A stretch of 64,000 nt of DNA from Phycisphaerae bacterium (GTDB lineage: Bacteria > Planctomycetota > Phycisphaerae > UBA1845 > Fen-1342): positions 124,001 to 188,000 of the forward strand of contig JAJVHV010000002.1 in assembly GCA_022072445.1 (NCBI GenBank). Reading direction: 5' to 3'. This document shows positions 1 through 64,000 of this stretch, one piece after another; positions within the stretch are counted from its first letter, which is position 1; each line of letters starts with the position of its first letter. The notes under the pieces are model-generated. The model did not search any database. It saw only the letters and a list, made by a program, of their open reading frames with translations, and was not told the origin of the DNA. Both the position numbers and the translations under genes were made by a program.

Positions 1-661
1 TCAGCGTTGTCTCCACCTTGCCGCCGACGCCGCCCAGTCCCTTGATCTTCGGGTGTGTCCGCGCCGGTTCGAGCAACTCGCCCGTCAGCAGGCAGGGAGT
101 CGGCTCGGCGGGCTCGTCATCGCTCTTGAAGAGCGTCGGGAAGTAGCCGCGCCACCACTCGTGCCAGCCATCGTCCTCGACCAGGATTTGCGGCTCGCCC
201 TCGTCAATCACCGCGAAGGTCACGTTTTCTGACGGCTTGGCCGGCTTCGAATGCGATGCCAGATCAGCGCACACCTTCTCACGCGTTTCGGTGTCCGAGA
301 GCGCATTGAAGAGCATTCGAAACCGGCGATCCGCCTCGCCGGCCTCGTTCAGCAACCGGAGGAAGTACTCGTGCTTGGCGCGCAGCTTCTTATCCGACTT
401 GTCGGCCTCGTACAGCAGCGCATACTCCGCGGTGTCGATCAAGAATTGCCGCATCGGCGTATCACCGGAGAATTTCAGGTGCGGCGCCTTGGCGAACGTC
501 CGGCCCTTGCTGCCTCTCGTGTTGGGGTCGGTCAGGTCCAGCACGTTCAGGAAGCGCCCCTTGGCGTTGAACACGACCAGCCAGCGGACCGTCTTGCGGG
601 TGAAGCCGGCTTCGGCGTCCAGACCCTTGCGCCGCGCATATTGAACCAATGCGTGCAACAT
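1..661 (-). CDS. cas8c: Cas8c/Csd1, type I-C Cascade large subunit (N-terminal part only)
   Basis: The reverse strand is open from an ATG at 661 to the left window edge (220 codons), beginning MLHALVQYARRKGL. Early features (an opening of the form MLxALxxYA, a KxxRWLVVFNAKG-like strand, KAPHLKFSGDTPMRQFLID) are those of Csd1/Cas8c, the large subunit of the type I-C Cascade complex that recognises the PAM and recruits Cas3. Family members are about 570-630 aa, so nearly two thirds of the gene lies outside the window. Its ATG overlaps the stop of cas5c by one base (TGATG), so the two are translationally coupled. The rest of the operon (normally cas7, cas4, cas1, cas2 and the array) should lie to the left. 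The assignment rests on the N-terminal sequence pattern together with the neighbours cas5c and cas3. Confidence 0.87.
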   Translation of the reverse strand, partial: MLHALVQYARRKGLDAEAGFTRKTVRWLVVFNAKGRFLNVLDLTDPNTRGSKGRTFAKAPHLKFSGDTPMRQFLIDTAEYALLYEADKSDKKLRAKHEYFLRLLNEAGEADRRFRMLFNALSDTETREKVCADLASHSKPAKPSENVTFAVIDEGEPQILVEDDGWHEWWRGYFPTLFKSDDEPAEPTPCLLTGELLEPARTHPKIKGLGGVGGKVETTL

Positions 662-1371
662 CAGCCGGCCCTCCGCGCGGGTTTGCGCACTTCCTTGCTC
701 TCGTACGCCGGAAAATTCAGCACACCGCTGCGGATCACCGCGTGAAACAGGCTGATAGACGGCTGGTCGTTGCTGCCGCCCGGCCGCGACAGGTCGAACA
801 CGTCGTAGACCATGAAGCCGACATCCTGATCCAGCGGCACAGGCGGCTTCTCCCGCTGTTCGCGTTCGACGTCTTCGACCAGGCGAAAGAACGCGACGAA
901 CTCGCGGCAGCCCAGGTACGGCTGCTGGAAGCACTTCCCCTGCGATGCGCGCCGGCGAAACTGTTCGTCGAACGCCGTCTGCTGGCGCTCGAAGCCAGGC
1001 CAGGGTACGATGCGGGCGTGAATGCGATAGCGCGGATTGCGGATCGCCATCGTCTGCCGCTGCTGGCGTGTGCCGCTGTCGTCGGCCATCAGGGCGACCG
1101 CCTGGGCGCCCTTGATCCACTTGCCGATGTTGGTCACGCTGGCCACGTCGCCCACCTCGTTGCGGCGCAGCGCGATGTACGTCGGCATCGCCAGCAATTC
1201 GACCCGCGTGACCTGCCAGCGGAATTCGGGCGGATGACAGTAGATTGCGTCGAGCAGGCCGCGGGCGCCGCTGTGCGGCGGAATTTGGAAGGACCAGCGC
1301 TCGACCTTGAGCTCCGGTCGGCTATAGCACGCGAAATCGCCCCATACCTCGATGACGTGTGTCGTGCTCAT
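661..1371 (-). CDS. cas5c: Cas5c (Cas5d), type I-C crRNA-processing subunit
   Basis: A 236-aa protein starting MSTTHVIEVWGDFACYSRPE. The run GDFACYSRPELKVERWS followed by PPHSGARGLLDAIYCHP is the signature N-terminal RAMP fold of Cas5d, where the glycine-rich helix turn and the RPE/K residues are well conserved. In type I-C systems Cas6 is absent and Cas5c itself cuts the pre-crRNA, staying bound to the 5' handle in Cascade. Length fits the family (about 210-240 aa). The ATG at 1371 overlaps the TGA of the small upstream gene (ATGA), and its own stop touches the cas8c start, so small gene, cas5c and cas8c form one tightly coupled unit. A longer in-frame extension to 1749 is open but would run through the promoter and inverted repeat, and was not used. 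Confidence 0.92.
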   Translation of the reverse strand: MSTTHVIEVWGDFACYSRPELKVERWSFQIPPHSGARGLLDAIYCHPPEFRWQVTRVELLAMPTYIALRRNEVGDVASVTNIGKWIKGAQAVALMADDSGTRQQRQTMAIRNPRYRIHARIVPWPGFERQQTAFDEQFRRRASQGKCFQQPYLGCREFVAFFRLVEDVEREQREKPPVPLDQDVGFMVYDVFDLSRPGGSNDQPSISLFHAVIRSGVLNFPAYESKEVRKPARRAG

Positions 1372-1592
1372 GGCTTGCTCTCCTTGTGTCGCGCTCCGAC
1401 CCAGCCGCGCTTGCGCGCGCTGAGGAAGCAGTGCCAACTCTGATCCTTGCGCAGCGGGCCGACCGTGGCGCTGAGTTGCTCGTGCAAGAGGTCGAACGCG
1501 GGCGTGTACGGGAGCCGATCGAGCGGAGGTGCGGTTCTCGCCAGTTCGGCGGCGGTCCTGAGCTGCCGGGCGGTGGGCTTCCAGTTCTTCAC
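1368..1592 (-). CDS. Small conserved-looking protein between cas3 and cas5c, function unknown
   Basis: A 74-aa reading frame with a GTG start at 1592, preceded by AGGAG at nine bases, and ending in an ATGA overlap with cas5c. The product begins MKNWKPTARQLRTAAELA and continues with RLPYTPAFDLLHEQL; it is basic, probably helical, with no recognisable enzyme motif, signal peptide or membrane segment. An ATG at 1661 in the same frame would lie upstream of the predicted transcription start (about 1626), so the GTG is preferred. Canonical type I-C operons run cas3-cas5-cas8c-cas7-cas4-cas1-cas2 without this gene. Its position as first gene of the Cascade transcript, directly behind a promoter embedded in an inverted repeat, would suit a small regulator or an accessory Cascade protein, but neither is shown by the sequence. 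Confidence 0.6.
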   Translation of the reverse strand: MKNWKPTARQLRTAAELARTAPPLDRLPYTPAFDLLHEQLSATVGPLRKDQSWHCFLSARKRGWVGARHKESKP

Positions 1593-1614
1593 TGCGGCTT
1601 TCTCCTGATCGGTT

Positions 1615-1748
1615 TGACAGCCACAGTACCAAATGATAAAGTATGACGATGCCGCAGTCAAGGCTCTCCACCGCTTTCGCGTGTGTTTTTTGCGTCAATG
1701 TCGCCTTCGCTCCAGAAGGCGGGGCTTGAAACGGTACTGTGGCTGTCA
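1615..1748. repeat. Perfect 16-bp inverted repeat flanking the Cascade promoter
   Basis: TGACAGCCACAGTACC at 1615-1630 is repeated as its exact reverse complement, GGTACTGTGGCTGTCA, at 1733-1748, separated by 102 bp. Both arms are exactly 16 bp; the flanking bases do not match. One arm overlaps the predicted transcription start of the Cascade genes. It could be a pair of operator sites, or the termini of a 134-bp miniature element; no target-site duplication is visible. Confidence 0.8.
1633..1661 (-). promoter_or_regulatory. Sigma-70-type promoter of the small gene-cas5c-cas8c unit
   Basis: On the minus strand TTGACT (1661-1656) is followed after exactly 17 bases by TATCAT (1638-1633), five of six matches to each hexamer. 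The start would fall near 1626, inside the right arm of the 16-bp inverted repeat, giving a leader of about 34 nt to the GTG at 1592. It implies that the Cascade genes are transcribed separately from cas3. Confidence 0.6.
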
Positions 1749-1769
1749 CTTAACGCGTGCGGAGCACCG

Positions 1770-1797
1770 GCGGGCGGGTCCGAAAGGGCCCGCCCGC
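1770..1797 (-). terminator. Strong hairpin behind cas3
   Basis: A 12-bp stem (1770-1781 with 1786-1797, one G-T wobble) closed by a GAAA/TTTC loop begins seven bases after the cas3 stop codon. It is very GC-rich but lacks a following T-tract on the minus strand, so it may be a weak terminator or an mRNA-stabilising end. It separates cas3 from the Cascade promoter. Confidence 0.5.
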
Positions 1798-1803
1798 TCT
1801 TCA

Positions 1804-4155
1804 TCAAACGACCCATTGTTCTTCCCCCTCGCACAACCCGAGAAGCCCGCTGTCGTAGCGCGTCTTATCCAACAGCACGAACCACTCCGCTTCATCGTTG
1901 TCAACTCGCTCACGTCGGCTGAATTGCACCGGCGCCAAGTGGCTCCAAATCGCCGCGTCGCGCTGCGGGCGATACGGGCTGACCGCGTGCGGCCGGGCTC
2001 GCCGAATCCAGTCGCGGATCGCGGCCAGTGAGCCGAACCCGGATTCGGCCTGGGCGCGAAGACGGGCGAGAACGCTCGCGTCGTAGGGAACAACGATGTT
2101 GATCGTGTTCGCCTCAATCAGCCGGTAATGGCGCGCCACTTTGGCGAAATCGCCGGCGGTCAGCGCCTCGTCGAGTTCACGCCGAACGCAGGTGGCTCCC
2201 GTCAGCCGGTAGAGCTGCCGGTAGTACGTCCGCAGCCGGGCCGGGTCGTTCAGGATTTCGATGCCGTCCAACTCGCCCGCCGACTCGGCGAGGCTGCGAA
2301 GGAACGTCGTCGTTGACTCCGCCGCCTGCTGATACGCCCCGCCGGGATACTGGCGCTTCCCGTCCGGCTCGGGCACGAAGACGCGTACGACACCGGACGC
2401 CGGCCGCGCGCCGTGCCGGTTGCACCGCCCGGCGGCCTGGGCGATCGCTTCCAGCGGCCCCAGCGCGCGATAGACGACCGGGAAGTCGATATCGACGCCG
2501 GCCTCGACGCACTGCGTGGCGACCAGTTGCACGGCACGGCCGCTCTTCAGCGCGAGCTGCGCGCAAGCAAGCACGTCGCCACGATGCACCGGACACATGT
2601 TCGTAGACAGGTGACAAACGCCCGGCGAGCCTCGGTCGGCAAGAAGCCGCGCCAGATTACTGGCGTGGCGCTTGAGATTGACGATGCAGAGAACCTGTGT
2701 CTCATTCGCCAACTCGTCGGCGATGGCGTCCCAGGAGGTCGGCTTCTCCGTTCGCCAGCTCACGTGGATTCTCCTTGCGGCGACGGCGAACTGCCGTTCC
2801 TGGATGCATGAGGTGATCTCGTGCGGCGTCCAGCCACCTGCGGCGAGCTTGCGAACTTCCGAATCCAGGTGGTCAAACGCGGGCTGCGTCGCCGTCGCGA
2901 ACAGGACGCTCGCTCCGAAGCGCTCGCACAGTCGCGACAGCGTCGCCAGCGTCGGCACGGCCAAATGCGCGGGCAACGTCTGAACTTCGTCGAACAGGAT
3001 GACGCTGTTGGCCAGTCGATGCAGTTTGCGGCACGCGGAGGGTCGGTGCGCCATAAGCGATTCGAGGCACTGGACGCTCGTGGTGAGCACGATCGGCGCG
3101 TCCCAGTTCTCCGCCAGGAGCCGGCCGAGAGGGACCCTGCCTTGGGCCGCGTCGATCGGTTCGGGAATCGGGGCGCCGTGCCGCTCCTGCGCCTGAACGT
3201 TGCTGTGGTCCTCGATGACGAAATGCTCTGGAAAGCCGTGCTCGGGATTGAACAAGCTCCGGTAGATGGCGGCCGTCTGCTCGATGATGTTCAGGAACGG
3301 CATGACCAGCACGATGCGGCACAGGCCGTGCTCGATCGCGTGACGCAACGCGAAAGCCAGCATCGCCAGCGTCTTGCCCGACCCGGTCGGCGCCGAGAGC
3401 GTGAACACGCCCCGCCGCATCGTCGCCGCCTTCAGGCACGCCGCGGCAAGTGTGTCCCGCATCTCGCGCACAGCCGAGTCGATTTCGTTGTCGCGGCCCA
3501 GCGATTCAATCCGGGCTTCGAGGACACTCAGCGCCTTCACGGCGTCCAGCGTAGGTCCCTCGGGCCGCGGCCGGCGCAGCGTGATCGCGTCGCCGTTGAA
3601 ATGCTCTTCCGTCGCCAGGAAATCGGCATCGACGAGCGCCGAGAAGAGCAACCGAACGTCGAGCATGTCGGCGGCTGGCAGGCCGCACATCGGCAGTCCG
3701 CCGCCAACAGGAGGGATGTCGAATCCATCCGCACGGAACCGAGCAAACAAGCCCGCCACGTCGAGCGAAGTGAAGCGGTCTGGGTCCTGCTCCATCGCCC
3801 TTCTGAATCGCTCGGCCAACTCGGCCGATGACTGAACCAGCGTGAGGCCCGTGTGGTGCCCCTCAATCGCAAGCGCTGGTGCCACGCCCAGGTCTGCGTG
3901 TGAGCATGCCGCGAAACGCGCGCCCACTGACGAGTGGTCCCGCCCGCGCTCTCCGGGGTCCGTCAGCCTTCGCTGGAACTGGTCCGCGTACTTTCCGAGG
4001 TCGTGAAGCAGTCCCGCGACGCGCGCTTGGCCTTCGGCGCCGAACGCCGCCGCGAAACGCGCCGCAAGTTCGGTGACGGAATCGATGTGTCTTCGGAGCA
4101 ACTCACGCGGCCCTGCGCCGTTGTCGTTTTCGCTGTGACCCCAGTATTCTGACAC
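1804..4155 (-). CDS. cas3: Cas3, type I-C CRISPR helicase-nuclease (HD + SF2 helicase)
   Basis: A 783-aa protein with the GTG at 4155 as likely start (MSEYWGHSENDN); a longer frame to 4212 has an atypical N-terminus. The HD nuclease domain comes first (LLHDLGKYADQFQRRL, then DHSSVGARFA and EGHHTGL supplying metal-binding histidines). The SF2 helicase follows: Walker A APTGSGKTLAML, DEVQ box ILFDEVQTLP in the DEAD-box position, motif III FATATQP, and motif VI QAAGRCNRHG. This is the single-strand nuclease and 3'-5' helicase that degrades target DNA after Cascade binding. Length fits HD-Cas3 of type I-C. All key residues appear intact, unlike the truncated copy just upstream (4249-4602). It ends before a strong hairpin, so it may be transcribed apart from Cascade. 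Confidence 0.95.
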   Translation of the reverse strand: MSEYWGHSENDNGAGPRELLRRHIDSVTELAARFAAAFGAEGQARVAGLLHDLGKYADQFQRRLTDPGERGRDHSSVGARFAACSHADLGVAPALAIEGHHTGLTLVQSSAELAERFRRAMEQDPDRFTSLDVAGLFARFRADGFDIPPVGGGLPMCGLPAADMLDVRLLFSALVDADFLATEEHFNGDAITLRRPRPEGPTLDAVKALSVLEARIESLGRDNEIDSAVREMRDTLAAACLKAATMRRGVFTLSAPTGSGKTLAMLAFALRHAIEHGLCRIVLVMPFLNIIEQTAAIYRSLFNPEHGFPEHFVIEDHSNVQAQERHGAPIPEPIDAAQGRVPLGRLLAENWDAPIVLTTSVQCLESLMAHRPSACRKLHRLANSVILFDEVQTLPAHLAVPTLATLSRLCERFGASVLFATATQPAFDHLDSEVRKLAAGGWTPHEITSCIQERQFAVAARRIHVSWRTEKPTSWDAIADELANETQVLCIVNLKRHASNLARLLADRGSPGVCHLSTNMCPVHRGDVLACAQLALKSGRAVQLVATQCVEAGVDIDFPVVYRALGPLEAIAQAAGRCNRHGARPASGVVRVFVPEPDGKRQYPGGAYQQAAESTTTFLRSLAESAGELDGIEILNDPARLRTYYRQLYRLTGATCVRRELDEALTAGDFAKVARHYRLIEANTINIVVPYDASVLARLRAQAESGFGSLAAIRDWIRRARPHAVSPYRPQRDAAIWSHLAPVQFSRRERVDNDEAEWFVLLDKTRYDSGLLGLCEGEEQWVV

Positions 4156-4248
4156 GCGCGCCTGCCTTCGCCGCTGACTCGCTGGGTTCGGAGAGTGTGC
4201 CCATCCTAACATCTACCGAATACGTCGGTCAACAGCATGCGCGGCGAT

Positions 4249-4602
4249 TCACAGCCCGGCATGAGCCTGCTCGGTGCCGGCGTGCAACGCCCCGGCGGTC
4301 GAATGATCGAGCCGGGTTCCCGGCCGCGACTCCTGATGAGCGTCGAGCTCGCTGGCCGAGCGCAAGTAGGCCTGAAACTCCGCCGAGTACTTTCCGATAT
4401 CGTGCCAGAGGCCGGCAAGACGCCCCCATTCGGCAGCGCCGAAGGCGGCGGCGAAACCCGCGGCGCCAGGGAAAAGCTCGTGTCCCTCGGCGACCAACCG
4501 AAGGTGGTCCGCCAGTGGCTCCCACTCTGTCGGCGGCGAGGCGTGGGTGTACAAGCGCGTGAACGACGGCATCCTGCAAAGCCCGCTCTCGTCGGGCAGC
4601 AC
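4249..4602 (-). pseudogene. Truncated second cas3 (HD-domain fragment)
   Basis: A 117-codon frame reading LYTHASPPTEWEPLADHL, then LAGLWHDIGKYSAEFQAYL, then RLDHSTAGALHAG, before losing similarity and stopping. These match the start of a Cas3 HD domain in order: the N-terminal histidine, the HDxxK motif and the DHSxxGA helix. The intact cas3 next to it has the equivalents LLHDLGKYADQF and DHSSVGARF, but the two differ too much to be a recent duplication. The fragment has no helicase and is shorter than even a stand-alone Cas3'' HD protein (about 200 aa), so it is most likely the broken end of another cas3, perhaps from an earlier CRISPR locus replaced by the present one. Confidence 0.75.
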
Positions 4603-4642
4603 GGTGTCATTGACGAATGGGAACTGGTATACTGGCTAGGTT

Positions 4643-5212
4643 GTGGTCTGCGACGCTGAGGGCGACCAAGGCGGGAGCCCGAAGGGCAACTCGGCCTGGC
4701 AGCGGCTGGGGTGGCGTGGGCTTCCAGCCCGCGAGCAGGATCGACGCCGACGGCTGGCGGGCGAGGACGCCCGCCCCACCCACACCTGGAGCGACGAGAC
4801 CGCCTTGCTCGACACGACCGCGGTCGACGACGACTGGTCCGCCGGCTACGTGGGCCTGTTCCACGGCCACGTCGCCAGCACGGCGGCGCAGGATTTCGAC
4901 GATGTGACGATCGGGTTCGATAATGAGGGCGCCCAAGGCGGAAGCCCGAATGCTGATCTGGACTTGGACGACGCCGGCGACTCGATCGTGATCAACGACG
5001 ACTTCGCCTCGAACGCCACATCGCTCACCTACGACGACAACGGCAACCTCACCGACGACGGCATCTTCAAGTTCGCCTACGACGCCTGGAATCGCTTGGT
5101 CAGCGTCAAGAGCCGCTACGCCGCCGGCACCACGCAGACGACCTTCGCGACGTACGCCTACGACGGCACGAATCGCCGCGCCAGCAAGGTCGTCACGAAC
5201 ACCGGGCAGTAG
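4643..5212 (+). pseudogene. RHS/YD-repeat protein remnant
   Basis: From about 4790 the frame encodes a LamG-like stretch (WSAGYVGLFHGH, QDFDDVTIGFDN) and then one clear RHS/YD segment, YDDNGNLTDDGIFKFAYDAW followed by NRLVSVKSRY and YAYDGTNRRASKV, ending abruptly in a stop. RHS proteins are normally thousands of residues long with many YD repeats, so this is an isolated fragment. The first 150 bases are not protein-like: they hold dispersed planctomycete repeats (TGGCGTGGGCTTCCAGCCCG and GGCGGGCGAGGACGCCCGCC). A roughly 28-bp repeat beginning GAGGGCG-CCAAGGCGG occurs both at about 4658 and inside the coding remnant at about 4925. Confidence 0.65.
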
Positions 5213-5220
5213 CAGTGCAT

Positions 5221-5943
5221 ATGGAACCATCCTCAATGCCTACCGGTTCGGTTGGTAGAATCGGCCGTACTTTCATCTGTCTGAGCCTGTTCGTTCTCCT
5301 GGCGGCCGGCCTGGCGGCGCTGAATGGGCCCGTTTATTGTCTCGCCAAGTTCTTTCACTATAGGGTTACTCTCGTGGACCTCTGGCTGCGCTGTGTGTGG
5401 TCGGAGTGCGGGTTGCATAGGCTCGATCAGACGTCCTTGGCGAGAGGCGGGTTCGTTCTCGCCGTACCGGATGGTATTCTGTTCTGGATTCACTACTGGA
5501 TTGTCGCGGGCGTGCTGCATGGAGTGCCGTGTTATGTAGCGATGGTCGCGGTGTGCGGCTCGGGATCCCGAAGGTACGTGGCGCGCGTCTGTCGTAGCGC
5601 GTTACGGTGGTCGCTGCTATACTCCACTGGCCTCGTGCTCGCATATGGCGTGCACTTCGCAGTCTGTCGACCTTCGTTCTATGTATATTCTTGTGCGGTT
5701 CTTAACTGGCCGGGACGTGATGCGCAGGATGCACTCTTGTGGCTTCTGCGGGATGCGGTCGTCTGGATGCCCCTCGTGTCTCTGTGTGCATTGGGACACG
5801 TATCACAGTGGACAGTCACAACACGCAACGTACACTGTTGTGTGCAGTGCGGTTATAATCTTACCGGAAACGTCAGTGGTAGGTGTCCTGAATGTGGTGC
5901 CGCATGCACGTGCGCCCGCGAACGCGTTGACGCATGGGGTTGA
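5221..5943 (+). CDS. Membrane protein with C-terminal planctomycete zinc ribbon
   Basis: About 240 aa. The N-terminal half has hydrophobic segments (FICLSLFVLLAAGLAAL near residue 20, HYWIVAGVLHGVPCYVAMVA, and a third near WSLLYSTGLVLAYGVHF), so an inner-membrane protein with about four to five helices is likely. The C-terminus carries CVQCGYNLTG...GRCPECG, a four-cysteine zinc ribbon that recurs at the end of many uncharacterised membrane proteins of Planctomycetota. No enzymatic motif is seen. GTG at 5215, ATG at 5221 and ATG at 5236 are all possible starts; none has a strong Shine-Dalgarno sequence. Its stop overlaps the start of the Mrr-like gene by ten bases. Function unknown. Confidence 0.65.
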   Translation: MEPSSMPTGSVGRIGRTFICLSLFVLLAAGLAALNGPVYCLAKFFHYRVTLVDLWLRCVWSECGLHRLDQTSLARGGFVLAVPDGILFWIHYWIVAGVLHGVPCYVAMVAVCGSGSRRYVARVCRSALRWSLLYSTGLVLAYGVHFAVCRPSFYVYSCAVLNWPGRDAQDALLWLLRDAVVWMPLVSLCALGHVSQWTVTTRNVHCCVQCGYNLTGNVSGRCPECGAACTCARERVDAWG

Positions 5944-6410
5944 GCGAGTTCCGGCGACTGATTCTCAAGGCGGCCCGGTTCGCTGCGCGGCCGCGTGGCT
6001 TCGCGATTAGCGAGCCCTGCGACTCGCTTTTCCGTCGCCTCGATGCAATTGACTCCACGCAATTCGAGGAACTCGGTGCGCGGGTGTATGAAGCGCAGGG
6101 GTATTCGGTGCAACGAACCGGAGCAAGCCACCACGGAGGCATCGACGTGATTGCCTCGCGCGAGAGCGGAGGCGCGCGAAGCCGGATTGCGGTGCAGTGC
6201 AAGCACCCAAAGGACAACGTCGGACGCCCGGTGCTCCAACAACGTTGGGGAGTGGTCAGCGCAGATCTGAGTTTTACCCGCGCCGACCTCGTGACGAGTG
6301 CGAGTTGTTCCGGCGAGGCGCGCGCGTTTGCAGGCGGCAAGCGGGTCACGCTGATTGAACGTGAGATGCTCATTCGGTTGGCGCGCGAGCACCAAGTCGC
6401 TGAATTGTAA
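5934..6410 (+). CDS. Mrr-like restriction endonuclease domain protein
   Basis: A 158-aa protein whose middle matches the Mrr_cat/restriction-endonuclease fold: FEELGARVYEAQGYSVQRTG, then GGIDVIASRESGG, then RIAVQCKH. The order of a helix with conserved E, D in GID and QxK in VQCKH is the PD-(D/E)xK active site of Mrr-type nucleases, which cut modified or foreign DNA. It is short (Mrr is about 300 aa) and lacks a DNA-recognition winged helix, so it is either a minimal nuclease or a partner of something else. It overlaps the zinc-ribbon gene upstream and is followed by what looks like the end of a decayed DNA methylase. Confidence 0.7.
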   Translation: MGLSEFRRLILKAARFAARPRGFAISEPCDSLFRRLDAIDSTQFEELGARVYEAQGYSVQRTGASHHGGIDVIASRESGGARSRIAVQCKHPKDNVGRPVLQQRWGVVSADLSFTRADLVTSASCSGEARAFAGGKRVTLIEREMLIRLAREHQVAEL

Positions 6411-6411
6411 T

Positions 6412-7269
6412 GAGCGCGGTCTGCACGACGAGATTGCCGCAATCCTATCGTGCCGCACGGTTGGGCGCCTGATCGAAGAACAGCTGATGGACTGCCATCC
6501 GCCCCAGCGCGCGCGGCGGATCGCGGCCGGGCCGCTCGTGCTGTCGGACGAACTGCGGCAGGACGATCGGCCGGCGCTGGACGATGCGGTGTTCGAATTG
6601 CTCGGCGTCACCGATGCGGTAGCGCGTGCGCAGCTCCTGCGACGCTTGCATGAAGACGTTGCGCGGCACTTCCGTCATATTCGCGTCGTGGACGTTGAGA
6701 AACAGGAGCAACGCTCGCGCTCGGCGAATCGGCGCTTCAGTGTGCAGGAATTGGCGGCCGATGCATGGGACGCGGCGGAACTGCCCGACCTGACGCCGCT
6801 GGCGGAGTGGCATGGCAAGCGGCCGGATTGCACGTCGGCCGTGAACATCCCGGAAGAGCGCCCGGCGGAGTTTTCGCAGTCGCCGATGTTCGACCCCGAA
6901 CGCGGTCTATTTCGGCCGCCGGCCGGCCGCTAAGGGGCGGGACGGCGCGGCCGGCTCGCATGTGGACTGCGCGTCGAACGCACAGCCCTTGACGCGGCGG
7001 GTGCCGCGCTGGCGGCACGGATCGCACCGCGATCCGCGAGCTTCGCTTGCACCGCCGTGTCACGGGTCATCGTCCGACTTGCAAACGTCGGTGTCGGGTC
7101 AACGTGCCGTCGGACAGTTTTCCGGCGGGGACGCGGGCGCCACGCTGCCTGGTCGTGCGAGGCGAAGTCGATGCGCGGCTACTCGCGGCGCGACTGCGGT
7201 TCGACGAACTGGCCGAAAGCCGCACCGGCGATCCGCGCTTGCAGGGGCAGATTGTCGAACATCGACAGA
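6412..7269 (+). pseudogene. Probable remnant of a DNA methylase C-terminus
   Basis: The frame ending at 6933 reads protein-like only in its middle: LDDAVFELLGVTDAVARAQ, RLHEDVARHFRHIRVVDVEK, FSVQELAADAWDA. It resembles the helical C-terminal tail of large N-6 DNA methylases seen in this phylum, but no catalytic motif (DPPF/NPPY or FxGxG) is present and there is no convincing start codon. A second short protein-like stretch in another frame (LRFDELAESRTGDPRLQGQ, about 7195-7260) may be its frameshifted continuation. The 336 bases from 6934 to 7269 hold no other feature. This is a tentative reading; the methylase link is from memory of the pattern, not from a search. Confidence 0.35.
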
Positions 7270-8469
7270 CTACGGTTTTGCGGCGCGCTCGCTGCGGAGC
7301 AGGGCGATCAGCTCGTTGAGCTTCTGATCGCGCAGGCCGCGCAGCTCGGGTGGCAGGCATTCTTCGGGAATGAAGAAATCGACCGATGCGCCGCCGGCGC
7401 CGAGCGGGATGCTGATGCGCACCGCCATCGCGCTGGCGGAGAGCGGCGCGGCGGCGTCAGCGCCGGATAGTCGTGCTCCAGCGCCGGATGGCGATTGGGT
7501 GCCGGCACCGAGAGCGCCGGGCGGCGAACGCGTGTCGCCGGCGCCGCTCGGCGTGGAGTCCGCGACGGGACCTGAGATTCGGACGCCATCGGCGACGACG
7601 GCGTATTGCAGCCCGGTGCGGCCGCAGAGCAGTTCGAGCGCCTGGCGGGCGCTGCTCTTGCGCTGAATGAGGTCGACATGGCGCTGCGGGGCCGCGACGC
7701 GCTGCAACGAGCCGGGCTCGAAGAGCATCGGCACGCCGGCCTTCTTGCCGATTTCCACGAAGACTTCGTCAAGCGGCCGGCGCTGAAAGCTGAACTCCAT
7801 CGGCTGAGCGAGACGCTCGCTGAAGTAGTCGGCCGAGGAGCAGATGGCGATCGACGTCTCGGCCGGCCGCCAGACCCAGCCGAGCGTACGTGCGGCAGCT
7901 TCGAGGTCGGCTAGCGCCGCACCGCTGGCGACCTGCCGGATGGTGGCGTCGAGCCGTTCGGGCGCGCCGGCTTCGGGCGGGAACAGGTAGCGGAACTTCA
8001 GCGCCTTCACCGGATCGGACGTCCAGGTGTCGGAGGCCAGCGTCTGGATGGTGGTCATCTCCTCCCACGTGGCCCGCCGACCGAGCCGCAGCAGCACCGG
8101 AGCTGGCTCGATGCGCAGCTTCTCATCGGCGACGCGCATCGCGAGTGCCAGCCGATCGAGCATCTGGCGCAGCGCGGTCCGCAGCGGGGCGTCCTTCACT
8201 TGGATCGAGACGCGCGTCCGCGGGCCATAGGGCATCAGTTCGAAGACCCGCTCGTCGACTTCAAAGCGCACGCCGGTCTGCTGCTCGATGTGTTTCAGGG
8301 CGTCGGGGATGGGCTGGTCGCGAATGGCGATCTCGCGCACCTGCTGGTCGAGGGCCTCTTCGAGCAGTTCGCCGATTTCCTGATCGGCGCGGGCCCGCGG
8401 CGTCGCGGCAAGGGCGGCTGGCAACAGCAGTGCCAGCGTGAGCAGTGCTCGGAGGCAGTCAGCTCGCAT
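7270..8469 (-). CDS. Secreted STN/secretin-N-domain-like protein
   Basis: About 399 aa beginning MRADCLRALLTLALLLPAAL, a clear signal peptide, with AAAGGTG nine bases upstream. An in-frame ATG at 8544 overlaps the stop of the preceding gene (ATGA) and is a possible alternative start. The mature part has two repeats of the pattern seen in STN domains (short N-terminal domains of secretins and TonB transducers): IPDALKHIEQQTGVRFEVDE...LRTALRQMLDRLAL, and later LDEVFVEIGKKAGVPMLFEP...ARQALELLCGRTGLQY. A proline/glycine-rich linker follows, then a charged tail. It is third in a sigma factor / regulator / effector row, so it probably acts in the periplasm under control of that sigma factor. Confidence 0.65.
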   Translation of the reverse strand: MRADCLRALLTLALLLPAALAATPRARADQEIGELLEEALDQQVREIAIRDQPIPDALKHIEQQTGVRFEVDERVFELMPYGPRTRVSIQVKDAPLRTALRQMLDRLALAMRVADEKLRIEPAPVLLRLGRRATWEEMTTIQTLASDTWTSDPVKALKFRYLFPPEAGAPERLDATIRQVASGAALADLEAAARTLGWVWRPAETSIAICSSADYFSERLAQPMEFSFQRRPLDEVFVEIGKKAGVPMLFEPGSLQRVAAPQRHVDLIQRKSSARQALELLCGRTGLQYAVVADGVRISGPVADSTPSGAGDTRSPPGALGAGTQSPSGAGARLSGADAAAPLSASAMAVRISIPLGAGGASVDFFIPEECLPPELRGLRDQKLNELIALLRSERAAKP

Positions 8470-8540
8470 GGGACGCACCTTTCGTGCAGGACCCGCGACG
8501 GCGCGGGTGGTTGACGGCTGTGGCATTCGGACCGCGACGC

Positions 8541-9251
8541 TCATGTTCCGGTCAGCCCCTCGCGGTTCGCGGTCGGATCGAGCGCGTCGATCATGACGAA
8601 GAGATCATCCTCGCCCGACGGGTCGTCGCCGGCCGGCGTGTCATCGGCGGTTGCCGCGATCTCCATCCGAGTGTACGAGGCCAGAACGACGCAGTCGGTC
8701 GTGGGCCGGCTGGGCGTGCGGCGCGTCAGGCTGGCGGATACGAACGCCGGCCGCGCGGACGCCGCGCCGCCGCTCGCAGTGTCAGCCGGCCGCGGTGAGC
8801 CGAGCCGCGACAGCAGGGCGACGATGATGATCGCGGCCGCCGCCACCAGCGCCAGGCCGGCGGTCCAGCGGCGATAGCGCACGATGCGCGGCTGGGCGGG
8901 TCCGTGCGCGGCCCGCGCCAGCCGCTCGCGCATGCCCGGCCAGTCCACGTCCTGCGACGCGGCCGTCTCTCGCCGCAAAAGGCGGGTCAGCCGGTCGTCG
9001 TCGACCATGGCGCCATTCAGATCCTGTTCGATGCGGGCGCGAATCGACCGCTGCAGCCGAGCCCAGTCGACGCCTGACGGCAGCGCCGTGATGGCACGCA
9101 GCGCGTCGTCGATGCGCTGCCAGCGCGCCAGCTCGGCGACGCGGCGGGCGTCGGTGGCGGCGTCGTGCACGGCCCGGTGCAGGGCGGCATCGCCGCGCGC
9201 GTCGAGCCACGTGCTCAGCAACTGCTCGAATGACTCGTCGCGTGGCGTCAT
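8541..9251 (-). CDS. Anti-sigma-like single-pass membrane protein
   Basis: 236 aa. The N-terminal half is helical and soluble, with two similar segments of the form D...RLLRRE...DVDWPGMRERLARA and LPSGVDWARLQRSIRARIE. One transmembrane helix follows (LALVAAAAIIIVALLSRLG, around residue 135), then a periplasmic tail rich in Ser, Thr and Asp. The layout and its place directly behind an ECF sigma gene are those of membrane-bound anti-sigma factors, although no zinc-binding HxxxCxxC motif is visible. Its stop overlaps an ATG of the STN-domain gene. Confidence 0.6.
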   Translation of the reverse strand: MTPRDESFEQLLSTWLDARGDAALHRAVHDAATDARRVAELARWQRIDDALRAITALPSGVDWARLQRSIRARIEQDLNGAMVDDDRLTRLLRRETAASQDVDWPGMRERLARAAHGPAQPRIVRYRRWTAGLALVAAAAIIIVALLSRLGSPRPADTASGGAASARPAFVSASLTRRTPSRPTTDCVVLASYTRMEIAATADDTPAGDDPSGEDDLFVMIDALDPTANREGLTGT

Positions 9252-9309
9252 GGTATTTCGGGCCGGACGCCGGGGCGCATCACCCTCGTAACGGCCGGTC
9301 GCACTCCGT

Positions 9310-9933
9310 CTAAAGATAAGCCGCGAGCTTTTCGCGCATCTGCTTTCGGGCCTGAAACACGTGCCATTTCACAGCCTCAACGCTGCAATCCATGATCTCG
9401 GCAACCTCACGCTGCGGCAGTTGCTCGATACTGAACAGCACCAGCGCCGATCGCTGCTGCGCCGTCAACTCGTCGAGCGCCTGACGGATTCCCGCCGACA
9501 GTTCGTCGGCCGCTACGTCCTCGTCGGGCCGGCTGGTGGCGGCGGACGGCGGTTCGAACGCTGCGTCCGGACTTGCGTCGCGCTCGACGGCGACCGCGTC
9601 GAGCGACACCGTAGCGCCGGACACGGCGCGCTGCCGGCGATAGTTCAGCGACAGATTCGTGACGATCCGCAGAAGCCACGGACGGAAGCGGGCCGGATCG
9701 TCGAGCTGGTCGAGCCGTCCGAACGCCCGGACGAACGATTCCTGGCACACCTCCAGCGCGTCATGCAGATTACCCAGCAGCCGATAAGCGATCGACGTTG
9801 ACCGCTGCTGATAACGTCCGATCAACTCGTCGAACGCACGCGTCGCCCCGCGCAGCGTCTGCCGAACGCATTCTGCATCGCTCGGCGACTCAGGTAACGG
9901 GTCTGTCGCGTTCACGGGCGTCTCTGCTCCCAT
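9310..9933 (-). CDS. ECF-family RNA polymerase sigma factor
   Basis: 207 aa with both ECF regions. Region 2: FDELIGRYQQRSTSIAYRLL, then VCQESFVRAFGRLDQLDDPARF and WLLRIVTNLSLNYRRQR. Region 4: LDELTAQQRSALVLFSIEQLPQREVAEI ending in the helix-turn-helix CSVEAVKWHVFQARKQMREKL. The linker between them (about residues 100-140) is longer than usual and rich in Asp and Ala. It directs RNA polymerase to its own regulon, usually including its own operon. The downstream membrane regulator and the STN-domain protein form a likely three-gene signalling unit. Confidence 0.9.
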   Translation of the reverse strand: MGAETPVNATDPLPESPSDAECVRQTLRGATRAFDELIGRYQQRSTSIAYRLLGNLHDALEVCQESFVRAFGRLDQLDDPARFRPWLLRIVTNLSLNYRRQRAVSGATVSLDAVAVERDASPDAAFEPPSAATSRPDEDVAADELSAGIRQALDELTAQQRSALVLFSIEQLPQREVAEIMDCSVEAVKWHVFQARKQMREKLAAYL

Positions 9934-10219
9934 ACAGACACCAGCCGGCGGCGAAGGTTAGCGCGGGAATCGGGCGGCGTCCAACGCCGCGTCACACCGG
10001 ACCGCGTCCGGAAATCCGGGCCGCCGCCGCCGCCCGATGCGTTGCTCCGGACGTGCTATGGACGGCGTGGGACGCGGAGCTATTCACCGGACTGTCCGCG
10101 GCTGGACGGGGCTTGGTATAATGACGTGAGCGCGTCCGGGATTATCGGATTCCGGCGGAGGTCGCGCGGTCGCAGGTCGATCAACACGCGTTGCTCAAGA
10201 GCCTGATCCAGGAAAGTCC
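9934..10219. other. Intergenic region with one promoter-like site
   Basis: No gene is seen in these 286 bases between the divergent sigma-factor gene and the cysteine-repeat dockerin gene. The only notable element is the extended -10 sequence at 10114-10122. Confidence 0.5.
10114..10122 (+). promoter_or_regulatory. Extended -10 promoter element TGGTATAAT
   Basis: TGGTATAAT has a perfect -10 hexamer with the TGn extension. No good -35 hexamer is present, as expected for extended -10 promoters. It lies about 100 bases ahead of the ATG at 10220 and is the likely promoter of that gene. Confidence 0.45.
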
Positions 10220-11659
10220 ATGATCGAAACCCGAGTTCGACGGTCCGTGCTGTGTATGCTCATCTTGCTGACTGGCGGGCTTTCCCTGGCCAACGAGGTC
10301 ACCGTGCTGAACGACTCGTTCGAGAGCGGCGGGTCGGCGGTGATCGTCGGTAACTTTGTGGCGGGAGAGCGGGCGGCGGTGGTGCTGACGTCGCCCTGCG
10401 ACGGGAACATTGTGGCGGTGCAAATCGGCTGGCTGGCAGGCGGGGCAGCCGACCCGACCGTCGAGCGGTTCATCCACATCTATGAGGACGATGGGAGCTT
10501 TCCCTCGCCCGGGCCGGCGTTGCTGACGCTGGATGCGCCGCTGCTGACGCCGGGGTTTCTGAATGAGTTCCGATATACGGACGAGAACAACACGGTGCCG
10601 ATCGAAGTGCCGGTCGTGACCAATCAGAAGTTCTACGTCGCGCTGGAGTTTGAGAACCCGACCGACGTCTTGGGCGGTACGCCGAGCGTCTTTCGCGACA
10701 CGAACGGCTGCAAGGCCGGCAAGAACGCGCTGTTTGCGATTCCGGGCGGGTGGCTGAATTTCTGCTCGTTCCTGCAGGGCGACCTGGTCATTCGCGCCGT
10801 GATCGACTGCGGGGCGGCGCCGACCGGCGCGTGCTGCAAGACGGACGGGTCGTGCGTGGTGGTCACGTCGGCCGAGTGCGGCAGCTTGGGCGGCACGTAT
10901 CAGGGCAATGGTGTGACGTGTGGCCAGGCCAACTGCCCGCAGCCGAGCGGCGCCTGCTGCAAGCCCGACGGTACGTGCGTTGAAACGACGCCGGCCAATT
11001 GCAGCGCTTTGGGCGGGACGTACCAGGGCAACAACACAACCTGCGGCGGCGTGAACTGCCCGCAACCGACCGGTGCCTGCTGCTTCCCATCGACCGGCGG
11101 ATGCCTGAATAATCTGACCAGCGCGCAGTGCACCGGAGCGGGCGGCGTCTGGCAGGGCCCGAGCACGACGTGCGGCACCATCGTCTGCTTCCCGCGCGGG
11201 GCCTGCTGCCTGCCCGACGGCTCGTGCGTGGACGACGTGAGCCCCGAAGAGTGCGAAGCGCTGAGCGGCCTGTTTCAGGGCGATGACACGACCTGCGCCA
11301 CCACGAACTGCCCCGAGCCGGTCGGGGCGTGCTGCTTCGGCGGAGGAGCGTTCTGCCTCGACCTGACTCAGGGCGACTGCGGTATCGCCGGCGGGACGTG
11401 GATCGGACCGGCGACGGACTGTCTGGACAACGATCAGAACGGCGTCGCCGACGATTGCGAGGCCGGGCCGTGCGTGGCGTGCGATACGAACTGCGACGGG
11501 TCGGTCAACGGCTTTGACGTCGATCCGTTCGTCGGCCTGCTGACGGGCGCCGGCACTCCGTGCGCTCCGTGCTCGGGCGATGTTGACGGCGATGGTTCAG
11601 TCAATGGGTTCGACGTTGACCCGTTCGTGGTGGTGCTGACCGTAGGCGGGAAATGCTGA
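10220..11659 (+). CDS. Secreted cysteine-repeat protein with dockerin-like C-terminus
   Basis: 479 aa with a signal peptide (CMLILLTGGLSLANEV). Residues about 25-190 form a beta-rich domain without a recognised name. About six modules of roughly 40 residues follow, each built on GACC(K/F/L)xDGSC...C...LGGTYQGxxTTCxxxxC, with six cysteines per module. The end holds two calcium-binding-loop-like units, CDTNCDGSVNGFDVDPFV and GDVDGDGSVNGFDVDPFV, which are dockerin-type (EF-hand-like) repeats common at the end of planctomycete exported proteins. It is probably surface-attached or secreted with a disulfide-rich stalk. No catalytic motif is seen. Confidence 0.7.
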   Translation: MIETRVRRSVLCMLILLTGGLSLANEVTVLNDSFESGGSAVIVGNFVAGERAAVVLTSPCDGNIVAVQIGWLAGGAADPTVERFIHIYEDDGSFPSPGPALLTLDAPLLTPGFLNEFRYTDENNTVPIEVPVVTNQKFYVALEFENPTDVLGGTPSVFRDTNGCKAGKNALFAIPGGWLNFCSFLQGDLVIRAVIDCGAAPTGACCKTDGSCVVVTSAECGSLGGTYQGNGVTCGQANCPQPSGACCKPDGTCVETTPANCSALGGTYQGNNTTCGGVNCPQPTGACCFPSTGGCLNNLTSAQCTGAGGVWQGPSTTCGTIVCFPRGACCLPDGSCVDDVSPEECEALSGLFQGDDTTCATTNCPEPVGACCFGGGAFCLDLTQGDCGIAGGTWIGPATDCLDNDQNGVADDCEAGPCVACDTNCDGSVNGFDVDPFVGLLTGAGTPCAPCSGDVDGDGSVNGFDVDPFVVVLTVGGKC

Positions 11660-11819
11660 CGAGCAGCGAGCACTCCACCGTCGAATGAGCGAGTGTAGTG
11701 CCTCAGAAACGCCGTGCGGTATTCCGAAGCGGAGCATTGGCCTCCGGCCGGTCCGCATCGGCCTCCGGCCAGTGCGGACGGCGTTTCGCAGGGAGCCGGA
11801 CGGGCGACAGCTCGGCGAT

Positions 11820-12263
11820 TCAGCGCGACCCTTCGCCGTACAGATATTCGTGCAGGTGGCGGATGGTTTCGGTCTGCTCGGCCACCTCGGTCTGCAGCAC
11901 GTCGCCGATGGACACCATTCCGACGAGGCGGTCCTTCTCGACCACTGGCAGATGGCGGATGCGCTGCGTCCGCATCACGCGGCGGCACTCCGCCAGCGTC
12001 GTATCCTCGCGGCAGCAGGCGACGGGCGAGGTCATCACCTCGCGGACCGTGGTGTCGATGGGCACGCGATTCTCGGCGACCACCCGGTTCAGGATGTCAC
12101 GTTCGGTGAAGATGCCGATGACCTTCTCGCCGCTGGTGACGACGACCGAGCCGATGCGCCGGGTATTCATCATGCGAGCCGCATCGACGACCGTCGCGTC
12201 GGCGGAAATGCAGGCGACCGGAATACCGTTCTTCTTTTCGAGGATGGTGTGGACGGTCTGCAT
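11820..12263 (-). CDS. CBS-domain pair protein
   Basis: 147 aa from the ATG at 12263 (MQTVHTILEKKNGIPVACI). It is nothing but a tandem CBS pair: the first with ATVVDAARMMNTRRIGSVVV and VIGIFTERDILNRVV, the second with TLAECRRVMRTQRIRHLPVV and LVGMVSIGDVLQTEV. CBS pairs bind adenine nucleotides (AMP, ATP, SAM) and act as energy sensors; a stand-alone pair normally controls a partner protein in trans. The partner is not evident here. A longer frame to 12365 is open but less CBS-like at its N-terminus. Confidence 0.9.
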   Translation of the reverse strand: MQTVHTILEKKNGIPVACISADATVVDAARMMNTRRIGSVVVTSGEKVIGIFTERDILNRVVAENRVPIDTTVREVMTSPVACCREDTTLAECRRVMRTQRIRHLPVVEKDRLVGMVSIGDVLQTEVAEQTETIRHLHEYLYGEGSR

Positions 12264-12572
12264 GATCGACTCCGCAGCGACAAGCCTGATTCGGACTGGG
12301 GCCTGCGGAAATCGACGCTCGTCGGACGAGACGAACCCGCAGGTACGCACACGACGGTGCGGCACGAGACCTGGAACTCGACCTTATAAGTGTTCGCGCG
12401 CTTCGCAGCTTCGTCAAGTCAAAAAGGCGGTTTTGGCGGAGCCGCGTCCGGAAACACGGGGGAGTGGGAAAGTGGGAAGGTGGGAAAGTGGGAAGGGGGC
12501 CGAGCTCCCAGTCGTGTCCGCGGCCGGGCGCCACCCCGACCGAGCCTGGACCGTCAAGGTCCTGGCGCGCAG
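12264..12572. other. Intergenic region with a short G-rich tandem repeat
   Basis: About 309 bases between two minus-strand genes. It contains units of the form GTGGGAAA/GTGGGAAGG repeated about five times around 12463-12498. A similar run of AAGTGGGAAGTGG units recurs at about 24805-24835. No gene is seen. Confidence 0.6.
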
Positions 12573-13931
12573 TCAACGCACCCCGATCGATCGACGCGTG
12601 CCGTTCGCAAGTCGCACCTCCACGGTGTCCGCGAGGGTTTCGCTCATGCGGCGGAGTGTGGCTACTGCGGTGAGCCGTTGATCGCCAATCCGCTCGATGA
12701 TGTCGCCGATGGCGAATCCGGCCCGCGCGCCCGGACTGTTGGGCGCCACGTCGACGACGACGACCCCGGCCTGGGGGACCGTGGGCGTGGCTGTGTCCGG
12801 CCGCGAGCGGTCAATCAGTCGCAGGCCACGCCACAGGATCGCCCCGCCGCGAATCCACGCTACCTCGATCGCGTCGCGCCGGGCGATCTGCACGTCCAGT
12901 AAGACCATCCGTCCGGCTCGCCGAACCGCCAGCGTCGCTGCCCGGCCGATCTCGGCGGTACCGATGGTCTCGACCAGCTCTGCCGTTGACGTGATGGGTT
13001 GTCCGTCGAGTTCGGTGACCACGTCGCCGACCTGGACGCCGCCGGCGGCGGCTGGCCCGCCAGGCTCAACGTCCGAAACAACCACGCCCGCGTCCGATTC
13101 GACGCCGGCGGCGCGGCGCTCGCGGGCGTCGGCTGTTCGCACGCTCATGCCGACGAACCCGTATTCGATCGCTTCGCCGCGCGCCAGCCGTTCGATCAGT
13201 CGCCGGCGGCGCTCGTTGATCGGCAAAGCAAACCCAACGCCGTCCGATTGCCCCGAGCGCACGTGCATCGCGGTGATAACGCCGATCACTTCGCCGCCGA
13301 TGTTGAAGAGTGGTCCGCCGGAATTCCCGGGATTGATGGCGGCGCTGGTCTGGATCATGTCGCCGTAGAAGCGGTCGTCGTCGTCGCCCAGGCCGGGTAA
13401 GCGGCGGCCGAGGTTGGCGATGACACCGACCGAGAAGCAGGACTGGCCGTCGCCGCCGATCCCATAAGGATTACCCAGCGCGACGGCCCACTGTCCGCGG
13501 CGGACGTGGTCGGCGCGGCAGAATCGGACGGGCGATAACGCGTGGCGGTCGATGCGGACCACCGCCAGGTCGCTGCGGGCGTCGGAGGCGACGAGCCGGC
13601 CCTCGAGCTGCTCGCCGTCCGATAGCGTCACATCGATACCTGCGGCCGCCTGCACCACGTGCTCGTTGGTCAGGATCAGTCCGTCGGCGTCGATGACCAT
13701 GCCAGTGCCGTTGACGATGAGATGCTGCTCGGCGCGGTCCGCGGCGGTGTCGGGCAGAAGGACGCGGCGGCGGACGCGCAGGCTGACGACGCTGGGGGCA
13801 ACGTCACGGACCATCGATTCGAAGGCGCGTTGGACCGCGTCGGGTCCGATCATGTCAGCGGGCAGGGGGGGCGTGCTGGCCGGGGGCAATTGCAGCGCGA
13901 GGCGCAGAAGGATGCCCAGTGCAAATAACAT
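12573..13931 (-). CDS. DegP/DegQ-like serine protease with two PDZ domains
   Basis: 452 aa from the ATG at 13931, which opens with a hydrophobic signal segment (MLFALGILLRLALQLP). The trypsin-like HtrA domain has the full triad: H91 in LTNEHVV, D121 in SDLAVVRID, S204 in NPGNSGGPL. Two PDZ domains follow, one around GPAAAGGVQVGDVVTELDGQ and the other at SPGARAGFAIGDIIERIGDQ. Periplasmic HtrA proteases degrade misfolded envelope proteins, with PDZ domains binding the substrate C-terminus. In-frame codons upstream to 14093 run through a dispersed repeat and are not coding. Confidence 0.93.
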   Translation of the reverse strand: MLFALGILLRLALQLPPASTPPLPADMIGPDAVQRAFESMVRDVAPSVVSLRVRRRVLLPDTAADRAEQHLIVNGTGMVIDADGLILTNEHVVQAAAGIDVTLSDGEQLEGRLVASDARSDLAVVRIDRHALSPVRFCRADHVRRGQWAVALGNPYGIGGDGQSCFSVGVIANLGRRLPGLGDDDDRFYGDMIQTSAAINPGNSGGPLFNIGGEVIGVITAMHVRSGQSDGVGFALPINERRRRLIERLARGEAIEYGFVGMSVRTADARERRAAGVESDAGVVVSDVEPGGPAAAGGVQVGDVVTELDGQPITSTAELVETIGTAEIGRAATLAVRRAGRMVLLDVQIARRDAIEVAWIRGGAILWRGLRLIDRSRPDTATPTVPQAGVVVVDVAPNSPGARAGFAIGDIIERIGDQRLTAVATLRRMSETLADTVEVRLANGTRRSIGVR

Positions 13932-14265
13932 GCGAATCCCCGTGAGGCGGTGCGGCGCATTGTTTTTCGACGAAATGGGGGGCGGAGTTGAAAGGGAGGG
14001 CGTGGGGCGTGGCGTGCGTGTGCAGATGACGGGGCTGCACAACCGAGGGTGGCCGTGCCACATGAATCGCACAGCCGAGGGCGGCCGTGCCACATGAAAA
14101 AATTCGCACGAGAAATGAGAAAGTCGCGGACAAGTTTCTTGACTTAGGTGAAATCAAAGCTAGGTTAGGCCGCTGAGGAGTTTGGCGCGGTCGCTCGGGT
14201 ATATCCGTGTGGAACTCGGATGAGTCATTCGGCGCAACTCCCAACGAGGTTTTCCAAACCCAAAA
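13932..14265. other. Divergent intergenic region with a duplicated repeat
   Basis: About 334 bases between the protease gene and kamA. A 29-bp sequence of the form CACA(A/G)CCGAGGG(T/C)GGCCGTGCC followed by ACATGAA occurs twice, at 14038-14066 and 14070-14098. The rest holds a candidate promoter for kamA and no gene. Confidence 0.6.
14139..14166 (+). promoter_or_regulatory. Possible kamA promoter
   Basis: TTGACT at 14139-14144 and TAGGTT at 14161-14166 are separated by 16 bases. The -35 is good and the -10 is weak. The same pair with the same spacing occurs ahead of the tRNA-Asn gene (40603-40630), which raises its credibility slightly. The leader to the ATG at 14266 would be about 90 bases. 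Confidence 0.35.
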
Positions 14266-15588
14266 ATGGAAAGCTCACTTCTAGGCTCCGATCCGGAGCC
14301 TGGCAGTACCCGCCAATGCGTTGACCTTCCCGTCCTGAATCGCTCGCTCGACTTTCTCGCCGCCGCGCCGCGGGGCGACGACGAACATGAATCCAATCTC
14401 GCCACGCGCGGCTCGGGGCGTCTGGCGGCGCTGGCCGAGTCGGACGAGCTGGCCGTCGGCCCGCTCGCCGAACGATTCTGGCGGCGTCACTTCCCGACGG
14501 CGACGCACCGCGAGTGGAACGACTGGCGCTGGCAGCTCCGCATGCGCATCCGTGACCTGGATGGTCTGAGCCGTGTTCTGAATCTGAGCGCGGCGGAGCA
14601 CGAGGCGGTTCGCCGGCTGGGGGGGCATCTGCCGGTCGGCATCACCCCGGTCTACGCCGCCCTGATGGATCCGGACGATCCGTTCGAGCCGATCCGGCGG
14701 ACGATGGTTCCGGTGGTGGACGAACTTTCGCGGACGCCGGGGGAGGCGGATGACCCACTGGCGGAAGACGATTTCATGCCGACGCCCGGGCTGGTCCATC
14801 GCTATCCCGATCGCGTCCTGTTCCTCGTGACGAACTTCTGCGCGACGTACTGCCGGTACTGCACGCGCGCCCGCATGGTCGGCCAGACCGGCGAGTATCA
14901 CTTCAACACGCAGCAGTACCAGCAGGCGATCGACTACATCGCGGCGCACCCGGAAATCCGCGACGTGCTGCTGTCGGGCGGCGATCCGCTGACGATGACC
15001 AACGACCGGCTGGACTGGCTGCTGACGCGTCTGCGGGCGATTCCGCACGTCGAGTTCCTGCGGATCGGCACGAAAGTACCGGCCGTCCTCCCGCAGCGCA
15101 TTACCGCCGCGCTGTGCTCCATGCTGCGCAAGCACCATCCGCTGTGGATGAGCATCCACTTCATGCACCCGGCGGAGCTGACGCCGGAAGTCGTGCAGGC
15201 GTGCGGCCGGCTGGCGGACGCCGGCATCCCGCTGGGCTCGCAGACGGTGCTGACCGCCGGCGTGAACGACACGGTCGAGGTGATGAAGCGGCTGATGCAG
15301 GGGCTGCTGCGGGCCCGCGTGCGGCCGTACTACATCTACCAGTGTGACCCGATCTCGGGATCGAGCCACTTTCGTACGCCGATTGAAAAAGGGCTGGAGA
15401 TCATTTCGGGCTTGCGCGGGCACACGACGGGCTACGCGACGCCGACGTTCGTGATCGACGCTCCCGGCGGTGGCGGGAAGATCCCGCTTTTCCCGGACGC
15501 AATCGTCGGCCGCGAGGGCGATTTCGTGATTCTGCGGAATTACGAGGGGCGGCAGTACCGCTACCCGGACCCGCTGACGAAGCGATAG
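14266..15588 (+). CDS. kamA: KamA-family radical SAM aminomutase (lysine 2,3-aminomutase-like)
   Basis: 440 aa. The radical-SAM cluster CATYCRYC (about residues 192-199) sits in a typical KamA context: LFLVTNFCATYCRYCTRAR, then DVLLSGGDPLTM, GTKVPAVLPQRI, WMSIHFMHPAELT, GSQTVLTAGVND, YYIYQCDPISGSSHFRTP. The family transfers the alpha-amino group of lysine (or glutamate or arginine) to the beta carbon using SAM and PLP. The PLP-lysine region near the C-terminus (GGGGKIPLFPD) is present. The substrate cannot be decided from sequence alone; beta-lysine for osmoprotection or secondary metabolites is one option. It is followed after 25 bases by an ATP-grasp ligase on the same strand, an arrangement suggesting that the beta-amino acid is activated or ligated. 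Confidence 0.9.
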   Translation: MESSLLGSDPEPGSTRQCVDLPVLNRSLDFLAAAPRGDDEHESNLATRGSGRLAALAESDELAVGPLAERFWRRHFPTATHREWNDWRWQLRMRIRDLDGLSRVLNLSAAEHEAVRRLGGHLPVGITPVYAALMDPDDPFEPIRRTMVPVVDELSRTPGEADDPLAEDDFMPTPGLVHRYPDRVLFLVTNFCATYCRYCTRARMVGQTGEYHFNTQQYQQAIDYIAAHPEIRDVLLSGGDPLTMTNDRLDWLLTRLRAIPHVEFLRIGTKVPAVLPQRITAALCSMLRKHHPLWMSIHFMHPAELTPEVVQACGRLADAGIPLGSQTVLTAGVNDTVEVMKRLMQGLLRARVRPYYIYQCDPISGSSHFRTPIEKGLEIISGLRGHTTGYATPTFVIDAPGGGGKIPLFPDAIVGREGDFVILRNYEGRQYRYPDPLTKR

Positions 15589-15613
15589 CGTCGCGGATCG
15601 GAAACAACGCGCG

Positions 15614-16609
15614 ATGCACGTCGGAATCACGTTTGACCTCCGGGCCGACTACCTCGCGATGGGGTACGGCGAGCAGGAGACGGCCGAATTCGATCGCGGC
15701 GAGACGATCGACGCGATCGCAGCCGCGCTCACCCAGCTCGGGCACGAGGTCGATCGGATCGGCCACGCCCGGAAGCTGATGGCGCGGCTGACGGCGGATG
15801 AGCACTGGGAGCTGGTGTTCAACATCGCCGAGGGACTGCGCGGGTATGGCCGCGAAGCGCAGGTCCCGGCGATATTGGACGTGTTCAACATACCCTACAC
15901 GTTCGCCGATCCGCTCTCTGCGTCGCTGACGCTGCACAAGGCGATGACCAAGCGCGTGCTGCGCGACGCGGGCGTACCGACGACCGATTTCCGGCTGGTG
16001 GCCGACGAGGGCGATCTGGCGGCGGTGAACCTGCCGTTCCCGCTTTTTGTCAAGCCGGTTGCCGAGGGGACGGCCAAGGGCATCGATGCCCGCTCGCGTG
16101 CGGATTCGGCCGGGGCGCTGCGTGAAATCTGCCTCGAGCTGATCGCGCGATTTGAGCAGCCGGCGCTGGTCGAGCCGTTTCTGGCCGGTCGCGAATTCAC
16201 GGTCGGGATTGTGGGGACCGGTCGTCGTGCGCGGGCTGTGGGCACGCTGGAGATCGAGCTGCTGGCGGGGGCGGAGCCGCACGCCTACACGTACGTGAAC
16301 AAGGAGAAGTGCGAGGAGCTCTGTCGCTACCGGCTGGCGGATGCTCCGTGGGCGGCGCGCTGCGAGCTGATCGCGCTGCACGCCTGGCAGGCGCTCGACT
16401 GCCGCGACGGCGGCCGCGTCGATCTGCGCGCGGACGCGGCCGGCAGCCTGTTCGTCATGGAGCTGAATCCGCTGCCGGGGCTGCATCCGGAGCACTCCGA
16501 CCTGCCGATCATCTGCACGGCCGTCGGCATGCCGTACGTCGAATTGATTCGCGAGATTGTGGCGTCGGCCAGACTGCGCACGCCGGCACGCGACAAGTCA
16601 CGACGATAA
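15614..16609 (+). CDS. D-Ala-D-Ala-ligase-like ATP-grasp protein paired with kamA
   Basis: 331 aa with the ATP-grasp fold of D-alanine-D-alanine ligase relatives: an N-terminal Rossmann-like part (MHVGITFDLRADYLAMG, EVDRIGHARKLM, VFNIAEGLRGYGREAQVP), the central ATP-binding part (KPVAEGTAKGI, ALVEPFLAGREFTVGI) and the metal-binding C-terminus (LFVMELNPLPGLHPEHSDLPI). The family joins a carboxylate to an amine through an acyl phosphate. Its start lies 25 bases after kamA, so the two are probably co-transcribed. The residues that fix D-Ala specificity differ from true Ddl, and the pairing with an aminomutase makes a dipeptide or an amino-acid conjugate containing a beta-amino acid plausible. 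This last step is inference. Confidence 0.8.
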   Translation: MHVGITFDLRADYLAMGYGEQETAEFDRGETIDAIAAALTQLGHEVDRIGHARKLMARLTADEHWELVFNIAEGLRGYGREAQVPAILDVFNIPYTFADPLSASLTLHKAMTKRVLRDAGVPTTDFRLVADEGDLAAVNLPFPLFVKPVAEGTAKGIDARSRADSAGALREICLELIARFEQPALVEPFLAGREFTVGIVGTGRRARAVGTLEIELLAGAEPHAYTYVNKEKCEELCRYRLADAPWAARCELIALHAWQALDCRDGGRVDLRADAAGSLFVMELNPLPGLHPEHSDLPIICTAVGMPYVELIREIVASARLRTPARDKSRR

Positions 16610-16792
16610 GCGCGATCGCTGGGGAGTCCGGTTCGGTGCTGGACCCATCCGGACGGGCTCCGTTCTCGTTCGCCCGCATGGTCGGCGTCAGCCGGTGCGT
16701 GTCATTGCCGCCGACGGGAGTCCGCTCTTGTCGAACCCCTCCCTGACGGTCGGGGCTCGGCTGGGGGCGTTTCTTGCGCTCTGGGAGCGGCG

Positions 16793-18202
16793 TCAGTGCA
16801 TCCCGCTGCCGGAAAGCTGTTTGACCAGTTCTCCCACGACGGCCTTGGCGTCGCCGAAGAGCATGAACGTCTTGTCCATGAAGTACAGCTCGTTGTCGAT
16901 GCCGGCAAAGCCGGGGTTCTTGCTGCGCTTGATGGCGAAGACGGCCTTGGCGCGGTCGGCGTCGATGATCGGCATGCCATAGATCGGGCTGCCCTTGTCA
17001 TGTCGGGCGGCGGGGTTGACGACGTCGTTGGCGCCGAGCACGAGGCAGACGTCGGCCTGCGGCATGTCCGGGTTGATCGAGTCCATCTCGACGAGGTCGT
17101 CGTAGGGAATCTCGGCTTCCGCCAGGAGCACGTTCATGTGACCGGGCATGCGGCCGGCGACGGGGTGAATGGCGAACTTGCAGGCGATGCCGCGTTTCTT
17201 GAGCTGGTCGTAAAGCTCGCGCACCTTGTGCTGAGCCTGGGCGACGGCCATGCCGTAGCCGGGGACGATCACCACCATGCTGGCTTGCTCGATGATCTGG
17301 GCGGCGCCCTCGACCGTCTCGGGCTTGTAGCTCTGCTGCTCGCCTTCGGCCTTCTTCTGCTGCACCTGCCCGAAGGCGCCGAACAGCACGTTGAAGAACG
17401 AGCGGTTCATCGCCTTGCACATGATGATCGAGAGAATCAGGCCGCTCGATCCGTCCAGCGCGCCGGCCGTGATCAGCAGCTTGTTGTCCAGCACGAAGCC
17501 CATCGCGACGGCGGACAACCCCGCGTACGAATTCAGAATCGAGATGACCGTCGGCATGTCCGCGCCGCCGATCGGCAGCACCAGCATGCCGCCGAAGGCC
17601 AGCGACATCAGAATGATGACGACAAAGAGGAACGGCGAAAGGAACGACATGCTGGGCGCGCAGACCAGCACGGTGCCCAGGATGATCGCCAGGCCGAAGG
17701 CCGAGAAATTGACGAAATTCTGTCCCTTGTAAACCCAGGGACGCTGCGGAATCCACTTCACTTCCTGAAGCTTGCCGGCCGCGATCAGACTTCCGGTCAG
17801 CGTCAGGTAGCCGAGGATGACTTCGAGGATGATCGCCGTCATGCGGAACGCCGTCAGCATCTCGGGTTCGTGGCTGATCCAGTAGAAATACTTGGCCGTG
17901 CCCACCAGTCCGGCCGCCAGGCCGCCGAACGCGTGCGAGAGGGCGGTTCGTTGCGGGACGGCGGTCAGCGGCACCATCGAGAGCCACACGCCCGGGATGA
18001 TCGCCAAGGCGATGGGAATGATGACCCAGAGGTGATTGACGACCTCGGGCTTGCCCCAGGTGGCCAGTACGGCGACGAGCATCGCAGCGACGCCGCCATG
18101 CACGCCGCGCCGCGCCGTCTTCGGATCGCTCATCCAGTGCAGGGAGAGAATGAACAGCGCGGTGGAAAGGAGGTAGGCGACTTCGATGACGTAGCGGCTC
18201 AT
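16793..18202 (-). CDS. pntB: NAD(P) transhydrogenase subunit beta
   Basis: 469 aa. The N-terminal part is membrane-embedded with about nine helices (for example ALFILSLHW, AAMLVAVLATWG, AFGLAIILGTVLVCAP, GADMPTVISILNSYAGLSA). The C-terminal NADP-binding domain III carries VIVPGYGMAVAQAQHKVREL, IHPVAGRMPGHMNVLLAEA, CLVLGANDVVNPAA, IYGMPIIDADRAK and RSKNPGFAGIDNELYF, all hallmarks of PntB. With PntA it couples hydride transfer from NADH to NADP+ to proton entry, making NADPH. It overlaps the end of pntAB by four bases. Confidence 0.97.
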   Translation of the reverse strand: MSRYVIEVAYLLSTALFILSLHWMSDPKTARRGVHGGVAAMLVAVLATWGKPEVVNHLWVIIPIALAIIPGVWLSMVPLTAVPQRTALSHAFGGLAAGLVGTAKYFYWISHEPEMLTAFRMTAIILEVILGYLTLTGSLIAAGKLQEVKWIPQRPWVYKGQNFVNFSAFGLAIILGTVLVCAPSMSFLSPFLFVVIILMSLAFGGMLVLPIGGADMPTVISILNSYAGLSAVAMGFVLDNKLLITAGALDGSSGLILSIIMCKAMNRSFFNVLFGAFGQVQQKKAEGEQQSYKPETVEGAAQIIEQASMVVIVPGYGMAVAQAQHKVRELYDQLKKRGIACKFAIHPVAGRMPGHMNVLLAEAEIPYDDLVEMDSINPDMPQADVCLVLGANDVVNPAARHDKGSPIYGMPIIDADRAKAVFAIKRSKNPGFAGIDNELYFMDKTFMLFGDAKAVVGELVKQLSGSGMH

Positions 18203-18654
18203 GCCTTACCCCTTTCGCGTGTCTTGAACATCTTGAGCATGCGATCGGTGATGAGGAAGCCGCTGATGATGTTGGTCATCGAAGCGAACATGGCGCAGGC
18301 CCCCAGCACGCGAATCCAGAGCGGGTAGCCCTGTCCGCCGGCGACGATGATCGCGCCGACGACGGCGATGGCCGAAATGGCGTTCGTCAGCGACATCAGC
18401 GGCGTGTGCAGCAGGCGCGAGACGCGCCGGATGACGCCCACGCCGATGAACGTCGCCAGCATGAAGACGAACAGCATCGAGCCGTAGTCGAGTGCCGGCT
18501 CGGCGTGGCCGCCGGTGTCGGGCGCGCCGGTCAAGGTTGGCGTCGCGGCGGCCGGGTTCGGAGGAGCGGCGGAATGGTCCTGGGCCGCCGCGCCGGAGAC
18601 GAGAGCGACGATCAGGGCCACTCGGCACAGCCCAACGAGGCAAGAATGCGGCAT
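18199..18654 (-). CDS. pntAB: NAD(P) transhydrogenase subunit alpha part 2 (membrane part)
   Basis: 151 aa. The C-terminal 90 residues are the domain-II membrane segment of PntA in split form: LFVFMLATFIGVGVIRRVS, HTPLMSLTNAISAIAVVGAI, ACAMFASMTNIISGFLITDRML. The first 50 residues look like a cleavable signal peptide (CRVALIVALVSGAAAQ) followed by a low-complexity Pro/Ala stretch, an unusual extension for this subunit. It lies between pntAA and pntB and overlaps pntB by four bases. Confidence 0.93.
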   Translation of the reverse strand: MPHSCLVGLCRVALIVALVSGAAAQDHSAAPPNPAAATPTLTGAPDTGGHAEPALDYGSMLFVFMLATFIGVGVIRRVSRLLHTPLMSLTNAISAIAVVGAIIVAGGQGYPLWIRVLGACAMFASMTNIISGFLITDRMLKMFKTRERGKA

Positions 18655-18687
18655 CGCGCTAACAACTCCTTTCGGTCGGGGCGGTGG

Positions 18688-19848
18688 TCAGGCGGTTTTG
18701 CCGGTGGCCGCCTGAAGCGCATCGCGCACGCGGGCGTTGACGATTTCGCCCTGGTGCGTGATGAGCGCGCCTTTGATGATCTCGTCGTTGAGGTCGAGGT
18801 TGAACTGCTGGTCCTTCCAGAATGCGGTGATGAAATTCGTCAGATTGCGCGAGAAGAGGATGCTGGCGTGGTGCGGCGCGCTGGCGGGCAGATTGAGCGG
18901 CGCCAGAATGGTGACGCCATTGTGCACGACGGTCTGCCCGGGCTTGCTCAGCTCGCAGTTGCCGCCGCCGTCGGCCGCCAGGTCGACGACCACGGTGCCC
19001 GGTTTCATGTTGGCGACCATTTCGGCGGTGATCAGCCTGGGCGCGAAGACGCCGCCGATGAGCGCGGTCGTGACGATCACGTCGACGGTCGCGCAGTGCG
19101 CGACGAGCAGTTCGCGTTGCTTGCGCTTGTCGTCTTCGGAGAGTTCCTTGGCGTATCCGCCGCCCCCCGCGGCGCTCTGCGCCAGCTCGATGCCGACGTA
19201 GCGCGCCCCGACGCTCTCGATCTGCTCCTTCACTTCGGGCCGCACGTCGGTGGCCGAAACCTGGGCGCCGAGGCGTCGCGCGGTGGCGATGGCCTGAAGG
19301 CCGGCGACGCCGGCGCCGATCACAAAGACCTTGGCGGCGAAGACCGTGCCGGCGGCGGTCATCAGCATCGGGAAATACTTGGCCAACTGAACCGCGCCGA
19401 GCAACACACCCTTGTATCCGACGATGTTGGCCTGCGATGAGAGCGTGTCCATGCTCTGGGCGCGCGTGGTGCGCGGGATGCAGTCGGTGGAGAAGGCGGT
19501 GATGCGCCGCTCGGCGAGGCGTTTGACGACGTCGGCGGCGCGCGTCGGATAGAGGCTGCCCAGCAGCATGGCGCCGGGGCGCATCAGGTCGATTTCGTGC
19601 CGTCCGCCGGCCGAAGCCGGGGCCTGCACTTTCAACACGAACTCTCCCGCACCGTAAAGCCCGGCGGCATCGGCAGCGATCTCGGCGCCAGCGTCGACGT
19701 AGTCCTTGTCGGAGAAGAGCGACGACTCGCCCGCGCCGGACTGGACCACGATCGACACGCCGGCCTTGACCAGTTTTTTCACCGATTCAGGCACGAGCGC
19801 GACGCGCGTCTCGCCGGCGAAGATTTCCTTCGGTACCGCGATCTTCAT
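18688..19848 (-). CDS. pntAA: NAD(P) transhydrogenase subunit alpha part 1 (NAD-binding)
   Basis: 386 aa, beginning MKIAVPKEIFAGETRVALVP, the alanine-dehydrogenase/PntA N-terminus. Other markers: QSGAGESSLFSDKDYVDAGA, the catalytic-loop region RTTRAQSMDTLSSQANIVGY, the NAD-binding Rossmann motif VIGAGVAGLQAIATARRLGA and the residues after it (VSATDVRPEVKEQIESVGA). It ends without the membrane part, which is encoded by pntAB 33 bases downstream. Split alpha subunits are common outside the gammaproteobacteria. The three genes form a complete transhydrogenase operon. Confidence 0.96.
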   Translation of the reverse strand: MKIAVPKEIFAGETRVALVPESVKKLVKAGVSIVVQSGAGESSLFSDKDYVDAGAEIAADAAGLYGAGEFVLKVQAPASAGGRHEIDLMRPGAMLLGSLYPTRAADVVKRLAERRITAFSTDCIPRTTRAQSMDTLSSQANIVGYKGVLLGAVQLAKYFPMLMTAAGTVFAAKVFVIGAGVAGLQAIATARRLGAQVSATDVRPEVKEQIESVGARYVGIELAQSAAGGGGYAKELSEDDKRKQRELLVAHCATVDVIVTTALIGGVFAPRLITAEMVANMKPGTVVVDLAADGGGNCELSKPGQTVVHNGVTILAPLNLPASAPHHASILFSRNLTNFITAFWKDQQFNLDLNDEIIKGALITHQGEIVNARVRDALQAATGKTA

Positions 19849-20037
19849 GGATTTCTCCGTCCCGCGGCGTTCGTCTTCCGGAGACCGCTCCCGGAACGCA
19901 GTCCGCGATTGGGGCCGCGTATTCTATCGGCGGCTTCGCCAGGCGAAAGCCGGGGACCACGTAAAACAACCGCGCTGCCCGCGGCGGCCGCGCCGCTGCC
20001 TTCGGGCTGCATTTCCCGCGACGGAATGCACGCCGGT

Positions 20038-21156
20038 TTACGGCGACTTGCCGTCGGGTGGGGTGTCAAAGAATCGCACGTTGGGCAGCAGCTCGGCCGC
20101 CCGGTGAAACACGATGTCGTTGAATCCCATACTTCTGTACGCAAGCAAACAGCGTTCCGGCCACGAGTGCCGGCCTGCGATCTTGCCGTATTCGCCGCCC
20201 AGATCGCGCCTCAACCGCCACATGGCGGGCGGCACCGGGAAGTCGCTGCCGAACAGCAGGTGGCCGTGGAGATCCTGCATGTCGCGCAGCTTGCGCAGGA
20301 ATCCGACTTTACCGGGCGTCGTCAGGGCGGAAATGTCGGCGAAGAGCGGCGCCGCTGCCAGATCGCCGCGCATGGCCGCCAGCAGATTCTCGAAGTCGTG
20401 GCGCTGCCCCCAGGGTCCGACGGGGGTGGCGGCGTGCGCGACGATGGTGGGGGGCATGCAGCCCTGGTGGTGCAGGGCACGCAGCACGTCGAGCAGGGCC
20501 GAGACGTCGCGGTGCTCGCGGTGCTGCGTGGTGAGCGTGAATTCTTCGCCATAGTGGAGCAGCAGCGGGAGACCGAGCTGCGCGCAGCGCCGCAAAACGG
20601 AGATCGTGCGCGGGTCGGCGATGTCGATATTCTGGTGCAGCGGAATCCACTTCAGCAGGCAGGCGCCGCCGGCGAACACTTCGTCGATCAGCGCGGGCGC
20701 GTCGGGGCGATAAGGGTGGACCGACGCACCGAAGAGCAGCCGCCCGCCAGCCGACCGGCAGAGCGCCCGAATCAGGCTGTTCGACGTGTAGATGTCGCCG
20801 CCGAGCTCGCCGCGCCGCGGCGAGGGTGGGAGCGTTCGGCCTTCGTCGTCATGATAGGCATCGAAGGCGAGCAGCACGGTCTTTTCGATCAAGCCGCCGT
20901 CGGCGAAGTGCCGGCGGTAAATGGCGTCCGCCGCCGCGTCCAGCGCGCGGCCGGCTGGAATCCGCGGCGGCAAGCCGAGCAGCCGGCGCATCAGCCAGAA
21001 TGAAAGCCGTCGCTGTTCGCGCGGGGAGATGTAGGAGTCCCACTGAAGCTCGGGCGACGTGGCCGCGTGGGTCGTGGCGGATTCGAATGAGAAACGCTGG
21101 GCGGCTGTGGCTGGCAGCGCGCTGAGTGTGTAGTGGAAGTGGATGTCGATGACCAT
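20038..21156 (-). CDS. Metal-dependent hydrolase, amidohydrolase family
   Basis: 372 aa. Motifs follow the amidohydrolase TIM-barrel order: HxH as IDIHFHY at the N-terminus, a lysine in LLKWIPLHQ, a histidine in LPLLLHYGEE, a histidine in TIVAHAATP and the catalytic aspartate in LLFGSDFPVP. This resembles the Amidohydro_2 group, which includes decarboxylases and lactonases. The substrate is unknown. It stands alone, with the pnt operon behind it and a DinB gene ahead. Confidence 0.75.
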   Translation of the reverse strand: MVIDIHFHYTLSALPATAAQRFSFESATTHAATSPELQWDSYISPREQRRLSFWLMRRLLGLPPRIPAGRALDAAADAIYRRHFADGGLIEKTVLLAFDAYHDDEGRTLPPSPRRGELGGDIYTSNSLIRALCRSAGGRLLFGASVHPYRPDAPALIDEVFAGGACLLKWIPLHQNIDIADPRTISVLRRCAQLGLPLLLHYGEEFTLTTQHREHRDVSALLDVLRALHHQGCMPPTIVAHAATPVGPWGQRHDFENLLAAMRGDLAAAPLFADISALTTPGKVGFLRKLRDMQDLHGHLLFGSDFPVPPAMWRLRRDLGGEYGKIAGRHSWPERCLLAYRSMGFNDIVFHRAAELLPNVRFFDTPPDGKSP

Positions 21157-21321
21157 GCGCGCAGCGGGTTATACGTGCGCGGCGCGTGGGGGGCAATCGC
21201 GCGTCAGGCGCGTCAGGAGCGAATCAAGCTGCGCCCCCATCCGAGCCCGGAAGTGAGAAGCTATGAAAGCCGGGACTCCTGGCGGTTGAATCTCCGCCGG
21301 CGCCGGCGGCTAGGTTGCATG

Positions 21322-22329
21322 TCAGGCTTCGCGCAGCCAGAGGGCGTAGTCGAGCGGCGGGGATTGGCCGCCGGCCTGGCGGAGCATGTTGAGCGTCTGG
21401 GCGCGATGGTGCGTGCCGTGGTGGCAGAGCTGCAGCATCGTGCAACCCAGCGGAAATGCCCGTCGCACGCCCGGCCGGGGGATCGCTTCGACGATCCGCG
21501 GCAGGTCGGTGTCGGAGAGCTTTTCGAAGTACGCGCTACGCCGAGCGGCCGTCTCGGAAAAGTCCCGGCGCACCGAGGCGATGGGCGTACCGGGCGGCGG
21601 CGCCGGAAAATTCTCCCCCGAACCGCGGGTCCAGTTCGTGTACCACCATTCCTCGGCGGCGCGGACGTGCAGCAGATTCGCGCGGATGGAGCCGCAGCCG
21701 ATCTCGAACGGGCGGTCGAGGGCGTCGTCGTCGAGCTTTTCGGCGGCGTCGAAGACGCGCGCCATGGCCCAGTCGCCGTAGCGGAAATACTCACAGAGCG
21801 TGTCGACTTCGAGCGCTGGGGCGGCGGCTGTCTCACCCATTTCCAGGCGCATGAAGATGTAATCGAGGCCGGGTTTGGGCAGCGGGGCGCCGAGCCGGCG
21901 AAGCATGTTGACCGCCTGCGCGCGGTGGTGCGTGCCGTGATTGCAGACATGGAGCATCAGATCGCCGAGCGGGTAGGTGTATGTTTCGCCGCGGATGTTG
22001 GTGTAGGTGATGCGCTGGCGCTCGCCGGCATCGCCGACGCTGGCGAGGTATTGGGCGCGCTGGGCGGCGGTGTCGCGGAAGCGCTGCGTGAGGGAGGCGA
22101 CGGTTTCGCCGGGCTCGAGTTCGCGCAGCGGCGGCCTGGGCACTCCCTTCCAGCGTTCGAGCCAGATGTGCTCGGCGGCCCAGAGGTGGTGGAGGGTGGC
22201 CCGCAGCGTGCCGGGTCCCATTTCGAAGCGCTGGTCGAGCTGGGAATCGGTCAAGGTGGCGGCGATGGCCAAAAGCTTGTCGCGCGCCCAGTCGAGGTGG
22301 ATGAAGCATTCGCGCAGTGTGCCGCTCAT
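21322..22329 (-). CDS. Double DinB-family protein
   Basis: 335 aa from the ATG at 22329 (MSGTLRECFIHLDWARDKLL). It consists of two DinB-like four-helix bundles in tandem. The first has ATLHHLWAAEHIWLERW and MLHVCNHGTHHRAQAVNML; the second has ANLLHVRAAEEWWYTNW and MLQLCHHGTHHRAQTLNML. In each, one histidine of the second helix and the two of the HGTHHRxQ motif form the metal site typical of DinB/YfiT hydrolases and thiol-dependent enzymes. The two halves come from an internal duplication. A longer open frame upstream to 23592 crosses a tandem repeat and is not coding. Confidence 0.88.
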   Translation of the reverse strand: MSGTLRECFIHLDWARDKLLAIAATLTDSQLDQRFEMGPGTLRATLHHLWAAEHIWLERWKGVPRPPLRELEPGETVASLTQRFRDTAAQRAQYLASVGDAGERQRITYTNIRGETYTYPLGDLMLHVCNHGTHHRAQAVNMLRRLGAPLPKPGLDYIFMRLEMGETAAAPALEVDTLCEYFRYGDWAMARVFDAAEKLDDDALDRPFEIGCGSIRANLLHVRAAEEWWYTNWTRGSGENFPAPPPGTPIASVRRDFSETAARRSAYFEKLSDTDLPRIVEAIPRPGVRRAFPLGCTMLQLCHHGTHHRAQTLNMLRQAGGQSPPLDYALWLREA

Positions 22330-23001
22330 GAGTGGCTCCGAAGCAGGTCGCGTGTGGATTTCGCGTTGGCAGCATGATAGTGGCTGGCGGTCGGATGGTC
22401 GCCGGCGCGGACGCGGATGGCGAGGCGACATGGAGAGCGATGGAGAGCACCCGCCCTCGGCGGCACTCCCGCCCATCGGCTGAACTTCGTCGGAGCCGGA
22501 GTGATTCCGCGCGTGTCGCGGCGTTCCCGCGGTCGGACCCCTCGCTGACGCTCGGGGCTCGGCTGGGCGCGCCGCCCTCGGCGGCACTCCCGCCCCTCGG
22601 CTGAACTTCGTCGGAGCCGGAGTGATTCCGCGCGTGTCGCGGCGTTCCCGCGGTCGGACCCCTCGCTGACGCTCGGGGCTCGGCTGGGCGCGCCGCCCTC
22701 GGCGGCACACCGCCCTCGGCTGAACTTCGTCGGAGCCGGAGTGATTCCGCGCGTGTCGCGGGGTTCCCGCGGTCGGACCCCTCGCTGACGCTCGGGGCTC
22801 GGCTGGGCGCGCCGCCCTCGGCGGCACTTCGCGGTCGGACCCCTCGCTGACGCTCGGGGCTCGGCTGGCAGCGCTGCGCCCGGTCAGAACGGCCCGGGGG
22901 CGGGAATGCAGCCGGGCGCGGCTGCTCTCCACAGCCAAGCGCGCACGAATCCCGAGCCTTGGCGTATAATCCAGGAAGAGCGCAACTTTTGGGGACGCGA
23001 C
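22330..23001. other. Intergenic region holding the 121-bp repeats and the DtxR-family promoter
   Basis: Apart from the repeat block at 22451-22869 the region holds a perfect -10 hexamer TATAAT at 22965-22970 without a clear -35, which would start transcription about 25 bases before the GTG at 23002. No gene is seen in it. Confidence 0.5.
22451..22869. repeat. Tandem repeat, period 119-121 bp, about 3.5 copies
   Basis: Units start with CCGCCCTCGGCGGCAC at 22451, 22572, 22693 and 22812 and end with CGCTCGGGGCTCGGCTGGGC. The first three are full and almost identical; the last is cut short by an internal deletion. The core CCCTCGCTGACGCTCGGGGC recurs with changes near 16738-16762, so it is a dispersed element in this genome. 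Confidence 0.85.
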
Positions 23002-23523
23002 GTGGACGTCTGGAAGGAATTCGACCACAACATCATCACGCACAGCGCCGCGCACCATCTCATGTCGATCGACGACCTGATCGGCACGCACGGCTATGCC
23101 CGCGTCTCCGACGTGGCCCGCGAGCTGAACATCACGCGCGGCAGCGTTTCGATCACGCTCAAGTCGCTCAAGGAGGCCGGCCTGATCAACCAGGACGAAA
23201 ACCGGCACCTGCGACTTTCGGAAGCCGGGCAGCGGTTGGTCGACCAGATCAAGGCCAAGCGCCTGCTGGTCAAGCGGCTGTTCACCGAGGTGCTGGGCGT
23301 CGACGGGGCGCAGGCCGAGATCGACGCGTGCAAGATGGAGCACCTGGTCAGCAGCGAAACCGCCCGGCACATCATCAGCCTGCTGAAGTTCATCGACAGC
23401 AACGCGCCGGCCGTCGCACAGTTCCGCGACGCGCTCCGCGCCTTCGACCCGAGCTGCGCCGGTCAGCCGCAGACCTGTGCCGCCTGTGAATCGTCCTGCC
23501 TGGCCGAGTCCCTTTCCAAGTAG
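23002..23523 (+). CDS. DtxR/MntR-family metal-dependent transcriptional regulator
   Basis: 173 aa from the GTG at 23002 (MDVWKEFDHNIITHSAAHHL). The N-terminal winged helix reads DVARELNITRGSVSITLKSL then EAGLINQDENRHLRLSEAG; the dimerisation/metal-binding part has KRLFTEVLGVDGAQAEIDAC and CKMEHLVSSETARHI, matching the Cys-x-x-Glu-His site of DtxR/MntR. The tail is cysteine-rich (SCAGQPQTCAACESSC). Such proteins repress iron or manganese genes when metal is bound. A TATAAT at 22965-22970 supports this start over the ATG at 22906. The ferritin-like gene and cutC follow closely, giving a metal-homeostasis cluster. Confidence 0.85.
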   Translation: MDVWKEFDHNIITHSAAHHLMSIDDLIGTHGYARVSDVARELNITRGSVSITLKSLKEAGLINQDENRHLRLSEAGQRLVDQIKAKRLLVKRLFTEVLGVDGAQAEIDACKMEHLVSSETARHIISLLKFIDSNAPAVAQFRDALRAFDPSCAGQPQTCAACESSCLAESLSK

Positions 23524-23545
23524 CGCCGCGCGAGGAGCCCCGATC

Positions 23546-24004
23546 GTGCATCGCCGCGAATCCGACGAAGAACAGTCCTCAGCCCCGCCCACGTCCGAGG
23601 AGGTGATCGCCGAGTTGAATCGCCTCTTCGCCGAGGAGATCGAGGCCGCGGTGCGCTACCTGCACCTGGCCAACGCGGTCCGCGGGCTGGAACGGCTGAG
23701 CGTGGAGCCGGTGCTCAAGGCGGGTTTCCAGGAGACCATCCAGCACGCCGAGATCATCGCGCGGAAGATCCGCTCGCTGGGCGGCGTGCCGCAGACCGAC
23801 ATTCAGGTATCCTGCCCGGCCGAACCGCTGACCGGCCGCGACGCTATTCGACAGGCGCTGACGGTCGAGGAAGCGGCGCTCGAGGCGTATCATGACGTGC
23901 TGCGGCGGGTCTCCGGCGATGTTTCGCTGGACGAGTTCGTCCGCGCCCAGATCGCGATCGAGTCGGAACACGTCGCCGAGCTGCGCGAGTTGCTGGCCGA
24001 ATGA
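23546..24004 (+). CDS. Ferritin-like (bacterioferritin-type) diiron protein
   Basis: 152 aa from a GTG at 23546 with CGAGGAG upstream. It has the four-helix ferritin-like pattern: EEVIAELNRLFAEEIEAAVR, GFQETIQHAEIIARKIRSLG, VEEAALEAYHDVLRRVS, IAIESEHVAELRELL. Glutamates and the ExxH pairs are placed as in bacterioferritin/Dps-like proteins that bind a diiron centre and store or detoxify iron. It follows the DtxR-family regulator by 22 bases and overlaps cutC by four (ATGA). Confidence 0.8.
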   Translation: MHRRESDEEQSSAPPTSEEVIAELNRLFAEEIEAAVRYLHLANAVRGLERLSVEPVLKAGFQETIQHAEIIARKIRSLGGVPQTDIQVSCPAEPLTGRDAIRQALTVEEAALEAYHDVLRRVSGDVSLDEFVRAQIAIESEHVAELRELLAE

Positions 24005-24789
24005 GCGTGCGAGCGGGCGGCGGAGTCTCGCAACCCGTCGACGGCCGCCGGCCGCCGGTGGTGGAAATCGCCGTCGATTCGCTGGCTGGGGCTGTTGCCG
24101 CGGCGCGGGGCGGTGCCGATCGGATCGAGCTGGCCGCCGCCCTGGAGCTGGACGGGCTGACGCCGACGGTCGGGCTGCTGCGGCAGGTGCGGCGATGCGC
24201 GGCGTTGCCGGTGATGGCGATGGTGCGGCCGCGCGGCGGGGACTTTGTTTACAGCCGGGCCGAGTTCGAGGCGATGTGCGACGACGCGGAACTGCTGTTG
24301 GCCAACGGCGCCGCGGGCGTCGTGTTCGGAATTCTCACGGCCGACGGGCGCGTGGACGTCGAGCGCTGCGGCGAACTCGTCGATCTGGTGGGGCGGCGCG
24401 GCCCGTGCGTGTTTCACCGCGCGTTCGACGTCGTTCGCGACGCAGCGGCGTCGCTGGAGCGGTTGATCGAGCTGCGTTTCTCGCGCGTGCTGACGACCGG
24501 TTGCTCATTCTCCGCGGATCGGGGCGCATCTTCGGCGGCGAACGCGACGACGCTGCCGCCGGACCTGGCGAACGCCGACGGTCTGGCGCGGCTGGTGAGG
24601 GCGGCGGCGGGGCGGATCGAGATTCTGCCGGCGGGCGGGATTCGGGCGGAGAACGTCGCTGCGTTGATCCGCGCGACGGGGGTGCGGCAGGTGCACAGTG
24701 CCTGCCGGGAGGCGGCGGATGGGGCGACGTCGGCTGAGGCGGTGGCGGGGCTGGTGCGGGAGGTGCGGCAAGTGGCGCGCGCGACGTAA
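24001..24789 (+). CDS. cutC: CutC-family copper homeostasis protein
   Basis: 262 aa, TIM-barrel CutC family: VEIAVDSLAGAVAAARGGAD, RIELAAALELDGLTPTVGLL, MAMVRPRGGDFVYSRAEFEA, VFGILTADGRVD, VFHRAFDVVRDA, RVLTTGCS, ILPAGGIRAENV, VRQVHSACR. These are in the family order and the length is normal (about 250 aa). CutC is linked to copper tolerance, although its enzymatic role is unsettled. Its ATG overlaps the stop of the ferritin-like gene. The final 15 residues are Ala/Val/Glu-rich and followed by a short AAGTGGGAAGTGG repeat. Confidence 0.92.
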   Translation: MSVRAGGGVSQPVDGRRPPVVEIAVDSLAGAVAAARGGADRIELAAALELDGLTPTVGLLRQVRRCAALPVMAMVRPRGGDFVYSRAEFEAMCDDAELLLANGAAGVVFGILTADGRVDVERCGELVDLVGRRGPCVFHRAFDVVRDAAASLERLIELRFSRVLTTGCSFSADRGASSAANATTLPPDLANADGLARLVRAAAGRIEILPAGGIRAENVAALIRATGVRQVHSACREAADGATSAEAVAGLVREVRQVARAT

Positions 24790-24888
24790 CAAGCGTCACG
24801 TTGCAAGTGGCAAGTGGGAAGTGGGAAGTGGCGAGTGGCACGTTCAGATGATTATTCCCGGGCGGGTCGCGGAAGGAGTGAGCCAGCG

Positions 24889-25254
24889 ATGCAGCGCGTC
24901 AGTCTCAGGGAGAAACTGGCCGGCTTTGACGAGACGTGGGTGCCCAAGGTTGTCGGCGAATTGAACGGGCAGTACGTCAAGCTCGTCAAGTTTCAAGGTG
25001 AATACGTCTGGCACCATCACGCCAACGAGGACGAACTGTTCCTCGTCCTCGACGGCCGCATCGAGATCCACTTTCGCGATCGAGTTGTCGAACTGGCCGC
25101 GGGCGAGTTCTGCATCGTGCCGCGCGGCGTCGAGCACAAGCCGGTCGCGCGCCAGCTCGCGAGCGTCCTGCTCTTTGAGCCGGCGGCGACGCGCAATACC
25201 GGAAACGTGGACCACGCGTACACGATTGAGCCGCAGGCGCTGGAGCGGATCTAG
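24889..25254 (+). CDS. Cupin-domain protein
   Basis: 121 aa from the ATG at 24889 with GGAAGGAG upstream. A single cupin: motif 1 as VWHHHANEDELFLVLDG (HxH and E metal ligands), motif 2 as GEFCIVPRGVEHKPVA (final H). The beta-barrel may be a metal-binding isomerase, a dioxygenase or a sensor; single small cupins of this kind are usually unassigned. It stands alone after cutC. Confidence 0.88.
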   Translation: MQRVSLREKLAGFDETWVPKVVGELNGQYVKLVKFQGEYVWHHHANEDELFLVLDGRIEIHFRDRVVELAAGEFCIVPRGVEHKPVARQLASVLLFEPAATRNTGNVDHAYTIEPQALERI

Positions 25255-25397
25255 CGAGCGGTGCCGGCACCCAGGGGCGGGTGAGACAGAAGTTGACACG
25301 GCCGGCCTGCCGATGATCATGGTTTCGTTCTGACGCCGCCCGGCGACCTTCGACGCGTGTGCGAAGCGCGGGTCGGCGTTTCACTGGAGCTATTGGA

Positions 25398-25979
25398 ATG
25401 CGCAAAGTCTGGCAGTGGGGCCTCGTTTCGATCGTCGCTTTCGCCGCCGCGTCCGCGACCGCTCAGGACGCCAAGAAGCCCGCCGGCGAGATGGTCGACA
25501 ACCCCGAATACAAGCACTGGTCGGCCTTCAAGCCCGGCAGCTTTTCCAAACTCAAGCTGGTCGGCGACATGGGCGGGCAGAAGACCGAAACGACGCTGTC
25601 TCAGACGCTGAAGGAAGTCACGGCGGAGAAGGCCGTGGTCGAGATCGAGAGCGTCACGGTGGTCAACGGGCAGGAAATGAAGATGCCGCCGCAGAAGCGT
25701 GATCTGCCGGCCAAGGTGGCCAAGGGCGAGGCGGACAAGCAGGACAATCCGGAGGGCAAGGTCGGGGAAGGCAAGGAAGACGTTGAAGCCGGCGGCAAGA
25801 AGTGGGCGTGCAAGTGGATTCAGACGGAGATCAAGTCGGGCGAGATGACGACGCGTGCCAAGGTCTGGACGTGCCAGGAAGTGCCAGGCCAGGTCGTGAA
25901 GATGACGTCGGAAACCAGCGGCCAGGTCGCGATGAAGAATGAAGGATCGCTGCTGGAATACAAGGCGGACAAGAAGTAG
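25398..25979 (+). CDS. Secreted protein of unknown function
   Basis: 193 aa from the ATG at 25398, with a signal peptide (MRKVWQWGLVSIVAFAAASA, cleavage near TAQD). The mature protein is beta-rich and strongly charged, with the middle (about residues 105-130) mostly Lys, Glu, Asp and Gly. It has one WxCKW and a later WTCQEV that could form a disulfide. It resembles no family I recognise. It is followed by a good intrinsic terminator and probably forms a single-gene unit. Confidence 0.6.
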   Translation: MRKVWQWGLVSIVAFAAASATAQDAKKPAGEMVDNPEYKHWSAFKPGSFSKLKLVGDMGGQKTETTLSQTLKEVTAEKAVVEIESVTVVNGQEMKMPPQKRDLPAKVAKGEADKQDNPEGKVGEGKEDVEAGGKKWACKWIQTEIKSGEMTTRAKVWTCQEVPGQVVKMTSETSGQVAMKNEGSLLEYKADKK

Positions 25980-26015
25980 GCCAGGGGCGGCGGCGGTTGG
26001 AGTCTGTCGAACGCG

Positions 26016-26055
26016 AAGCGGCCCGCGCTTTCATGAGCGCGGGCCCGCTTCTTTT
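26016..26055 (+). terminator. Intrinsic terminator after the 25398 gene
   Basis: GGCCCGCGCT (26020-26029) pairs perfectly with AGCGCGGGCC (26036-26045) across a TTCATG loop, extended by AAGC/GCTT with a bulge, and is followed by CTTTTCCTGTTT. Confidence 0.75.
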
Positions 26056-26123
26056 CCTGTTTGGGTGGCGCCTGTCCGCCCCGGCAGATTCAGCCCAGAG
26101 CGCCCCCAGTTTCGTCGCCTTGC

Positions 26124-26777
26124 CTAGCCGCGGCGCCGCAGGAGACCCAGGCCGCCCAGGACGATCAGCGCCACACTGGCGGGCTCCGGAACCGCCTCGC
26201 CGTGCACGCGGAAGGCGAAGTCGTGCGCCCCGCTGCTCAGCACCTGGTCGACCGGCGTCCAGTTGATGCGGCCGAAATCCGGGCTGCGGAAGTAACCGTG
26301 CGTCGCGCCGCGCATCGCGCCGCCGCCGGTCGTCGCCGCGAAATTGCGGCCCGCGCCCTCGCCGACGAGCCGTGTGCCGACGTAGTAGCGGCCGGGATCG
26401 AGCGTGAGCTCGGCGAAGTCGACGTGTCCCTCGTAGACGTTCAGGCCGAAGCGGTCGCCGACGTCCGCCGAGAGGTATTCCAGGTCGTGCACTTCGGCGA
26501 CGACGGAGAAGCTGTCGGTGAGAATGATGAAATCGGCGAGCGGGTAGTCGGCGGTCCGGTCGCGCATGCCGATCCAGGAGATGCCGTTGACGTTGACCTC
26601 TTCGTCGAAGACGGCGTCATCGATCACCCAGGCATCCAGGATGACCGTGTCGCGCTCGGAGGCCAGCGCCGTCTGGCCGTCGTAGCCTTCGGGTTGCTGG
26701 TAGTTGTCCCAGATGATCTCGGCCGATGCCGCTGTGCAAAAGCCGACGACGCACGCAATGCTGATTACGAAACGCAT
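26124..26777 (-). CDS. PEP-CTERM-anchored secreted protein
   Basis: 217 aa from the ATG at 26777 with signal peptide MRFVISIACVVGFCTAASA. The mature part is predicted beta-rich, with no catalytic motif recognised. The C-terminus VPEPASVALIVLGGLGLLRR is a textbook PEP-CTERM sorting signal: VPEP, a hydrophobic stretch, then arginines. Such proteins are processed by an exosortase and exported to the surface or matrix. The exosortase is not in the window. Confidence 0.85.
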   Translation of the reverse strand: MRFVISIACVVGFCTAASAEIIWDNYQQPEGYDGQTALASERDTVILDAWVIDDAVFDEEVNVNGISWIGMRDRTADYPLADFIILTDSFSVVAEVHDLEYLSADVGDRFGLNVYEGHVDFAELTLDPGRYYVGTRLVGEGAGRNFAATTGGGAMRGATHGYFRSPDFGRINWTPVDQVLSSGAHDFAFRVHGEAVPEPASVALIVLGGLGLLRRRG

Positions 26778-27108
26778 GACGCAGACTCCTTGGTCGCCCA
26801 TCCCGAGCCTCCGCGCCGCGGAAGCCGACCGTCCGCGGACATTCGTCGATGTCCGCGCGAGTCCCTCCCGGTCGCGTTAGAAGTGATTCAACTTCCTTAC
26901 GCGGAGACCTTGCTCTATGCCGTCCTGTCAGGGAACGCCATCTTCGTCACCCCCCGTATCACGTTTGGCGACGTTGACGGACCAGCGGCAAACTTCCCGC
27001 CGGGTTTGCGAAATGCTATGCACCGTTGGCGCGCAGGGTCAAACCGCTCCCGGGCAATTTTCGCGCGTCGCGGGAGTTGACGCTGCGGATGCGCGGCGAA
27101 GCGAACAC
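26778..27108. other. Intergenic region without recognised features
   Basis: About 331 bases upstream of the PEP-CTERM gene and downstream of the glycosyltransferase gene (both minus strand). It should hold the PEP-CTERM promoter, but no convincing site, RNA or repeat is seen. Confidence 0.4.
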
Positions 27109-28836
27109 TTATCGGCGCTCGAAAATGAAAACCGGCTTATTGGCCCAGGAAATCGGACTGGTTGCGCGGCCGTGCGGCGGGATCGCGCGGCGGAGTTCGT
27201 AGTGCCGGCGCCACCAAGCGGACGCGGTCGATTGCTCGTTGTCGGCGGTGCATACGAGCAGGCGCGGGAGTCGAGCGACCGGTAACTCGGGACCGGGTTG
27301 GCGCGGCAGCAGGAGCACCTGGCGGCGGTCAAAATCAATCGGCGGGGTGGCATAAGGGGCGGGAACCTGCGTGAGGGCGAGCGGCTCGTTATCAACCAGC
27401 GCGCCGCGCAGCGCGAGGGCCGCGACGCGGCGCGATTCGTCGATTCCGAGCGCGTCCGTCGCGAATGCGTGCACATAGCTCCACGTCCGCGAAACAGCGA
27501 GTGCCGCGAGAAAGAGGATCGCCGCGGTTCGACGGTAGGGCACGGCGAGCCGTGCGAGCCAGGCGCCGGCGGCGCCGGCCGCGAGCAGCGAGGGGAGCAG
27601 CAGGAAGCGGGCGAACTCAGCCGGCTTTCCGGCGCCGATGGCGGTGGCGACCAGCAGCATGAAGACAGCAGGGGCGGCGACGAGCAGCGTGCGGCGCGGC
27701 CAGCGGGCGACGATGGCCAGAGACCCGCAAAGTCCGAGAAGCAGTGTCCCGAGGCCGACCGATTCGACCAGCAACCGAGCGACGCGCGACGCCCCTTCGG
27801 CGAAGCGTCCGACGGTGTACATCGCGGTCGAATTGGCGAGGTTGCTGCTGAACGAGGCGTGACCGGTCAGCAGGTGAAGGATGACATACGGATTCGTGAC
27901 GGCATACACCGCCGCGGCGCAGCCGACGGCCAGCGCGAGCGAACGAAATCGCGAGTCGGCGGCGCGCGGCACGCGGAGCGCAAGGCACGGAAGCAACGCG
28001 ATGGCGCACAGACCGGTGAGGACGAGTCCGAACGCCGCTCCGCACAGCGCGCCCAGCACGATGGCGGTGCGGCGTGCCGGCGAGGCATCGAAGCGCAGCG
28101 CGGCCAGCGCGGCCCAGACCAGCGCGGCGGTTGAGATCAGGTGCGGCTTGGCCTCGAGGCAGGCTGTCACGAACACCGGACTGCACGCCGCGAGCAGCGC
28201 CGCGACCCAGCCGCCGCGCCGGCCCCCGACGCGGGCCGCGAGGCGGGCGACGCCGACCAGTGTCAGCGCGCCGGCCGCCAGGGACAGGCCACGTGCCGCC
28301 AGATAGAAACGGCCGAAAAGTTCCGGCTGCGTCAGGTAGACGCCGGCATCGGACGTGACCGTCAGCAGGCCGCAGGCTTTCCCGGCCGCGAGCAGGGCAC
28401 CGACGACGTAGATGTACGCACCGCCGTATTGATAGAGTTTCGGGTCGAAGTCGAACTGCCGCGGGCTCATGCGTTGGAGGGCCATGAACGTGATCATCTC
28501 GTCGGGCTGGCGCGAGAAGAGCCGGAAGCGGCGGAGAATTTCGGCGCGGCCGGCTTCATCCGACGTCAGATCGATGAGCTGGTCGGGCGCGGCGAGCGGA
28601 TTGAGGTCGGTATCGGCCCCGCCGGCGCGGCTGCCGCGTTGCTCGAGCGCCTGCGCGGTCTGGTAGCGTTCGGCGGGCCAGGTGCTGCCGCCGGCGAAGA
28701 GCAGCTCGTCGCGTGTCCGGTCGGGCAGGCCCCAGCGCAGCAGCGGGAGCATCAGCGCCGCCCAGAGCGCCAGCGCACCCAGCGCGAGGGAGCGTCGGCG
28801 GCGATGGGCCGGTCTGGAGCGCGCGGCGCGGGTCAC
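27109..28836 (-). CDS. Multi-pass membrane protein, probable GT-C (GT39/PMT-like) glycosyltransferase
   Basis: 575 aa with about ten to twelve hydrophobic helices (for example LGALALWAALMLPLLRW, IYVVGALLAAGKACGLL, LSLAAGALTLVGVARL, IVLGALCGAAFGLVLTGLCA, LALAVGCAAAVYAVTNPYVI, FLLLPSLLAAGAAGAWL). An acidic loop after the first helix (PDRTRDELLF) and the NPYV in a central helix fit GT-C glycosyltransferases that use polyprenyl-phosphate sugars. The soluble C-terminal tail is short. Its ATG overlaps the stop of mqnP (ATGA). The substrate is unknown, and the family call is from topology rather than a conserved motif. Confidence 0.6.
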   Translation of the reverse strand: MTRAARSRPAHRRRRSLALGALALWAALMLPLLRWGLPDRTRDELLFAGGSTWPAERYQTAQALEQRGSRAGGADTDLNPLAAPDQLIDLTSDEAGRAEILRRFRLFSRQPDEMITFMALQRMSPRQFDFDPKLYQYGGAYIYVVGALLAAGKACGLLTVTSDAGVYLTQPELFGRFYLAARGLSLAAGALTLVGVARLAARVGGRRGGWVAALLAACSPVFVTACLEAKPHLISTAALVWAALAALRFDASPARRTAIVLGALCGAAFGLVLTGLCAIALLPCLALRVPRAADSRFRSLALAVGCAAAVYAVTNPYVILHLLTGHASFSSNLANSTAMYTVGRFAEGASRVARLLVESVGLGTLLLGLCGSLAIVARWPRRTLLVAAPAVFMLLVATAIGAGKPAEFARFLLLPSLLAAGAAGAWLARLAVPYRRTAAILFLAALAVSRTWSYVHAFATDALGIDESRRVAALALRGALVDNEPLALTQVPAPYATPPIDFDRRQVLLLPRQPGPELPVARLPRLLVCTADNEQSTASAWWRRHYELRRAIPPHGRATSPISWANKPVFIFERR

Positions 28837-29732
28837 GTCAGCACGATGTCGAGCACCCCCAGCACGCCCAGGACGACGCCCACGACGCCGTTAATCGTGA
28901 AGAACGCGACGTCGACGCGGCTCAGATCGCGCGGCGAGACGATGGCGTTTTCATACGCCAGAAGCGCGGCGACGCACGCGACGCCGAGGTAGTAGAGCCA
29001 GCCGAGCTGATGCGCGAGTCCGACGCTGATGAGCGCGAGGGCGGTCAGCAGGTGGAGGACGCGCGCCAGGCGTAACGCCGCCGCCACGCCCATCGTGGCC
29101 GGCAGGCTGAAGAGTCCGCGGCGGCGGTCGAACCGTTCGTCCTGGCAGGCGTAGATCAGGTCGAAGCCGGCGATCCAGCAGGTGACGGCGAGCATCAGCA
29201 GCGCGGCGCGCCAGGAGAGCGTGTGCGGGTTGATCGCGATCCAGGCAGCCACGGGCGACAGGGCGATGGCGGCGCCGAGGATGAGATGCGACCAGCGCGT
29301 GACGTACTTGGCCAGCGAGTACGCGCAGAGCAGGGCCAGCACGGGCAATGACAGCCCGAATGGCCAGGGGTTGTCGCAGAGCAGCCAGAAACCGGCACAG
29401 CCCAGCAGGAACAATCCGCCGGACGCGGCGAAAAAGCTCCAAGCCGCGGTGCGGGAGATGGTGCCCGAAGGGAGCGGCCGGCCGCGCGTCCGCGGGTTTT
29501 CGGCGTCGATCCGCTGATCGACGAGGCGGTTGAAGGTCATGGCGGCGCTGCGCGCCCCGACCATGCAGATGAGGATGAGCAGCAGTTGGGTCGCGGTCGG
29601 CAGGCCGGGCCGGGCCGCGAGAAATGTGGCCAGCAATGCATACGGCAAAGCGAACACCGAGTGCGCGAACTTGATCATCTCCGCCCAGACGGCGGTGGCG
29701 TGGCGCGCCGAACGCAGCACGTCAGTCGGCAT
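28833..29732 (-). CDS. mqnP: UbiA-family prenyltransferase, MqnP type
   Basis: 299 aa, about eight membrane helices. The first aspartate-rich motif reads FNRLVDQRIDAENPRTRGRP and the second ACQDERFDRRRGLFSLPA, both in the form characteristic of MqnP, which prenylates the aromatic acid of the futalosine menaquinone pathway, and differing from E. coli UbiA. It lies 11 bases inside the end of ubiX and overlaps the glycosyltransferase gene by four. Pairing with a UbiX-type flavin prenyltransferase supports a role in quinone synthesis. Confidence 0.85.
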   Translation of the reverse strand: MPTDVLRSARHATAVWAEMIKFAHSVFALPYALLATFLAARPGLPTATQLLLILICMVGARSAAMTFNRLVDQRIDAENPRTRGRPLPSGTISRTAAWSFFAASGGLFLLGCAGFWLLCDNPWPFGLSLPVLALLCAYSLAKYVTRWSHLILGAAIALSPVAAWIAINPHTLSWRAALLMLAVTCWIAGFDLIYACQDERFDRRRGLFSLPATMGVAAALRLARVLHLLTALALISVGLAHQLGWLYYLGVACVAALLAYENAIVSPRDLSRVDVAFFTINGVVGVVLGVLGVLDIVLT

Positions 29733-30345
29733 CGCTCTGCACCAGCGCCGGCCGCGGGGCAGCGCCGCTCCAGCGGGTGTTCAGACTATGCGGCACGTCC
29801 AGCAGGTCGAGCACCTTTCCCACCACGAAATCGATCAGTTCGGCCACTGTCGTCGGCAGAAGGTAGAACCCCGGCGCCGCCGGGCAGATGATCGCGCCGG
29901 CCTGGCTGAGCCGCAGCATGTTGGCGAGCTCGATCTGGCTGACGGGCATCTCGCGCGGCACGAGGATGAGGCGGCGGGACTCCTTGAGTGTGACGAGGGC
30001 GGCGCGCGTGATGAGGTTGTCGGCCAGGCCCGCCGCGACGGCGCCAAGCGTGTGGCTGCTGCACGGGCAGATGACCATGCCGTGCGTGAGGAACGATCCG
30101 CTCGCGATCCGCGCGCCCACGTCGCGGTAGTTGTGGAGCGTCGCGTTGGCCACGCGCCGCCCGAGCAGATCGGCGACACTGAGCTGACGCAGGCCCAATT
30201 CGTCGGCCAGCAACTGCTGCCCGTGGTGCGAAATCACGAGGTGCAGGTGCAGGTCGTTCTCGACCAGGCATTGCGCCAGCCGGCGGGCGTAGGGCGCACC
30301 GCTGGCACCCGTGATCGCCAGTACGATCTGTCGTTGCGTGCTCAT
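29722..30345 (-). CDS. ubiX: UbiX-family flavin prenyltransferase
   Basis: 207 aa from the ATG at 30345. It begins IVLAITGASGAPYARRLAQC (FMN-binding loop), then GSFLTHGMVICPCSSHTLGA, GLADNLITRAALVTLKESRR, LILVPREMPVSQIELANMLR and AGAIICPAAPGFYLLPTT, all hallmark UbiX/PAD1 segments. It makes prenyl-FMN, the cofactor of UbiD-type decarboxylases in ubiquinone or futalosine-pathway menaquinone synthesis (MqnM). Its ATG overlaps the stop of the upstream membrane-protein gene (ATGA). No UbiD partner is in the window. Confidence 0.93.
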   Translation of the reverse strand: MSTQRQIVLAITGASGAPYARRLAQCLVENDLHLHLVISHHGQQLLADELGLRQLSVADLLGRRVANATLHNYRDVGARIASGSFLTHGMVICPCSSHTLGAVAAGLADNLITRAALVTLKESRRLILVPREMPVSQIELANMLRLSQAGAIICPAAPGFYLLPTTVAELIDFVVGKVLDLLDVPHSLNTRWSGAAPRPALVQSDAD

Positions 30346-32285
30346 CGGATTCCCGCCACTTCGGCCGCCTCCGGCTGAAGGATTCGCAGGCGTTCGGCGG
30401 CGGCGCGGCCCCAGATGGTGGAGCCGTAGGTGCCGGCGATCGCCCGCAGCCGCTCGATTCCCGCCGCCCGCCGCGCGGGCTCGTGTTCCGCCAGAATCTG
30501 AATCTCCAGGTCCGCGAGCGCGAAGAGAATTTCGGGCAGTGCGTCGCCGTCGGGGAAGCGCGCCGCGCAGGCGGAGAGCATGGCGTGGCGTCGGGCCGGT
30601 TCGCGCTGGGCGATCGACCACTGCGTCAGCAGATTGTCATGCAGGAGGCCGTCGGCGTAGCGCCCGGCGAGTTCCAGCAGGCGATCCGGGTAGCCCGGCC
30701 GGCGGCGATCCAGCTTCAGCAGCTCGGCGAGCGGCTGGTTGCCGAAGCGCGGGTCGTCCCGGTTGGCGCGGATCAGTTCGCGCAGCCGCTCGGCCTCAAA
30801 GAAGTAGGGCTGCGGGTCGAAATCGAGCGTGCGCTCCGGATCGGGCGACCGCCAGATGCTCTCCGCGGTCTGCGACGTTGGCGGGGGTACGGCGGGCCGC
30901 AGCGAACGGCCGCAGAGCGGCGCCAGCAGTGCCTCGGCCTGGTCCACGTCGGCGTCGCGCAGCGCGAGCTGCGCCAGCCGGACGCCGGCGGCGACGCTGC
31001 CGCGCGCCCGCGGAAAACGCGTCAGCAGCGTCTGCCAGACCTGGCGCGACGACGCGCTGGGGAAATCGAAGTAGAGCTCGCGGCGGGCGTTCTCGAGCAG
31101 CCGCCGCTCGTCGATTCGCGTGTCCAGGGCGCGAGCCTGGATGTAGAGGACGTTGGGCACGTAGCGGCTGCGGATCTGGTCGTCGAGAAACAGCCGGCAG
31201 GCGTCGCTGGCTTCGGCCCGCTCCTCGAAAAAGGCCCGCAGCGTGCGTTGCAGGACGCGCTCGTGCAGGCTTTCCATCCGGCCGGACCAGACCGCCAGCA
31301 GCTCGTCATCGCTGGGAAGCTCGTCGCCGGGCGTCGACCACTGGTTGATCATCCGGCGGATGACGTCGCGCTGGTCGCGGCCCTGCTCGAAGCGCGCCGA
31401 GCGCGGCCCGTATTCGGCTTCGAGCACGCGATAGGCCAGTTCGTCGACGCCGATGTAGCGGTGGAAGAGAATCACGGGGGCGGCGAACGTGACGGCCATG
31501 ACGGGCGTGATGGCGCCGGGGCGGTAATTCACGAGCCGCGCGATCAGCAGGACGACTCCCATCATGGCGCAGGCGGAGAGCAGCGCCAGAACCCAAGGCG
31601 CGATGATGAGCGAGTACTGCGTCGGCGACGCCGCCAGGTCGCTGGCGCCCGACGAATCCCAGGTCGCGAGGTAGAGATAGCAGAGCACCGGGAGCAACCC
31701 GACGAGCGCCGAGCCGAAGCGAAACTTCATGCGAAACGGCCGCAGCGACGCAAGCGCGCAGCCGATCAGCAACGTCACCGACATCCAAGGCAAGTGCGCC
31801 AGCAGCAGCACGGCCGCCAGGAAGGGCAGGGCAGTCGGGAAGCGATAGAGAATCGCGACGCAGATCGGCATGGAACAGATGGACGCGAAGAGCAGGCCCA
31901 GTACGACGCCGTGCACGGGCGTCTCTTCGACGCTGATGGGAAAGCGCAGATAGTCGTTGAGCGATTGCGTGTGGTCGCCCCAGAAACGGTAGGGGGCGGC
32001 ATAGCTGGCGATGGAGAAATCGAAGGGCCGCGCCGAGCGCAGCCAGAAGGTGAAGACGCACAGGCCGCAGAACAGAAGGTAGCTGGCGCTCAGGAAGACC
32101 GCGGCCCGGATGCGATACTTGGGTGCCGTGCGCGACCAGACGTCGGCGATAGGGGCAGCGGCGGCTGGGCTGGACTCGCTCGCCGCCGGCTCCGCAGTCG
32201 GCGGCAGGCCGCCTGCGGGGCCGTTGGCGCTCCTGTCGTCGTCGGCGGCGCTATGGTTCGGCGTGTCCACCGTGACCTGATCCAC
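30342..32285 (-). CDS. Large membrane protein with C-terminal helical-repeat region, function unknown
   Basis: 647 aa. A Pro/Ala-rich cytosolic N-terminus of about 65 residues is followed by about seven hydrophobic helices up to residue 270 (FLSASYLLFCGLCVFTFWL, GVVLGLLFASICSMPICVAI, LPFLAAVLLLAHLPWMSVTL, LIIAPWVLALLSACAMMGVV, AITPVMAVTFAAPVILF). The rest is a soluble, Arg-rich helical region with regular Ala/Leu spacing reminiscent of TPR-like arrays (ARALDTRIDERRLLENARRE, LLELAGRYADGLLHDNL). It is first in the four-gene unit with ubiX, mqnP and the glycosyltransferase. No known family is recognised. Confidence 0.6.
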   Translation of the reverse strand: MDQVTVDTPNHSAADDDRSANGPAGGLPPTAEPAASESSPAAAAPIADVWSRTAPKYRIRAAVFLSASYLLFCGLCVFTFWLRSARPFDFSIASYAAPYRFWGDHTQSLNDYLRFPISVEETPVHGVVLGLLFASICSMPICVAILYRFPTALPFLAAVLLLAHLPWMSVTLLIGCALASLRPFRMKFRFGSALVGLLPVLCYLYLATWDSSGASDLAASPTQYSLIIAPWVLALLSACAMMGVVLLIARLVNYRPGAITPVMAVTFAAPVILFHRYIGVDELAYRVLEAEYGPRSARFEQGRDQRDVIRRMINQWSTPGDELPSDDELLAVWSGRMESLHERVLQRTLRAFFEERAEASDACRLFLDDQIRSRYVPNVLYIQARALDTRIDERRLLENARRELYFDFPSASSRQVWQTLLTRFPRARGSVAAGVRLAQLALRDADVDQAEALLAPLCGRSLRPAVPPPTSQTAESIWRSPDPERTLDFDPQPYFFEAERLRELIRANRDDPRFGNQPLAELLKLDRRRPGYPDRLLELAGRYADGLLHDNLLTQWSIAQREPARRHAMLSACAARFPDGDALPEILFALADLEIQILAEHEPARRAAGIERLRAIAGTYGSTIWGRAAAERLRILQPEAAEVAGIR

Positions 32286-32439
32286 GATGGGGTCATGCTA
32301 TCCCGGCGGGCAGGGTGACGCCAGCGTTCGCCGGCGGGCGGGGCGGAGCGCCGGCGGCGGGATTCCACGTGCCGTGCTTGCAGCACCGCTACCGGTTCCG
32401 GCCAAGGCGGTCGGCGTATCAGGCCTCCTCACCTGAGTG

Positions 32440-34617
32440 CTACGCAGCGGCGGGGCGCTCGCGCTTGGCGCCAACGATCAGCAGGAAAACGACCATAACG
32501 GCAAAGAGCGCCAGGGCGAAGCCATTGCTCGTCGCCCAGCCACCGAGCACCTGCTCGCCAATGGCGAGATTCCACTTCAAACCGATCAGTGCCGCGACGA
32601 CGCCGGCGATCGTTCCGCCGGCGATCAGGCCACTCGAAAGCAGCACGCCCGGGCTCATCTCGCTCTCCGCCGCGGAGCGCCGCGCCAGCCGGTCTGCGAC
32701 CCAGCGGACCATGCCGCCGATGAAGATCGGCATCGACGTGGTGAGCGGCAGGTAGACGCCGACGGCGAAGGGCAGCGACGGAACGCCCGCCAGCTCGAGC
32801 ACCAGCGCGATGGCGGCGCCGAGCAGGACGAGCTCCCAGGGCATGTTGCGCGACAGGATGCCGTCGATGATGAAAGCCATCAGCACGGCCTTCGGCGCGT
32901 CATACTTGGTCGCGGGCGTGCCGTCGTCGTGCGCCGTCAGGCGACCATTGACTGCCGGATCGACCAGATACTGGGCCCTTCCCCCGTCATCGACCAGATA
33001 CTTGCCGGCCTGGACGCCGGGGATCTGGCCCGTGCGCACGTGAACGGCGTGATACTCCTTCGTGTCGGAGGCGGCCAGCGGGCCACGGACCTGTTCGAGC
33101 TTCTCGCCGCCCTTCAGTGGGATCGTCGCGCTCGGCAGTTCCTTCTTTGAATAGACCGTCCCGCCCTCGTTGAGCACGAGCAGCGTCCCGCCGATGACCA
33201 GCGCTGAGGTGAGCGCCCCGACCAGGATGCTGATCTGCTGCGACTTGGGTGTTCCGCCGACCAGATAGCCGGTCTTGAGGTCCTGCGAGGTGGTGCCGCC
33301 GTTGGAAGCCGCGATGCAGACGATTCCGGCGATCGACAGCGCGGTCAGCTTGTGAAAGTCGCTCTCCCAGCCGAGCCACAGGAAGATGAGGCAGGTCATG
33401 AGCAGCGTGGCGACGGTCATGCCGGAGATCGGGTTGGACGATGAGCCGATCTCGCCGGTGAGGCGCGACGAGACGGTGACGAACAGGAAGCCGAAGAGGA
33501 CGATGAGCACGGCGCCGATCAGATTCATGTGCAGCATGGGCGCGGCCCAGACGGCGGCGACGATGCCGAGGCTGCCGAAGAGGACCACGGACAGGGGCAA
33601 GTCGCGATCGGTCCGTTGCGCCGCGCCACCGCCGTTTGCGCCGGCGCGCTGCGCGATGTCTCCCAGACCGCTGACGATCGAGGCGAGGATGAGCGGCATG
33701 GCCTGGATCATGCTGATGATGCCGCCGGTGGCGACGGCCCCGGCGCCGATGTAGAGCACATAGCTGCTGCGGATGTCTCCGGGCGACATCTGGCTGATGA
33801 GCTTTTGACCGGGGTAGAGCGGCGCGGTCAGCCCCTCGCCGAAGAAGACGATCGCGGGTGTGAAGACCCAGGCGGCCAGCACGCCGCCCGCGACCATGAT
33901 GCAGGAAACGCGCGTGCCGATGATGTAGCCGACGCCCAGGAGGTGCGGCGAGACTTCGGTGGTGAGGACGGCGCCTTTGAAGAAGTTGAGTGCCCGGGCG
34001 GGGTATGTGAGGAAGAGCTTGAGGCCTTCGGTGCAGAACCAGAAGATGAAGCCGACGCCGAAGCCGGTGAAGACCGTCGCCGCCGAGGTGCCGCCTTTTT
34101 CGCCGACGATCAGCACATCGGCGCAGGCGGTTCCCTCGGGATAGGCGAGGCGACCGTGCTGTTTGACGATGAACGCGCGGCGCAGCGGGATCATCATCAG
34201 GATGCCGAGCAGTCCGCCCAGGCAGGCGACGAGCATGACGCGCGTCAGCTCGAGGTCGTATCCCAGGACCATCAGGGCGGGCATGGTCACGCCCACGCCG
34301 AAGGCGATGGACTCGCCGGCCGAGCCGGACGTCTGCACGATGTTGTTCTCGAGGATGGTCGCCCTGCGCACGCCCGGTATCTTTGAGAAGGCGCGGAAGA
34401 GCGTGATCGAGAGCACCGCGATGGGGATCGAGGCCGAGACGGTCATGCCGGCTTTGAGGACGAGGTAGAGCGACGAGGCGCCGAAGACAATCCCCAGGAT
34501 GGTGCCGACGAGCACGGCCTGAAACGTGAGCTCCGGGGGGGACTGATCGGCGCGGACGAAGGGCTGATGCTCGGCGACGGCGGACGTGGACTGGGACGAT
34601 GGGTGAACCGCGGACAC
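32440..34617 (-). CDS. OPT-family oligopeptide/metal-chelate transporter
   Basis: About 725 aa from a GTG at 34617 with AGGAG seven bases upstream; longer in-frame starts to 34752 lack a ribosome-binding site. Roughly fifteen membrane helices are visible, with OPT family markers such as ELTFQAVLVGTILGIVFGAS near the N-terminus, NIVQTSGSAGESIAFGVG, ISGMTVATLLMTCLIFLWLG and GTTSQDLKTGYLVGGTP. OPT proteins import peptides or metal-siderophore complexes driven by protons. A hydrophilic loop of about 90 residues (near YSKKELPSATIPLKGGEKLE) interrupts the C-terminal third. Confidence 0.9.
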   Translation of the reverse strand: MSAVHPSSQSTSAVAEHQPFVRADQSPPELTFQAVLVGTILGIVFGASSLYLVLKAGMTVSASIPIAVLSITLFRAFSKIPGVRRATILENNIVQTSGSAGESIAFGVGVTMPALMVLGYDLELTRVMLVACLGGLLGILMMIPLRRAFIVKQHGRLAYPEGTACADVLIVGEKGGTSAATVFTGFGVGFIFWFCTEGLKLFLTYPARALNFFKGAVLTTEVSPHLLGVGYIIGTRVSCIMVAGGVLAAWVFTPAIVFFGEGLTAPLYPGQKLISQMSPGDIRSSYVLYIGAGAVATGGIISMIQAMPLILASIVSGLGDIAQRAGANGGGAAQRTDRDLPLSVVLFGSLGIVAAVWAAPMLHMNLIGAVLIVLFGFLFVTVSSRLTGEIGSSSNPISGMTVATLLMTCLIFLWLGWESDFHKLTALSIAGIVCIAASNGGTTSQDLKTGYLVGGTPKSQQISILVGALTSALVIGGTLLVLNEGGTVYSKKELPSATIPLKGGEKLEQVRGPLAASDTKEYHAVHVRTGQIPGVQAGKYLVDDGGRAQYLVDPAVNGRLTAHDDGTPATKYDAPKAVLMAFIIDGILSRNMPWELVLLGAAIALVLELAGVPSLPFAVGVYLPLTTSMPIFIGGMVRWVADRLARRSAAESEMSPGVLLSSGLIAGGTIAGVVAALIGLKWNLAIGEQVLGGWATSNGFALALFAVMVVFLLIVGAKRERPAAA

Positions 34618-34912
34618 TCGTCGACTCCTGTGTGAGCGGCAGAACTGCGACAGCGAGCCGACGATCGGCTCAACCGGCTTCGGGGGGAGAGCGTACCGCG
34701 CGAACGTTGCGGTGGCGAGCCTGCCCAACAGTGTGGCGTGGTTTCGTGGCATGCATTCGCCGTCGGCGCAAGCATGCCTGCGTGCTACGAGTTCGGCATG
34801 CTCACGCCTGACGGCGAGAGCATGCCGCCGGGCGAGAGCACGCCGCCCGACTTGAGCCGTACGAGGCGGCCGTGGTTCGCGACATCAGGGCACGAAGCGC
34901 CAGCGAGGACGC
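34618..34912. other. Intergenic region without a gene
   Basis: About 295 bases. It contains several close copies of GCATGC and GAGAGCA(T/C)GCCGCC around 34770-34850 (a short degenerate repeat). No gene, RNA or clear promoter is seen beyond the ribosome-binding site of the OPT gene. Confidence 0.4.
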
Positions 34913-37315
34913 CTATGGCCCGGCGAGGCAGGCAACGAATCCGTCGACGTCGAAGCCGTTCACGCTGCCGTCGCCATCCACGTCGCCCGCGCAGGGCGAG
35001 CACGGCGTTCCCGAGCCGGACAGCAGCGCCACCATCGGGTCGACGTCAAAGCCGTTCACCGAGCCGTCGCAGTTGGTGTCGCACGGCTCGCAGGCCGACG
35101 CGACATACGTCGCCATTGCGCTGCGGTTGCCGAACATGTCGACCGAGATCGTCGTCTGACCGGCGGGCTGCGGCGAACCATCGACCAGCCAGCGCTCAAA
35201 CGTCAGCCCGACGCCGTCTGCCGCCGGCGCGGTCAGCGTCACCGTCTGCCCGCCGTCGTAGTTCCGCGCGAAAGGCGTGCTGCCGTCGGTCAGGCCGCCG
35301 TTGTCCGCTGGCGAAACGTCGATCAGCACGCCGCTGTTGGGGCTGCTGGTGATGTTGAGGTCGTAATGCGCTTCGTAGATCGCGTCCGCCTGGATGTCCT
35401 GCGTGATGGAGAAAGTGATCACGTTCCCGCCGGGCTGCCCGAGGCCGTTGAACTGCCACTCCTTGAAGAAGACGGCCCCGACCGTGGCGGGCGCGGTGAG
35501 CGTGACGCTGGTGGCGTCGACAAATGTGCGGACGAACGGGGCGACGCCGTCGCCATCGCCGTTGTAATCGTCGGGCGAAACACCGATGTTGACGAAGAAG
35601 AGACCGGGCACGTCGACCGACAGCTCGTGAAACGTCAGAACGTCAGCGGCGACCTGCACGTCGTCGATGTACCAGTCGTCGTCGGTCGCGTTGACTTCGG
35701 TGCGGAATCGAACGCGGAACTCGTTGTGCAGCGCGTCGGACGGCAGGTTGTGCGTCCAGAATGTGAAGCTGTTCTCCGTGGCGCCGTTCGAGATGATGCG
35801 ATTCAGCTCGATCCAGGTCAGGTTGTTGTTCCAGTATTCGACCGTCAGCGCCTCGCCCGATTCGACCGTGCGGGCCTCGGTGTAGTAGCTCAGCACGGCG
35901 CTGCCGGTACCGCCCAGCAGGATAAAATTCGTTCGCAGATCGTCGTCGAAGCCCTGGTTGGCGGCGGCGGTGTCCAGATTGACGGAATTATTGCCGCTGG
36001 GCTCGCCCACGGCCTGCGTGCTGATCGCGGCCCCATTGTTGTACGACCACTTGGCGGTGTCGATCGACATGTTGGGGAAGTTGTCGAAGAACGGCGGCGC
36101 GATCGGGTCGGCCAGGTCGTTCAGACAGGTGCGCGAGTTCTTGTGATTCGTGATCGACGTGATCGACGACGCCTCGAATTTCAGGTTGCTTCCGCCGATG
36201 CCGCCGCAGCCGCCCAGCGTCGCGCACATGATGTGACAACTGCTTCCGGAGCAGTGCTGGGCGCTCCAGTTATGGGCGAGTTCGTGTGCGGAGAGCGCCA
36301 CGCGGCTGTTGAAGTTCGTGGTGAAGCGCGATTCGACGACGCTGTAGCCGTTTCCGGCGGTGATGGACGAGCAGACGACCGACAGATACGCGATTCCGAT
36401 CACGCTGCTGTCGATGTTGCGCCCGGTCATCAGCTGCGCCAGGTCGCGCTGCACGTCGCGGCGGTTCGCGTTCCACCAGGAGCGGAACTGGCCGAGCAGC
36501 GCCGATGAGTCGGACGTCGTGTACGGGTCGGAGCTGGTCGTCCAGACCGTGACGCGCGTGATTTCGTACGTGATCGCCACGTCGCGCTCGTAGACCGTCT
36601 CCACCGCGTTCAGCACGTTCTCCATGTCGAACACGGTGTTCGCGACGCTGCTGCCGTTCTTCTGATAGAACTCGAAGTCCGCCTCGACCGCCAGGTCGCA
36701 CACTTTGTAGGGCGTTAGCGCCAGACTGCCGTCCCCCGCGTCGCCGGAATGATCGTGCGACGCGTGATCCGGCATGTCCTGCGTTCCGCACTGCCACGGG
36801 CCAGGCAGCACGTCCTCGCTGCGGTAGACGACGTGTGTGTGCGGCGGCGCGCCGGCGACGGCATCGGCCAGCGGCTGGATCGTCCAGACCACGCCGTCGC
36901 CATCGAGAATCGTCGCGGTCAACTGCCCGTCGCGATAGGACGCGGCTACGATCGAACCCGGACGTTCGAGCACGGTGCCGCGGTAGGTCCGGATGGGCGG
37001 AGCTTCGACTCCGTGGAGGTTGCCCTGCTCGTCCGATACCTCCAGCACAAAGCGGTCGGACCGGATGCTGTGTTTGTGGAGATCGAGAGTCACGCCCTCG
37101 CCGCCGAGATCGACGACGGCCGCAAATGGACCTTCGTCGGAGGGCAGATTCAGCTCCTGGACCGATATGGCGCGGACGTGAAACGCCTCGGCGGCGGCCT
37201 GCTGAAGGTCCGCGGCGGGCGGCGTCACTTGCGGCGAGGCGGCGCCGAGCAGTGCCATGAACAAACATCCCCCGACCGATAGATTCCCAGCGGAAACGGC
37301 GAAGCGGCGGAACAT
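34913..37315 (-). CDS. Secreted reprolysin-like zinc metalloprotease with dockerin-like C-terminus
   Basis: About 800 aa from the ATG at 37315 (MFRRFAVSAGNLS), preceded by AAAGG. A signal peptide and a propeptide-like region (to about residue 190) come first. The catalytic domain has the full zinc motif HELAHNWSAQH (HExxHxxxxxH, near residue 342) and nearby paired cysteines as in M12/reprolysin-type proteases. A beta-rich domain follows (DTAKWSYNNGA...VLSYYTEARTVESGE), then two similar repeats (FFVNIGVSPDDYNGDGDGVAPFVR and LINSSPNSG-like with DVSPADNGG), then dockerin-like CDTNCDGSVNGFDVDPMV and GDVDGDGSVNGFDVDGFV. It is probably secreted or surface-attached. Confidence 0.85.
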   Translation of the reverse strand: MFRRFAVSAGNLSVGGCLFMALLGAASPQVTPPAADLQQAAAEAFHVRAISVQELNLPSDEGPFAAVVDLGGEGVTLDLHKHSIRSDRFVLEVSDEQGNLHGVEAPPIRTYRGTVLERPGSIVAASYRDGQLTATILDGDGVVWTIQPLADAVAGAPPHTHVVYRSEDVLPGPWQCGTQDMPDHASHDHSGDAGDGSLALTPYKVCDLAVEADFEFYQKNGSSVANTVFDMENVLNAVETVYERDVAITYEITRVTVWTTSSDPYTTSDSSALLGQFRSWWNANRRDVQRDLAQLMTGRNIDSSVIGIAYLSVVCSSITAGNGYSVVESRFTTNFNSRVALSAHELAHNWSAQHCSGSSCHIMCATLGGCGGIGGSNLKFEASSITSITNHKNSRTCLNDLADPIAPPFFDNFPNMSIDTAKWSYNNGAAISTQAVGEPSGNNSVNLDTAAANQGFDDDLRTNFILLGGTGSAVLSYYTEARTVESGEALTVEYWNNNLTWIELNRIISNGATENSFTFWTHNLPSDALHNEFRVRFRTEVNATDDDWYIDDVQVAADVLTFHELSVDVPGLFFVNIGVSPDDYNGDGDGVAPFVRTFVDATSVTLTAPATVGAVFFKEWQFNGLGQPGGNVITFSITQDIQADAIYEAHYDLNITSSPNSGVLIDVSPADNGGLTDGSTPFARNYDGGQTVTLTAPAADGVGLTFERWLVDGSPQPAGQTTISVDMFGNRSAMATYVASACEPCDTNCDGSVNGFDVDPMVALLSGSGTPCSPCAGDVDGDGSVNGFDVDGFVACLAGP

Positions 37316-37563
37316 CCCTGGACCTTTCTGGGCGTGCGCCCATCCTCCCTCACGCAACGCCGGCCGCGCAGCGCTGCGTCGCGCTGCCGACCGAACGAAA
37401 ACTGTTGCCGCAAGCTGTGTTGTCCCGGCGTGAAATCACAGCGTCCCAGCGATCAGTGATGATACTCGAACGCGGCGCGCGAGGTCAATCGGCTGTGGCG
37501 CGGGGCGCGCGGCGCGGGACCGCGCGGCGCGGGAGGGAGGACGCTGATTATCGGAAATGGTCC

Positions 37564-38508
37564 CTAGGCGGGCAGCGCGCGGACGAAATCGCGAATCAGG
37601 ACGTTCTGGTGCTTATGGTAGCCGAAGCATACGAGCGGATAGATCGTCGCGCCCAGCCGCCGGGCCGCGCGGCAGAATAAACGTTCCCACATGCTGGATG
37701 CGTCCGCCATGCGGCGCTCGAAGTTTCGCTGGATGATGATCCACACGTCTTCGCTGAGTTTTTCGGGCGTGCCGAACTCCCCGCTGATGGCCGCGTCGCC
37801 GCCGCGGATGTTGGCGATCAGCTCGTCGGCCGATCCGCCGTGCGAGAGCGTATAGGTGGTTCCAACGCGATGGGTGTGGGAATCGCTGCCGCCGACGAGC
37901 ACTTTTCCGTGCTCGCGGGTCGCATACCAGGCGAACGCGTTATGCGCGTAGCTGCGCGTGCCGTTGAGCCCCTCGAAGACCGGAAAATGCTCGAGCATCA
38001 CCTCGATGTGCCGCCGCGTCAGCACGCGATGCTGTTCGTTCCAGGTCATGTGGTTCAGGACGTAGAGCTTGTCGATGCTGCGGCAGTAGGCGACGAAGTC
38101 GAAAATGTTGTGGCGGACGCGCTGCAATTCGCGATGCTGCTCCTCGTCGATGTCATAGACGTTGCTGTGGATGATGGTCCCATCATGCGGGAAGACGACG
38201 GATACTTCCTCGCCGATGATGAAATCCGGCAGCGGACCGCGGCGGTCGAGCAGCGCGCGGCAGCCGTCGATCGTGTCGTGATCGGTGAGCGTGACGAAGT
38301 CCATGCCGCGCGACTTGGCGAGGTCGTAGCTTTCTTCGGGTTCGAGCAGCGGGTGGTAGACGATGCCGGGCGCGTACTTGATGCGCTCGTCGGAAAAGGT
38401 GCTGTGGCAGTGCATGTCGATCCGGACGTGTGCCGCCGCACCGGCGGCGCGCGGGCCGTCGTCCGGATGGATCGAGTATTCCAGCATCGGCGAGAGCAGG
38501 TCGTTCAT
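37564..38508 (-). CDS. PHP-domain phosphoesterase-like hydrolase
   Basis: 314 aa from the ATG at 38508 (MNDLLSPMLEYSIH). PHP-domain metal ligands are all visible: RIDMHCHSTFSDE at the N-terminus, FVTLTDHDTIDGCRA, DFIIGEEVSVVFPHDGTIIH, YVLNHMTWNE and LVGGSDSHTHRVG. PHP proteins hydrolyse phosphoesters (histidinol phosphate, nucleotides or DNA ends). The middle of this one (FDFVAYCRSIDKLYVLNH) resembles stand-alone PHP phosphatases. Substrate unknown. Confidence 0.85.
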   Translation of the reverse strand: MNDLLSPMLEYSIHPDDGPRAAGAAAHVRIDMHCHSTFSDERIKYAPGIVYHPLLEPEESYDLAKSRGMDFVTLTDHDTIDGCRALLDRRGPLPDFIIGEEVSVVFPHDGTIIHSNVYDIDEEQHRELQRVRHNIFDFVAYCRSIDKLYVLNHMTWNEQHRVLTRRHIEVMLEHFPVFEGLNGTRSYAHNAFAWYATREHGKVLVGGSDSHTHRVGTTYTLSHGGSADELIANIRGGDAAISGEFGTPEKLSEDVWIIIQRNFERRMADASSMWERLFCRAARRLGATIYPLVCFGYHKHQNVLIRDFVRALPA

Positions 38509-39124
38509 TGGTTTTCCGCCGGGCGCAAGGGTCTGGTCGCCGCAACCGATACAACCCATCGTGGCCATGCGTCTGGGCGTCCCCATGGCTCGGACGCCGC
38601 TGCAAACCTGACAGCTCTAAAGGTGTAAGCGTGCTGTGTGAAGATTCCGATATTTCGGCGCGTTATTTCGGTCGAAGTTCCAACAACTTCTGACAAGCGG
38701 CGCGCCCGAATTGCGCAAACCGCTTCCGGCAGGATACCTCCGGGGATGGCTGAGTCAATTGAAAAACGAGCGACGAAGCGACGGAGCGACGAAGGCACGG
38801 AGCGACGGAGCAGGGCCGCGTCGGCCTCCGCGGCACAGGCTGATAGCCCGTGCCGGCAGAGGCTGATAGCCTGTGCCACACTGTCGCTGACGTGTCCATC
38901 CATCAGGGCCGCGTCGGCCATCGCGGCACAGGCTGATAGCCCGTGCCGGCAGAGGCTGATAGCCCGTGCCTGCACAGGCTGATAGCCTGTGCCTGCACAG
39001 GCTGATAGCCTGTGCCACACTGTCGCTGACGTGTCCATCCATCAGGGGCCGCGTCGGCTTCCACGGCAAAAGGCGGGCCGGCAGAATGCCAGCCCTACCG
39101 TGGATTGGCGCGCCGCGCAGGACA
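38509..39124. other. Intergenic region made largely of palindromic repeats
   Basis: About 616 bases between two minus-strand genes. From 38811 to 39060 it is filled by the palindromic repeats described separately; a further palindrome-like element (GCGGGCCGGCAGAATGCCAG) lies at about 39073-39094. No gene is supported. Confidence 0.6.
38811..39060. repeat. Cluster of palindromic repeats (CACAGGCTGATAGCCTGTG) within a larger duplicated unit
   Basis: A sequence close to CAGGCTGATAGCCTGTGCC occurs six times, at about 38836, 38859, 38929, 38952, 38975 and 38998, at 23-bp spacing inside each cluster. CACAGGCT-GAT-AGCCTGTG is a hairpin with a GAT loop. These are nested in a larger unit starting CAGGGCCGCGTCGGCC at 38811 and 38904, with a third start near 39044, ending in ACTGTCGCTGACGTGTCCAT. 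The second unit is longer by two extra 23-bp elements. Confidence 0.8.
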
Positions 39125-39892
39125 TCACGTGCTTTCGATGCGGAACGCCACGGTCACGACGGCCTGCACGTCTTTGTCGACCGTTTCGGTCTCGTATCGG
39201 CCGTAGTCGCTGACTTCGGTCGAGTCGGGCCGGGTTACCTGCAACACTCCCATCTGCACCGAGCGCACGTCCGCCACGCGTCCGCCGACGTTGCGGGCGA
39301 TTTCGTCGGCTCGGCGGCGGGCGTCTTTGGCCGCCTCGCCCAGCAGGTCGGCCCGCAGGTCGGGCAGGCGCGTGATGTAATACTCGGGCGTCAGCGAGAC
39401 GATCACCAGCCCCTCCTGCATGAGCTGCGTCACGTCGCCGGCGGAGGTCGCGACGCGGGACACGTCGGTCGTGCTCAGGACGAAGCTGCGGGCCAGCGTA
39501 TAACCCATCAGCTCGCGCGTCTCGTTTCCCTTCGCGTCGCGGACGTAGTGCGTATTCGTATCGATCGCGCCCAGCCGCACCTCGTCGGGCTGGAAGCCGC
39601 GCTGCGTCAGAAACTCGCGCACGCGCTGCACGCCGCTGTCCAGCGCCGTCAGCGCCTGCTGCAGGTCGCGGTTTTCGCCGCGGATCGTCACGTACCACAC
39701 GGCGCGGTCCGATTGAACGCGCCGGCGGGTCGAGCCCTTGACGGTGATGGTCTGCTCGCGCTGCGCGGCGGTGTCGCCGCGATGCTGATAGGCGCGCGAG
39801 GCGACGAGCGTGCTGGTGACGAGGCTGACGCCCAGGCCGATGACGACGATGGTGGCGGTGGTGGCGACATTGAGGTGGACGCGGTAGTCCAT
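39125..39892 (-). CDS. SIMPL (DUF541) domain periplasmic protein
   Basis: 255 aa from the ATG at 39892 (MDYRVHLNVATTATIVVIGL), with one N-terminal membrane anchor. The SIMPL-domain pattern follows: ITVKGSTRRRVQSDRAVWYV, LTALDSGVQRVREFLTQRGF, DVSRVATSAGDVTQLMQEGL, AAKDARRRADEIARNVGGRV, VAFRIEST. Such proteins form rings outside the inner membrane and are implicated in envelope or oxidative stress. Upstream lies the 131-bp repeat region, which may contain its promoter. Confidence 0.82.
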   Translation of the reverse strand: MDYRVHLNVATTATIVVIGLGVSLVTSTLVASRAYQHRGDTAAQREQTITVKGSTRRRVQSDRAVWYVTIRGENRDLQQALTALDSGVQRVREFLTQRGFQPDEVRLGAIDTNTHYVRDAKGNETRELMGYTLARSFVLSTTDVSRVATSAGDVTQLMQEGLVIVSLTPEYYITRLPDLRADLLGEAAKDARRRADEIARNVGGRVADVRSVQMGVLQVTRPDSTEVSDYGRYETETVDKDVQAVVTVAFRIEST

Positions 39893-40140
39893 GGGCTGCT
39901 CCTCCGTGAGCAGAGCGGACGCGGGACGATGACGCGGGCGATCCGTCGCCCGACGCATGGAAGTATACGCGGCGCGCAAGGCGCGGCGGCAGCAGATTTC
40001 TGGTCGAGAATGGAATTGTGCCGCCCGACGCTGCGCCGCGTGCCGCCGCACCTACCGCCGACCTTCGCCGGACTGGCTGTTCTCATGCCGACCGACCGCC
40101 GAGACGCGCCGGACAGGTCGGTCTCACGCCGCGGCGTGCG

Positions 40141-40402
40141 CCGACACTTGCCGGCAACATCCGCCGGGCGGATCGGTCGACAGTCGCGTCGCCCGCCGCG
40201 CCCACTGCCGACATGGGCGGCGGCGCGCGGCGACATCCGCCGGCCGGGTCGGTCTCGCGCCGCGGCGAGCGCCGACACTTGCCGACACCATCCGCCGGGC
40301 GGATCGGTCGACAGTCGCGTCGCCCGCCGCGCCCACTGCCGACATGGGCGGCGGCGCGCGGCGACATCCGCCGGCCGGGTCGGTCTCGCGCCGCGGCGAG
40401 CG
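40141..40402. repeat. 131-bp direct repeat, two nearly identical copies
   Basis: Copy A (40141-40271) and copy B (40272-40402) are adjacent and differ at only a few positions near their starts. Each begins CCGACACTTGCCG and ends with GGTCGGTCTCGCGCCGCGGCG. The end motif also occurs, slightly changed, just upstream at 40113-40140 and again at about 40483-40505. Confidence 0.85.
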
Positions 40403-40602
40403 TCGCGCCACTGCCGAAATGGCGCGTACGATTCGGACGCATGTCGCGCGGAGCGCCGCTTCCACCGCCGACATGGGCGCACGCATGTCGGTCTCACGCC
40501 GACGCGAGCGACGACGCGGTTCGGGCGCTTTCTGCGTGGGGGGCGTGGCGTGAGCGATTATCGGGATCGACCGGCGACTCGCCGCAAAAACCGGCGGCTG
40601 GA

Positions 40603-40635
40603 TTGACTTTGCCGCGGCGCCCGATAGGTTATGCT
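40603..40635 (+). promoter_or_regulatory. Probable tRNA-Asn promoter
   Basis: TTGACT at 40603-40608 is followed by TAGGTT (40625-40630, spacing 16), overlapping TATGCT (40630-40635, spacing 21). The tRNA begins about 50 bases later. Confidence 0.4.
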
Positions 40636-40682
40636 AAGTGGGGCGACGCGCCGGCCGGCGGCCGGGAGCGTCGCCGATGCGG

Positions 40683-40754
40683 TCCCCGATAGCTCAATGG
40701 TAGAGCACCCGGCTGTTAACCGGGTTGTTGCAGGTTCGAGTCCTGCTCGGGGAG
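40683..40754 (+). tRNA. tRNA-Asn (GUU)
   Basis: A 72-nt cloverleaf. The acceptor stem TCCCCGA (40683-40689) pairs with TCGGGGA (40747-40753). The D-arm is GCTCAATGGTAGAGC. The anticodon arm is CCCGG-CTGTTAA-CCGGG with anticodon GTT at 40715-40717. The T-arm CAGGTTCGAGTCCTG has the standard TTC loop. The CCA end is not encoded. It is followed by a T-run (CTTTTTG). The 3' half is overlapped on the other strand by the end of a serine recombinase gene. Confidence 0.96.
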
Positions 40755-42242
40755 CTTTTTGTTCCAGTCCTCGAACCGTCGCGCGTTCGGTAACGCGTAC
40801 CAGACCTCGACGGTTCGGCGGTCGTGGATGAGCACCTTCTTCACCAGCCGGTGGAGGAGGTGCTTCTTTTGTGGAACCGGGCCGGCGGCCAAAACCTCCT
40901 CGAAGTTGTCGACCAGGGCCGCGAGCATCTCCCGGTCGATCGAGGGCAGTTCCAGCCGCTCCCGCCGGGCCTCCAGGTCACGCTTCTCGGCGTCCAATTG
41001 TTCGACCCGGCCGTGGAGGTCCGCGACCTTCTGGTTGCAGAGTTCGGCCTTGAGCGTCCCGGCCTCGAACGCCTCGAAGTAACGCTCGATCGACGCCCTG
41101 ACCTTGGCAACCTCGGCCTCGACCCGTGCGATCTCCTTCTCGACGTCCGGCTTCTCGGCGCCCAGGCGGCGGTTCGCCTCCTCCCAGACGCGGGCCATGA
41201 AGTCATCGTCGCGGAACATCGCCTTGATGTCCTGCACGATCGCCGCCTCCAGAAGCTCGGCCCGCACGTAGTCCTGTTTGCACACGTGGTCATTGAAGCG
41301 CTTCGAGCAGACGTAGTACGGGATGTAGCGGCCGTTCTTCTGGCCGCCGCCGCCGAACATGTGCGAGTTGCACAGGGCACACTTGATGACGCCCGAAAGC
41401 AGTCGCTCGTCGCCGTTGTGCCACTGGCGGCCCTTCAGATCTTCGTGCCGATCGTCGAGAACCTCCCGCGCCTTCTCGAACAGCACGTCCGAGACGACCG
41501 GGTCGTGCTGACCCTGGTAGAGCACGTCGCGCCAGCGAATCTTGCCGACGTAGACCGGGTTTTTGAGCATGTAGAGGACGACGCGCCGGCCCCACTTTCG
41601 GCCGTTGCGGTTTCGCAGGCCCGCGTCGTTGAGCTTCGTGCAGATTGTGGACGCACCTTCCCGGCCCAGCGCGTACATCGTGAACATCTTGCGGACGATC
41701 AGCGCCTCTTCCTCGTGGATCACCAGGCGCTTGTCGTCGTCGAGCCGGTAGCCGTACGGGACGTTGCCGCCGACGTAACTGCCGGTCTTCGCCTTCCGCT
41801 CCAGGCCGACCCGAGTCCGCTCGACGATCGTCGCGTGCTCGAATTCGGCGAAGACGCCGAGCATCTGGAGCATCATCTTGCCGGCGGCGTTCGACGTATC
41901 GAACGGCTCGGTGATGCTCTTTAGCGTGACGCCGCTCTTCGTGAGGTCGTCCACCATCTGGGCGAGCTCGCGGACCTTGCGGGAGAGGCGATCCACACGA
42001 AAGACCAGCAGCACGTCGAACGCGCGGGACTCGGCGTCGAAGAGCATCTCCTCGAGGCCGGGCCGGTTCATATGCGTGCCGGACTCGGTGTCGCGAAAGA
42101 GCTTGTGGAGCGTCCAGTCGTCGCCGTACTGGGACTTGCAGTACGCCTCCAGCCGGTCCTTCTGGGCGTCGAGCGAGAACTTCTGATGGTCCTCGTCGGT
42201 GCTGATCCGGGTGTAGAAGGCGACCCGCGGCACGGTTCGCAT
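40716..42242 (-). CDS. Large serine recombinase (site-specific integrase)
   Basis: 508 aa from the ATG at 42242 (MRTVPRVAFYTRISTDEDHQ). The resolvase domain has the catalytic serine S14 in YTRISTDED and the conserved LLVFRVDRLSRKVREL and GVFAEFEHATIVERTRVGLE. The Recombinase domain follows (PYGYRLDDDKRLVIHEEEA, STICTKLNDAGLRNRNGRKW), then a zinc ribbon (CALCNSHMFGG...CSKRFNDHVC) and a long coiled coil (about residues 380-440). Its last residues (EQDSNLQQPG) are encoded across the 3' half of the tRNA-Asn gene, the normal layout of an integrase next to its attachment site. A LexA-type palindrome lies about 160 bases upstream of its start. Confidence 0.93.
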   Translation of the reverse strand: MRTVPRVAFYTRISTDEDHQKFSLDAQKDRLEAYCKSQYGDDWTLHKLFRDTESGTHMNRPGLEEMLFDAESRAFDVLLVFRVDRLSRKVRELAQMVDDLTKSGVTLKSITEPFDTSNAAGKMMLQMLGVFAEFEHATIVERTRVGLERKAKTGSYVGGNVPYGYRLDDDKRLVIHEEEALIVRKMFTMYALGREGASTICTKLNDAGLRNRNGRKWGRRVVLYMLKNPVYVGKIRWRDVLYQGQHDPVVSDVLFEKAREVLDDRHEDLKGRQWHNGDERLLSGVIKCALCNSHMFGGGGQKNGRYIPYYVCSKRFNDHVCKQDYVRAELLEAAIVQDIKAMFRDDDFMARVWEEANRRLGAEKPDVEKEIARVEAEVAKVRASIERYFEAFEAGTLKAELCNQKVADLHGRVEQLDAEKRDLEARRERLELPSIDREMLAALVDNFEEVLAAGPVPQKKHLLHRLVKKVLIHDRRTVEVWYALPNARRFEDWNKKLPEQDSNLQQPG

Positions 42243-42400
42243 CGCTCCTATCGTCTTGCCGCCGCATGATTTACGCGCGCCGGCACGAGCGACACCCTTG
42301 CTCGGTTCCGGCCGGGAATCAAGTCCATTTTTCGCGGGTTCCACGAATTGAGAAAGGCCGGTCGGCGAGCATCGATGGGGACCGAAACCCCGCTATCGCA

Positions 42401-42416
42401 TCTAACGGTTGTTAGA
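42401..42416. promoter_or_regulatory. LexA-type operator upstream of the recombinase
   Basis: TCTAACGGTTGTTAGA is a perfect TCTAAC-N4-GTTAGA palindrome. It is the same arrangement as in the lexA promoter at 44530-44545. It lies in the gap between the recombinase start (42242) and the end of the UbiA-like gene, so it can control the recombinase. Confidence 0.65.
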
Positions 42417-42478
42417 CAGAGGGTGGGCGCCTCGGCGACGCCACACGCGGTCGCGACCTGAAGCTTGCCCGATACGGA

Positions 42479-44236
42479 TCACAGCTGCCGTCCTCCGGGC
42501 ACGGAGCGGCGATCTTCCGGCGGCACATCCGCGACATCTCTGCCTCGGCTCAGTGAGACACGCCCGCTGCCGTGTCTGCGCAGGCCGTGTAACTTCGCAT
42601 ACGCCCCAGCGGCTGGAATAGCCAACAAACCCAGAGCGCACACAAGTACATCCTTAGAGGCGCTACCAGGGAGTCCAACTCCGACAGTCACGAGACAAGC
42701 GTACTTGACTCCCAGAAACCACAAATGCGACTCGCGCTTCCGACTCAGGAACGTTGCCGCAAGTCCAAGGGGGAGTAGGGCTACCGCACTTGTGACGACC
42801 ACGGATAGCGCAACGATCGACAAAACGGACAGGATAGTCACGAGTGCCCGCGCCCAGCGCAGGGAGATGAGCGCGAGCGTGCTCGTTCCTGCTTTTCTGT
42901 CGACGTGCGCATCCCTGACGTCGCCCAGAATGTTACCTGCGGCATCGAGGAGACCCACGCCCGCAGCCAATAGCGCGCTTGCGCTCGTCGTTCCACAAAT
43001 CGAGGCAGTGGCGACTGCCCCGGTAGCCGTTACACACCCACGAAGCAGGTTGGCCACAACTGGGCTGCTCTTGAGGATTCCGTAGAGGCATCCAAACAGA
43101 GTACTCACCAGGACGATTGCTGGGGTGAGGGCGCTAGCAGTAGCAGCAAGGCCAATTGCAAAGGCAAGGAGAGAAAGGCTAAGTGGAATCAGAATCCATG
43201 AGGCACGGCCTCGACCACGGTCGGCACGAGCATCCCGCTCCTGATGGACGAAGTCATGAAGAGCGAGCATCGATATCCAAACCAACGGTCCGAGCAGAAG
43301 CGACAATGCGAAGTCAGCGGCGGTTGGAGACCGTTGTCCCGTCATTACCCCGCATACGCCGACCAAAGCTACGTAGGGAATACTATAGGGTCTGGAGAGG
43401 TTCGCGAATTTCACCACCGCCGACCGAACCAATAAGGAGACAGGACGCGGCGATCTGGCGCGCAGATAGCGAAGTGCGACCTGTGCCGGGTCCGCATAAT
43501 GCATGTATCCGAATTGCGCCACGATCAGGATGGTCATCACGACGATCACGAACAAAGCAGGAGCTCGTGCGGAAATGGGCAGGGCTAGAAACGCCGTACA
43601 CCACGCGAGGTCATAGATGACCTTTCGAGACATGACAGCCGCGTTCACGTCCCACAGACAACGCTCGTCGTCTCCCACGCCAGGATTACTGCGAGCGGAA
43701 CGACGACAGGCACGGTATCCCTGTGCGTACTTTAATGCCGCAGAGAGAAAGAGGGCGGAAAGTGAGAGGCCGAGAATCCGGAGGTTTTCCACTCCAACGA
43801 TCACTGCCACACCGCAGGCCGCGACGAAGCAATCGAGGAGCAGGTCGACCGGACCAGTCGAAGGACTCACGTGATAAAGATAGTCGTTGTAACGATAAAA
43901 AAAACGCGCATACACGACAAAGGTGAGAGTAAGCGCGAGGAGAACCTGCATAAACTCCAGCGTAGCACCGGGTTGTATGGGACGCAGGAATCCCCAGGGA
44001 AAGCCGGGATTGGGGGCTGCACCGAAGAACTGAACGATGAGGATGGCGTAACGGACGGCTAGCCAGGTGCCACAGAGGTAGACCAAGAACATGGCCGGCT
44101 GCGCGGGACTCTTCCGACCGGCTAGCGCACCGGTCGGGAAAAGGGCCACCGCGCCGCGAGCACGCAGGGCTACAGCAAGGTGCTCGTCGAACGGCGGTCT
44201 AGGCCGCAGCTCATCAGAATTCTGCTCGGCGCTCAT
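42479..44236 (-). CDS. Polytopic membrane protein with C-terminal UbiA-like prenyltransferase domain
   Basis: 585 aa. Residues about 50-240 form an N-terminal membrane domain with several helices (FLVYLCGTWLAVRYAILIV, FMQVLLALTLTFVVYARFF, CGVAVIVGVENLRILGLSL) of unknown family. The C-terminal half (about 270-560) is UbiA-like: LHDFVHQERDARADRGRG (near 325) in the place of the first Asp-rich motif, and LLDAAGNILGDVRDAHVDRK (near 427) as the second. The first motif is degenerate compared with NDxxDxxxD. Base composition is somewhat lower in GC than the genes around it. The start used has no strong ribosome-binding site. Confidence 0.65.
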   Translation of the reverse strand: MSAEQNSDELRPRPPFDEHLAVALRARGAVALFPTGALAGRKSPAQPAMFLVYLCGTWLAVRYAILIVQFFGAAPNPGFPWGFLRPIQPGATLEFMQVLLALTLTFVVYARFFYRYNDYLYHVSPSTGPVDLLLDCFVAACGVAVIVGVENLRILGLSLSALFLSAALKYAQGYRACRRSARSNPGVGDDERCLWDVNAAVMSRKVIYDLAWCTAFLALPISARAPALFVIVVMTILIVAQFGYMHYADPAQVALRYLRARSPRPVSLLVRSAVVKFANLSRPYSIPYVALVGVCGVMTGQRSPTAADFALSLLLGPLVWISMLALHDFVHQERDARADRGRGRASWILIPLSLSLLAFAIGLAATASALTPAIVLVSTLFGCLYGILKSSPVVANLLRGCVTATGAVATASICGTTSASALLAAGVGLLDAAGNILGDVRDAHVDRKAGTSTLALISLRWARALVTILSVLSIVALSVVVTSAVALLPLGLAATFLSRKRESHLWFLGVKYACLVTVGVGLPGSASKDVLVCALGLLAIPAAGAYAKLHGLRRHGSGRVSLSRGRDVADVPPEDRRSVPGGRQL

Positions 44237-44583
44237 CCGCTATGCTCAGTCGCTAGGCGCTGCACGAGAGGAACGACGGGCTCGCGCCTGCGCGCGACGG
44301 CCAAAGTATATCGCCAGCGCACCCGCGGTGGGTAGCGGCGGCGGGTTCGTGTTTCCGATTGGCCTCAGTCCATAGCTGCGCGCCCGGAAAGTGCGCCGGG
44401 AGGCCAGGCCGCTCTGCTCAGAGTCACAACCCCTTCTCTTTCCTGAAGTTATGAAGCCTCGGGTGGGTGTGTGACACCGCAGAAGCCCGCCCACCATCGG
44501 TCGATGGAGACTCGGTCGGCTCTGTCACATCTAACGCGCGTTAGATACAATGCCTCCGGTATTGGCGAACCCGAGGAGCATCT
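44237..44583. other. Divergent intergenic region containing the lexA promoter
   Basis: About 347 bases. Besides the lexA promoter/operator (44522-44551) and the ribosome-binding site GAGGAG just before 44584, there is no gene or repeat that I can support. Confidence 0.5.
44522..44551 (+). promoter_or_regulatory. lexA promoter with palindromic operator between -35 and -10
   Basis: CTGTCA (44522-44527) and TACAAT (44546-44551) are separated by 18 bases. The spacer is almost entirely occupied by ATCTAACGCGCGTTAGAT (44529-44546), a perfect 18-bp palindrome with a TCTAAC-N4-GTTAGA core. A repressor bound here would block RNA polymerase directly. Confidence 0.75.
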
Positions 44584-45213
44584 ATGCCTGGAGGCGGCCA
44601 GACCCCGCTGACGGCGCATCAACTGGCGATCCTGGACTGGATCAAGCAGTTCATTCGCACCCACGCCATGCCGCCGACCGTGCGCGAAATCGGCGCCGCA
44701 TTCGACATCAAGAGTTCGAGCGTCTTCGCATTACTGAAAGCGCTCGAAAGGAAGGGCGCTCTTCAGCGCGGCGAGCTCGGCGCGAGGTCCCTGATCATCC
44801 ACGACGCACGTCGGCGCGGCCGGGACGGCGTGGTGGAGGTGTCGATCATCGGTCGCATCGCTGCTGGGCGACCCATCGAGGCCATTGAAGGCGATCGTGG
44901 CACCGTGAGCGTCAGGCGCGACCTGCTTCGTGGGCAACCCGGATACGCGCTCCAGGTCGTCGGCGACAGCATGATCGACGCCGGCATCCTAAACGGCGAT
45001 TACGTCGTCGTCCGTAAGCAGGAGACGGCGGACGACGGGGACATCGTCGTCGCGCTGATCGGCGACGAGGCGACGTTGAAGCGAATCTTCCGCGAACGCG
45101 ATGGGGTGTGGTTGGAACCGGCCAACAGAGCCTTGCGACCCATCTGGGTGCGAAACGACGACTTCCGCGTTCAAGGCAAGGTCGTTGGGGTCCATCGCGT
45201 GATGGAGTCGTGA
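44584..45213 (+). CDS. lexA: LexA-family repressor (S24 autopeptidase)
   Basis: 209 aa with GAGGAG upstream of the ATG. The N-terminal winged helix reads LTAHQLAILDWIKQFIRTHA, PPTVREIGAAFDIKSSSVFA, LLKALERKGALQRG. The S24 domain has the cleavage site A94-G95 in RIAAGRP, the catalytic serine S129 in VVGDSMIDAGILNGDYVVV and the lysine K166 in DEATLKRIF. It should self-cleave when RecA filaments form, lifting repression. Its own promoter carries a palindrome also found ahead of the recombinase. It is within the island, so it may be the element's own repressor rather than the host LexA. Two unknown genes follow on the same strand. Confidence 0.93.
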   Translation: MPGGGQTPLTAHQLAILDWIKQFIRTHAMPPTVREIGAAFDIKSSSVFALLKALERKGALQRGELGARSLIIHDARRRGRDGVVEVSIIGRIAAGRPIEAIEGDRGTVSVRRDLLRGQPGYALQVVGDSMIDAGILNGDYVVVRKQETADDGDIVVALIGDEATLKRIFRERDGVWLEPANRALRPIWVRNDDFRVQGKVVGVHRVMES

Positions 45214-45232
45214 TCAAGCAGGTTGACAGCAG

Positions 45233-46387
45233 ATGGCACAACACGGATTCCGCAATTTCGGCAGTCTCACGTTCCTGCAAGGCATTGACAAGCCCAAGTT
45301 CCTTACTCCGCTGCTCAAGCGCCACGTCAGGTACTTCAAACGGCACGGGGTTGACGTCGCCGCACTGGACAACGACGACGCGACCGATCGCAAACTCCTG
45401 GAAGTGTTCACTCAGCCGAAGGAGGACACGCCAACTGATCTGCGCGAAGCGCTCCATATGCTCGACAACGTGTCCGATGAAGTGGGCCGCGATCGAATAC
45501 AGGCCGAACTGGATCGAACGCGCCGCCGGGTCAGCGGCCTCAACGACGCCACTCCGGGGGAGTTCGCCATCGCCGTCTATCTGCGGAGCCCGGAGGTAAT
45601 CCAGAACTGCTATGACCAAACGATCAGCGAGCAGGTCAAACAGTACGACGAGTATCAGTCCCTCAGCAATCGGAGGCTCACGCTTGCCCTCGCCAGGAGG
45701 AAGAGAGGCGAGCTCGAACGCGCGCTATCGAAGTGGTTCATGGGCCGGGGCCGAGGCGGCCTTTGCGAGATATATGTCTACTCCGAGGAAGCGGAGATCG
45801 TCTTCGTCATCACGCATGGGCGAAACTACCGCAGCGTCGGCGCCGTCGAGAAAGACCGACGTCGATCGCGCGTGACATACCGACCGCAAAAGCACGACAC
45901 CGTGGTGTTCAACACGCAGACGCGCATCCTAAAACTGCATGCCCAATTCTCGAACGAAAAGGACTCGTATCGGCGCTGCTTCGGTGAGGTCTTGTTCGGC
46001 AACCCGGTGAACTTCCCGGACTCCGACATCTACTTCCTGAAGCCGATTCAGAAGCGTAACTTCAAGTTGAAGATCACGCCCGGCATTGAGTCTGCGCGAA
46101 TGTCAGAGGTATGGACCGTGGTCCACGACGAGCAACACTTACTGATGCGATGCTCGGCCTACGACGTATTGACGAGCGCGCGACGACGCGGTCACCCGAA
46201 TCTGCAGGAAGGCGACGTAATCCGGGGCGCGTTCATGATCAAGTACTCCAGCGGGGGTCGTGAGCGGAAAGTGGAACTGCGCCCTTCCAATGTCGCAGTC
46301 TACGATCGCGACCGGGACACCGCGGCGACCGAGCGGTTCATCCAGGAGAACGGCTTCCTGAGAGTGAAGCGCGCCGATGGAAAATAG
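45233..46387 (+). CDS. Unknown protein in the lexA operon
   Basis: 384 aa, start ATG 20 bases after the lexA stop. It begins MAQHGFRNFGSLTFLQGI and is a soluble, basic, mixed alpha/beta protein. The N-terminal third is helical and charged (LREALHMLDNVSDEVGRDRI). The middle has strand-like segments (CEIYVYSEEAEIVFVITHGR, RVTYRPQKHDTVVFNTQTRI) and the C-terminus another (VWTVVHDEQHLLMRCSAYDV). No signal, membrane segment or enzyme motif is visible. It overlaps the next gene by 11 bases. If lexA controls its operon, this protein is damage-inducible. I do not recognise the family. Confidence 0.65.
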   Translation: MAQHGFRNFGSLTFLQGIDKPKFLTPLLKRHVRYFKRHGVDVAALDNDDATDRKLLEVFTQPKEDTPTDLREALHMLDNVSDEVGRDRIQAELDRTRRRVSGLNDATPGEFAIAVYLRSPEVIQNCYDQTISEQVKQYDEYQSLSNRRLTLALARRKRGELERALSKWFMGRGRGGLCEIYVYSEEAEIVFVITHGRNYRSVGAVEKDRRRSRVTYRPQKHDTVVFNTQTRILKLHAQFSNEKDSYRRCFGEVLFGNPVNFPDSDIYFLKPIQKRNFKLKITPGIESARMSEVWTVVHDEQHLLMRCSAYDVLTSARRRGHPNLQEGDVIRGAFMIKYSSGGRERKVELRPSNVAVYDRDRDTAATERFIQENGFLRVKRADGK

Positions 46388-46979
46388 CCCGACCTCGTTG
46401 CGGCCGTTTTGGGAGGCTCTGGAAACGAATTTCCCGCTTGCGGGAGTTCGGAAGTCGTTGAATGACCTTTTGAGCGAGTCGCTGGTTGAGGCGCTTGAGC
46501 AATCCGCTCTATTCCGCTTCGAACGGCAATCGCCTGTCTACCCGTGCCCGAAGCCCGGCGGCGCGGGATGCCCACGACATATCCGCGTGCGTCGGGATGG
46601 TCGAATCGTCGCGATATGCGGCAACCACCCTCCTGAGTGCGACGATGTGATGCTGTCCGACCGCGAGGCGGAGCTGATCGGCGTGAATCCAGAGGAACTC
46701 GTTGCTGCGCTGCGCGAACCGCTCCTGTTCGGCGGCACCGACAACATTGAGACCGAGCTACGCCACGTGTACCTGGGGGGTGCCTATCTTCCCTTCTGGA
46801 CGGCCGTGGTGGTCTTCACCTTCACGCGCGGCGTCGGCGACCTGGCCGGCTGGATATTCACATCCGCCGCATGCTCGTCCGCAGCGGTGCTGATGGGCGC
46901 ACTCCAAGGTAGGGGCGTCCCGCCGCGTGGCGCTGAGCGCGCTGTCGGCGCTGCGGGCTGCAAGGATTGCGGGAAATAG
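46377..46979 (+). CDS. Unknown protein with four-cysteine zinc site and a hydrophobic C-terminus
   Basis: 200 aa, overlapping the preceding gene by 11 bases. A likely zinc site is formed by CPKPGGAGCPRHIRVRRDG and ICGNHPPEC (about residues 59-98). The region DREAELIGVNPEELVAAL follows, then a hydrophobic stretch (YLPFWTAVVVFTFTRGVG, IFTSAACSSAAVLMGAL) that may be one or two membrane helices, then a cysteine pair CKDC at the end. The C-terminal 50 residues look unlike the rest and could reflect a frameshift. Third gene of the lexA unit; function unknown. Confidence 0.55.
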   Translation: MENSPTSLRPFWEALETNFPLAGVRKSLNDLLSESLVEALEQSALFRFERQSPVYPCPKPGGAGCPRHIRVRRDGRIVAICGNHPPECDDVMLSDREAELIGVNPEELVAALREPLLFGGTDNIETELRHVYLGGAYLPFWTAVVVFTFTRGVGDLAGWIFTSAACSSAAVLMGALQGRGVPPRGAERAVGAAGCKDCGK

Positions 46980-47029
46980 TGTGGTCAGCCCACGCGAGGA
47001 TTGTGCGCGGCCCAGCAAGCCAACCGGGC

Positions 47030-47341
47030 TCACACGGCCAGTAGTCGCTCGATCTGCGCTGCCCGCTTGCGGATCGTCCCCATCGAGACGCCGAAGAGCG
47101 CCTCGACCTCGCTGTTGAGCAGACCAGGAACACCGCAAGCTCGCCGGTCCTGGTTGGCCAAGCTGTAGATGATGCCGGCGGCCCAGCCTTCCGGCTTGCC
47201 CCGGAGCGGTGTCTCACAAGCCGCCAGCAATCGAAGGGCCTTAAGGGCACGTCTCTGTGTTGCCGTGTCAGGGTGATCGCCGAAGAAGCGTTCGAGGCTG
47301 TTCCGGCAGGAACGCTCGTCCGTCTGGGGCTGTGCAGCCAT
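47030..47341 (-). CDS. Small DUF6398-like helix-turn-helix protein
   Basis: 103 aa from the ATG at 47341, with GGAG seven bases upstream. The pattern RGKPEGWAAGIIYSLANQDR followed by GLLNSEVEALFGVSMGTIRK fits the small DUF6398-type (cyclin-like) fold with a helix-turn-helix near the end (VEALFGVSMGTIRKRAAQI). Probably a DNA-binding regulator. It is divergent from the CARF/sigma-54 gene, and both share a 109-bp spacer with inverted repeats and an extended -10 for this gene. The domain name is from memory of the motif and is the weakest part of the call. Confidence 0.6.
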   Translation of the reverse strand: MAAQPQTDERSCRNSLERFFGDHPDTATQRRALKALRLLAACETPLRGKPEGWAAGIIYSLANQDRRACGVPGLLNSEVEALFGVSMGTIRKRAAQIERLLAV

Positions 47342-47408
47342 TCCGCCGCTCCGCTTTTCGAAGTCGCCGGCTCCCGCGTTCTGAGCCGTCTTGTACGCCG
47401 ATGCCGCG

Positions 47409-47438
47409 TTGGTACAATGCGCGTTGTTATTATACCAA
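47409..47438. promoter_or_regulatory. Divergent control region with inverted repeats and an extended -10
   Basis: TTGGTA (47409-47414) and TACCAA (47433-47438) form an outer inverted repeat; ACAATGCGCGTTGT (47414-47427) is an inner imperfect palindrome. On the minus strand the sequence reads TTGGTATAAT, a perfect -10 (47434-47429) with TGn extension, serving the helix-turn-helix gene. The palindromes lie over its start point and could be its own operator or a site for the divergent regulator. Confidence 0.5.
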
Positions 47439-47450
47439 ATTCTTTGTGAC

Positions 47451-49043
47451 ATGAAGACGATCCGCATTCTAGTTTCATGGGTCGGCAAGACCGATCTGCT
47501 GTGCATGACGCCCGATCTCTCGGAGGCGCAGCAGGTCGAGACCTTTCGGCTGCTCGGCGAGAAACCAGCGAAGGCGAAGCAGCCTGGGCCGCTCCGCACG
47601 CTCGTTGAACTCGAGTTATTCGACGGCATCCACCTGATCAGCAATTATCCGGCGAAGTTGAATCGATGGTTCGCCGAGTGGTTGGGCCATGACGCCGCCG
47701 TACGCTCGGTGGAGCTGGTTGACCCAACCGACTATCCGGCGGTGTTCCGCGTAGCGGACGCGTTCCTCGGGGAGGTCGCGAAGGCACCGGCCGGCGGGCG
47801 TCTCGACCTTAGCATCCACCTGAGCTCCGGTACGCCGACGATGGCCGCGATCTGGGTGCTGCTCGGCAAGAGCAAGTATCCGGCCACGTTCTACCAGACC
47901 TACGCCGGCCAGGCCCGCCGGACCGAAATCCCGTTCGATCTTGTGCTCGACTACGTGCCCGAGTTGCTCAGGGAATCCGACCAGCTCTTCCAGCATCTCG
48001 CCGTGCGCGGGCCGCAGGACGTCGCCGGGTTCGAACAGATCGTTGGTGACAGCAAGCCGATTCGGATCGCCGTAGGTCGAGCGCACAAGGCGGCCGTTCG
48101 CGACGTGCCGGTACTACTCGTCGGCGAAAGCGGCGTGGGTAAGGAGCTCTTTGCTCGTGCGATCCACGCTGCCAGTAGGCGGCGCGACAAGCCATTCGTC
48201 GCGATCAACTGCGCCGCAGTTCCGAAGGACCTGCTCGAATCCGACCTTTTCGGCCATAAGAAGGGCGCGTTCACCGGCGCGACACATGAACACGCCGGGC
48301 GTTTCGAAGAGGCCGACGGCGGGACGCTCTTTCTGGACGAGATCGCCGAATTCGATCCTGCCCTCCAGTCGAAACTGCTGCGCGTCCTTCAGCCGGTGCC
48401 GGGCGGGCGGCCGAGTGATCTGGTTCTCCAGCGTGTCGGCGAGACGAAGGATAGGAAGGTGAACGTCCGCATCATCGCGGCCACGAATCAGGACCTGCTG
48501 GCCCGTATGAACGAGAACCGCTTTCGTCGCGATCTCTACTACCGGCTGGCGGTGGTCACGCTGAAGCTGCCGCCGCTTCGACACCGGAAAACCGACATTC
48601 CAGCAATCGCGGGGGCCCTGCTCGCCAGGATCAACGAGCAGTTCGCCCACGACGAGCCGGGCTACCGCCACAAATCCCTTTCTGCCGCCGCCATGCAGTT
48701 TGTGAGGACCTACGCCTGGCCCGGCAACGTGCGGCAGCTGAATAGTGCGTTGCTCCAGGCGGCCGTAATGTCGGCCAGCGACAGGATCGAACGGGCTGAG
48801 ATCGAGGCGGCGCTCGCCGAAGGGCCAGCGGAAGTCGCAACGCGGGATTGGTCCGAGCACCCGCTCGGTGACGGCTTTGACGTGGAAAAACACCTTGAGG
48901 AGCTTCACCGGCGGTACCTCGCCCGGGCAATGCAGGAGGCGGGCGGCGTGAAGGCCCGGGCCGCGAAGCTGCTCGGGATGCGGAACTACCAGACGCTCGA
49001 CGCGCAGCTCAAACGGCTGGGCGTTGACTGGAAGTCGCCGTAG
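47451..49043 (+). CDS. RtcR-like sigma-54 activator with N-terminal CARF-like sensor domain
   Basis: 530 aa from the ATG at 47451 (MKTIRILVSWVGKTDLLCM). Residues about 1-190 are a Rossmann-like sensor whose signature LDLSIHLSSGTPTMAAIWVL (about 118-137) matches the nucleotide-contact loop of CARF domains, as in RtcR and CRISPR ancillary proteins. The AAA+ domain follows: Walker A GESGVGKE (about 224), the sigma-54 contact loop GAFTGA (about 272), Walker B GTLFLDEIAEF, R-finger region NRFRRDLYYRLAVV. The C-terminal HTH is ARAAKLLGMRNYQTLDAQLK. It should bind a signal nucleotide or RNA end and then open a sigma-54 promoter. Such a promoter lies 22 bases past its stop, ahead of the next gene. 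No rtcA or rtcB is present nearby. Confidence 0.88.
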   Translation: MKTIRILVSWVGKTDLLCMTPDLSEAQQVETFRLLGEKPAKAKQPGPLRTLVELELFDGIHLISNYPAKLNRWFAEWLGHDAAVRSVELVDPTDYPAVFRVADAFLGEVAKAPAGGRLDLSIHLSSGTPTMAAIWVLLGKSKYPATFYQTYAGQARRTEIPFDLVLDYVPELLRESDQLFQHLAVRGPQDVAGFEQIVGDSKPIRIAVGRAHKAAVRDVPVLLVGESGVGKELFARAIHAASRRRDKPFVAINCAAVPKDLLESDLFGHKKGAFTGATHEHAGRFEEADGGTLFLDEIAEFDPALQSKLLRVLQPVPGGRPSDLVLQRVGETKDRKVNVRIIAATNQDLLARMNENRFRRDLYYRLAVVTLKLPPLRHRKTDIPAIAGALLARINEQFAHDEPGYRHKSLSAAAMQFVRTYAWPGNVRQLNSALLQAAVMSASDRIERAEIEAALAEGPAEVATRDWSEHPLGDGFDVEKHLEELHRRYLARAMQEAGGVKARAAKLLGMRNYQTLDAQLKRLGVDWKSP

Positions 49044-49064
49044 TTCGCGCGGCGTGATCGGGAC

Positions 49065-49080
49065 TGGCACGCGGCATGCA
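49065..49080 (+). promoter_or_regulatory. Sigma-54 (-24/-12) promoter
   Basis: TGGCACGCGGCATGCA has the invariant GG (49066-49067) and GC (49078-49079) exactly ten bases apart, and matches the consensus TGGCACG-N4-TTGCA at all fixed positions but one. It is located between the sigma-54 activator (stop 49043) and the gene starting at 49144. The predicted start is near 49091, so coding sequence cannot begin before it. Confidence 0.75.
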
Positions 49081-49143
49081 GCGGACGAGGTCGGCCGCCA
49101 GTTTGGGCGATGGGTGGCCTACGACCTCGAGGAGTGCGGTGCG

Positions 49144-50853
49144 ATGGCGGTTCAACTGGGCATGCAGTTGCACTACCGCTGCGTGTTTGACGTGACGGCG
49201 CCAGGCGAGGCGGCGGCCATCTGGTCCGACCTAGCAAAGTCCATCCGCGCCTGGATCGCGGGCAAGGAGGCCACGAACGAAGCCTTCTTCAGCCGGTGGT
49301 TCTTCGCCGGGGGCGAATGGAAGCCGCCGGGCCAGCCGCGCGTGTTCGTAAATACCGAGCGATTCGTCGGCGACGGCACCGAGACCGCGCCGCAATTCTG
49401 GTCGATCCGGTACGAGCACCCATGCAGCGACGTTCCGTTCAGGCAGTGGCGGACTGACATCGGTATCGGCGCCACCGGTGATGGGCGATACCGTCTTTCG
49501 CTCGTCACCGCACATTGGCTGCTCGACGATTTCTCGCTCGCGCGGACGACTATGCCCTTGCCATCGGCGCCACGGATTGTGTCGAATCTGGTTTCCTCGC
49601 AGGTCTGGACAGCCGCCGCCGGGTCCGAGCTACTGCGTGCCCGGCCGAATACGGTCCGCGTTGGAGAAGGTAATCTGCTCGTCGAGCGCATCACCGATCC
49701 GCAGCGTCTCTGCCCGCTCATCTACGTGAGCCGTGAGAACGATACGGACGCGCCCAAGGTCGATGCGGCGCGGCTCGCCCGGCAGCTCGCCGGCACAGCC
49801 GTCGTCTACGAGGCCGCATCCCGCGAGCTGAACGACGAGCTTGGTTGGTTGATGCCCTCCGAGTTTCAGTGTCGCGGAGGGATGGTGCGGGTCTACCAGC
49901 CGAGCGTTCACGTCGATCGCGCTGGCGATTTCCGGCGGCACCGGTTCTTTACGCGGGACGCGATTGGCGAGCGCGGCGCCGAGCAGGTCGAGAACCAGAT
50001 CATCGAGGCGATCACCCGTCGCGTCGGCACCGCGATCTCCGATGCCGTGACGACGGTGGAAGACGTGGTCGCGAAACAGCGCGAGGCGCGGCTTGCGGAG
50101 CTGCGACCGACGACCGTCGACGACTCCACTCGGGAGTGGATCAGTCTTCTGGAGGCTGACAACGCCCGCCTGATCGAGGAGAGCAGGACTTTCAAGAGCC
50201 GGATCGAGCAGCTGAGCGACCGCGTCGAGTTCGCCGAGGTGGAGAAGGCGGAGGTCGTGGACGAACTCTCCGATGCGAAGGCCCGTCAGCAGCAGGAGAT
50301 GCAGTTCCGGTTTCAAGCCGAGTCGCGCGTTCGCACGCTGGAGCGCCAGCGGGACTTCGCCGACGCGTTAAAGTCGCTGCCGGAATCGCTGCCAGAGATC
50401 ATCGAGCTGATCGAGCGCATCCATGCGGACCGAGTCGCCTTCACCGACCGCGCCCGGAAATCGGCCGCCGACGCACGGATCAATGAGGAGCGCGGCGAGA
50501 TGTTCGAGGCCTGGCGGTGCCTCTGGGCCGTGGCCACGGACCTCCACGACCTGTGCTTCGGCGACGATAACGAGCCGGGGCGACTGATCGACACGTTCAG
50601 ATCGCGCACGGGGTTCGACATCGCACTTACGGAGACCAAGCAGACGAAGCGGGACAACAAACTGATGGCCCTGCGGAAGGACGCGTTCAACGGCGAGGAG
50701 ATCAACATCACGCCGCACGTCAAGTACGGAAGCAAGGAGCCCAAGTGCCTGCGCGTCCACTTCCACGCGTACCGGAATGGCGACCGGAAACTCATCGTCG
50801 TCGGGCACTGCGGTGATCATCTGGATACGTACGGCACGCAGAAGCGAAGGTGA
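49144..50853 (+). CDS. Large coiled-coil protein of unknown function, predicted target of the CARF/sigma-54 regulator
   Basis: 569 aa from the ATG at 49144, with GAGGAG nine bases before it. The frame is open further upstream to 49024, but that part carries the sigma-54 promoter. Residues 1-290 are globular (WSIRYEHPCSDVPFRQWRTD, CPLIYVSRENDTDAPKVDAA, ARQLAGTAVVYEAASRELND, CRGGMVRVYQPSVHVD); residues about 290-440 are a long coiled coil (ISLLEADNARLIEESRTF, VEFAEVEKAEVVDELSDA); the end is a compact basic domain (FNGEEINITPHVKYGSKEPK, LIVVGHCGDHLDTYGT). No known enzyme motif was recognised. Its link with an RNA/nucleotide-sensing activator suggests a stress- or infection-induced effector. Confidence 0.7.
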   Translation: MAVQLGMQLHYRCVFDVTAPGEAAAIWSDLAKSIRAWIAGKEATNEAFFSRWFFAGGEWKPPGQPRVFVNTERFVGDGTETAPQFWSIRYEHPCSDVPFRQWRTDIGIGATGDGRYRLSLVTAHWLLDDFSLARTTMPLPSAPRIVSNLVSSQVWTAAAGSELLRARPNTVRVGEGNLLVERITDPQRLCPLIYVSRENDTDAPKVDAARLARQLAGTAVVYEAASRELNDELGWLMPSEFQCRGGMVRVYQPSVHVDRAGDFRRHRFFTRDAIGERGAEQVENQIIEAITRRVGTAISDAVTTVEDVVAKQREARLAELRPTTVDDSTREWISLLEADNARLIEESRTFKSRIEQLSDRVEFAEVEKAEVVDELSDAKARQQQEMQFRFQAESRVRTLERQRDFADALKSLPESLPEIIELIERIHADRVAFTDRARKSAADARINEERGEMFEAWRCLWAVATDLHDLCFGDDNEPGRLIDTFRSRTGFDIALTETKQTKRDNKLMALRKDAFNGEEINITPHVKYGSKEPKCLRVHFHAYRNGDRKLIVVGHCGDHLDTYGTQKRR

Positions 50854-50879
50854 CCGCCGGGCTGACGGAGCGACCTCGG

Positions 50880-51671
50880 ATGACAATGCGACTGTCAATT
50901 GCAGGCCTTCTCGTGGCGCTCACGTCCGGCTGCGCCTTGCACAACGTCGGTTACAACACGTTCGTGAAGAACAAGATCGAGCCGGTCGATCATGCCACAG
51001 TCGTTCACGGTACGATCGATGAGTCCAAGCGGCTCACCGAACAGGCCCAGCTTCCGCATAACACGCCGAGGCAGCGCTATGAGCTTGAGCGCGAAGCCGG
51101 CAAGCTGCTTCGCGCGCAGCTCGGATCACAAGACTACCTCGTTATCGGCGAAGTCTTTGGCGGAGGGAATGCGTATTCGACCCTGGAGACGCTGAAAGCA
51201 GCGTTCGCCAAGAAGGCGGCAAACCGAGGCGGCGACGTTGTGCTGATTTTCAGTACCGGGGTTGAGGAGCGCCCGTTCGTCTACAGCACGCCCGGTCACG
51301 CCAAGACGAACGTGTACGGTTCCGCGTACAGCTACGGCAACTACGCGTCCGGTCAAGCCACGGCCTACACGACCTACACCCCAGGCCAGACGTACGCAGG
51401 CGTCATGCGCTTTCCGCGGGCGAACGGCCTCGTTTTCAAGTACGTGCCCGGCATCGAACTGAAGCGCGAAGCGATCAACTCGCTCGCCGACCCTGATCTA
51501 GAGCGTGCCCTGCGGGAACTCGATGCCCTTCGAGCTGACGACTCAATCACGCTGGGGGAGGCCGTTCGGCGCTGGGGCGAGCTCACTGGTCAGCGCGACA
51601 CGGAAAGCAAACGCGGGTCCGCGCTGAACGGGGCGCAAACCCAAGGAGCACCACATGGCAAGAGGCCCTGA
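50880..51671 (+). CDS. Lipoprotein of unknown function
   Basis: 263 aa from the ATG at 50880, with a lipoprotein signal peptide (MRLSIAGLLVALTSGCA; lipobox TSGC). The mature part contains a strand-helix region (LVIGEVFGGGNAYSTLETLK, AAFAKKAANRGGDVVLIFST) and a Tyr/Ser/Gly-rich stretch (VYGSAYSYGNYASGQATAYT), and a helical C-terminus. A predicted outer-membrane or periplasmic lipoprotein in the middle of a defence-like region is unexpected. It overlaps the next gene by 17 bases. Confidence 0.65.
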   Translation: MTMRLSIAGLLVALTSGCALHNVGYNTFVKNKIEPVDHATVVHGTIDESKRLTEQAQLPHNTPRQRYELEREAGKLLRAQLGSQDYLVIGEVFGGGNAYSTLETLKAAFAKKAANRGGDVVLIFSTGVEERPFVYSTPGHAKTNVYGSAYSYGNYASGQATAYTTYTPGQTYAGVMRFPRANGLVFKYVPGIELKREAINSLADPDLERALRELDALRADDSITLGEAVRRWGELTGQRDTESKRGSALNGAQTQGAPHGKRP

Positions 51672-52281
51672 AGATCGCTACTACGAATTCGCCGAACAGG
51701 GCTGGCTCCCACCGCAAGAGGCTCGGTCGTACGTGTGCGGTTGGTGCGGTCGCACAGTTTCCTCGCAGCTCGGAATGGGAAAGAGCGAGCTCCGGATTGA
51801 ATCGAGCCCGCTGGCGCCGCTTGGCGTCCCGAACCAGTTCAGCCGGGATGTCCGGGTTTGCACCCACTGTGCCTGCGCCACGACGTTCATCGAGCACAAC
51901 CAGCTTCCAGGTCCGTTGCCGGGCGAACACTTCGAAGCCAAGGGCAAGGGCGAGCACGTTGAACTCATCGCAACGCTGTACAACGAAGCCAGGTTTGCAC
52001 TGCGTGACGGCGCCGCGAGCTGCGCGACACTCATGTTCCGCAAGCTGCTCATGCACGTCGCGGTTGAGCAGGGCGCCAAACCCGGCTTGAAGTTCGTGCA
52101 ATACGTCGAGCACCTGAAGGACGAGGGCGTCGTCGGCAAGCCGCAGCACGGCTTGCTGACCCGCATCAAGGACGCCGGCAACCTGGAGAACCATGAGGTG
52201 CGGCGGGCTTCTCCCCAAGAGGCGCGGGATTTGCTGGACCTCACGTCCCTTCTGATTCGGAGCGTCTATTTCGCGGCGTGA
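51655..52281 (+). CDS. DUF4145-domain protein with zinc ribbon
   Basis: 208 aa. A four-cysteine site, YVCGWCGRTVSS...VRVCTHCACA, opens the protein. The rest has the helical DUF4145 pattern: ATLYNEARFALRDGAASCAT, LMFRKLLMHVAVEQG, LKFVQYVEHLKDEGVVGKP, AGNLENHEVRRASPQEARDL, LDLTSLLIRSVYF. DUF4145 occurs on its own and fused to restriction enzymes, and is often found next to restriction-modification genes, as here (type III mod starts 39 bases downstream). Its exact role is unknown. Confidence 0.75.
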   Translation: MARGPEDRYYEFAEQGWLPPQEARSYVCGWCGRTVSSQLGMGKSELRIESSPLAPLGVPNQFSRDVRVCTHCACATTFIEHNQLPGPLPGEHFEAKGKGEHVELIATLYNEARFALRDGAASCATLMFRKLLMHVAVEQGAKPGLKFVQYVEHLKDEGVVGKPQHGLLTRIKDAGNLENHEVRRASPQEARDLLDLTSLLIRSVYFAA

Positions 52282-52319
52282 GCTGCTGCAGGCTGGCGGC
52301 AGGCGTGTGGAGACGGATA

Positions 52320-54815
52320 ATGGCGGTCAAGCAGACGGTTCTCGAAGCGCTCACGCGGCCGCGGCTGGCCGACCTCGTTCGGCGGTTTGACGGCGGTTCC
52401 GCGCGGGCCGGCGCGGCCAAGACCGAATTCGTGAGCCGCCTGGTACGCTGCCGTGGCGCCACGCTGGAAGCGCTCCTGGCGGCCCTGACGCGTGATGAGC
52501 TGAGGGCCGCGTGCGTTCGGCTTGGGCTGCCCGACGACGGGCGCGACAAGCGGACGTTGACCGAACGGATACTCGGCAACGGCCTGCTGGCGCGTGGTCG
52601 CGGTGGGCAGGCCAACTCGAAGACGGATCGACGCATGAACGAACAGACCTCGGCGACGAACCAAGGCCCGGCAGGAACCCGCCAACCGGGCACGCCCGTC
52701 GGCGGCGCCGCCGCCGCAAGCAGTCGCGCGCCTGGGATGCCCGCGGGCAGATCCCCACTGCCGTGGGGGCCGGACAACCCGCATCCGCTCTCGACGCTGA
52801 AGACGGAGCTGGTCTGGGAGGGCAAGTACGACGAGTACGGCAATCGCCGCGAGGTCGACGTGGCTGGTTGTGCCATGCCGCTCCAGAAGATCGAGACCAT
52901 CGATCAACCGCGTAGCGAAGCCGCCGCCGCCGGCCAGCTCGCCCTATTCGAGAAGCAGACGAAGCGGCTCGACGATTTCCGCAACATGCTCATCCGGGGC
53001 GACAATAAGCTCGTACTTGCGTCACTCTTGAAGGACTTTCGCGGAGAGATCGATCTCATATATATCGACCCGCCGTTCGATGTTGGCGCCGATTTCACGT
53101 TAGACGTTCCTATCGGCGAAGAGAATGAGAAAATCGGCAAGGATCAGTCTACGCTGGAAATGGTCGCGTACCGAGATACGTGGGGGCGCGGAACCGACTC
53201 GTACTTACACATGATGTATGAGCGGCTCATCCTGATGCGCGACCTCATCAGCGAGACCGGCAGCATCTTCGTGCATCTTGCCCCGACAGTAAGCCACTTG
53301 CTCAAGCTCGTGATGGACGAGGTGTTTACGACCGACAACTTTCGCAACGAGATTATCGTTCACCGCCCAATATCGAAGAACCTGCAGCGGCAATTTACGT
53401 CAATCAAAGCGCTGCCTCAGGGTCACGACGCGATTCTCTGGTACAGCCGCACTTCGAATACGCGGTTTCAGTCTCTTTACGTATCTCAGGAGGTCCGTGA
53501 GGAGGGCTACTGGCACCGTTTCTGGAGCGGAGCTGATCGCCCCACAATGCGCTACGAGTTACTTGGAGAGACCCCGACGCACGGGCAGTGGAAGTGGAAG
53601 AAAGAGCGTGCCCTGAAAGCAGTGGAGAACTACGAGCAGTACCTCCGCGATGGAAGAGGTCGCACTCTCGCACAATACTGGCGCGACACGGGCGAGCAAC
53701 TTGAGTTCATTCGGAAATCAGCAACTGGCACCGCGGAGAATTACTACCCACCACAGGATGAGAAGATTGCCGATACGATTTGGGAGGACGTAAAGGCGTA
53801 CGAGAATCAGAAGGATTTTCCAACGCAGAAACATCGGGAATTGCTAACTCGGATCATCGAGTTCGCAAGCGAGGGGGATCAGCTCGTTGCGGACTTCTTC
53901 TGTGGTTCTGGAACGACCGGCGTCATCGCTGAATCGCTTGGTCGGCGGTGGTTAATGTGCGACCTCGGTCGGTTCGGTATCCACGTCGCGCGAAAGCGCC
54001 TGATCGATACGCAACGGGCGTTGCACGAAGAGGGCAAGCCCTATCGGGCTTTCGATGTCCATAACCTCGGCCGGTACGAGCGCCAGTGGTGGCAAAAGGA
54101 GCGGCTGCAAGGAGCGGACGATGAGCACCGACGGCTTGTTTTGGAATTCTACCGCGCCGAGCCGATCAAGAGCGCGTCACCGCTGATCCACGGGCGCAAG
54201 GGTCCCGCGCTCGTCCATGTGGATTCGATCGACACCATGTTTACGCGCGACGAGGCGACGGCTGTCGCGAAGGCCGCCAAGGAGGCCGGGGCGAAGGAAG
54301 TCGCATGCCTGTCGTGGGAATTCGAGATGGACCTGCGGCTGCACACGCAGGCGCTGGAAAGCGAGCTGGGCGTCAAGCTCAAGCTCATCCCGATCCCGCG
54401 TGAGATCATGGAGCGCAACCGCAAGGAGCCGCCGCCGTTCCTCGAGATGGCCGTGCTGGAGGCCGAGCCGGTCTACCGCAAGCAGAACGGCAGGCGGACC
54501 GTCGACATCAAGCTCACGAAGTTTATGCCGTCGCTGGCGGAGGTGCCGAGCAAGGAGCTGGAAGCGCTGAAGGAGCGGGCCGTCAAGAGCGGGTTCGACT
54601 TCATCGACTTCTGGGCGGTCGATTTCGATTACCACGACGGACGGCCGTTCAGCCACCACTGGCAGGACTATCGCACGCGGAAGGGCCGCTCGCTCAAGAC
54701 CGTGTCCGACCAGCACTACGCCTACGCCAGACCGGGCAAGTACACGGCGTGCGTGAAGGTCGTGGACATCTTCGGCTGCGACACGTCGATCACCGTGGGG
54801 GTGGACTATGCCTAG
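52320..54815 (+). CDS. mod: Type III restriction-modification DNA methyltransferase (Mod)
   Basis: 831 aa from the ATG at 52320. A helical SAP/Rho-N-like domain comes first (residues about 1-85: LARPRLADLVRRFDGG-like, LEALLAALTRDELRAACVRL). The methyltransferase core follows with motif order IV then I (beta class): IDLIYIDPPFDVG (about residue 248) and LVADFFCGSGTTGVIAES (about 524). The region between them holds the target recognition domain. The C-terminal 250 residues are specific to this type III subgroup (DIKLTKFMPSLAEVPSKE, YAYARPGKYTACVKVVDIFG). It modifies adenine in the recognition site on one strand and is needed for Res to cut. The stop overlaps the res start by eight bases. Confidence 0.92.
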   Translation: MAVKQTVLEALTRPRLADLVRRFDGGSARAGAAKTEFVSRLVRCRGATLEALLAALTRDELRAACVRLGLPDDGRDKRTLTERILGNGLLARGRGGQANSKTDRRMNEQTSATNQGPAGTRQPGTPVGGAAAASSRAPGMPAGRSPLPWGPDNPHPLSTLKTELVWEGKYDEYGNRREVDVAGCAMPLQKIETIDQPRSEAAAAGQLALFEKQTKRLDDFRNMLIRGDNKLVLASLLKDFRGEIDLIYIDPPFDVGADFTLDVPIGEENEKIGKDQSTLEMVAYRDTWGRGTDSYLHMMYERLILMRDLISETGSIFVHLAPTVSHLLKLVMDEVFTTDNFRNEIIVHRPISKNLQRQFTSIKALPQGHDAILWYSRTSNTRFQSLYVSQEVREEGYWHRFWSGADRPTMRYELLGETPTHGQWKWKKERALKAVENYEQYLRDGRGRTLAQYWRDTGEQLEFIRKSATGTAENYYPPQDEKIADTIWEDVKAYENQKDFPTQKHRELLTRIIEFASEGDQLVADFFCGSGTTGVIAESLGRRWLMCDLGRFGIHVARKRLIDTQRALHEEGKPYRAFDVHNLGRYERQWWQKERLQGADDEHRRLVLEFYRAEPIKSASPLIHGRKGPALVHVDSIDTMFTRDEATAVAKAAKEAGAKEVACLSWEFEMDLRLHTQALESELGVKLKLIPIPREIMERNRKEPPPFLEMAVLEAEPVYRKQNGRRTVDIKLTKFMPSLAEVPSKELEALKERAVKSGFDFIDFWAVDFDYHDGRPFSHHWQDYRTRKGRSLKTVSDQHYAYARPGKYTACVKVVDIFGCDTSITVGVDYA

Positions 54816-57800
54816 CCGTGGTGCCGCGGCCGGGGGCGGGCCGTTCATCAACCTGGACGCGATCGAGCCGCTGTTCAAGCCCTGGGACCTGCCGGACCGG
54901 CACCGCGTGCGGGCCGACCGGGCGGGCGATCCGGCGATCATCAAGACCGGTCGCCGCCCCAGCCCGATCGCCTTCGCTCAGAACCTCCGCGAGCTGGTCA
55001 CGCAGTGGCGCGAGTCGAGCTATGCCGGCGCGTCAGACACGACGCGGGAGCTGTTCGAGCACTGGTTCGAGCGCGATCACCGCGTGAAGGCGCCGAACGG
55101 GCAGGAGGTTCCCTTCCGCTACTACTTCTGCCAGCGCGAGGCGATCGAGACATTCGTCTACCTCTACGAGGTGCGCGGGATTCGATCGTTGTCGGCGCTG
55201 ACGGCCGAGTACGGCGGGCCGGACGCCGAGCGGGCGGCGCTGGGTATCGACCCCGACGAGGACATCTGGCCGAAGTACGCCTTCAAGGTCGCCACGGGGG
55301 CCGGCAAGACGAAGATCATGAGCATGGCGATCGTGTGGAGCTACTTCCACGCGCTGCGCGAGAGCGACTCGTCGATGGCGCGGCGCTTCGTCGTCATCGC
55401 GCCGAACCTGACGGTATTCGAGCGGCTGAAGGAGGACTTCGGGCACGGTCGCATCTTCGACGCCGATCCGCTCATCCCGACGCCGTGGCGCGGCGACTGG
55501 AACCTGTCGGTCGTTCTGCAGGACGAGGCCAGCGGCGCTGCGACCGGCGGCGTCCTGTACCTGACGAACATTCACCGCCTCTACGACACGTCAGGCCGCA
55601 AGCGCAGCAGCGAGGCAGACTACTACGACTGGATGGGGCCGAAGGTCTCACGGGCGACGGCGCTCGATACGGGCGAGGAGCTGCGGAAACGGATCACGTC
55701 GCATCCGCGCGTGATGGTGCTCAACGACGAAGCGCATCACGTTTGGGACCCGGACTCGGCATGGAACGAGGCGATTCGGTACCTCCACGACTCGGTCCGA
55801 CAGAAGACGGGCAACGGACTGGTCGCGCAGCTCGATTTCTCTGCCACGCCGAAGGACGATCGCGGCAACGTGTTCAAGCACATTGTCTGCGATACGCCGC
55901 TTGGCGAGGCGGTCGATGCGGGGATCGTGAAGACGCCGGTGATCGGCCAGACTGAAAACCTGACCGAGCGAACGCACGACGACGCGGGGTACCGCTACGA
56001 ACAGCACCTGCTGCTGGGCTATCGTCGCTGGCTGCAATCCAAGGAGGAATGGGAAAAGAGCGGCAAGAAGGCGCTGCTGTTTGTGATGACGGAGAGCACC
56101 GAGGCGGCGAACGGCATCGCCAAACGCCTGAACAGCGACCCGCTGTTCGCCGAGCTCAATGGCAAGACGATCAACCTGCACACGAATCTGAAGGGGAAGC
56201 TGAAGAAACGCCGGGCTGGCGGCCGAGAGTGGTACGAGTTCATCGAGGATGAGAAACAGATCAGCGACCAGGATCTGGAGGAACTGCGGAAGCTGTCGCG
56301 CGAACTCGACGACAGCAGCAGCCCCTATCGGTGCATCGTCTCGGTGTTGATGCTGCGTGAAGGTTGGGACGTTCGCAATGTGACGACCATCGTGCCGCTG
56401 CGGCCGTACACGTCGAAGGCGAACATCCTGCCGGAACAGACGCTCGGGCGCGGGCTGCGGCGCATGACGTTTCCCGGCGACACAGCCGAGATCGTGACCA
56501 TTGTCGAGCATCCGGCATTCAGCCGGCTCTATCAGGAGGAGCTGCGGCAGGAAGGTCTCGACATCCTCGTCACGGACGTGGATAAGGTGCCCAGCACGAC
56601 AGTGACGATCTTCCCGGATCGCACGAAACAGAACTTCGATCAGCTCGACCTGCTCATTTCGAGGCTCACCGCGCAGTATCGGATCGTGTCGAAGTTGGAG
56701 AACCTGACGTCCGACGACGTGCGCGACGCGTTCCAAAAGAAGGGGTTCAAGCCGCTTCCGCTCGGTGGCACAACGGCGGCCGAGTTGGACTGGGAGGGTA
56801 AGCACCTTATCACCGGAGAGATCGTCGAGCAGATGAAGGTCAGTCTGCCCCTGCTCGAGAACGGTGTCGGGGCGATCTCGTTCTTTCGCGACGAGCTGGA
56901 GCGCATCACGAGTATTCGTGGCACGCACCCAATTCTCGCGCCGCTGATCCAGCAGTTCATCGAAGACGTGCTGTTCGAAGAGAAGTCGTCCATTTTCGAT
57001 GCGCGGCTCGTAAGTCGGCTGGCAGACGCGGACGTGCGCGAGCACATCCGCGCCGTGTTCGTGCCGCTGATTCGGGCGAGAACCACCAAGGCCGAGGAGC
57101 GCCTCAAGTCGGCCGAGCCGATCTCGGTGTGCACATGGCGACCGTTCCAGGTGACACATTCGGAGCGCCACCCGACGGTCCCGGCACGGAAGACGCCGTT
57201 CAATCTCGTGCCGTGCGACCGAGGCCTCGAAGTGGCGATGACGGAGTTCGCAGATCGGGCACCGGACGTGGGGGCGTTCTGCAAGAATACCGGCCCGCAG
57301 TGCCTCCGAATCGACTACCTGGCGGCGGGCGGGCGGTTGGCGTTCTATACGCCGGACTTCATCGTACGGCGACAGGACGGCCACTACCACCTCGTCGAGA
57401 CGAAGGGACGGGCGGATCGCGACATGGCCGCTCGCGCGCGAGCCGCAGTCGAGTGGTGCAAGTCGGCTTCAACCAGAAAGGTGAAGTGGGACTACCTCTA
57501 CGTCCCACAGGACATCTTCGCTCGGATCACCCGCGACACGATCGACGAACTGGCGCGTGCGTGCGCCCCGGCGCTGGCCGAACTCGTGGAACAAGCCGAG
57601 AGTCCCCAACTCGTGCTGCCGTTTGCCGAGGTCGCGGAACGCGAACGGAAGCAGCAGGTCGAGGAGTTCATCAGCGCGGCCGATCTGGAGAAGCTCCCGA
57701 AGCGCTTTCGCGACCAAATCGAGCAGGCGATTCTTCTCTTCCGGTTCCTTGAACGCAAGGAATCGGCGACGTTTGGCTCGGTGTTTCAGCCGTTACTCGG

Positions 57801-58242
57801 GCCGATGGATGAGTTGGCTGAGGCGATCATGATCAAGCGCCTTGAGGGCGACGTCCCCACGGTGCCGGCGGACCAGCGCGTGTATTTCGAGCCGGACCTG
57901 TCGTCGCTCGACCCGCGCGATGCGAAGCGACTGCTAGATCGCGGGCGACAGCTGAGAAAGTTGCTCGTGTTTCGCACGCCCTTGATGCAGGTTGGCTTGC
58001 TCATCTTCTGCCTGGAGTACGCCGCCAAGACGAAGGCACCGCCGCCGGGCGTGCTGGCATCCATCGTCCGGAACATGGTGACGATCGATGGCCAGCTGCT
58101 CCAACGCGCCCAGTCCATGTACGACTTCCGCAACACGTACGTTGCCCATGTTAACGCGCAGTTGACCGACGCGGCGCTGGCGAGACGGTCGTTGAAGGAT
58201 TGGATCGAGGGTGTGATCGAACTGTTTGCCGTGGCTCAGTAG
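54808..58242 (+). CDS. res: Type III restriction enzyme, Res subunit
   Basis: 1144 aa. SF2 helicase motifs: Walker A KVATGAGKT (about residue 161), DEAH as VLNDEAHHVW (about 306), SAT as QLDFSATPKDD (about 343), motif V/VI as EQTLGRGLRRM (about 547). The C-terminal PD-(D/E)xK nuclease is YTPDFIVRRQDGHYHLVETKG-like, with D near 848 and ExK near 864. A helical tail of about 240 residues follows (KLPKRFRDQIEQAILLFRFL, SMYDFRNTYVAHVNAQLTDA) that is longer than in EcoP1I-type Res and resembles the abortive, HEPN-like or AbiV type of helical domain; that resemblance is tentative. It translocates or diffuses along DNA and cuts between two unmodified head-to-head sites. Confidence 0.93.
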   Translation: MPSRGAAAGGGPFINLDAIEPLFKPWDLPDRHRVRADRAGDPAIIKTGRRPSPIAFAQNLRELVTQWRESSYAGASDTTRELFEHWFERDHRVKAPNGQEVPFRYYFCQREAIETFVYLYEVRGIRSLSALTAEYGGPDAERAALGIDPDEDIWPKYAFKVATGAGKTKIMSMAIVWSYFHALRESDSSMARRFVVIAPNLTVFERLKEDFGHGRIFDADPLIPTPWRGDWNLSVVLQDEASGAATGGVLYLTNIHRLYDTSGRKRSSEADYYDWMGPKVSRATALDTGEELRKRITSHPRVMVLNDEAHHVWDPDSAWNEAIRYLHDSVRQKTGNGLVAQLDFSATPKDDRGNVFKHIVCDTPLGEAVDAGIVKTPVIGQTENLTERTHDDAGYRYEQHLLLGYRRWLQSKEEWEKSGKKALLFVMTESTEAANGIAKRLNSDPLFAELNGKTINLHTNLKGKLKKRRAGGREWYEFIEDEKQISDQDLEELRKLSRELDDSSSPYRCIVSVLMLREGWDVRNVTTIVPLRPYTSKANILPEQTLGRGLRRMTFPGDTAEIVTIVEHPAFSRLYQEELRQEGLDILVTDVDKVPSTTVTIFPDRTKQNFDQLDLLISRLTAQYRIVSKLENLTSDDVRDAFQKKGFKPLPLGGTTAAELDWEGKHLITGEIVEQMKVSLPLLENGVGAISFFRDELERITSIRGTHPILAPLIQQFIEDVLFEEKSSIFDARLVSRLADADVREHIRAVFVPLIRARTTKAEERLKSAEPISVCTWRPFQVTHSERHPTVPARKTPFNLVPCDRGLEVAMTEFADRAPDVGAFCKNTGPQCLRIDYLAAGGRLAFYTPDFIVRRQDGHYHLVETKGRADRDMAARARAAVEWCKSASTRKVKWDYLYVPQDIFARITRDTIDELARACAPALAELVEQAESPQLVLPFAEVAERERKQQVEEFISAADLEKLPKRFRDQIEQAILLFRFLERKESATFGSVFQPLLGPMDELAEAIMIKRLEGDVPTVPADQRVYFEPDLSSLDPRDAKRLLDRGRQLRKLLVFRTPLMQVGLLIFCLEYAAKTKAPPPGVLASIVRNMVTIDGQLLQRAQSMYDFRNTYVAHVNAQLTDAALARRSLKDWIEGVIELFAVAQ

Positions 58243-58299
58243 TGGCGGGCATTCGGCGAAGAAGAGCGCACACTGCTTGCTGTTGGGTGAGATTATCGC

Positions 58300-60012
58300 A
58301 TGCTGAACACAATCGAGATCGAGAACTTCAAGGCTTTCGGCGAGCGTCAGAGGCTGCCGCTTAGACCGATTACCCTTCTCTTCGGTGCAAATAGCTCGGG
58401 CAAGTCGTCGATCATCCAATCCCTGCTTCTGCTAAAGCAGACGCTTGAGGAAGCAGAGAATCCGGACATCCCGCTTCTGCCCAAAGGCAAACTGGTGAAC
58501 CTCGGCAGCTTTAAGGAGATGGTTTTTCGTCACGACACTGCCCGTCCCCTCACGCTGACGTTGGGATATGGCCTGCGCGAGCCTAGGCGACGGCATCCTC
58601 GATTTCACAAAACCGAGATTCCGACACCCCTGGCCCTTGCCCGATCCTCGTTCACTTTTACAGTTCACGAACGCGACGCTCTACGTCTCGCGACATTTCG
58701 GTGGCTCGCGCCTAGCACCGATGAGTCGATCCTACAGGCTCAACCAGCGGCCCGCGACGCCCTCCCCGACTTTCATCCGATGTTCATTTATGGCCCATTC
58801 CCGTCGAGCGAACGCTTCGCGGCAAACTGCTTCAGAGTTACTCACGTGTCACGCGACCCGCAATACTACGCGGACCAATGGCACGAGGTGAACGAGATGG
58901 TACCGCGCATGAGGCGCGATACGGAGCGCCAGATTCAGGTCCTGCAGCGACACCTGGAGGCCGCAAGCGCCGAGAGTCCTTCTGAGGAGTCACCCCTCTT
59001 TCCGACGAGAGCGCCCGGTTCGCCCTTTCGTAAGCGCGATGAACGCCGGTCACCACGAGCATCGCGCGAGGACATGGAGCGCGATCTCAGGGCGCTGATG
59101 GCAGAGCGCGACCGACTTCAAAGCTACACGATCGAGAACTTCATCGCCGACACCGCCAAGGCTCACGAATCGCTCCTGTTAATGGTCGCGAACTTCCTTC
59201 CGACCGGTGGCGGCATCATCGCGAAGTCTGAGGACGAAGATGCTTGGTTTATGCACCGGTTTGGCCGCCCACCGTGGACGACGCGATTTGGCCCGGAGTC
59301 ACCGATGATCGGCGCCTGCTTGCTCCGCTGCGCGGAGCTGCGGGAGATCCTGGAGCGCCTACTATATCTCGGTCCGCTGCGCGAGTACCCGGAGCGCCAT
59401 TACATCTTCTCTGGTAACCTCGTGAAAGAAGTAGGCAAGTCCGGGAAGGGAATGCCCGATCTGCTTTTTCGCGATCGATCCCTCGTAAGGCGCGTCAACG
59501 AGTGGCTTAATCGCTTCGGCGTGGATTACAGCATCGACGTGCGCACCGTGAAAGACCCAGACGTGGAAGACGTGTTCACGCTGCGCCTCACGGACAAAAG
59601 GACGAACGTCACGGTGAGCCCGCTCGACGTCGGCTTCGGAATCAGTCAGATCCTTCCGATCGTCGTTCAGAGCTTGCTTGCGGAAGGCCGTGTGATCTGT
59701 GTCGAGCAGCCGGAAATCCACTTGCATCCGCGACTCCAGGCCGAGTTCGGTAGCCTGCTCGCGGACGCGATCAAGCAGCGCGTGCCAAATCAGTTTCTCA
59801 TTGAAACCCACAGCGAACACCTGATTCTGCGCCTGCAGCGGCTTGTCCGTCGAGGCGAGTTGAAGCCCGACCAGGTCGGAGTCATTCACGTTCAGAAGAC
59901 GGACGCGGGCTCTGTCGCGACCGAGCTAAGACTGGACGAGCAAGGCGAGTTCATCGATCGTTGGCCCGAGGGATTTTTTGAGGAGGACTTCGCAGAGCGA
60001 TTTGGGGAGTAA
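58300..60012 (+). CDS. DUF3696-type AAA ATPase (RecF/OLD-like)
   Basis: 570 aa starting MLNTIEIENFKAFGERQRLP, the RecF/OLD-like opening. Walker A is FGANSSGKSSII (about residues 28-39). A coiled coil and a variable insertion follow (about 200-270: ERQIQVLQRHLEAASAESPS). The signature-like DVGFGISQILPIVVQSLLAE precedes Walker B VICVEQPEIHLHP and the D/H-loop NQFLIETHSEHLILRLQRL. The C-terminus EGEFIDRWPEGFFEEDF-like (LDEQGEFIDRWPEGFFEED) is the DUF3696 tail. No TOPRIM domain is present, unlike OLD nucleases, so an effector should be encoded separately; the next gene six bases downstream is the natural candidate. Confidence 0.87.
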   Translation: MLNTIEIENFKAFGERQRLPLRPITLLFGANSSGKSSIIQSLLLLKQTLEEAENPDIPLLPKGKLVNLGSFKEMVFRHDTARPLTLTLGYGLREPRRRHPRFHKTEIPTPLALARSSFTFTVHERDALRLATFRWLAPSTDESILQAQPAARDALPDFHPMFIYGPFPSSERFAANCFRVTHVSRDPQYYADQWHEVNEMVPRMRRDTERQIQVLQRHLEAASAESPSEESPLFPTRAPGSPFRKRDERRSPRASREDMERDLRALMAERDRLQSYTIENFIADTAKAHESLLLMVANFLPTGGGIIAKSEDEDAWFMHRFGRPPWTTRFGPESPMIGACLLRCAELREILERLLYLGPLREYPERHYIFSGNLVKEVGKSGKGMPDLLFRDRSLVRRVNEWLNRFGVDYSIDVRTVKDPDVEDVFTLRLTDKRTNVTVSPLDVGFGISQILPIVVQSLLAEGRVICVEQPEIHLHPRLQAEFGSLLADAIKQRVPNQFLIETHSEHLILRLQRLVRRGELKPDQVGVIHVQKTDAGSVATELRLDEQGEFIDRWPEGFFEEDFAERFGE

Positions 60013-60017
60013 CTCCC

Positions 60018-60995
60018 ATGCTCTACGAAGTGACGCTGCACCCTAGCGTGTTCGATCGGTGCACCGACCGAGTGTACTGGAACAGTGTGGCGCACATTCT
60101 TCAGGGCATGTTCGCGAACTGCGTGTTCGCGAACCTCTGGAGCGGCGAACTTCTGAACGAAGTAAGTCGGCGACTCAAGTCCCTGGACCACGGAACCGCC
60201 GACACCCTGCGTCGCCTTCTCGATCGACTACGCGACCTTCGGCGCATCCACCCACGCCCACCAGCAGGCGGGCGAATGCCACGAAGCAATCCAGAGTGGC
60301 TTGACGAAGCTTTGCTCTCACACAGCCGTTGTGCCCTCTTTGCGATCATCGCGCGGGATGCGGTGTTGAGCGCGTCACCCCCGGCAATCGCGTCCGGTGT
60401 CTGTGTTCCCGTTGAAGGCGCTGGTACGAACACGCTGTGGAATGGTCGGACTCACGCGCAACAGGTACCGCGATGTCGAGGCTGTGTCCTACCGCTGCTG
60501 GCTCCGGTTCTGGAGCGGAGCCGGAAGGTTCACGTTGTGGATTACGTTATCGCTCGGGCTCTACTCAACCCGCGGCGATCACCTTCAGCTGCTCGCTTCC
60601 GCGACGCCATTGGCCAATGCATCCACTATTGGGGGCGGGACCGACGGCCACGAACCGAGTTCGTCATCCACACGGAGCTGCCGCGCAACGAGACGCTCGC
60701 GCGGTGTGCGTCCGCTTTTCACCCGTGGCGATCCGCTCTGCGCTATGCTCTTCCCGCAGATGCATCGCGCGTCTTGATCCGCGTCTGGTCGAGCACGACC
60801 GGTCGCTATTTTCAGCGCAATCGCTTCCTGCTTTCTGAGATCGTCGCACTGAAGCTCGGAAAGGGTTTCGATCTGTTTCCAGGCACGTCAGCGCGTCAGA
60901 CGGAGAACGTTGCAATCCTCCCCGAGGAGTCCGCCCGCCTGGTGGAATCGGAGTTTGCCCAATTGAGGCTTGAGGGCGAGATTGGCCTTCGCTGA
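60018..60995 (+). CDS. Partner of the DUF3696 ATPase; possible PLD-like or MIT_C-like effector
   Basis: 325 aa. The N-terminal half is helical (VYWNSVAHILQGMFANCVFA, ADTLRRLLDRLRDLRRIH). The C-terminal half is alpha/beta: KVHVVDYVIARALLNP, then FVIHTELPRNETLARCASAF, then RVLIRVWSSTTGRYFQRNRF followed by LLSEIVALKLGKGFDLFP. This last pattern (a strand, R-x-x-R-F-L-L-S-E, a GxGFD turn) resembles the end of phospholipase-D-like nuclease folds such as MIT_C, but the catalytic histidine is not obvious. It is co-transcribed with the ATPase. Effector role is inferred from genomic pairing. Confidence 0.55.
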   Translation: MLYEVTLHPSVFDRCTDRVYWNSVAHILQGMFANCVFANLWSGELLNEVSRRLKSLDHGTADTLRRLLDRLRDLRRIHPRPPAGGRMPRSNPEWLDEALLSHSRCALFAIIARDAVLSASPPAIASGVCVPVEGAGTNTLWNGRTHAQQVPRCRGCVLPLLAPVLERSRKVHVVDYVIARALLNPRRSPSAARFRDAIGQCIHYWGRDRRPRTEFVIHTELPRNETLARCASAFHPWRSALRYALPADASRVLIRVWSSTTGRYFQRNRFLLSEIVALKLGKGFDLFPGTSARQTENVAILPEESARLVESEFAQLRLEGEIGLR

Positions 60996-61165
60996 GCGGC
61001 GTCCTCTTCTGCATCGCTCTTTCAGTATCACAAGCCACGTGGTGGTAGGACACATAGGATTGTGCCGCCAGCATGCCGTTCGGCTGGATTCCATGAACCT
61101 CTCGGGCAGATTGGTCGCGCGGCACGCCGAATGCGTATCGTCACGCACGCATGGGAGAAAAGCAG

Positions 61166-61846
61166 ATGAGCGAGCGACCAGGGCCACGGATTTCGGTGAA
61201 CAAGCTGGGTGAGTACATGATCGCCTCGCCGGCGAGGCGCCGCCGAATCGTCGCAGACCAGAAGCGGCCGCGCGAGTTCATCGTGACCCGCTACCGCGAC
61301 GCCGTCGGGGCGATGCTGGAGTTTCTCGCCGCCGGCGCAAGGGACGACCGCGTCATCACGCGGGCCATCGCCAACCTGGAGGCCAGGGCGGTTTCGACGG
61401 ACTTCCAGTCACAGGATCGCGATCTCTGCATTGAGGCGCTGGAGAGCTTCCTCGATACCGTCGACCAGCTTGACCTTCGCGGAGTGACGGTCCGGCCCGG
61501 CGATTCCGATGCCCCGCCGCTGCTCATCGGCGGCGTGTCCGTCAGCGTCCGGCCGGAGATCGTCGTCACCGGTCAGAATCGCAACGGCGGGACGGTGGGG
61601 TGCGTCAAGCTCTACCTGTCTAAGTCGTTCCCGCTCAACGGCGTGGCCGGCGCATACATCGGAGCCGTGCTTACGCGGTTCGCGGAAGAGTACCTCGCAG
61701 GCGGCGCGACGGGTGACTACCGCCTGTGCGTCGTCGTGGACGTGTTCGGGCAGCACGTGTTCACGGCCCCACGCGCCGTCCAGCGCCGTCAGGCCGACAT
61801 CGAGGCGGCCTGCGAGGAGATCGCGTTGCTCTGGAACGTTGTGTAA
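61166..61846 (+). CDS. Unknown protein, possible PD-(D/E)xK-like nuclease
   Basis: 226 aa from the ATG at 61166, which has GGAG upstream; an ATG at 61151 is alternative. It begins SERPGPRISVNKLGEYMIAS then PARRRRIVADQKRPREFIVT, a basic N-terminal segment, then a helical part. A strand region follows: IGGVSVSVRPEIVV...GCVKLYLSK, in which an E (or D) followed by a distant xK could be a PD-(D/E)xK active site. The end reads RLCVVVDVFGQHVFTAPRA then IEAACEEIALLWNVV. The family is not one I can name; the nuclease idea is speculative. Confidence 0.45.
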   Translation: MSERPGPRISVNKLGEYMIASPARRRRIVADQKRPREFIVTRYRDAVGAMLEFLAAGARDDRVITRAIANLEARAVSTDFQSQDRDLCIEALESFLDTVDQLDLRGVTVRPGDSDAPPLLIGGVSVSVRPEIVVTGQNRNGGTVGCVKLYLSKSFPLNGVAGAYIGAVLTRFAEEYLAGGATGDYRLCVVVDVFGQHVFTAPRAVQRRQADIEAACEEIALLWNVV

Positions 61847-62000
61847 CGCCATGGGCGAGGCACAATGCGGTGCATATATCCTACAAACACGTTTGTGGGT
61901 GGCGTGCACTGAATGCCCTGGATTGGGCTCGCTGGACGGCTTCACGCCTGGAACGCGGCGTGCAAGTGACGGCTGGGGCGAAGAGAAAGTGAGGAATTCA

Positions 62001-63749
62001 ATGACCACGACGTTCGCTTGTCCGAAGTGCAACACGCCGATTGAGATCACCGAGGTGATGACCAGCCAGCTTCGGGACCGGCTGCGGGGCGAGGTCGATG
62101 CCGAACTGGCACCCGAGCGTGCGCGATTGGCCAAGCAGGCCTCCACGCTGGCTGATGAGCGCAAGGCGCTTGAGATGCAGCGTGACGCACTGGACGAGCA
62201 GGTGCGGCAGCAACTCGAAGTTGAGCGCCAGAAGCTGACTGCGCAGGCCAGGGAAAAGGCCACCGCGGAGCTGGCGGTCGAGCTGCGCGACCGCGACGAG
62301 CAACTCCGCGAGGCTCAGGCCAGGATCAACGCGGCTGACGATCGGGAACTCGCCTGGCGCAAGAGGGAGCGCGATCTTGAGGCGCGCGAGGCTGCGCTTC
62401 AGACTGAACGCAACGGACTGCTGGAACAGAGCCGCCAGCAGATCGCACTCGAACGTCAGAAGCTCATTGAGGAGGGGCGAAAGAAGGCTGCGGACGAACT
62501 CGTGGCGCAAGTTCGCGAGCGTGACGACGAACTGGCCGGGCTGCGCGAGAAGCTCAAGTCGGCCACCGAGCAGGAACTCGCCCTGCGAAAGCGCCAGCGC
62601 GAGCTGGAAGACCGAGAGGAGAGTCTCCGGATTGAGCGCGCGGAGCTCGAAGAGCAGGCACGACAGCAGCTCGCGGCCGATCGCCAGAAGCTCATTGAGG
62701 AAGGTCGTCGGAAAGCAGCGGACGAACTTGCGGCGCAAGTTCGCGAGCGTGATGAGGAGGTGACCGGGCTGCGGGAACGGCTTAAGACGGCGACCGAGCA
62801 GGAGCTTGCGCTCCGCAAGCGCCAGCGCGAGCTGGAGGAGCGCGCCGAGCAGATGCAGCTCGAAGTTGACCGCAGGCTGGATGCCGAGCGCCAACAGATT
62901 CGAGAAGCGGCCTGCAAGAAAACCGGCGAGGAATACGAGCTGAAACTCCGCGATGAGCAGGAGAGGAACGAGGCGTTGCGCAAGCAGATTGACGAGCTCA
63001 AGCGCCGCGCCGAGCAGGGTTCCCCGCAGGCCCAGGGCGAGGCACTTGAGCTGACTCTGGAAGACATGCTCCGCGAAGCGTTCCCGGCGGACCGAATCGA
63101 GGAAGTGCCGAAGGGGATTCGGGGCGGTGACGCGCTCCAGCGCGTTGTGTCGCCCGCCGGGCTGGATTGCGGGACCATCCTCTGGGAGGCGAAGCGAACC
63201 AAGAACTGGTCAGACTCGTGGCTGCCCAAGCTGCGCCAAGACCAGCGCGATGCGGGTGCCGCCGCTGCCATCCTTGTTAGTGAAGTGTTGCCCCCTGGCG
63301 TCACGCACTTTGCGCTCGTGGACGGTGTCTGGGTGTGTAGCCGGTCGTGCGCAATGCACCTGGCAAGCGCGATTCGAATCGGCATGCTCGACGTGGGTGG
63401 CGCCCGCCGCGCGCTTGAGGGACAACGCGACAAGATGGAACAGGTCTACAACTACCTGGTCAGCCCGCAGTTCCGAAACCGCGCAGCTGCCATCGTTGAG
63501 CCCCTCATTGCGATGCAGGAAGAGCTCCAGGTGGAGAAGCGGTCGTTCGAACGCGTCTGGGCGAAGCGCGAGAAGCAGATCGGTCAAGCCATGCAGGGAG
63601 TGATGGGGATGTACGGCGATTTTCAGGGCATCATTGGCGCATCGCTGCCCGAGATCGGTGGGATGGAGCTGCCCGAGTCTGCCGATCAGACGACGAAGGC
63701 TCTTCCGATCGCTACAGCGCAACGCCTCGGCGAAGCTGCTGCCGTGTGA
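62001..63749 (+). CDS. DUF2130 nuclease-like protein with zinc ribbon and long coiled coil
   Basis: 582 aa with GAGG seven to eight bases before the ATG. A CPKC zinc-knuckle starts the protein (FACPKCNTPIEITEVM). Residues about 20-355 are a continuous coiled coil containing a 76-residue tandem duplication (copies near residues 152 and 228: RQKLIEEGRKKAADELVAQV and RQKLIEEGRRKAADELAAQV). The C-terminal third is the DUF2130 domain with EDMLREAFPADRIEEVPKG, GTILWEAKRTKNWSDSWLPK, QDQRDAGAAAAILVSEVLPP, TMFHFALVDGVWVC-like. WEAKR with an earlier acidic residue fits a PD-(D/E)xK site as in RmuC relatives. DUF2130 proteins are frequent in defence islands and are thought to act on DNA. Confidence 0.88.
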   Translation: MTTTFACPKCNTPIEITEVMTSQLRDRLRGEVDAELAPERARLAKQASTLADERKALEMQRDALDEQVRQQLEVERQKLTAQAREKATAELAVELRDRDEQLREAQARINAADDRELAWRKRERDLEAREAALQTERNGLLEQSRQQIALERQKLIEEGRKKAADELVAQVRERDDELAGLREKLKSATEQELALRKRQRELEDREESLRIERAELEEQARQQLAADRQKLIEEGRRKAADELAAQVRERDEEVTGLRERLKTATEQELALRKRQRELEERAEQMQLEVDRRLDAERQQIREAACKKTGEEYELKLRDEQERNEALRKQIDELKRRAEQGSPQAQGEALELTLEDMLREAFPADRIEEVPKGIRGGDALQRVVSPAGLDCGTILWEAKRTKNWSDSWLPKLRQDQRDAGAAAAILVSEVLPPGVTHFALVDGVWVCSRSCAMHLASAIRIGMLDVGGARRALEGQRDKMEQVYNYLVSPQFRNRAAAIVEPLIAMQEELQVEKRSFERVWAKREKQIGQAMQGVMGMYGDFQGIIGASLPEIGGMELPESADQTTKALPIATAQRLGEAAAV

Positions 63750-63776
63750 CGATCGATCACTCGGGCGCGTTGACAG

Positions 63777-64000
63777 CTATCGCAATTCGTCGAAATATCT
63801 CGCGCAGGTCGCAATCGCACCTGCGCAATCAAGGACGTCTCGCGCAATCGCCACGTCGAGCAAATCATCGCTGAACAGTCGGTCGTACTTTCGGCGGTGC
63901 TTCGGTTGCACGTGCGCCGCGATTGACTCCGCGGCCGCAGGCGCGTTCACAAACGAACCGATGCACGCACGGACGTCGTCAAACGGTGCCTCAACCTCGA
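63777..64000 (-). CDS. C-terminal end of an unknown gene (partial)
   Basis: The minus strand is open from the right edge to a TAG at 63777-63779 (73 codons visible). The visible end (VRACIGSFVNAPAAAESIAA, KHRRKYDRLFSDDLLDVAIA, RDVLDCAGAIATCARYFDEL) is helical and alanine-rich and of no recognised family. It is convergent with the DUF2130 gene. Confidence 0.5.
   Translation of the reverse strand, partial: EVEAPFDDVRACIGSFVNAPAAAESIAAHVQPKHRRKYDRLFSDDLLDVAIARDVLDCAGAIATCARYFDELR

Follow-up and report, generated by a model that had tools for sequence, protein, structure and literature searches.

What reads the palindrome TCTAAC-N4-GTTAGA, which in this Phycisphaerae genome lies both at the promoter of a lexA gene and ahead of a recombinase gene, and what would be switched there? 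In the window, by which we mean the whole stretch of 64,000 nucleotides that was analysed, exact copies sit at 42401-42416 and 44530-44545. The preliminary description had found no other copy of the core in the window, and this is true even of the whole genome (5,249,578 bases, 50 contigs). One-mismatch copies are absent throughout the 5.25 Mb, and two mismatches bring in 11 further places, as compared to 112 places with up to two mismatches for the reversed control pattern. Chance alone would give about 0.013 exact copies in 5.25 Mb (first-order Markov model, window composition). It is highly probable, in our view, that both palindromes are operators of the adjacent phage LexA, as predicted from sequence, and that the locus represents a damage-switched phage of tRNA-Asn, here carrying cargo and truncated.

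At lexA the palindrome falls between the -35 and the -10, just as had been described: the 18-bp perfect version, ATCTAACGCGCGTTAGAT (44529..44546, no strand assigned), fills the spacer between a -35-like CTGTCA (44522-44527) and a -10-like TACAAT (44546-44551), with which it has one base in common. It is identical in phage L235, and homologues carry it at the same position. The second copy, TCTAACGGTTGTTAGA (42401..42416, likewise without strand), is located upstream of the recombinase gene, 159-174 bp from the likely ATG (42242, minus strand), which has AGGAG before it. The frame is open up to an in-frame GTG (42344), from which the distance is 57 bp; no convincing recombinase promoter was recognised beside this copy.

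The lexA gene (44584..45213, plus strand) encodes a phage-type protein of 209 aa with the Pfam domains PF01726 (LexA_DNA_bind) and PF00717 (S24). Its 196.3 bits against the NCBIfam equivalog TIGR00498 (cut-off 110.95) place it in that family, and both the Ala-Gly cleavage site (A94-G95) and the Ser-Lys pair (S129, K166) of LexA proteins are present and invariant. The large serine recombinase, or integrase (40716..42242, minus strand), is 90-93% identical to phage homologues, and the 3′ end of its gene overlaps tRNA-Asn(GTT) (40683..40755, plus strand), the attachment site. Between recombinase and lexA, and separating the two palindromes, lies a cargo gene for a 585-aa UbiA-like membrane protein (42479..44236, minus strand), which has the same direction as the recombinase gene; the assignment comes from a weak NCBIfam match below the cut-off, and Pfam gave no convincing match. 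Directly 3′ of lexA follows an early phage gene of 384 codons (45233..46387, plus strand), whose product is 49-50% identical to those of the post-lexA genes of phages L158 and L320 and has a structure model of low confidence (pLDDT 59.5), and then a further, truncated early gene (46377..46979, plus strand). In place of this early-gene pair (window 45233-46979), other phages of the group have different pairs, one of these pairs with a SAP domain.

Relationship to these phages is confined in the window to the recombinase, lexA, the 384-aa gene and, up to 46793, where homology ends, ~140 codons at the start of the next gene. In C6:104001-230190, no further homology to these phages was detected, except for unrelated matches of L159 (a MAG contig) outside the element. 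Structural and packaging genes, which the relatives have, are absent around the window element, so that it is not an intact temperate phage, and a terminase search of the whole genome, run without a positive control, gave no match. What had been taken for an island begins, on this homology, as a truncated temperate prophage in tRNA-Asn, composed of the recombinase, the UbiA-like cargo, lexA, one early gene and a broken gene. To its right, at 47391-63749, we observe a defence-like run consisting of an RtcR/CARF sigma-54 activator, an HEC-07-like protein, a type III restriction-modification pair and an AAA ATPase; to the left of tRNA-Asn, at 38505-40606, the sequence is repetitive and of low complexity, and open frames with internal repeats are seen on either strand.

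Given such a truncation, operators and LexA could be decaying relics that served the ancestral phage only, a reading which the end of the phage genes at 46793, the lack of a terminase match and the missing right attachment site would fit, and which we consider possible, if rather unlikely. Against it, neither operator is damaged, and the frames for LexA, the recombinase and the 384-aa protein are all open. The ratio of dN to dS relative to L235 is well below 1 for both genes compared (0.04/0.31 and 0.19/0.98), though this low ratio reflects mostly time spent in phages.

If the palindrome belongs to the phage LexA, it should be sought where that protein has relatives. The closest LexAs (62-72% identity) are encoded on IMG/VR contigs and on MAG contigs labelled with several phyla, and in nine viral loci a recombinase 65-93% identical to that of the window is divergent from lexA, with a CTAAC-N4-GTTAG palindrome between the two. 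The relatives' contigs, several of them with structural genes, encode terminase, portal, major head, tail/tape-measure, exonuclease, helicase and primase proteins; a search of plasmids and phage records, in turn, returned only distant LexAs (<60% identity). Of 15 virus records in which lexA has a homologue, 12 contain the exact CTAAC-N4-GTTAG, in one copy each (three of the 12 being near-copies of each other), where 0.019 would be expected in the 219,777 bases of phage sequence; it is absent at the phage-type LexAs L160, L244 and L249. A 14-letter palindrome scan of the viral contigs yielded 119 stretches, among which chance matches are expected to dominate. In most LexA homologues, the palindrome is immediately preceded by TTGAC, or something close to it, and immediately followed by a -10-like hexamer, an arrangement that has the geometry of steric repression. 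In line with the earlier proposal of a lineage- or element-specific LexA operator, then, the same site recurs at homologous phage lexA genes, and the palindrome very probably serves the encoded LexA as its operator, one specific to the mobile element.

Alternatively, the palindrome might be a site on which the serine recombinase itself acts, accessory or for resolution, rather than an operator. Two copies flank the cargo gene in the window, and in the phages the site is near the recombinase gene. Co-occurrence nevertheless tells against such a function: across 18 loci with recombinase homologues, the site is present in all 11 that have a lexA neighbour and in none of the seven that lack one (Fisher p=3e-5). 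In three of these seven the available flank is only ~1.5 kb, and the four virus loci alone give p=7e-4. Conversely, LexA homologues without this recombinase (L156, L163 and L245) retain the site or a variant of it at the same promoter position, and attachment takes place at tRNA-Asn, at the opposite end of the recombinase gene. We therefore reject a recombinase site as very improbable.

The layout of the closest relative, L235, suggests how two operators came about. There, integrase (93% identity) and lexA (72%) lie back to back with one common ATCTAACGCGCGTTAGAT, which is likely the ancestral plan. When the window is aligned with L235 and read by eye, the recombinase-side DNA matches up to the operator and the lexA-side DNA from the operator on, indicating that the cargo gene occupies the place of the single operator, with one operator left on each side. 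Cargo in the same integrase-lexA gap is also seen in L155, L238, L242, L243 and L333, where the likely genes point away from the operator, which would place transcription of the cargo under the switch. Sites, conservation, co-occurrence with lexA, phage origin and truncation can all be read from the sequence.

Does the host recognise the same letters? On contig 49 the genome carries another lexA (44% identity), and in one stretch around each gene, neither this lexA nor recA has the exact motif. A motif scan, as proposed in the preliminary description, thus finds the site at homologous phage lexA genes, and not at recA or the host lexA. The host's own LexA would be the natural reader of a box of its SOS regulon, yet it belongs to another clade and has a different recognition helix, and with no further copy in the genome, be it exact or with one mismatch, and none at the host lexA and recA loci, a host SOS box is scarcely credible and was rejected. 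A cellular regulon would have boxes at recA and other repair genes; here, the genome's only two sites are both inside the element. Presence at homologous phage lexA genes and restriction to the element together argue for an operator of the phage LexA and against one of the host SOS regulon.

Phylogeny is consistent with this separation, the window LexA falling within a phage-type group of 15 rows (98/94), apart from the host LexA. A larger group (20 rows, 97/85) joins the phage-type LexAs to those of one family, f53, which, among the 294 genomes sampled from the phylum, contains the nearest LexAs, in three genomes and at 53-56% identity. All three genes (L161, L162, L009) have a superfamily-2 helicase gene after them, and their genomes each encode another LexA. 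Their boxes read ACTAAAC-N4-GTTTAGT, ACTAAAC-N4-GTTTGGT and ACTCAAC-N4-GTTGAGT, and the recognition helix tracks the box, KSSSVF going with CTAAC and TPRxVF with CTAAAC or CTCAAC.

How novel is the motif? It had been described as differing from well-known LexA boxes, and in its half-sites it does: they are TAAC and not the GAAC of the Gram-positive type, at the same spacing of 4. As to its class, the motif is best read as GAAC-N4-GTTC changed at one symmetric position, not as a class of its own. Among the relatives L157, L158 and L164 there are hybrid sites (in L157 and L158) and GAAC boxes, and the two LexAs of one MAG (RA.bin114), L163 and L164, have CTAAC and CGAAC half-sites, respectively. 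A distant LexA, L225 (39% identity), has ATCTAACATTTGTTAGAT upstream, and the TAAC box may consequently have arisen more than once.

Together, this suggests a switch wherein a tailed temperate phage lineage carries a complete cellular-type LexA and integrates into tRNA-Asn via its large serine integrase, with one ancestral operator between a divergent integrase unit and a lexA-early-gene unit. By analogy with the LexA family, from which we infer that the protein binds, is cleaved and controls the recombinase, a LexA dimer would cover the -35/-10 spacer and turn off its own promoter, and bound LexA would presumably repress the opposite, integrase unit as well. Upon DNA damage, activated RecA would trigger self-cleavage of LexA, and both units would open. 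In the present genome, a cargo gene has come between the units, flanked by one operator to either side, and the second early gene is where the phage was truncated. As ancestral wiring, DNA-damage control of the recombinase appears well supported.

Whether the truncated copy could still leave its site is another matter. The preliminary description had linked DNA damage to excision of the island; the site is indeed tied to the recombinase, being a common divergent site in the relatives, but the right attachment site was not found, and excision of the truncated copy is therefore doubtful. The 3′ end of tRNA-Asn gave only two 12-base repeat matches in C6:104001-230190, at chance level; from a serine integrase, whose core is short, a long direct repeat would not be expected. 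In the window as well as in L155, L236 (the same record as L318), L238, L243, L333 and L348, the 3′ end of the integrase gene reaches into tRNA-Asn or lies right next to it, and the core common to these attachment sites is about GGCTCC. A search of relatives for an empty site returned mostly tRNA-Asn plus short left-flank matches, and no clear empty site.

The predicted switch resembles several known systems. With cellular LexAs that bind GAAC-N4-GTTC it shares the fold, the autocleavage residues, the half-site AAC, the spacing of 4 and an operator at the protein's own promoter, whereas the TAAC half-site, the phage location and a single operator beside an integrase instead of a cellular regulon set it apart. 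Like phage CI-type repressors, it has a cleavable S24 protein adjoining a temperate-phage integrase; unlike them, its DNA-binding domain is of the LexA type (Pfam LexA_DNA_bind) rather than the XRE type, and in the loci analysed here lexA runs with the early genes instead of being divergent from them. Phage GIL01 is likewise temperate and switched by LexA and DNA damage, but depends on the LexA of its host; gp6, the homologue that it encodes itself, is truncated and activates transcription (PMC6182141, PMC4551915). In integrons, too, a recombinase is under LexA control, as predicted here, except that there the host LexA acts, while the present element brings its own LexA and operator (PMC3108266). 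A search of the open-access literature returned no description of this phage group, nor of any phage in which a complete LexA and its own operator stand beside the integrase.

Variation of the LexA box is well documented, with 17 types counted, and canonical LexA has been proposed to be possibly a captured phage repressor, as argued from CI-like repressors (PMC8565304). A wider picture, quite possible though short of probable, is that in temperate phages specific to tRNA-Asn the immunity repressor is a complete cellular-type LexA, integrase and lexA having one operator in common, that single-base changes of the half-site set immunity types, that cargo is parked under the same switch, and that this LexA lineage was also either the source or the descendant of the second LexA on the chromosomes of one family in the phylum, and might link phage repressors with SOS regulators. 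The group has a searchable signature, namely integrase, CTAAC-N4-GTTAG and lexA at tRNA-Asn, and its phages, with a full LexA and their own operator beside the integrase, represent a system for testing how LexA moves between phage and chromosome and how the letters of its operator change.

Follow-up and report, generated by a model that had tools for sequence, protein, structure and literature searches.

A LexA-headed gene pair of tailed phages, with a predicted RdgC/CENP-N-L fold, in a probable prophage remnant of a Phycisphaerae bacterium

The lexA-A-B locus

The window considered here, a stretch of 64,000 nucleotides from a Phycisphaerae bacterium, contains a lexA gene followed on the same strand by two further genes, called A and B below. 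The initial annotation put the three genes in the right places and reported the 11-base overlap of A and B correctly, but its 20-base spacer between lexA and A is in fact 19 bases long (45214-45232). A large serine recombinase is encoded divergently from lexA. The features are as follows (window coordinates):

40716-42344, minus strand: large serine recombinase (integrase), divergent from lexA, recognised by its Pfam domains
42401-42416, no strand: second copy of the predicted operator, TCTAACGGTTGTTAGA, 56 bp before the GTG and 158 bp before the ATG of the recombinase
44530-44545, no strand: predicted LexA operator TCTAACGCGCGTTAGA, a perfect palindrome, 38 bp 5' of the lexA start codon
44584-45213, plus strand: lexA, open frame with PF00717 and PF01726 matches and 196 bits to TIGR00498
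45233-46387, plus strand: gene A, open frame of 384 aa; in the predicted model, a helical N-terminal part and then an RdgC/CENP-N-L fold (residues about 130-380)
46377-46979, plus strand: gene B, open frame of 200 aa
46377-46791, plus strand: family part of B by profile match, residues 1 to about 138, with a four-cysteine site
46792-46979, plus strand: foreign tail of B, fused in frame, from blastn homology to other loci

The integrase likely starts at the ATG at 42242, with a GTG at 42344. It carries the Pfam domains Resolvase (1.2e-41), Recombinase (5.7e-18) and Zn_ribbon_recom (5.7e-14), and scores 815 bits against a recombinase profile that has this very sequence among its three building sequences. 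Between integrase and lexA sits a gene for a 585-aa hydrophobic protein (42479-44236), whose second half looks like a UbiA-type prenyltransferase by eye only; Pfam gave no such match.

LexA and its predicted operator

The LexA of the window has DNA-binding and S24 domains and passes the curated TIGR00498 cut-off of 111 bits. It keeps the residues for self-cleavage (the A94-G95 bond, S129 and K166) at the spacing of E. coli LexA, where they are A84-G85, S119 and K156. A second LexA, 42% identical to it, is encoded on another contig of the genome (C49).

Which genes might this LexA control? The half-sites of TCTAACNNNNGTTAGA, with any four bases between them, occur exactly twice in the 5,249,578-bp genome, once 5' of lexA and once in the short gap 5' of the integrase. 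Base composition predicts 0.013-0.048 chance matches per genome, and the reversed control pattern has none genome-wide. Palindromes of the same 6-N4-6 form also lie 5' of lexA in phage relatives whose A follows a lexA gene: allowing no more than one mismatch, CCTGATN4ATCAGG was found within 250 bp 5' of lexA in 10 of 19 relative loci against 0.015 expected from shuffles (there are 22 LexA loci; L065, L066 and L068 have no upstream sequence and were left out). The palindromes in the window and its relatives make autoregulation of lexA-A-B through the predicted operator well supported, and the copy at the integrase makes it likely that the same LexA co-regulates that gene in the window. Induction of the unit by DNA damage would follow the same logic. 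Both the palindrome pair and the LexA cleavage residues fit the view that the three genes belong to a mobile element and are regulated together, probably in response to DNA damage in this case.

A gene pair of tailed phages

The initial annotation called both genes unknown, and they are: NCBIfam and PADLOC searches gave no match for the window's A or B, and in Pfam and PHROGs only A had matches, both below threshold (E 0.02 and 0.18, respectively). As a lone query, A of the window matched 9 of 101 related genomes and found nothing in viral contigs. An alignment of eight members reached much further, with 72 loci in bacterial genomes of several phyla (25 of the 392 genomes of this phylum had matches) and 61 in viral contigs. 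Among the 101 related genomes, A occurs in nine, B in nine and both in eight. Relatives with an intact A include those in elements of Paracoccus kondratievae (L112) and Ruegeria intermedia (L107). Neither A from locus L027 nor B from locus L030 matched any INPHARED phage, and the same A had no match among PLSDB plasmids.

Gene context was studied in those 111 of the 133 loci that hold 85% or more of A and 1500 bases of upstream sequence; near-copies were kept, and contig ends often cut the flanks short. B was recognised by a strict rule in 103 of them. The other eight are contig ends or frame artefacts: four end at a contig edge (L051, L103, L120 and L141), and in L055, L094, L124 and L165 a B-matching frame is present and starts further upstream. 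Wherever both frames were found they overlap on one strand (86/86), and in L113/L031 and L184/L185 they are fused into a single frame. A serine recombinase lies near the pair in 83 of the 111 loci, with the integrase match downstream of it and up to 8 kb away in 25, and a sigma-like gene follows the pair in 85. Further 3', the loci looked at carry PDDEXK_1 (PD-(D/E)XK), AAA_24, DUF669 and helicase genes, and three viral contigs examined further have terminase, portal, capsid or tail-sheath genes. These virion genes, together with the integrase and the replication neighbours, therefore identify A-B as an early-gene pair of tailed phages. The pair is widespread and heads the replication/recombination block in most loci; none of Pfam, NCBIfam, PHROGs and PADLOC names it.

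Is the pair tied to S24-family regulators, as had been proposed from this one locus? As a general rule it is not, since homologues occur mainly without one. Upstream of A, LexA is found in 21 of the 111 loci (in one, L047, the match is partial and 889 bases off), an ImmA-type regulator/peptidase in six and neither in 84, and S24 domains appear in six of the 50 viral records examined out of the 61. A-B therefore tracks serine-integrase phages and not S24 regulators as such. A proteins with a LexA in front form no single clade: the 80-row tree requires 10 changes, of which at least three are forced by well-supported branches. A clustering of upstream frames was set aside, as antisense shadow frames dominated it. 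The lexA-A-B unit represents one form of a phage module. Of the mutagenesis genes said to be missing, those of the Y-family polymerase type have no match on the window's contig; the sole such match of the genome (PF00817) lies on contig C11. A link of lexA-A-B to mutagenesis genes was rejected; none follows lexA, and the operon is a phage module.

Two side observations concern the relatives. In L042-L045, A is 96-98% identical across bins named Phycisphaerae, Ozemobacter, Desulfobacterium and Syntrophobacteraceae, which reflects either recent transfer of phage between phyla or binning errors. A small, HTH-like protein is conserved in several phages, its gene lying between that of the integrase and LexA or A (L044:5601-6071, L025:5474-5923); the L044 copy has no Pfam match, and the protein is a candidate directionality factor.

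Predicted fold and divergence of protein A

The structure prediction proposed for the 384-aa protein gave an AlphaFold2 model, built from 80 sequences, with a pLDDT of 91.0. What does this model resemble? Foldseek placed E. coli RdgC at the top (E 2e-5, probability 1.00), followed by CENP-N (2.2e-3) and further CCAN chains, with whole-chain TM scores against RdgC of only 0.34-0.43. VIA-align gave the same picture: RdgC at Z 11.8 (226 residues, rmsd 6.5), Chl4 at 11.0 and CENP-L at 10.6, with the CENP-N/Chl4/Iml3 rows spanning 9.7-11.0 and 16 RdgC or kinetochore CENP-N/L rows preceding the first unrelated one (Z 8.4). Among the viral models of BFVD, named phage RdgC proteins matched at E 1.1e-4 to 3.3e-3, and phage proteins labelled 'exonuclease' or 'recombination-associated' from 4e-6. 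RexA was not among the 50 Foldseek and VIA-align matches listed for A. The RdgC alignment covers residues 130-380. N-terminal fragments of CENP-N align over residues 65-375 (189 of 205 residues for 6c0w, 192 of 207 for 6eqt), and therefore also cover the helices in front; these rows begin at residue 1 of CENP-N and residue 65-68 of A, and few rows cover the N-terminal part of A. A is thus predicted to have an RdgC/CENP-N-L fold, a likeness that by itself shows no function.

Sequence comparison did not pick up these relationships. Profile-profile alignment (hhalign) of A gave a probability of 1.3% with RdgC and 0.1% with RexA, and the profiles of A and B showed no signal with each other. Pfam hits of the 80 A members (E<=0.1) included neither an RdgC nor a CENP model, and a search of PDB sequences with the A profile (E<=10) returned chance matches only, with no CENP chain among them.

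The A protein of the window is the most diverged of the family. Its end branch in the 80-row tree is about 3.4 changes per column, no other of the 80 members retains so few conserved columns (47 of 87), and the consensus arginines at 176, 194 and 201 are lost. It may therefore have drifted or changed function; drift may be continuing, or the loss of B may have been followed by a new role. Its frame is open over the full length and has an ordinary codon-position composition.

Protein B is truncated and chimeric in the window

B of the window has four cysteines (C57, C65, C81 and C88) whose matching family columns are Cys in 50, 48, 58 and 45 of 66 proteins, which bears out the zinc site read from the sequence at the outset. 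Intact B has 348-418 aa in the loci read, and most members have the four-cysteine site. A model of an intact B (353 aa, L042) has a pLDDT of 91.6 and an alpha/beta architecture. It found no match in Foldseek; VIA-align listed the Can2 nuclease (Z 7.9), PaqCI (6.4) and OmpR-type winged helices (about 5-5.7). These values are at the level of common arrangements, leaving 'nuclease-like' and 'winged helix' as weak leads. An active nuclease was rejected, as acidic and lysine columns all fall short of 90% conservation. A search of PDB sequences with the B profile returned chance matches only.

The sequence-only reading had missed that the window's B is cut. The family profile matches it over model positions 3-133 of 352 (E 2.6e-18), and the protein is a chimera that ends its family part at about residue 138, without the middle and C-terminal domains. 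Where does the rest come from? Homology to other planctomycete loci (blastn) sets in abruptly at 46792-46794, crosses the B stop codon into a gene on the opposite strand and ends at 47323. The foreign tail of B is the end of a 180-206-aa planctomycete protein from another cassette, joined in frame. A second junction of this kind is found in genome G010 (L032:2325-3473), where about 159 residues of A remain before the break (L032 position 2803), from which the frame runs on into the Cys-rich protein of a cassette of this type; XRE and ImmA genes still precede A. The cassette itself (46792-47344; L033-L038) consists of a long Cys-rich protein, small proteins and the 180-206-aa membrane-like protein ending in GCKxCGK, in some copies with a 105-aa gene on the other strand. 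What follows it differs between genomes; judged by eye, L037 and L038 seem to have type I restriction genes there.

State of the element in this genome

How much of the phage is left? The window and the next 19.9 kb contain no match to the sigma-like, PDDEXK, AAA_24, DUF669, helicase or primase proteins or to intact B. Of nine phage-relative proteins sought there, only the small HTH protein (a distant match) and DUF2924 were found, 23-30 kb away and 6-12 kb past the right end of the window. Replication genes accompanying the integrase, which would mark an intact temperate prophage, were absent from the same region, and no exact 16-bp repeats that could mark the ends of the element were found. 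The simplest reading would be a prophage deleted internally, with its early end joined to a distal cassette. The window most likely holds that early end, and its predicted damage switch appears complete. Since B retains only 138 residues and the replication genes are gone, the unit probably still switches and no longer makes phage.

Directly behind the unit lies a defence-rich stretch (47391-60012). Its genes code for a CARF-type RtcR regulator (PADLOC RtcR_PspF2, E 2.9e-159) and a HEC-07-like protein (49024-50853). Also present are a type III methyltransferase, a ResIII protein and an AAA ATPase that matches NsnB/HEC. The CARF regulator ahead of the HEC-07-like gene may merit attention.

What could the pair do?

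We put at roughly 60% the reading that lexA-A-B is the immunity and early end of a serine-integrase temperate tailed phage, internally deleted here, and that A is a DNA binder of the RdgC/RexA/CENP-N-L fold. The phage LexA would repress its own operon and the integrase through the predicted 16-bp palindrome. Judging from the operator and the cleavage residues, DNA damage would lead to RecA-assisted self-cleavage of LexA and release both units. A would be the earliest of the early products, along with its partner B, and once on DNA it would most likely modulate RecA-dependent recombination, or the repressor switch, while the phage is induced and replicates, as its fold and gene context suggest. 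Like RdgC and RexA, A would probably bind DNA and adjust recombination or induction; the earlier suggestion of an 'induction function' or 'damage-response factor' comes close to this model-based result. The second half of this machinery is lost in the present genome.

The pair in the window might instead be functionless debris, with A drifting after the loss of the phage and of the working part of B. This is compatible with the role proposed for the family, and for this one copy we regard it as a serious, if less probable, option. A truncated, chimeric B, an absent early module and an A that is the most diverged of 80 and has lost conserved basic residues are what decay would leave behind; the full-length frame of A, its ordinary codon-position composition and its confident fold speak against it, as do a lexA, predicted operators and an integrase that look intact.

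Could A-B instead work like lambda RexAB, as a module for superinfection exclusion or defence that the lysogen expresses along with its repressor to act against other phages? The gene order is that of cI-rexA-rexB on the lambda map (repressor, RdgC-fold protein, second protein), and the island in the window is rich in defence genes. PMC11077077 also reports that RexA homologues of other temperate phages exclude phages and that several adjoin repressors. However, B, with its 348-418 aa, zinc site and alpha/beta model, is unlike RexB (144 aa), PADLOC has no match for A or B, and in most loci the pair leads the replication/recombination block, which suggests lytic expression. We consider exclusion unlikely.

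Less likely again is that A, B or both act on the serine integrase as its recombination directionality factor, switching it from integration to excision. The sequence diversity of such factors counts in favour, as do the integrase near the pair in 83 of 111 loci and the predicted operator shared by both units of the window. Yet the pair is large and related in fold to general DNA binders, the integrase match can be downstream and kilobases off (25 of 111 loci), and the small HTH genes beside the integrase are better candidates. A damage-induced toxin or toxin-antitoxin pair, suggested at first by two co-oriented, overlapping genes behind LexA, is very improbable: A is RdgC-like, B is broken in this genome and has no acidic or lysine column conserved at 90% in its family, and the 80 A and 66 B members show no toxin-family match beyond scattered weak ones (HicA in 3/80, best E 0.012), leaving the option without supporting evidence.

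On the preferred reading, of a phage early module with a DNA-binding A, a widespread and unannotated phage gene pair gains a testable role. The predicted two-site regulon of the window would make the idea that phage clamps of the RdgC fold manage RecA at induction directly testable.

Comparison with known systems

LexA heading the mutagenesis genes imuA-imuB-dnaE2 is a known arrangement and, like the operon predicted here, an autoregulated one; the operon of the window differs in being a phage module with no mutagenesis gene after lexA. E. coli RdgC (PDB 2OWL) and the RdgC proteins carried by phages offer the best fold match for residues 130-380 of A, and RdgC shares with A its presence in phages. 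The two have no sequence homology, and A adds a helical N-terminal part and a constant partner, B. In PMC11077077, RexA, RdgC, Iml3 and Chl4 are described as having a common fold, RdgC as lowering RecA activity and LexA cleavage, and RexA as binding DNA and favouring induction; PMC4080450 likewise makes the structural link between Chl4/Iml3 and RdgC.

A parallel in layout is lambda cI-rexA-rexB, where, as in the window, a LexA/S24-type repressor shares one unit with an RdgC-fold protein and a second gene. A gene pair directly behind a CI/LexA-type repressor is found in the window and in 21 of the 111 loci, whereas most A-B pairs have no S24 neighbour; A has no sequence similarity to RexA, and B is not like RexB (144 aa, lambda map). 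A would thus resemble parts of RdgC and RexA in action and by sequence belongs to neither family. It would be a third, sequence-unrelated family of the RdgC/RexA fold, in some phages wired to a self-cleaving LexA.

CENP-N/Chl4 and CENP-L/Iml3 of the inner kinetochore are eukaryotic and give no sequence signal with A, but the N-terminal fragments of CENP-N align with it beyond the RdgC-like part, and a search of the open-access literature for CENP-N with a phage structural homologue found nothing. A common fold is no proof of descent. The A family might be a bacterial and phage lineage with the domain order of CENP-N and a constant partner, with CENP-N and CENP-L descended from such DNA clamps of mobile elements, a speculation to which we give little credence. 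The CENP-N-like layout predicted for A also bears on the origin of that kinetochore fold.
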